Below are positions 1 through 21,512 of a DNA stretch of 21,512 nt, in pieces; within the stretch, counting starts at the first letter, position 1; each line of letters starts with the position of its first letter. The DNA is from a virus: positions 1 to 21,512 of IMG/VR virus record IMGVR_UViG_3300031706_001038. One strand, 5' to 3'. The notes under the pieces were generated by a model. That model did no database searches, was not told the DNA's origin, and saw only the letters and a list, made by a program, of their open reading frames with translations. Position numbers and translations under genes: made by a program.

Positions 1-2753
1 GTTCAGAGAATCTATTAATATTAGATGAAAATGGTTTATCAAGATTCAAAAATGGCTACATCGTAGATCCAATGAATGATACTGCTATCGCTGATACAGA
101 TGATGCTAACTTTAAAGCTGCAATTCATTTTGATAAGAAGATTCTTACTCCAGCGTTAAATACGTTTGCCTTAGATCTGAAATATTCTTCATCTACTGGC
201 GCATCAATCTTCCCTGATGTTAATAGTGCAGAGATTGCTTCATTAAGCAGAGATTCTAATGTTAAATTAATTGGTCAGCCTTACGCTACAAACTTTAGAA
301 ACTGTGTATCTAACTTCTGGAAATACGACGGCAACGCGCAAATTTCTCCAAGCCACGATATGGCTCACGATACAGTTCAAAATCCTGTACCAGTAGAAAT
401 AGATCTTGCTGGTGTGTTCCAAGATTTACAAGAAGTTTTACCAATTACAGGTATAAACTGGAATGGCCCAGTTACTAGTGGTGCTTCAACAAGTACAAGG
501 AGTGGCAGAACAACAACTACAACTACTCCAAGAACTCAAGCAGGTACTATTTCAAGTCTCACTGTAAACGATGGTGGATTAGATGCAGTTGGTGATTTTA
601 TTACTAACGTGCAGTTCCAACCATTTATGAGATCTCGTAATGTTAAAGTATTCATCTCTGGTCTACGTCCTAATACACAACATTACTTCTTCTTTGATGG
701 AGTTGATGTTAACGCAAATGTTGCTCCAGGCGCAGTTACGGCAATGGATGCAAGAGATGTTCAGAAAACTGGAGCTTATAATGCAGCAGTAACTACTGAC
801 TCAAATGGTATATTAAGAGCAGTATTTAAAATTCCACAAGGTAAATTCTATGTAGGTGATAGAGTATTAATCGCAGTAGATGTTAGTCAATATTCAAGTA
901 TTGATTCGGCATCAACTTCAAAAGGTGAAATTACTTATCACGCTTATAACATCACTCAAAACAAATCAACTCTTTCAACAAGAATGCCAGAATTTGGTAC
1001 AGAAGAAACTGCAACATCAAGAAACTTAGCATCTCGTGTTACTCAAGTTACAAGACGTGGCGATCCTCTCGGACAAACATTCTTTATTAAATCAGGAATG
1101 GGCCGTGGATCTAATTCAGTCTTTATATCTAAAGTAGATTTATTCTTTAAGCGTAAATCAGATATTAACGGTGTTACAATTACACTTAGAGAAGTTATTA
1201 ACGGTTATCCATCTAATGTTATCATACCATTCTCTAAGACGCACTTACAGCCTTCTGAAGTAAGTGTTTCAGATGATGCGTCATTAATTACCGAGGTTAC
1301 TTTCGATGCTCCAGTAAGAATGGATGTTGAAAAAGAATACGCAATCGTAATTATGCCAGATGCAAACGATCCTAACTATCTTCATTACACTTCTAAAGTC
1401 GGCGGCAATGATCTTACAACAGGTCCTACACAAGGCCAAGCAGTTGTAATGGACTGGGGTGATGGAGTACTATTTACTTCTACAAACAATAGAGCATGGC
1501 AATCAGTACAAGACGAAGATATTAAGTTTACTTTATATCGTCATAACTTTAATGCTGGAACAGGCACTGTATCTCTTACAAACGATGATCACGAGTTCTT
1601 TACATTATCTGATTGGACAGGAAGATTCGAAGCTAACGAATTTGCATACAAACAAATTGATGTTGGTTATACAGTATCAATGGTACAAGGAACTAATGTT
1701 CTTACACAATCTGGTAACAACTTTACTGTTACTTATGCTGCAGGTGATTATATACTTGTAAGAGATTCTGGTAATACTAATGCAGATATCTTTAGAATTA
1801 CAAGTGTAGATAGTGCAACTTCGATGACAACAGACAAACCTTGTTCATTCAATGGTGCTAACGCTTCAGGAATTCCAATTGTTGCGGGTATTATTTCTCA
1901 TTACAATAAGTATACAGCGTCAGAGCTTCACCTAAAACAATCTTCTGCTATTATGGGTAAAAAGTTCGTGGCAGGTGACACTATAACAGGATTTGATTCT
2001 AACATAACTGGTACTATTGGAACAATCGATAACATCAATTTAAGTTATGTTCAGGCGTTGATTCAGAAAACAGATGATTCGGTAACAAATACTTCTATTA
2101 GTGGTGTGTTTACAGATCCTGCAAATGTTACTAACACTTATAGTATGCCAATGAAGTTTGGTGATAATAATTTCTTCACACAAAAAGGTGTTGTAATTTA
2201 TTCTAAATCAAATAACTTCGTGAATCCTAAGCCGTTTACTATTAATGTTGCAATGTCTAACTCGTCTAATAATACTTCAACACCGATTGTTGATCTAGAA
2301 TTAGCAACCTTATTAGCATATCAATTTAAAGTAACAGATACTCCAGCAACTACATCTAGTTATATTTCTAAGACTGTAGAATTGGCTGAAGACTTAGATG
2401 CTGAAGACTTAAATCTTTATCTCACAGGTTATAGACCAAATGGTTCAGATATTAAAGTTTATATTAGGCCACAACATGCGCAAGACAGTGCAGCAAAAGA
2501 TACTATTAGTTGGATCGAATTAGAAAAAATTGAAGGTGCATCTAGCTTCTCATCATCTTCTAATCTTGAAGATTATAGAGAATATAGATATGCTGTACCA
2601 GATGCTAATAAAACTACAGACATTATAACTTACACTAGTACAAGTGGAACTTTTGTTGGATATAGAAAATTCGCAATAAGAATTGATCTAATAGCAGGTG
2701 ATATTCATAACGCACCGTTTGTAAAAGATTACAGAGGGATTGCACTGACATGA
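1..2753 (+). CDS. DUF4815-like virion structural protein (baseplate/tail), 5' partial
   Basis: Probable baseplate- or tail-associated structural protein. The frame is open to the left window edge (first full codon at base 3), and the residues before the first Met at 72 (LLILDENGLSRFKNG) continue the same domain, so the real start lies upstream. Visible parts in order: the end of a DUF4815-like region; a Thr/Ser-rich low-complexity linker at about 474-550; a segment with MRSRNVKVF, GLRPNT and FFDGVDV at about 606-715; and from 1062 a DPLGQTFFI segment followed by NGYPS and PVRMDVEKEY motifs. I recognise these from memory as typical of T4-like cyanophage and pelagiphage tail proteins. The rest, to about 2750, is probably beta-rich and carries no motif I can name. 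The stop overlaps the next start (ATGA). Whether it sits in the baseplate wedge or at a fibre attachment site cannot be read from sequence. Confidence 0.85.
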   Translation, partial: SENLLILDENGLSRFKNGYIVDPMNDTAIADTDDANFKAAIHFDKKILTPALNTFALDLKYSSSTGASIFPDVNSAEIASLSRDSNVKLIGQPYATNFRNCVSNFWKYDGNAQISPSHDMAHDTVQNPVPVEIDLAGVFQDLQEVLPITGINWNGPVTSGASTSTRSGRTTTTTTPRTQAGTISSLTVNDGGLDAVGDFITNVQFQPFMRSRNVKVFISGLRPNTQHYFFFDGVDVNANVAPGAVTAMDARDVQKTGAYNAAVTTDSNGILRAVFKIPQGKFYVGDRVLIAVDVSQYSSIDSASTSKGEITYHAYNITQNKSTLSTRMPEFGTEETATSRNLASRVTQVTRRGDPLGQTFFIKSGMGRGSNSVFISKVDLFFKRKSDINGVTITLREVINGYPSNVIIPFSKTHLQPSEVSVSDDASLITEVTFDAPVRMDVEKEYAIVIMPDANDPNYLHYTSKVGGNDLTTGPTQGQAVVMDWGDGVLFTSTNNRAWQSVQDEDIKFTLYRHNFNAGTGTVSLTNDDHEFFTLSDWTGRFEANEFAYKQIDVGYTVSMVQGTNVLTQSGNNFTVTYAAGDYILVRDSGNTNADIFRITSVDSATSMTTDKPCSFNGANASGIPIVAGIISHYNKYTASELHLKQSSAIMGKKFVAGDTITGFDSNITGTIGTIDNINLSYVQALIQKTDDSVTNTSISGVFTDPANVTNTYSMPMKFGDNNFFTQKGVVIYSKSNNFVNPKPFTINVAMSNSSNNTSTPIVDLELATLLAYQFKVTDTPATTSSYISKTVELAEDLDAEDLNLYLTGYRPNGSDIKVYIRPQHAQDSAAKDTISWIELEKIEGASSFSSSSNLEDYREYRYAVPDANKTTDIITYTSTSGTFVGYRKFAIRIDLIAGDIHNAPFVKDYRGIALT

Positions 2754-2944
2754 TGAAATCTAATGCACTAATTCGAGACGATAACAGTCAAGCTGTAATA
2801 AATACAGATATAGTAGCTCTTAATAAATATAAATCAGAGAGAGCGCTACATCGCAAAGTAGCTTCGTTAACTAAAGACCTTGTCCAGGTTAAACAATGCC
2901 TTAATCGTTTAAATGAACGCATAGATAAGATAGAGAACAATTAA
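2750..2944 (+). CDS. Small coiled-coil virion-associated protein
   Basis: A 64-residue protein of unknown function. Its C-terminal half (residues about 36-62, HRKVASLTKDLVQVK onward) has hydrophobic residues L40, L44, V47, L51, L54, I58 and I61 at 3/4 spacing, as in a short coiled coil. The N-terminal half (ALIRDDNSQAVINTDI) resembles small ORFs that I recall following the DUF4815 gene in marine T4-like phages. Two Met codons are possible, at 2750 and 2753. I chose 2750 because AGAGGG at 2733-2738 lies 11 bases before it and because the start overlaps the upstream stop, which suggests coupled translation. It may be a minor tail or baseplate component that oligomerises, or a small assembly factor. 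The function is inferred only from position and coiled-coil character. Confidence 0.75.
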   Translation: MMKSNALIRDDNSQAVINTDIVALNKYKSERALHRKVASLTKDLVQVKQCLNRLNERIDKIENN

Positions 2945-4291
2945 ATGTCAAAACCAAATATTCAAAATATTACAACTACTCAAACATTTCAAAATTGGTT
3001 TGATAAAACTAATGAGATGGTTGATCTTATGCGGGACAACGTTGTTACGGCGGCTCCAACGGGCAACGAAACAACAGGCGACGCAACTTTGGTTGGAGAC
3101 TTTACTGCAACCAACTTAGTTATTACCAACGCGATTAGTGCAGATGACATTGGAGCAAGAACTCCAGGCACTGCGGTTGGTTTTAATGGACCTATAGAAA
3201 TTACTCCAACAACAAGTCAAATTGCTGCAACCTTTACTTATGGTGCACAAGGGGCCCGCACAAGGTACACGGATGGCACCACAGCTTGGGACATAGGATT
3301 TGATAATACCACAACAGACAACTTTATTGTCAACTACGGGGTCGGAGGTCAGCTCTCGTTGTCGACGGTTGGCATCTTAACCGTTCCAAGTATTGTTACT
3401 ACTGCTGATGTTGAAATTGGTACAAATTTAACAGTACCTGGAACACTTACTGCTAATAATATCGTTGCTACAACAGTATCAGGTGCCTTCACAGGAACCC
3501 TTGTTGGTGATGTAACAGGTGACATTTATCACCCAGCAGGTAATAAGATATTCGAAAACGGAGGCCCAGCAGCTAACATTCCTGCTACTTTTACTGGTAA
3601 CGTTAATGGTACTGTTAGCTCACTAACAAATCACACCACAAACAGCCTCAGTGAAGGTACTAATAATCTATATTTCACAACCGCAAGAGCAAGAGCTTCT
3701 GTTAGTAATGGTACAGGTGTATCATATGCTACTGGTGTGTTTAGTATTGGTCAATCAGTAGGAACATCAGACAACGTAGAATTTGGCGATATAGAAGCAG
3801 ATGATATTACATGTGCAACCGTTACTGCTACTGGTACTATTGATGCAGATAAATTTACTGGTGACGGTTCAGAATTAACAGGTATTGTTCAATTAGTAAA
3901 AGCACACGTAACATTTACTCCTAGTACTGGTGCAATTTTGGCAAGTGGTGGTGGATTAACAGTAGTTAAGAATGCAACAGGAAGATGGACAGTCACTATA
4001 CCTGCTAATATTACTGGTGGCAGGCCCACCTCAGCCACTGGATATTCAATACTAGTTGGTGGTGTTTCTGACAAAACTTTCTCATTAGGGGGTTCTACTA
4101 GTGGCGTTAATAATTTGAAAGATTATAATGCTTATGTTCAAAGTCAAACTACATCAACCTTTGAGATAAGAGCAACTAGAGCAACAAACGCATATATCCA
4201 TTTTGGTGGCAACGATAACAATACAGGTTCTATATTTGGAATTACTGGGGTTGACCCTGCGACTCCTATTACCATCGCAGTGTTATATTAA
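2945..4291 (+). CDS. Short tail-fibre-like protein
   Basis: A 448-residue fibre-like structural protein. The N-terminus (TFQNWFDKTNEMVDLM) matches a start I recall from marine myovirus structural proteins and may be the attachment end. The middle is low-complexity and rich in Thr, Gly, Val and Asn. It contains TYGAQGARTRYTDGTTAWDIGF, then NLYFTTARARASV, then TSDNVEFGDI and GDGSELTGI, all familiar from phage fibre shafts. The C-terminal 130 residues or so (from about 3895) look like a separate globular beta domain and may be the receptor-binding or trimerisation tip. The start follows the upstream stop directly (TAAATG), with only a weak GAGAA at 2933-2937. The next gene looks like a fibre chaperone, which fits. 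Base composition changes inside the gene (see findings). The exact receptor role is unknown. Confidence 0.8.
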   Translation: MSKPNIQNITTTQTFQNWFDKTNEMVDLMRDNVVTAAPTGNETTGDATLVGDFTATNLVITNAISADDIGARTPGTAVGFNGPIEITPTTSQIAATFTYGAQGARTRYTDGTTAWDIGFDNTTTDNFIVNYGVGGQLSLSTVGILTVPSIVTTADVEIGTNLTVPGTLTANNIVATTVSGAFTGTLVGDVTGDIYHPAGNKIFENGGPAANIPATFTGNVNGTVSSLTNHTTNSLSEGTNNLYFTTARARASVSNGTGVSYATGVFSIGQSVGTSDNVEFGDIEADDITCATVTATGTIDADKFTGDGSELTGIVQLVKAHVTFTPSTGAILASGGGLTVVKNATGRWTVTIPANITGGRPTSATGYSILVGGVSDKTFSLGGSTSGVNNLKDYNAYVQSQTTSTFEIRATRATNAYIHFGGNDNNTGSIFGITGVDPATPITIAVLY

Positions 4292-4297
4292 AGAGAG
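4292..4297 (+). promoter_or_regulatory. Ribosome binding site of the 164-residue gene
   Basis: AGAGAG lies 8 bases before the ATG at 4306, in the 14-base gap after the fibre gene. It is purine-rich and supports this start. Confidence 0.55.
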
Positions 4298-4305
4298 AAT
4301 AACAA

Positions 4306-4800
4306 ATGAAAACTATATTTTTTAATTATCCAGTAGGCACACCAAAAGTTTCTTTGGTCACTACTGCTAAACGTGTAAGTCAGCTTATGAGTGATGAGGT
4401 TATTCCTAAAAATGCTGGTTACGTAGAACACGATCTTATTGACGAAAATTCAAATCGTAACGATTGGGCTATGGTTGGAATGCCTGAATATTTAAAATTT
4501 GATAATGTTAAAAAGCCAACGAAAGTTTTATGGGATATGGATCTTATCGAAGTATATATCTTATCATTAATACGCAATCAACGCCAATTAGCATTCGGTG
4601 TTTTAGATACACTTGCGATGAGAGCCTTAACAAAAGGTTTATCAGACATAGTTGCAGAAATTGAAGCAGATAAACAAGCCTTAAGAGATATGCCAGATAC
4701 TGTTAATTTATCTAATGCTACTAACTATTGGACTGCATATGAAGCGGTTCCCGATGCTTTCATTGATTTTGAATCCAAGTACAAGTCTAAGCTAGCATGA
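4306..4800 (+). CDS. Probable tail-fibre assembly chaperone
   Basis: A 164-residue protein, probably a cytoplasmic factor that helps the preceding fibre protein fold or trimerise. The C-terminal half carries the pattern of phage tail assembly chaperones: RNQRQLAFGVLDTLAMRAL (residues about 90-108), an acidic helix IVAEIEADK (115-123), then LRDMPDTV (126-133) and an aromatic, Pro-containing tail. In those families a LRD(I/M)P motif near the C-terminus is common. The N-terminal half (FFNYPVGTPKV) is less distinctive. Its place directly downstream of a fibre gene is the classical position of such chaperones. It overlaps the next gene by ATGA. The family assignment is by pattern from memory; it could instead be a small structural protein. 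Confidence 0.55.
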   Translation: MKTIFFNYPVGTPKVSLVTTAKRVSQLMSDEVIPKNAGYVEHDLIDENSNRNDWAMVGMPEYLKFDNVKKPTKVLWDMDLIEVYILSLIRNQRQLAFGVLDTLAMRALTKGLSDIVAEIEADKQALRDMPDTVNLSNATNYWTAYEAVPDAFIDFESKYKSKLA

Positions 4801-5330
4801 GCATAAGGTTTGATCTTCCAGATGAAACTAAAATAGAAGCTGAAAAAATAATTGAAAAGAACTACAGAGATATGCTCTTAAATACAAAAATACAAGGAGC
4901 TAACATAATAAAAGATTGGGCTGACAAACTAACCCTAGAATATCTCAGCTCTTCAAATATTTCCGTTAGTAACGAAACTAATATGGTTAGTTTCGAAGGG
5001 TTAGGAGTTACTCAACAAATAACACAAATAATTCAAAAAGTATTTCCAAAACAAGTTGTTCGAGCTACGGGGTTTTTCCATTATCCGCCGACAGGATATA
5101 TGGGCTGGCACACAAATAGAAACGAACCTTGTAAAAGACTTTATTTAACTTGGACAAATGAAGCAAAAAAATCTTTTTTTAGATATATTAAAGATGAAAA
5201 AGTAATTACAGATTATGATGATAAAGGACTCACAAGTCGTTTATTTGAAGTAACCGGCGAAGAGCCATTCTTTTGGCATTGCGTTGGTTCAGAAATAGAT
5301 AGATTAAGTTTTGGGTTTTCTATAAAATGA
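4797..5330 (+). CDS. 2-oxoglutarate/Fe(II) oxygenase-like protein
   Basis: A 177-residue protein resembling the compact 2-oxoglutarate- and Fe(II)-dependent oxygenases of marine phages, which couple 2OG decarboxylation to hydroxylation of a substrate. The visible motifs fit a double-stranded beta-helix core. FFHYPPTGYMGWHTN supplies His105 and Asn107 in the place of the usual HxD/E pair. The FFWHCVGSEIDRLSFGF stretch supplies the distal His161 and, eight residues on, Arg169, where the 2OG-binding Arg normally sits. The Asn in the HxD position is notable but I recall GWHTN in related phage proteins, so it may be family-wide. It starts within the upstream stop (ATGA), has no clear Shine-Dalgarno site and is probably translated by coupling. 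The substrate is unknown; nucleic acid, a host protein or a virion protein are all possible. Confidence 0.65.
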   Translation: MSIRFDLPDETKIEAEKIIEKNYRDMLLNTKIQGANIIKDWADKLTLEYLSSSNISVSNETNMVSFEGLGVTQQITQIIQKVFPKQVVRATGFFHYPPTGYMGWHTNRNEPCKRLYLTWTNEAKKSFFRYIKDEKVITDYDDKGLTSRLFEVTGEEPFFWHCVGSEIDRLSFGFSIK

Positions 5331-5674
5331 TTCATGTAATGGATGGTGATTGGCAAGTATACGATGTACCTACGCATATAGATTGTAGTAAGATTTATAG
5401 TTGGGTTAAGCTGAAAAACATAGAACCAATATCCATAAATATAGATGATATAGGCCACAAAGCAACAAACAAAATAGAAACAAGAGATAGTCGATACAGA
5501 CAAGCTGATATAAATCTTCCGGGAATAGTAGTTAAAGGTATGAAAAACCCTGCAGATAAACCTTATAGAATGATAGACGGTCGACACAGATTATTAAAAG
5601 CAAAGAATAGCGGACGTAGTTATATGCAAGTTTATGTAATGATTGAGGAACAAGTGCTGAAGTTTATTAGTTAA
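5327..5674 (+). CDS. Small ParB/sulfiredoxin-fold protein
   Basis: A 115-residue protein whose C-terminal half matches the ParB N-terminal/sulfiredoxin-like fold. After LPGIVVKGM (residues about 64-72, the strand of the ParB-like PI.V motif) comes YRMIDGRHRLLKA (80-92), the equivalent of the ParB GERR-type box with DG-HR as the likely nucleotide-binding residues, followed by the strand YMQVYVMI. In this superfamily members bind CTP/ATP or DNA, or act as nucleases or phosphotransferases; none of these activities can be assigned here. No helix-turn-helix DNA-binding domain is present, so it is not a complete partition ParB. The start overlaps the oxygenase stop by ATGA, so the two are probably co-translated. 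The last gene before the intergenic gap, it looks out of place among fibre genes. Confidence 0.6.
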   Translation: MIHVMDGDWQVYDVPTHIDCSKIYSWVKLKNIEPISINIDDIGHKATNKIETRDSRYRQADINLPGIVVKGMKNPADKPYRMIDGRHRLLKAKNSGRSYMQVYVMIEEQVLKFIS

Positions 5675-5701
5675 GAAGCTCCACCACGGTTAACGATTTT
5701 A

Positions 5702-5709
5702 TATAAATA
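5702..5709 (+). promoter_or_regulatory. T4-type late promoter
   Basis: An exact TATAAATA octamer, the sequence read by the T4 late sigma factor gp55 and its cyanophage homologues, stands in the only sizeable intergenic gap of the window (5675-5748). By the T4 geometry, transcription should start near 5715, giving a leader of about 34 bases before the giant gene. A late promoter is what a virion structural gene would need. Confidence 0.8.
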
Positions 5710-5734
5710 AAGTAAAACAACGAGCTAAACACAT

Positions 5735-5739
5735 AAGGG
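5735..5739 (+). promoter_or_regulatory. Ribosome binding site of the giant fibre gene
   Basis: AAGGG lies 9 bases before the ATG at 5749 and fixes this as the start. The N-terminus it produces (MSKISELGPITGANTR) is the conserved start I recall for this protein type. Confidence 0.7.
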
Positions 5740-5748
5740 TATCATCAA

Positions 5749-8700
5749 ATGTCAAAGATTTCAGAATTAGGGCCGATTACAGGTGCCAATACTCGCTCTG
5801 AAGACCTTTTTGTTATCGTTAACCTTATACAAGGTGATGACGGTACTAAAAATATTACGAGAAAAGAACTTGTACAGGCTCTACAGTATGAGGTTTTTGA
5901 TAGAATAACAATCACTGGTGGGTCAATTTCCAGTGTAAGAATCTTCAACTCTACGATTGAAGATAACGTTATGAACCGGAACATATTCAATAACGGTACT
6001 ATCGATAATTCTGTTATTGAAGATTCAGATATCAACAACGGCACAATGACAGCCACCGCAGTTGCTAACGTAACTATACTAGGTTCTGATTTCTCAGATG
6101 GAACCGGTAACAACAACGTATTCACAAATACTATTGTAGACTTTGGAGCATTAAACAACTCCACTGGTAACAATGATATTTTCACAAACTCTACTATTGA
6201 TGATTCGTTCTTCAATAATGTAACTATTGATCAAGGTACTGCAAATGGCCTGATCCTTACTAATATCTCAATTGATGAACTAATTCTTGAAGATGCTCTC
6301 ATCTCGAATAGTACAATTGTTACAACAGATTTTTCCAATGGTACAATAACAGATACTGTAATCTCAGGTAATACATTCCTGTTTGATACATTCATATCTA
6401 ATTCAGAAATTACTAACACTGACTTAGATGATGTCGATATTACTAATTCAAGATTCTCAAATGGATTTATTTGGGATACACTGATTAGTAACTCAAGTAT
6501 TATTGATACAACTGCAAATAACATTGTTATTACTTCTTCTGCTCTTAATGACAGCACAGCAAATAATACTAATATTACAAATTCAGACTTCTCAAACGGT
6601 ACAGGTACTGATAACACATTTACCAATCCGATTTTAGAAAATGCCACTTTAACTGGTTCAATGGATGCTGTAGTTGCTACTAACATATCAATCGGAAGTT
6701 CTACTTCTGATAATCTAGTACAACAAAGATCAATAATTAAAAATTCTGATATTGAAGAGTCAGTAGTTGCTAATTCAAGTATCGTAGAGTCAGAACTTGT
6801 TGACTTCGATATGAATCTTACTAAAGCGTTCGAGCCAATGCTTGACGAAGACAGCTACTTTGCATTGAAAAATGTTAAGACTGGTGATACTGAGAAAATG
6901 ACTTATCGTCAATTGTACGACGAGTTCTCTAAGAAGACAGAAAAATCTCTTAAAGTACACGTTGCATCTGACGGTGATGATACATATCCAGGTACAATAC
7001 TTCAGCCAATTCGCACACTTAAACGTGCTGAAGAGCTTGCGTTACAAAAAGCTGGTGGATCTTTTGATCGTAACGATATTAATAACGCGGTACACATCTC
7101 AGTAGGTCCGGGTACTTACTATGTTGATGAACCAATTATGTTACCTGATGATTGTTCAATGACTTCAACCGCAGGTCAGTACGCTACAGTAATTCAGAAG
7201 AAAAAAGGTTGGGAGCAAACTAACGGTGTTCTAGTTGGTTCTGGTTGTTATGTTCAGGGCTTCGGTTACATGAACTTTGAAGTAGATAACTTTGATCAAC
7301 CAACAGGCGGCTTCGCTATTGCTTACCGTCCAGGTGCATTGCTAAGACGTTCACCTTACCTTCGTGACTCCACACAGCTTTCAAACTTTAACCGTTTAGA
7401 TGTTGAACCACCTTTAAATCCATTCAACTCTAAAGGTACAATTCTTGACTTAGGTAGAGAATTATATTTAGTATCAGGTCACTCTGCACAAAACCAATTC
7501 GAACTAGATGACGAAGTAACATTCTCAAGTGGTGCTACAGGATTTATTTCTTATATTGCTGATATCGATTCAAACAGACAAATCTATATAAGAAACCTGA
7601 AAGGTAATGTAGATGTTGGAGATATTCTTTACGCTCAGCGAGGCGGTACTGGTACAATTGAAAGTATCGGTATTGACGATTTCCCAAATAGATTGGTCGG
7701 CCGCGGTGGTGGTTGTCTTCTAGCAGATAGAGCAGTACTTGATACTGACTCACTATATACATACGTATTATGTTTTGGTTTCACACCTCGTACTCAAAAC
7801 GGTACAGGTTATGTTGCTAAAAACGGTGCTGGTGTTAACGGTATTGGTTCCTTGTCAATCTTTACACGTCAGGCTTTCTTTGCCCTAGACGGTGGCCAAA
7901 TGACATTGAACAACTCTGGTTCACAGTTTGGTGACATCTCAATGAGAGCACGTGGTAGTACGGTTATTATTAAACCTGCTCAAGCAACTCAAGTTGACGG
8001 TGTATCAATAAATCTAATTTCTAACTCTGCATTCGCTGATACTCTTGACGACAATCAAGGTGAAATCGTAGATGATATGATTCACTACTTGACTGCTAAT
8101 ACTACAACAGGATTCAACGGAGCACCTGGTCTTGGTTACCAAGGTTATAATGCTGATAAATGTTTCAGAGATACAGGATTAATTGTTGATTCTGCATCTT
8201 ACGACGTTGCAACAAACTCTAACTACTGGGGTCGCTTAAACGGTATCACATATCGTTCGCCAATCTCTTACATTGTTGTTAACGATCAAATGACTGAGAC
8301 TGTTGGTTCAATCAATCATATTAAAGGTGAAATCGAACACATCTTTACTAACGAGCAAACAGGCGAAGTACTAACACGTTTAGACAGATCTCTTGATCAA
8401 ACACTAAATATTCTTCAAAATGGTGAAGATGCAGCCGATCCTATTATCTTTGCTAATACTGGTGATACAGATGCTGTTGCATCTAGAGAACTTGTTCAAG
8501 ATAACAGAGCATTAATCATAAACGAATTCGTAGATTGGATCGACAACAACGATGAATTCTATGCTTACGACGGTGTTAAGTGTGAAAGAGACGTAAAAGA
8601 ATATATCTTACCAGCAACCAAATTTGATATGATGCTGGATACAAACTACAATGCAGTTACTACTGGTTTAGCATATTATGTTAATACTGCCAGAACATCT

Positions 8701-11700
8701 CTTGAAAATCAAAGAAATGAAACAGTAGCAGCATTTGAAAGATTACGTAAAACAACTGATGAACTTATTCAAGCTAACTCTGCGCCTGCAGCAGTTGATG
8801 CTTATAAGTCATTCAATACAATTATCGGTGCTCTTGCTAACTCAGGTACAAAGTTTACTCCAACAAAAACAACTTATGATCCAGTTACTGGTCGTATGGT
8901 TATAACAATTGGTACTCACGACTTAACAGTTGGTAGATATGTAAATCTTGCAAAAGAAAGCTTCACATTCACATGCTCAAGCGATAACTTCAAGACTGAG
9001 ATCAGTCACCCAAGAGCGTCTGAAAAAGCTTATCTAGCTGCGTTGCCAATCATTGAAACATCAGCAAAAACAATTACTGTTAACCCAGGATTAACTGCTG
9101 CTAACTTTGAGCATAGATTTGTAAGTGCTAAAGATGATGCAGTATCAGTTATTGGTGAAGCAATTACTTTCTCTGATAATAGTGGCATCCCAGTTGCTAA
9201 GCGTAATGCTCGTAAGCAACTACAAGTCAACAGAGAGTTCGTACAAGATTATATGGCTGATTGGGTAGACAATGAATTCTACTTCTATGACAGCAAGAAA
9301 TGCCACAGAGATACAGAAGAGTATATCTTACCTGCAGTTCAAAGAGATGTATTGCTTGGAACAAACTATAACGCAATCCAAACTGGTGCAGCTTATCGTA
9401 CTAAGTCTGGTGAGGTAAGTGTTACTGATCAATTAGCTCAAACAGTTGGTTCAATTAACTATCTTAAAACACAAACAGCAGCTTTAGTAAGTAACTCAAT
9501 TGCTGGAAATAGAGCTAACGAATCATTCGACGAAATGTCAAGATTGCTCAACAACAATGGCAAGAAGTATACTCCTACAAATGCAGTATATAGTCCAACT
9601 TCAGGTACAACAGTACTTACGATTGGTACTCACGATTTTGCTATAGGTGATAGTGTATTCATTGAGCCAAATAGTTTAACATTCACATGTGCACTTGACG
9701 GTAATTCAACTGAGCATTCTTATCCAACAACTGAATTTATTAACTATACTCCTACAACTGCGTCATATGATCCAGCCACTGGTGAGTTTAGTGTAAATAT
9801 CGGATCAAATGCTCTTAAAGCTGGTGATTTTGTAGAGTTCAAGCCAAACTCAATTGTATTTACTTGTGCAATGGATGATAATGTAACTAATCACCCAGCA
9901 CCTGAATCACATCACCCATTCTATAAGAAACAAATCGTTATCGACAGAGTTGACGGTTTCACTATTCATATGAATGTTGGTAGTGTTGTAAACGGTGGTG
10001 GACTTCATACCTTTGTATCAGCAGCAACAAATGCTATACAAGCAGAAAAAAGACATCCTGCTTATAAGAAACCTGTTAAGATTTCTGATAGAGATGCAAC
10101 AACAATTACACTAAACGTTGGTGAGTCAAGTGACACATCAGTCCATACTTTTGTATCAGCAACATCTAATGCGATTCGCGAAGGTGACATGTGGACAGGT
10201 ACATTCACTCCACAAACTGCTACATACGATCCAGTATCAGGCGACATGGTTCTTACAATCGGTTCACATGATTTACCAGTAGGTAAGTGGATTGAAATTG
10301 CTCCTGAATCAATGGTATTTAGTTGTGATGTTGGTGGTGTAACAGGAACAGATGCTGCTCCATTATACGACCACCCAGCTTATAAAGAGCCAGTAAGAGT
10401 TAAAGCAATTACTACAGACACAATTACAGTTAATGTAGGTAATGCAAATGGCCACGCTAATAACCATACTTTCGTAAGTGCAGATGCAGATTGTATCGAT
10501 GCTAACGCATTATACTTCTCAGATCCTGCTAAAGTATTAAAAGCTTATACTCCAACAACTGCAACATACGATCCAGTAACTGGTGAATTTGTAGTTACTC
10601 TTCCATCACATGATCTTACTACTGACGATCATATCGAATTGCAGCCACAAAGCTTTGTATTTAGTTGTGCTGCAAATGGTGGAGGTAATGACTTCTCACC
10701 ACGTATTGGAGACTTTGCATATAAGTTACCATTAGCAATTAGTGCAGTAACAACAAATACAGTAACAATTAATGTTGGATCTGCCGGTACAAACACAGAC
10801 GTACATACATTTGTAAGTGCTGACGAAGGTGCAGTCATTAAGGTTGCAGGTTCTCAACAAGGTGTATACGCATCTAGAATCTTGCAGAAGAACAAAGCAT
10901 ATCTACAAGCTGAAGTCGATGCATATATGAATGATAACTACTTCATCTATGACAAAGATAAGTGTATGCGGGATACAGGTTATATCTTAAATGCTGTAGC
11001 CAGAGACGTTGCAACTGATTCAAATGTCAACTCGATATATGTTGGTAAAGGTTATAGAATTGGTACGGTCGGTGCAAACAACGTAGTTAACAACCAGCTT
11101 ACTCAAACAGTCGGTGCAATTACTTGGTTAAAAGGTAAAATTGCAACTGAAGTATTATCTAACGCTAATCAAATCGCAATATCAAATGCTGCATTCGATG
11201 AAATTATCGACATTATGACAAACGGAAATGCTGCTGCTAATGATGTTAACTTTGGTGGAGCTTCATTATCAGATGATTCATTCAACGGTGCTCATGCATT
11301 AAGAGTTAACAAAGCATTCATACAAAAAGAAGTTATTGCTTGGATTACTGCTAATCATCCTGGATTTGTATATAGTCAAGTTGCTTGTGAAAGAGACTTA
11401 GGTATCTTTGTAGATACAGCTTCTTGGGATTTACAACACGGTGGCAACGCTGCTACGGTAAATAATTCAAGACTTTACTTTGAAAATGCTTTACCAGTAT
11501 TAAGTGATGGTGAAATTGTTCCAACGTCAGGCGCATATGAGTTTGTTTCTTACTTAGTAGGACAAATTGTAAGAGGCGAAACAGTTACTCCTTTACAAGG
11601 TGTTGTAAATCAAATATTAACTGAAGAAGAATCATTTAGCCCAACAAATGCTACTTACGATCCAGTAACTGGTATTATGGAATTAACAATTGGTGTACAT

Positions 11701-14700
11701 ACTTTCGAAGTTAACGATCGTATTACTATCGACCCTAACGCTATTACATTCCAGTGTGGATTTGGTGGTGGTGGTACTGATTCTCACCCAAATACAAACG
11801 ATCCTAACCTTGGCAAACCATTCATTATTACAGCAAAAACTGCTCAAACTATTACAGTAAATGCTGGCTCAGCCGGAACTAATACTGACGTACACAGTTT
11901 TGTTAGTGCTATAACCGATAGTGTTAGAGCTGCTAGTATGGCAGATGCTTATACTCCAACCGACATTGCATATAATCATACATCTGGTGTTATGACAATG
12001 ACATTAGGTGATAGACACAGATTTGCTAAAGGCGATTATGTAATCTTTGATGAAAACTCAATTACATTTAGTTGCGCAAGTAATGGTGGAGGCAATTTAG
12101 CTCACCCACGTCCATCCGATCCAATCTTTAACAAGCCAGTTAGAATTGATTCGGTTACAGGAACAACAGTTACATTACAAGTTGGTCCTGCTAAGGTCGA
12201 TGCAGTACATACATTTGTAAGTGCTACAACAAACGGTGTAAGAAGATCATTAGATGTAGATACTTCTACTAGAGCTGTAAACTTATTCGCTCAAATTGGT
12301 GAGACCATCGAACAAAATGATGGTACAGTTCCAACAGTTATAGAAACACCTGCCCTAGTAGCAGCAGAAGCGATCATAGGTCAGAAACCTAAGTATCAAA
12401 CTGAAATCATCGATTACATCTACGAAACATATGCAGGTCACGGTTATGAAACTGCTAAATGTGCAAGGGATGTTGGATATATTGTTGACGCAATCTCAGA
12501 AGATCTAGAGTATGGTGGCGATAGTGCTACAATACACTCTGCGAGATATTACTTTGAAGGTGCAGTAAATACTTTACCATATTATCAAAGAGAACCATCA
12601 AAATTGGCATTCACACATATCGCTAATGTTATGGAAAAAGTTGTTAAGAACGAAGTACAAGAGCCACACTTTGGTGCACAGTTTACACCAACTAATGCTA
12701 CTTACAATCCAGTAACTGGTATTATGGTTGCTACTATTGGCACTCACACTCTTACAACTGCTGATCACGTTTGGTTTAAACCAGACGCAATTACATTCTC
12801 TTGTGATAATGGTTCCGGCCCTGCAAACCATGCAAGCCCTGAAGCACATCATCGCTTCTATAACAAAGCATGTCCAATTATTGGTGCTGATGCAACAACG
12901 ATTACAATGTGGGTAGGTAATGCTGGGGTATACACAGGAGCACATACATTCGTAAGTGCGATAACTAACGCTATTAGCGAAGTTACAGGTAACCTTGTTA
13001 AGCAAAATGTTAAACTAGCAGCAGCCGATACAGCAACCGCACTTGAAGCTAAGACTCTTGCACTGGTTATTGCTAATATCGTAGATGATAGATTGGTTGT
13101 CCCAGATTATAGTGGATCACTTGATATATCACTTGGTCAGCAAACACCTTATCCATTACCAATTGCAAATGCTGCAACAGCTCCTCTTATGGAACCAAGC
13201 AGAACATTCGCAAGAAAGTCATTACAATGGAACAGAGAGTTTATTCAAGAAGAAGTTGTTAGATTTGTTCGAAATAATAATTATACTTACGATGAAGCAA
13301 AATGTGCTAGAGACGTAGGATTTATCATTGATGCAGTTGCAAGAGATGTTCAGACTGGTTCTGATTATCCTTCACAGTATTACGGTAGAGCTTATCGTGT
13401 AGGTACAGCACTTGCACAAAATGTGATCGAGTCTCAGTTAGCAGAAACAGTTGAAGCTATCGAATATGTAAGAGATGATATTTTACCAAGACTTGCTGGT
13501 GTAGCATTAACAAGAGCAACAGCGGCATTTACTAATGTAATCAATATCATGAAAAACGGTACTGCCGGAATTACTTACGATTATGGATTTGGTAATGTAG
13601 GTGCTTCAGACAATGCTGCAACAGACGGCTTAACTCTTAACATACCATTTATTCAACAAGAAGCAATTTCTTGGATTGCAGTTAATAATGCAAGCTTAGT
13701 ATATAATGAAGCAAAATGTAGAAGAGATACAGGACTGTTAATTGAAGCTGCAGCTTATGATATTAGACATGGTTCTAATGTTGCAATGAGAGATTTTGCT
13801 AAGCTTTACTTTGAAAACGGTATTAACGTTGGATTACCTGAAGCACAAAGAGCACCAACTGCTGCTCTATATAATCACTTAGCATCAGTAGCAGAGACAG
13901 TTGTTCTTAAACAAACAGTAACTCCTACTACTGGAAACTCAGTTGCTCAGGTAACTGCTGGATTCGGTAACGTTGTTGGAGCCTCAGGTATTGAAGTTGA
14001 ATTACTGATTAAGATCGTAGCAGATATTATTGCTGAAGATTCATTAATTAATCTACCACAAGTTAGAGAAGCAGCAGTAACCGATGCAGCTGCAACTGGT
14101 TATGATCAAGAAGAGTCAGTTGCTCTTATCCTTGGACGTAAGGATACACTTGGTGGAGCGGTTGTTCAATACTTAAGCGATAACTTTGCATTCCTACAAT
14201 ACTCTGAAGAGAGATGCCGTAGAGATACAGGTTATATTGTAGATGCTATATCACACGATATTCAATATGGTGGTAACTCTGCAATGCACGGTACTGCAGA
14301 ACTTTACTTTAAGAATGCAATAAATATCTTGCCAATCGACCAACGTAAAGCAACAAGAGAAGCCTTCGAATATATGGCTAAAGTTGTTCAACATGTTGTA
14401 CGTAACGAATATATCCCACGTGATCTTGGAAATCAATTTAGCCCAACTGGTGCTACATATAATCCTGATACTGGAATCTTTACTGCAACACTAGGCGCAG
14501 GACATAAGCTTAAAGCCGGTGATCATGTAATGATTGCTCCTGAAAGTATTGTATTCACATGTAGCTTAGACGGTGACCTTGCTGAACATCCATCACCACA
14601 ACTAGGTGATCCATACTATAATGCACCATATCCAATTACTGCAACCGATGCTACTACAATCACTATGCAAGTTGGTAAGGTTGCTTACGGTAAAGGTGGC

Positions 14701-16818
14701 GGAGCCCATACATTCGTAAGAGCATCATTAAATGCAATTACTCAAGTTATCGGCAACCCAATAAAGCAAGAAATGCCAACTATAGCAGCCAGAAGAACAA
14801 TTGGTACTGAAGTTATGAACCTTGCATTAATGCTAAGTAAAGTTGCAGATGATAACAACCCAGCAGCAATACCTGCAAGAGTTGATCCATTCGTAAACTG
14901 GATTGATGCAGATATTCTTGCTGCTAAGAACGCTATTGATAATGGCACAGTTCAAATGGCAACTGATCTACAAACATACATTTACGATACCTATAACGGT
15001 ATTAGTTACTCTAAAGAGAAATGTCGTAGAGATGTTGGTACAATCATTGATGCATTATCACACGATGTTAACTACTCAACAAATTACGCTATGGTTCAAA
15101 CTGCAGGTCTTTACTTTGTAAATGCTGTATCAGTATTACCGGTTGATCAAAGACAACAAACTGCTAGGTTCTTCACTGAATTAGCAGACACGGTAGAAAA
15201 GATCGTAATTGGTGGAACAATCGATACTGCAGTATTAAGTCACAGTTCTACAACACAAGATACTACAACTTACACAGCAGCAACCGCGGTTGAAGCCGAA
15301 GAAGTAGCAGATCTTACAAGAATCGTTGAAGATGCAGTACGCAGAGATAGCATAGACGTTATCCCAGCAATTACTGATCCTAACACTTCTTGGGTTGACG
15401 CTTCTAAGATATGGGCAGCAGCAGAGATTGATGATAATCTTGACGAATTGGCAGATGATGTAACTCAATTCTTGAAAGATACATTTACTATTGTTGATTA
15501 CAGCAAAGCGAAATGTCGTAGAGATGCAGGATATATTCTAGACGCTATGAGCTGGGATCTTAACTACGGTGGTAACCTTGCTACTAGATGGAATGCAGCC
15601 TTCTACTTCTGGAATAACGAATTAAGAGTTCCTGAAGATACAAGAGCAGCAACTGCTCAAGCATATCGTCAACTTGGTAGAATCGTATCACAGGTTGTTA
15701 GAGGTACTTATCCTGGTCAGGTTATTAGATCAGAACTTGGTACTGAAGTACAGTCTACGCAGGCAACTGATCTAGGCTTAATCTTCTATAACGCACTATT
15801 CTATAATACTGTTAACAAGCTTGGACCAACTATTAATCCAAACTTTGCTTGGGAAACTAATAAAACTTTCAACTTTGCTAAGGATATTCTTGATAGCAAT
15901 AAGAGTAGAATACAACGTGAAGTACAAAGATTTATTACTGCAGAATACAAGTTTATTGATCTACCTAAAACATATCGTGATGCTGGTAACTTTATTAAAA
16001 TTATCGGTAACGACTTTAGATATACTGATCCATCGCTTAATCCTAGCAACATATATAATAATGCGCAAGGCGGAGCAGGTGCAGATGCAGCTTCAAGATC
16101 CTTCGTTGGTGCATTGTTTAATATTGACGCTCAGCACGTATTCCCAGTGTTTAATCCACCGGCAGCATTTGCTGATTGGCGTAAGCTAAGATTTAAAGGT
16201 ACTGTTGTTGATGCAGCAGCACGTGATCTACTTACAGCAGTTCCGGCGACAAGCACAGTTAAGAGATGGGATTGTTATATTATCCCAACTGATAATAATG
16301 TAAATCGTTATGTAGGAGAAATATTCTACTGGACTGGTACAACTTGGGCAGCAGCTGGAACAAATAACACTGAGTTGTTAGCAGCCTTCACTGGTGCTTG
16401 GACACAGATGAAAACTTATATAAATAACAATATTGCTCCAGACACACCACACAGAACAATGGTAACAGAATTGATTGATAACGTAATTATAGATAGTATT
16501 ATACGACCTGACTTCTTAGTCTTTGGATCGTTGGTTGAATCTATTGCTCACCAGTTTAACGGTGCATCGGCAGGTGTTAACAGAAACGCCTTACCGCTGA
16601 ACTTCAGAAACGTGGGTGCTGCTATCGGTGCTAATGCTTCGGTATTATCAGAAAATGGTGGTAGAATCAGATGGTCTGGATCAGATGAATTAAATAACCA
16701 GTACTTCGCGCGAGGTCTTAAGATTAATGGTAGAACAGGTCGTATCGAAGGTAGACCGTTTACATCATCAGTACGAAAACTCGCAAGAAGAGCTTCTAAC
16801 TCAAGGGCAGCACTATAA
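5749..16818 (+). CDS. Giant modular fibre-like virion protein (3,689 residues)
   Basis: A giant structural protein, roughly 400 kDa, probably a long tail fibre or adhesin-like appendage. Parts in order: conserved N-terminus (1-55; EDLFVIVNLIQGDDGTKNITRKEL) likely for virion attachment; Asn/Ser/Thr-rich stepwise repeats (about 58-357) resembling a pentapeptide-like beta helix; a pectate-lyase-type right-handed beta helix from about 402 (VASDGDDTYPG, then HISVGPGTYYVDEPI) to about 755; a long region (about 800-3435) of two interleaved repeat families (A, Cys-containing helical; B, beta); and a C-terminal domain with FGSLVESIAHQFN (from 3592) and RIRWSGSDELNNQYF. No signal peptide, membrane segment, protease or lyase catalytic residues are evident. 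It is read from its own late promoter and ends in a TAATG overlap with the next gene. Similar giant proteins occur in marine T4-like phages; their role has, as far as I know, not been shown. Confidence 0.9.
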   Translation: MSKISELGPITGANTRSEDLFVIVNLIQGDDGTKNITRKELVQALQYEVFDRITITGGSISSVRIFNSTIEDNVMNRNIFNNGTIDNSVIEDSDINNGTMTATAVANVTILGSDFSDGTGNNNVFTNTIVDFGALNNSTGNNDIFTNSTIDDSFFNNVTIDQGTANGLILTNISIDELILEDALISNSTIVTTDFSNGTITDTVISGNTFLFDTFISNSEITNTDLDDVDITNSRFSNGFIWDTLISNSSIIDTTANNIVITSSALNDSTANNTNITNSDFSNGTGTDNTFTNPILENATLTGSMDAVVATNISIGSSTSDNLVQQRSIIKNSDIEESVVANSSIVESELVDFDMNLTKAFEPMLDEDSYFALKNVKTGDTEKMTYRQLYDEFSKKTEKSLKVHVASDGDDTYPGTILQPIRTLKRAEELALQKAGGSFDRNDINNAVHISVGPGTYYVDEPIMLPDDCSMTSTAGQYATVIQKKKGWEQTNGVLVGSGCYVQGFGYMNFEVDNFDQPTGGFAIAYRPGALLRRSPYLRDSTQLSNFNRLDVEPPLNPFNSKGTILDLGRELYLVSGHSAQNQFELDDEVTFSSGATGFISYIADIDSNRQIYIRNLKGNVDVGDILYAQRGGTGTIESIGIDDFPNRLVGRGGGCLLADRAVLDTDSLYTYVLCFGFTPRTQNGTGYVAKNGAGVNGIGSLSIFTRQAFFALDGGQMTLNNSGSQFGDISMRARGSTVIIKPAQATQVDGVSINLISNSAFADTLDDNQGEIVDDMIHYLTANTTTGFNGAPGLGYQGYNADKCFRDTGLIVDSASYDVATNSNYWGRLNGITYRSPISYIVVNDQMTETVGSINHIKGEIEHIFTNEQTGEVLTRLDRSLDQTLNILQNGEDAADPIIFANTGDTDAVASRELVQDNRALIINEFVDWIDNNDEFYAYDGVKCERDVKEYILPATKFDMMLDTNYNAVTTGLAYYVNTARTSLENQRNETVAAFERLRKTTDELIQANSAPAAVDAYKSFNTIIGALANSGTKFTPTKTTYDPVTGRMVITIGTHDLTVGRYVNLAKESFTFTCSSDNFKTEISHPRASEKAYLAALPIIETSAKTITVNPGLTAANFEHRFVSAKDDAVSVIGEAITFSDNSGIPVAKRNARKQLQVNREFVQDYMADWVDNEFYFYDSKKCHRDTEEYILPAVQRDVLLGTNYNAIQTGAAYRTKSGEVSVTDQLAQTVGSINYLKTQTAALVSNSIAGNRANESFDEMSRLLNNNGKKYTPTNAVYSPTSGTTVLTIGTHDFAIGDSVFIEPNSLTFTCALDGNSTEHSYPTTEFINYTPTTASYDPATGEFSVNIGSNALKAGDFVEFKPNSIVFTCAMDDNVTNHPAPESHHPFYKKQIVIDRVDGFTIHMNVGSVVNGGGLHTFVSAATNAIQAEKRHPAYKKPVKISDRDATTITLNVGESSDTSVHTFVSATSNAIREGDMWTGTFTPQTATYDPVSGDMVLTIGSHDLPVGKWIEIAPESMVFSCDVGGVTGTDAAPLYDHPAYKEPVRVKAITTDTITVNVGNANGHANNHTFVSADADCIDANALYFSDPAKVLKAYTPTTATYDPVTGEFVVTLPSHDLTTDDHIELQPQSFVFSCAANGGGNDFSPRIGDFAYKLPLAISAVTTNTVTINVGSAGTNTDVHTFVSADEGAVIKVAGSQQGVYASRILQKNKAYLQAEVDAYMNDNYFIYDKDKCMRDTGYILNAVARDVATDSNVNSIYVGKGYRIGTVGANNVVNNQLTQTVGAITWLKGKIATEVLSNANQIAISNAAFDEIIDIMTNGNAAANDVNFGGASLSDDSFNGAHALRVNKAFIQKEVIAWITANHPGFVYSQVACERDLGIFVDTASWDLQHGGNAATVNNSRLYFENALPVLSDGEIVPTSGAYEFVSYLVGQIVRGETVTPLQGVVNQILTEEESFSPTNATYDPVTGIMELTIGVHTFEVNDRITIDPNAITFQCGFGGGGTDSHPNTNDPNLGKPFIITAKTAQTITVNAGSAGTNTDVHSFVSAITDSVRAASMADAYTPTDIAYNHTSGVMTMTLGDRHRFAKGDYVIFDENSITFSCASNGGGNLAHPRPSDPIFNKPVRIDSVTGTTVTLQVGPAKVDAVHTFVSATTNGVRRSLDVDTSTRAVNLFAQIGETIEQNDGTVPTVIETPALVAAEAIIGQKPKYQTEIIDYIYETYAGHGYETAKCARDVGYIVDAISEDLEYGGDSATIHSARYYFEGAVNTLPYYQREPSKLAFTHIANVMEKVVKNEVQEPHFGAQFTPTNATYNPVTGIMVATIGTHTLTTADHVWFKPDAITFSCDNGSGPANHASPEAHHRFYNKACPIIGADATTITMWVGNAGVYTGAHTFVSAITNAISEVTGNLVKQNVKLAAADTATALEAKTLALVIANIVDDRLVVPDYSGSLDISLGQQTPYPLPIANAATAPLMEPSRTFARKSLQWNREFIQEEVVRFVRNNNYTYDEAKCARDVGFIIDAVARDVQTGSDYPSQYYGRAYRVGTALAQNVIESQLAETVEAIEYVRDDILPRLAGVALTRATAAFTNVINIMKNGTAGITYDYGFGNVGASDNAATDGLTLNIPFIQQEAISWIAVNNASLVYNEAKCRRDTGLLIEAAAYDIRHGSNVAMRDFAKLYFENGINVGLPEAQRAPTAALYNHLASVAETVVLKQTVTPTTGNSVAQVTAGFGNVVGASGIEVELLIKIVADIIAEDSLINLPQVREAAVTDAAATGYDQEESVALILGRKDTLGGAVVQYLSDNFAFLQYSEERCRRDTGYIVDAISHDIQYGGNSAMHGTAELYFKNAINILPIDQRKATREAFEYMAKVVQHVVRNEYIPRDLGNQFSPTGATYNPDTGIFTATLGAGHKLKAGDHVMIAPESIVFTCSLDGDLAEHPSPQLGDPYYNAPYPITATDATTITMQVGKVAYGKGGGAHTFVRASLNAITQVIGNPIKQEMPTIAARRTIGTEVMNLALMLSKVADDNNPAAIPARVDPFVNWIDADILAAKNAIDNGTVQMATDLQTYIYDTYNGISYSKEKCRRDVGTIIDALSHDVNYSTNYAMVQTAGLYFVNAVSVLPVDQRQQTARFFTELADTVEKIVIGGTIDTAVLSHSSTTQDTTTYTAATAVEAEEVADLTRIVEDAVRRDSIDVIPAITDPNTSWVDASKIWAAAEIDDNLDELADDVTQFLKDTFTIVDYSKAKCRRDAGYILDAMSWDLNYGGNLATRWNAAFYFWNNELRVPEDTRAATAQAYRQLGRIVSQVVRGTYPGQVIRSELGTEVQSTQATDLGLIFYNALFYNTVNKLGPTINPNFAWETNKTFNFAKDILDSNKSRIQREVQRFITAEYKFIDLPKTYRDAGNFIKIIGNDFRYTDPSLNPSNIYNNAQGGAGADAASRSFVGALFNIDAQHVFPVFNPPAAFADWRKLRFKGTVVDAAARDLLTAVPATSTVKRWDCYIIPTDNNVNRYVGEIFYWTGTTWAAAGTNNTELLAAFTGAWTQMKTYINNNIAPDTPHRTMVTELIDNVIIDSIIRPDFLVFGSLVESIAHQFNGASAGVNRNALPLNFRNVGAAIGANASVLSENGGRIRWSGSDELNNQYFARGLKINGRTGRIEGRPFTSSVRKLARRASNSRAAL
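5920..6820 (+). repeat. Asn/Ser-rich stepwise repeats (predicted beta helix) in the giant protein
   Basis: The encoded stretch (residues about 58-357) cycles through phrases such as IFNSTIED, FNNGTIDNSVIED, FSNGTITDTVISG and ITNSDFSNGTG. An alternation of one hydrophobic residue with small polar residues and Asn turns is what pentapeptide-like or narrow beta-helix rungs look like. The copies are diverged at DNA level, so this is an old protein repeat rather than a recent tandem duplication. Confidence 0.7.
6952..8010 (+). other. Pectate-lyase-like right-handed beta-helix domain in the giant protein
   Basis: From residue about 402 the protein reads VHVASDGDDTYPGTILQPIRTLKRAEELA, then HISVGPGTYYVDEPIMLPDDC. 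This is the usual entry to parallel beta-helix domains of the pectate-lyase/DUF1565 type (a Gly-Asp-rich cap, a PxRTLKxA helix, then PGTY). Gly-rich strand phrases continue to about residue 755. In tail fibres such domains can bind or cut glycans, but I see no obvious catalytic cluster, so a structural role is equally likely. Confidence 0.6.
8146..16050 (+). repeat. Repeat family A: Cys-containing helical repeat, 11 clear copies plus 1 degenerate
   Basis: A motif of about 40 residues, consensus Y...KC.RD.G.I.DA...D...G.N, recurs with starts at 8146, 8566, 9286, 10948, 11371, 12445, 13288, 13702, 14200, 15007 and 15499. The Cys and the RD pair are present in all 11. A twelfth, degenerate copy near 15949-16050 keeps YRDAG but has Thr (codon at 15970) where the Cys should be. 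Most copies are preceded by a helix such as NREFIQEEVVRFV. Two subtypes can be told apart by what follows: one ends in G.AYR and then QL.QTVG.I..LK (8146, 9286, 10948, 13288; 8566 is a looser member); the other has YGGN.A...A.LYF and then a VV..VVR.E helix (11371, 12445, 13702, 14200, 15007, 15499). Confidence 0.85.
8851..14742 (+). repeat. Repeat family B: about 98-residue beta repeat, nine copies
   Basis: A unit of about 98 residues, consensus F(T/S)PT.ATYDPVTG.M..TIG.H, then (T/S)F(T/S)C, then HP, then TIT.NVG and HTFVSA, recurs at 8851-9144, 9565-9738 (truncated), 9742-10038, 10201-10497, 10543-10836, 11632-11928, 11947-12243, 12679-12978 and 14434-14742. An extra half unit lies at 10054-10176. 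The Cys of the F.C motif is present in all nine. The His of HTFVSA is present in every copy that reaches that point. The pattern suggests an immunoglobulin-like or other small beta domain. It is familiar from marine phage fibres, but I know of no assigned function. Confidence 0.85.
16419..16426 (+). promoter_or_regulatory. Possible internal late promoter
   Basis: A second exact TATAAATA sits inside the giant gene, about 390 bases before the start of the 140-residue gene. It encodes part of TYINNN, so its codons could arise by chance in an AT-rich gene. If active it would give extra late transcript for the two downstream genes. Confidence 0.3.
16803..16807 (+). promoter_or_regulatory. Ribosome binding site of the 140-residue gene
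   Basis: AAGGG within the last codons of the giant gene lies 10 bases before the ATG at 16818. This start overlaps the giant gene's stop by one base (TAATG). Confidence 0.6.
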
Positions 16819-17240
16819 TGGCAATTATTACAATAAAAACATCACAGGCACCTGACGCCAAACCAGTCGCTAAAACATTTATGTTAACGACTAACTGGCT
16901 GCCTATGATTGAAGTACCAAACTATGAGGTCCCAGAGCTAGTCTTTGGGGGTTCAACAACAGTAGAGCCAGGAGTTGGCGAGGTAATTTCTCCTCTTATT
17001 TTATGTAATATTACTGCAAACACGGTTATGTGTGATGTAGAAGTACATAGAGAAGAGACTAACGATGAGTTCTATCTTATTAAGAACTTACAACTCCCAG
17101 CTTATGACACAATTCCATTGCCACTTAACGGGCAATTCTTTAAATCAGGCGATTTGTTAAATCTTAAGTGTTCAGTTGATGACGCAGTACATGCAACATT
17201 ATCATTCACACTAGGACAAGCCGAAGAGGATGACGTATAA
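16818..17240 (+). CDS. Small conserved virion protein of unknown function
   Basis: A 140-residue protein that I connect with small structural proteins found beside fibre genes in marine T4-like phages. After a short N-terminal arm (IITIKTSQAPDAKPVAKTF) come NWLPMIEVPNYEVPE, a Gly/Val-rich GEVISPLILCNITANTVMCDVEVHR stretch and LPLNGQFFKSGDLLNLKCSVDDAVHATLSF. Alternating hydrophobic residues, no charged clusters until the end and no helical signature suggest a single beta sandwich. This could be a fibre-capping or connector domain. It ends in an acidic GQAEEDDV tail whose codons also carry the Shine-Dalgarno site of the next gene. One-base TAATG overlaps on both sides tie it to the giant fibre and to the collagen-like fibre, so it probably works with one of them. 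No enzymatic motif is visible. Confidence 0.75.
   Translation: MAIITIKTSQAPDAKPVAKTFMLTTNWLPMIEVPNYEVPELVFGGSTTVEPGVGEVISPLILCNITANTVMCDVEVHREETNDEFYLIKNLQLPAYDTIPLPLNGQFFKSGDLLNLKCSVDDAVHATLSFTLGQAEEDDV
17223..17230 (+). promoter_or_regulatory. Ribosome binding site of the collagen-like gene
   Basis: GAAGAGGA, inside the acidic tail codons of the preceding gene, lies 9 bases before the ATG at 17240 and selects that start. Confidence 0.65.
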
Positions 17241-20200
17241 TGGCATTTAGATCAATCAGCGGAAGCAAAATTGTTGGGCAAGGCAGACCGCAAGCCGTAC
17301 CAATACAGTTGGATCCGGTACCGTACGAAGGTGCGGTTGCATACGGAGCTGACGGCTTAGTTTATGTTTCAAACGGTACCGCTTGGAACGCGGTTGGTCA
17401 AGGGATACAAGGAACAGAAGGATTACAAGGTGACGGCGGAATTCAAGGTCTGCAAGGCACATACGGTCCTGGTTTTGATGTTATTGGGTCAGTTGCAGAT
17501 GTTGATGCAGGTGGAGATCCACAAGCAACATTAAATACTGCTTTCGCATCAGCTACTGTAGGTCAAGCAGTTATAGATGAAGCTGATGACGAGCTTTGGG
17601 TTTATGATGGAACAACGTGGGTTAATGTTGGTTCATTCCGAGGCGTACAAGGTTTTACAGGTTTACAAGGTGACACTGGTGCACAGGGCGAAAGAGGTCC
17701 AGATGGTATTCAGGGTTCACGTGGTTATCGTGGTTTCCAAGGTTTCCAAGGAACACAGGGTACTACAGGTATTCAAGGCTTGCAAGGCGTACAAGGGATG
17801 CAAGGGACACAAGGACCACAAGGAGTGCAAGGTGTCCAAGGTATCCAAGGCGACTTTGGTATCCAAGGTACTCAAGGACCACAGTCAATCCAAGGTATGC
17901 AAGGCATTCAAGGCATTCAAGGTGATACAGGTTTCCAAGGATTTAGTGGAGATGATGCTGGTCACGTAGTAGAATATAGAATAGACGATGGTATTGTAGA
18001 AGCCGATCCGGGCACAGGCGATATGATCATGAACGGTGCTGCTAATCCAACCGATAATTTCAGCGCAGTTACAAAAATATGGATTGACGATGAAGCTTTC
18101 TATAGTGTAAACTTAGAAGGTTTATTTACTGCCATAGCAGCAGTTGGTACTACAAATAAAGGTATTATGAAAGTTACTCTTCGTAATAACCCGTCAAATT
18201 ATATGATCTTCCAGATCCAAGGAGCAACCGATAGAACCGGTTATTGGGAATTAGATGTTACTTTCTTATCAGGCGATGGTATTAAGAGTGATTTTGTTCA
18301 ATTAAATACCCCAAGTGCTGGTATTACTCAACAGCTTCCAACTCTAGTTGCATTCAGTTTAGCTGGTGATCAAGGTATTCAAGGAACTCAAGGGATACAG
18401 GGTCCACAAGGAACTCAAGGTGTTCAAGGCTTACAGGGTGTTCAAGGCATTCAAGGTGCTCAAGCTGCACAAGGTATTCAAGGCGATACCGGCATTCAAG
18501 GTATGCAAGGAACTCAAGGCCATCAAGGTATTCAAGGCGATCAAGGTTTCCAAGGTGCACAAGGTACTCAAGGACATCAGGGTACGCAAGGTGCCCAAGG
18601 GATGCAAGGAACTCAAGGCCATCAGGGAACACAGGGTTTCCAAGGCTTTCAGGGTTTACAAGGCGACGTTGGTACACAAGGATTCCAAGGTACTCAAGGA
18701 CATCAGGGAACACAAGGCATTCAAGGTGCAGTAGGTCACTACGGTGGTTTAACTCACGAGTGGAACTTTGTAAGTAATATTACAGCATCTACTGATCCAG
18801 GCACAAGCGGCTGGAAACTTAATACTAACAATATTGCAACTGCTACAATCTTAACGCTTGATGATGTTCCATTAGATAACTATACTAATGATATCGATGA
18901 AACGTTTGATTGGTTAGCTGCAATTCCTGGCGCTAATAAAGGTCTTATCGTAATAGAAAGTTTCGATGATGGCACTGGTCCTTCAGGACACCATCAGGTT
19001 GTATACGAATTCTCAAACTTTACTTGGGATGGTAGTGGTAAAACTTTTGGTTGGTTTGATGTTGTATACGTCGGTTCATACGGCGTAACAAGCACAAGTT
19101 GGGCTACTGATGTAATCGGTGGCGGACACGGTCCTAAAACTCTTATTAACTTTGTTCCCCGCGGCGCTGCTGGTATCCAAGGTATAACCGGTTCGCAAGG
19201 TGTTCAAGGTTTCTTAGGATTCCAGGGTACTCAAGGAGCGCAAGGTGTTCAGGGTATTCAAGGATTCCAAGGTACTCAAGGAGCGCAGGGTATTGCTGGT
19301 GCATATGGTGGAGCGTCATTCGAATATGACTATACTCCAGATGTTACACCTACAGGTCCTGCAAGTGGATTAATTAAATTTAACAATGCTGACGTTACAT
19401 TAGCTTCAATCATGCGTATATCTGATACCGAAACTAACGGTTCAAATATTGACGCTTATCTAAGAAGTTTAGATGATGGTGGTTCTGCAGTTAAAGGTTA
19501 CATTAAAATTGTATCAATCTCAGATCCAGCAGAATTCTTATTATATAGCTTAACTGGTTTAACAGAAAATGCCGCATATTACAATTTTAATATTACATAT
19601 CTAACAAAATCTACTAATGCTGACGCTACGTATTTTACAAACAACACTGATATTATCTTTACTTTTACAAGAGCTGGTGATATTGGTTTACAAGGTATTC
19701 AAGGTTTACAAGGTGTTCAGGGTACACAATCAATTCAAGGTTTACAAGGTGAAACTGGAGCTGGTACTCAAGGTGTTCAAGGTTTATTTGGTATTCAAGG
19801 TGACTTAGGCATTCAAGGTTTCCCAGGTCCGATTGGCCCGCAGGGTGTTCAAGGATTTTATGGTTTACAAGGTACAGGTGGTTTACAAGGTGGTACTGGT
19901 GGATTTGGTGGTGTAACATTTGATTATACTTATTCTACTGATACTGCAGCAACTGACCCAACACCTGGCTATTTAAAATTCAATAATGGTACAATGGGCT
20001 CAGTATCCAAAATGTTCATCGATGATAGAGATGATAACTTTGTAGATATTCAGCCGTTCCTTAGAACAGTTGATGATTCAACAAGCCCTATCAAGGGACA
20101 CTTTAAAGTATCAGAAAAAACTAATCCAGAAAACTTTTTGATCTTTACTATATCTGCGTTATCTGAAGTGTCTGGTTACTTTGATATTGATTCGGCTTTT

Positions 20201-21512
20201 GTAAGTGGTTCAGTATCTAACTTTGCCAATGACGCCGATATCATTATTACATTCGCTAGAACAGGTGATGTTGGTCCAAGTGGTACTCAAGGTTTACAAG
20301 GCTTTGAAGGTTTCCAAGGATCACAAGGTCTTCAAGGTGGACCAGGCGAAGCTGGTACCCAAGGCTCGCAAGGATTGCAAGGTACTCAAGGTTTCCAAGG
20401 ACAATCAGGATTTGTCGGCGGAGATGGTACTCAAGGTTCACAAGGTACACAAGGTACTCAGTCTGTCCAAGGTATAGCTGGTGCTGATGGAGATGAAGGT
20501 TTCCAAGGACCACAAGGTCTTCAAGGTTTCCAAGGTATGGAAATTCAAGGTGTTCAGGGATTCGACGGTTCGCAAGGTTTTGCAGGTGTTGGCGCAACTG
20601 GTATACAAGGTTTCCAAGGTATACAAGGTGATGCTTTACAAGGACATCAAGGCATACAAGGAAACGATGGTCCAGCAGGATTTGGTCTTCAGGGTATCCA
20701 AGGTCCACAATCAATTCAAGGTACTACAGGTGACGAGGGTATTCAAGGTCTTCAAGGAAACGAAGGTGTTGGTGACGCTGGTGTACAAGGTGTACAAGGT
20801 ATCGATGGTGACGACGGCGCTCAAGGCTTCCAAGGACTTGGAGGCGAAGGCAATCAAGGTATTCAAGGTTTCCAAGGTGCAGCTGGTGTCGGCGATACAG
20901 GTTTGCAAGGTCTTGGTGGTTTCCAAGGAACGCAAGGTTTAATCGGTGATCTAGGTGAAGGCGGTGGACAGGGTGTTCAAGGCTTCTTAGGTGTTCAAGG
21001 CTTACAAGGTATCGACGGTGGATTAGGTAACGACGGTGGACAGGGTGTTCAAGGCTTCCAAGGTGACTTCGGTTTTCAAGGTCCTCCAGGAGTTGGTAGT
21101 CAAGGTTTACAAGGACATCAAGGTTTCCAAGGCGATCTCGGTGTTCAGGGTTTCCCAGGACAAGGTACGCAGGGTATTCAAGGTACACAGGCTGCTCAAG
21201 GTTTCCAAGGTGAAAGAGGTTTCCAGGGTACTCAAGGTTCACAGGGATTTGGTCCTGAAGGTGGAGTTAACAACCTACAAAACATTCACGATACTGGATT
21301 ACAAGATACTCCTGTATTCATGGCTATGTTCGAAGGTGGTAATCCATCTAGACCACTTCTGGGTACAACAGGTCCGAATCCAAACGGTGAATCAAACTTC
21401 TTCTATACTAGTGACGTAGATGAATTAACAGTAGAAAACATTCAAGTTGAAGGTAATCTTACTGTTGTTGGTACATTGACTGCATCTGGAGTTGAAGGTA
21501 ATACAGGTACTC
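17240..21512 (+). CDS. Collagen-like fibre protein with Gly-X-Gln repeats, 3' partial
   Basis: An open frame of at least 1,424 codons running off the right edge, so the C-terminus is missing. The N-terminus (MAFRSISGSKIVGQGRPQ, then AVAYGADGLVYVSNGTAWNAV) looks like a virion attachment domain. From residue 53 the protein alternates collagen-like Gly-X-Y blocks, with Gln in most Y positions, with globular inserts: a small WVYDGTTWVNVG module and four modules of about 125-145 residues. The largest Gly-X-Y block (20264-21265) is about 334 residues. After it comes LQNIHDTGLQDTPVFMAMFEG and then a NLTVVGTLTASG fibre-shaft phrase at the edge. Collagen-like triplets in phage fibres normally form trimeric rods. 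Proline is scarce, so stability cannot rest on prolines as in animal collagen. The gene follows the 140-residue gene by a TAATG overlap. Confidence 0.9.
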   Translation, partial: MAFRSISGSKIVGQGRPQAVPIQLDPVPYEGAVAYGADGLVYVSNGTAWNAVGQGIQGTEGLQGDGGIQGLQGTYGPGFDVIGSVADVDAGGDPQATLNTAFASATVGQAVIDEADDELWVYDGTTWVNVGSFRGVQGFTGLQGDTGAQGERGPDGIQGSRGYRGFQGFQGTQGTTGIQGLQGVQGMQGTQGPQGVQGVQGIQGDFGIQGTQGPQSIQGMQGIQGIQGDTGFQGFSGDDAGHVVEYRIDDGIVEADPGTGDMIMNGAANPTDNFSAVTKIWIDDEAFYSVNLEGLFTAIAAVGTTNKGIMKVTLRNNPSNYMIFQIQGATDRTGYWELDVTFLSGDGIKSDFVQLNTPSAGITQQLPTLVAFSLAGDQGIQGTQGIQGPQGTQGVQGLQGVQGIQGAQAAQGIQGDTGIQGMQGTQGHQGIQGDQGFQGAQGTQGHQGTQGAQGMQGTQGHQGTQGFQGFQGLQGDVGTQGFQGTQGHQGTQGIQGAVGHYGGLTHEWNFVSNITASTDPGTSGWKLNTNNIATATILTLDDVPLDNYTNDIDETFDWLAAIPGANKGLIVIESFDDGTGPSGHHQVVYEFSNFTWDGSGKTFGWFDVVYVGSYGVTSTSWATDVIGGGHGPKTLINFVPRGAAGIQGITGSQGVQGFLGFQGTQGAQGVQGIQGFQGTQGAQGIAGAYGGASFEYDYTPDVTPTGPASGLIKFNNADVTLASIMRISDTETNGSNIDAYLRSLDDGGSAVKGYIKIVSISDPAEFLLYSLTGLTENAAYYNFNITYLTKSTNADATYFTNNTDIIFTFTRAGDIGLQGIQGLQGVQGTQSIQGLQGETGAGTQGVQGLFGIQGDLGIQGFPGPIGPQGVQGFYGLQGTGGLQGGTGGFGGVTFDYTYSTDTAATDPTPGYLKFNNGTMGSVSKMFIDDRDDNFVDIQPFLRTVDDSTSPIKGHFKVSEKTNPENFLIFTISALSEVSGYFDIDSAFVSGSVSNFANDADIIITFARTGDVGPSGTQGLQGFEGFQGSQGLQGGPGEAGTQGSQGLQGTQGFQGQSGFVGGDGTQGSQGTQGTQSVQGIAGADGDEGFQGPQGLQGFQGMEIQGVQGFDGSQGFAGVGATGIQGFQGIQGDALQGHQGIQGNDGPAGFGLQGIQGPQSIQGTTGDEGIQGLQGNEGVGDAGVQGVQGIDGDDGAQGFQGLGGEGNQGIQGFQGAAGVGDTGLQGLGGFQGTQGLIGDLGEGGGQGVQGFLGVQGLQGIDGGLGNDGGQGVQGFQGDFGFQGPPGVGSQGLQGHQGFQGDLGVQGFPGQGTQGIQGTQAAQGFQGERGFQGTQGSQGFGPEGGVNNLQNIHDTGLQDTPVFMAMFEGGNPSRPLLGTTGPNPNGESNFFYTSDVDELTVENIQVEGNLTVVGTLTASGVEGNTGT
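17474..17641 (+). other. Small WVYDG-type module in the collagen-like protein
   Basis: About 56 residues between the first two collagen blocks, with a VIDEADDELWVYDGTTWVNVG ending. Similar WVYDG..W phrases are common in phage fibre proteins as small beta modules. The N-terminal domain of this protein has a related phrase (LVYVSNGTAWNAVG). Confidence 0.6.
17951..18364 (+). other. Globular module 1 in the collagen-like protein
   Basis: About 138 residues between collagen blocks two and three. It shares with modules 3 and 4 the order WIDD, then KG.MKV, then NYMIFQI, GYWELDVTFLSG and a final AFSLAGDQG leading back into collagen. Probably a beta-sandwich domain that branches or caps the rod. Confidence 0.6.
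18737..19171 (+). other. Globular module 2 in the collagen-like protein
   Basis: About 145 residues starting HYGGLTHEWNF. It is the most diverged of the four modules but keeps the same skeleton (DPGTSGWKLN, LTLDD, NKGLIVIESFDD, HHQVVYEFSNF, FGWFDVVYVGS, NFVPRG). Confidence 0.5.
19301..19675 (+). other. Globular module 3 in the collagen-like protein
   Basis: About 125 residues starting AYGGASFEYDYT. It is clearly paralogous to module 4: GLIKFNN, M.I.D, I.AYLRSLDD, VKGYIKI, PAEFLLYSLTGL, DIIFTFTRAGD. Confidence 0.7.
19901..20263 (+). other. Globular module 4 in the collagen-like protein
   Basis: About 121 residues starting FGGVTFDYTYS. It pairs with module 3: GYLKFNN, MFIDDRDD, I.PFLRTVDD, IKGHFKV, PENFLIFTISAL, DIIITFARTGD. 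The shared start (YGG/FGG) and end (FTRAGD/FARTGD) mark the module borders. Confidence 0.7.

Follow-up and report, generated by a model that had tools for sequence, protein, structure and literature searches.

Catalysis by a 2OG oxygenase that lacks the acidic iron ligand has been described for AspH, and FIH keeps partial activity when its Asp is changed to Gly (accessible portions of PMC10947486 and PMC13168262); with Ala or Glu at that position, FIH activity is lost (PMC10947486, same portion). The site of AspH reads HxG and contains water (PMC10947486, PMC13168262, as far as accessible). Its Arg688, nine residues past the first His, contacts the C1-carboxylate of 2OG, and Arg735 and Ser668, the latter within an RXS motif, contact the C5-carboxylate (accessible portion of PMC8179049). 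The 2OG halogenases, with HxA or HxG, are likewise devoid of the acid (PMC10947486, same portion). In phages, the 2OG oxygenases of PF13640 and PHROG 61 keep HxD or HxE. Other 2OG genes of cyanophages have been found near repair genes, and a role in repair was proposed for them (accessible portion of PMC2984593). The literature searched, which covered few subscription journals, yielded no paper recognisable as describing a 2OG enzyme with an HxN site (the HxN papers found deal with kinases) or as reporting the hydroxylation of phage tail fibres.

Here we describe a viral gene whose product looks like an Asn variant of this known kind of enzyme. It is located in the window, i.e., the whole 21,512-nt (ca. 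21.5 kb) stretch of the virus record IMGVR_UViG_3300031706_001038, and is referred to below as the core gene, with c3 and c2 as its upstream and downstream neighbours (Table 1). Like AspH, its family has no acidic ligand and retains both His and the 2OG-binding Arg, and the +9 spacing between His679 and Arg688 of AspH equals that between His105 and Arg114 of the core protein. In contrast, the two-His HxG site of AspH and the HxA or HxG of the halogenases are absent from the core family, in which HxN is invariant. Neither AspH nor the halogenases appeared among the fold-search matches listed, which excludes nothing. Asparagine can bind iron, as in lipoxygenases. By analogy with AspH and FIH, an acid-free site would be compatible with catalysis, Asn itself lying outside the data on those two enzymes. 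Nothing in our data points to a repair role for the HxN family.

Table 1. Features of the window discussed in the text
Feature	Position	Strand	Remarks
Gene upstream of c3, read as fibre	2945..4291	+	448 aa; no Pfam or PHROG match
C-terminal tip-like domain of the 2945-4291 gene	3893..4288	+	ca. residues 317-448; conserved in c3-bearing loci
c3, fibre-chaperone-like gene	4306..4800	+	164 aa; ATGA overlap with core gene
Core gene	4797..5330	+	177 aa; ATG start; predicted 2OG-oxygenase fold with HxN
W104-H105-T106-N107, putative HxN metal-site motif	5106..5117	+	codons 104, 105, 107 (His105 = CAC, 5109-5111; Asn107 = AAT, 5115-5117); between predicted strands 88-96 and 112-120
Arg114 (His105 + 9)	5136..5138	+	codon checked; Arg in 44/49 representatives
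His161, distal His	5277..5279	+	codon CAT; on predicted strand 161-165
R169-L-S171 (RxS), candidate 2OG C5-carboxylate site	5301..5309	+	last predicted strand; Arg169 = AGA, 5301-5303
c2, ParB/sulfiredoxin-fold gene (predicted)	5327..5674	+	115 aa; ATGA overlap with core gene; motif DG[RK]HR in most
Collagen-like ORF, open-ended	17240-21512		1,424 aa in window

The HxN site and the predicted fold

The genes run, 5' to 3', from the fibre-like gene through c3 and the core gene to c2, and the core gene has 4-nt ATGA overlaps on both sides (4797-4800 with c3 and 5327-5330 with c2). A first-pass annotation of this DNA had marked the same ORF as similar to 2OG oxygenases, with His105, Asn107, His161 and Arg169 as the putative site and Asn in place of the usual Asp or Glu. 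By codon check, the ORF and the four residues are exact, so that this observation is confirmed; the codons of Trp104, Arg114 and Ser171 were likewise confirmed.

The AlphaFold2 model of the core protein, made with a 45-sequence alignment (pLDDT 91.2, pTM 0.87), contains the double-stranded beta-helix of 2OG oxygenases, a feature whose absence the first-pass annotation had said would count against its reading. Foldseek against the PDB gave 94 matches at E<=0.001, led by P. putida P4H and PHD2, with moderate query-normalised TM-scores of 0.39 to 0.56 among the matches listed. The best VIA match was a Trichoplax prolyl hydroxylase (Z 11.8, rmsd 3.2, 147 residues aligned), and PHD2, P. putida P4H and PiuC scored close to it; viral models labelled as 2OG oxygenases were also among the structural matches. 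In the model, strands 88-96 and 112-120 flank HxN, and strands 161-165 and 169-176 carry His161 and Arg169, respectively. This succession of the HxN position, a distal His and a C-terminal Arg is usual for the 2OG oxygenase fold. P4H, PHD2/EGLN1, Tpa1/OGFOD1, vCPH and PiuC thus resemble the core protein in the double-stranded beta-helix and in site order. The P4H/PHD2-type enzymes have Asp where the core family has Asn, and identity in the structural alignments listed is 7-12%. The oxygenase-like fold of the core protein is supported by this predicted model.

At the sequence level, neither Pfam, PHROGs nor NCBIfam recognises the core protein. At E<=1 no Pfam 2OG model matched it or eight divergent relatives, nor, among the families listed (25 of 30), any of 47 members; no NCBIfam 2OG model matched, and a search of PDB sequences with the family profile gave nothing at E<=5. 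The sole hint was a match of one of eight members scanned, that of Phage C48C1 (L083), to PHROG 61 (E 0.0048). Canonical 2OG oxygenases, with HxD or HxE, are present in the fetched stretches of several relatives (L022, L039, L042, L047, L049, L052 and L081), and the three canonical enzymes scanned from such stretches all match PF13640. Comparison of the family profile with seven canonical phage P4H/PiuC-type sequences gave scores of 18.3-24.6 in four runs, which is not significant, given that 50 shuffles of the canonical profile scoring 18.4 reached 24.07. With 62 canonical phage sequences the probability was below 1% in all six runs, and a run with its own 60 shuffles scored 15.6, with 24.4 the highest score among the shuffles. 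HxN was aligned over HxD/E in four of four alignments with the smaller set and in one of six (over HxD) with the larger. Since neither comparison was significant, we dropped the profile-profile link as support.

Of the features that define the superfamily, the distal His and the C-terminal Arg are present on predicted strands (83/83 aligned sequences), and the acidic ligand of HxD/E (HxN in 227/227 ORFs) and a match to a curated sequence model are not. AspH and the halogenases also lack the acid, and our claim is therefore one of a fold and most of a site, rather than of a canonical member. Assignment to the Fe(II)/2OG superfamily relies on the predicted fold and the order of the site residues.

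Conservation and distribution of the family

Relatives were first collected with six patterns, one of which (GYMGWHTN) contains HTN. For this reason, we added scans that were blind to HTN, one using a C-terminal alignment without this motif and a separate one starting from the neighbour gene c2. The relatives taken were the best 80 of 137 (first scan), the best 80 of 165 (C-terminal scan) and the best 80 of 192 (c2 scan). HxN was found in 136 of 137 proteins (135 HTN and one HSN), the exception (L159) being a protein cut off by the contig end. A profile search at E <1e-10 recovered 233 ORFs, of which 227 contain the region, all of them with HxN (214 called via the pattern and 13 by reading the rows); the other six are one cut-off contig end and five matches to the chaperone alone. 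With HxN in every ORF that contains the region, Asn is fixed throughout the sampled family.

Across 83 aligned sequences, which comprise the protein of the window plus 80 viral loci and two phage records, His105, Asn107, His161 and Arg169 are each invariant and Ser171 is kept in 82. The same four residues are invariant in the 49 representatives left after removal of sequences with >=90% identity, together with Tyr96, Pro97, Gly100, Gly103, Trp104, Phe128, Tyr130, Gly144 and Trp160. Two short sequences (L046 and L076) were left out of alignment A1, and A2 was additionally made without L082 and L083. The conservation of HTN, which the first-pass annotation had proposed to check, is thus borne out, as is its description of a site that, apart from the Asn, follows the 2OG triad. 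Judged by conservation across these relatives, the four-residue fit is not due to chance. The dN/dS of the core gene against seven relatives is 0.10-0.18, with identical values for L003 and L161. It should be noted that related contigs are not independent and that loci repeat; there are 116 distinct cores once those that miss either half of the site are excluded.

Two records of the phage collection match the window protein, that of Phage C48C1 being the only annotated one; its HxN gene (L083:9671-10345) adjoins a NifU-like gene for iron-sulphur assembly. Eight loci came from the genome collection, two on contigs binned with a Rhodobacteraceae assembly and six in other bacterial assemblies. 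L161 and L162 (91% and 77% identical) carry the full module, including the fibre domain, c3 and c2, and are therefore probably phage. According to the neighbours read, the Phage C48C1 gene and the six bacterial-assembly members lie outside fibre operons. L163 and L164 are next to PglD/hexapeptide acyltransferases, with genes that we read as glycosyltransferase- and aminotransferase-like close by, and in a Thiobacillus assembly (L166:7137-8339) a GNAT acetyltransferase domain is fused ahead of the HxN domain; an ORF read as ATP-grasp-like converges on this gene from the opposite strand. When genomes were sampled, 1/293 and 1/294 matched, each being the starting genome, so cellular copies seem to be rare.

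Fibre, chaperone and c2 neighbours

Against Pfam, the c3 protein of the window gave nothing at E<=1, and its relative in L008 reached the phage tail assembly chaperone model PF16778 with E 0.001 (19.3 bits vs a cut-off of 26.6). The c3 of the window matches PHROG 20196, of function not known (E 5.5e-5), as does one of 47 members of the oxygenase family (E 0.0044). PF16778 itself is matched by two of the 47 members scanned; in L041, residues 253-310 correspond to this domain (E 1.5e-15) and are fused to the HxN domain, and the C-terminal part of the protein matches proteins in 48 phage records; the names in the 40 of these that were listed include tail assembly chaperone, tail fibre protein and hypothetical protein. 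The hhalign comparison of c3 with the fused chaperone domain was weak (E 5e-4, probability 31%).

Neighbour clustering revealed that the order fibre-like gene, c3, HxN gene and c2 is kept in viruses that otherwise differ in their neighbours. Among the 116 distinct cores, 39 have c3 and a same-strand c2, 18 have the chaperone fused, and six have c3 without c2; a carbamoyltransferase is found in six, an adjacent chaperone with an opposite-strand c2 in six, an opposite c2 alone in five, an adjacent chaperone alone in three, a same-strand c2 alone in two, and none of the partners tested in 31. The carbamoyltransferase, of NodU/CmcH type, adjoins the HxN gene in L044, L048, L052, L054, L061 and L136, with domains PF02543/PF16861 in L052. 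Considering distinct cores with >=600 nt upstream, a chaperone domain (c3 or APC) is adjacent or fused in 68/109. Of 63 distinct proteins, 50 have a gene of the cluster that we read as fibre-like no more than three genes away, and 13 have none at this distance. Judging by contig names, the 14 contigs found via the c3 of the window were all also found via the HxN family gene. The link of the HxN family to fibres is supported by the chaperone fusion and gene order, and the fibre-chaperone-like neighbour noted in the first-pass annotation is borne out by the adjacency of c3 as well as by these fusions. That annotation had missed the third gene of the module (c2, with its predicted ParB/Srx fold), the chaperone fusions, and the blindness of the curated libraries to the family.

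The gene upstream of c3 is called a fibre on the basis of its position and shared C-terminal domain, because it matches neither Pfam nor PHROGs. This domain, of ca. 130 residues, is conserved in 22 distinct sequences. Taking cores with >=1.5 kb upstream, it was found in 40/41 of the c3-type vs 2/61 of the others, the 40/41 being partly by construction, since 22 fibres located upstream of c3 had gone into the profile. Once the loci used to build the profile were excluded, the domain remained in 24/25 c3-type cores, in 23 of them just upstream; the other cores gave 0/61 with the first-round profile and 2/61 with the iterated one. By tblastn, the fibre domain had no match in the phage collection. 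Pseudomonas phage Paride (L244) has both the fibre C-terminal domain (E 3e-13, two ORFs) and a c3 relative (E 2.6e-33): in L244:5452-7498, a 511-aa gene annotated as "hypothetical" follows a "tail protein" gene and precedes the c3 relative. The HxN family and c2 profiles found nothing at E<=1 in the 14.5-kb Paride stretch, and ten other Pseudomonas phage records carry a c3 relative. Domain and c3 thus form a fibre-chaperone pair, in which the domain tracks the chaperone and to which oxygenase and c2 have been added. We therefore rejected both a general bond of c3 to the oxygenase and the fibre C-terminal domain as a proven substrate, as the two occur in Paride without the oxygenase. In their fetched stretches the fused-chaperone lineages do not have this domain, so the enzyme is not restricted to a single type of fibre. 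What the pair indicates is the likeliest target protein and neither a residue nor a domain within it.

Farther downstream, a 3,689-aa ORF (5749-16818) contains many segments that recur by eye; its first 1,000 residues match only PHROG 15350 (E 3e-4), plus Pfam models under the cut-off. In the Gxy tracts of the collagen-like protein, Gln occupies the Y position in 140/221 triplets, and there are 15 prolines. The first-pass annotation had taken this collagen-like fibre as the obvious target, with the caveat that its few prolines spoke against simple prolyl hydroxylation. The caveat was right, and prolyl hydroxylation of the collagen-like protein was rejected as the lead idea given the 15 prolines and the lack of specific co-travel; the module goes instead with the fibre upstream of c3. 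On the whole, the fold, the conservation of HTN and the fibre-chaperone neighbour proposed at that stage have held, the obvious role given to the collagen-like fibre has not, and the broader suggestion of a nearby virion protein as the target is supported as an inference.

The predicted model of c2 (pLDDT 96.4) adopts a ParB/sulfiredoxin-type fold, with sulfiredoxin (Z 7.1), ParB (6.7), SerK, a kinase of free serine (6.4), and SbnI as leading matches; with Z values of 7.1 at most and a best Foldseek E of 1.9e-3, this match is only moderate. All the matches listed with Z >=5 were of ParB type (Noc, KorB and PadC included), Srx, SerK or SbnI, except 1vk1, a hypothetical protein. A survey of the ParB-CTPase fold from 2025 describes short single-domain phage forms, the binding of ATP, GTP or CTP, the serine kinases SerK and SbnI, and a phage fusion of the fold to DUF1983, which is often C-terminal in receptor-binding proteins (accessible portion of PMC12704722); the word "oxygenase" is absent from its main text. 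In fold, c2 resembles these phage proteins as well as sulfiredoxin, SerK and SbnI. Pfam had no match for the c2 of the window or of L078, and the two PHROGs matched (35149 and 17560) are both without known function. The residues fully conserved across 22 c2 sequences are Arg56, Tyr57, Tyr80, Asp84, Gly85, Arg88, Lys91 and Tyr103.

This gene is adjacent in 35 of the 84 viral cores that were not found via c2, i.e., about two fifths. Conversely, 68 of 80 c2 loci (best 80 of 192) have an HxN gene, oriented either the same way or tail to tail, a proportion that leans to the lineage of the window because the relatives closest to it were taken first. The gaps between both genes range from a 19-nt overlap to 9 nt apart, and in a Cellvibrionaceae assembly (L165) a single protein joins the HxN and c2 domains, its C-terminal part matching the same PHROG as c2. 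The idea of c2 as an obligate partner was rejected, considering the 35/84 cores and the 12/80 c2 loci without an HxN gene. Eight of the ten such loci that were read lie in a different kind of region. Distant c2 relatives without an HxN gene are found beside a gene read as ThyX-like (L231, L234-L236 and L240-L243), and a gene read as PhoH-like is also beside them in L235, L236 and L240-L243. In L218:5845-6309, a stretch that we read as fibre-like is in frame before a c2 domain, with a gene read as chaperone-like nearby and no HxN gene.

Possible roles of the HxN family

The best explanation, which we hold tentatively and at a little under even odds (roughly 0.46), is that of an Fe/2OG enzyme directed at the fibre, whose HxN site is unusual and whose action is perhaps followed by phosphoryl transfer. 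Observed are the gene, its predicted fold, the invariant site, the fusion to the chaperone and the synteny; iron, 2OG turnover, the substrate and the order of steps are all what we infer. Fe(II) would most likely be bound by His105 and His161, with Asn107 serving either as a weak third ligand or to hold an iron-bound water, given that AspH works with two histidines only. 2OG would be bound by Arg169 and Ser171, perhaps with Arg114 too. The enzyme would act in tail-fibre assembly, made beside or fused with the fibre chaperone, and its target would be a residue of the fibre of that chaperone, here the product of the 2945-4291 gene, possibly in its C-terminal domain. The ParB/Srx-fold c2 would belong to the same pathway in about two fifths of distinct viral cores, possibly phosphorylating the new hydroxyl, and the carbamoyltransferase might act on the product in some lineages, this last step being the least certain. 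The fully specified version, a two-step modification in which a 2-His-1-Asn oxygenase hydroxylates the chaperone-held fibre and c2 phosphorylates the hydroxyl (with the carbamoyltransferase as a decorator elsewhere), is quite unlikely to be right in all its parts.

The absence of an acidic iron ligand from all 227 region-holding ORFs, the fusion to chaperone domains and the lack of a sequence link to active families would also suit a dead enzyme retained as a scaffold, the fold of which attaches to chaperone or fibre chain and aids trimerisation without any oxidation. Dead oxygenases usually lose the His and Arg residues of the site freely, whereas here His105, His161 and Arg169 are invariant in 83/83 sequences and Ser171 is kept in 82/83; the bacterial-assembly members beside sugar- or metabolite-type genes (names that are partly our reading) also suit a scaffold poorly. 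We regard this explanation as doubtful, although it deserves serious consideration. Alternatively, the protein might modify a small molecule or glycan, the product of which then becomes linked to the fibre or is recognised by it. The PglD/hexapeptide acyltransferases of L163 and L164, the genes read as glycosyltransferase- or aminotransferase-like, the GNAT fusion of L166 and the NodU/CmcH-type carbamoyltransferase beside six viral cores all favour such a role, together with the proximity in fold of c2 to SerK and SbnI, which are serine kinases (accessible portion of PMC12704722). However, the tight partners in viruses are fibre chaperones rather than sugar pathways, and fusion to a chaperone speaks for a polypeptide; we consider the small-molecule or glycan role unlikely.

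Fibre regions are prone to recombination, and the HxN gene could be a moron, i.e., cargo whose place in the fibre region merely reflects a common insertion site and which acts on the host. The c2 relatives found away from fibres in cyanophages and the Paride fibre-chaperone pair without an HxN gene are compatible with this, but the fixed order, with gaps that go from a 19-nt overlap to 9 nt, and the fusion to the chaperone in 18 cores speak against mere cargo, and we find it very improbable. A fibre-directed enzyme thus remains our preferred reading, and the gene arrangement and predicted models suggest that some phages may subject their own fibres to chemical modification. If active, the HxN proteins would be a natural family of 2OG oxygenases with an invariant Asn where the acidic iron ligand is expected, and would be evidence that phages alter the chemistry of their adhesion fibres using enzymes that are tied to the chaperone of the fibre. 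Motif searches for HxD/E overlook such families. For phage oxygenases of unknown substrate, the neighbouring fibre would provide a first substrate that can be tested.
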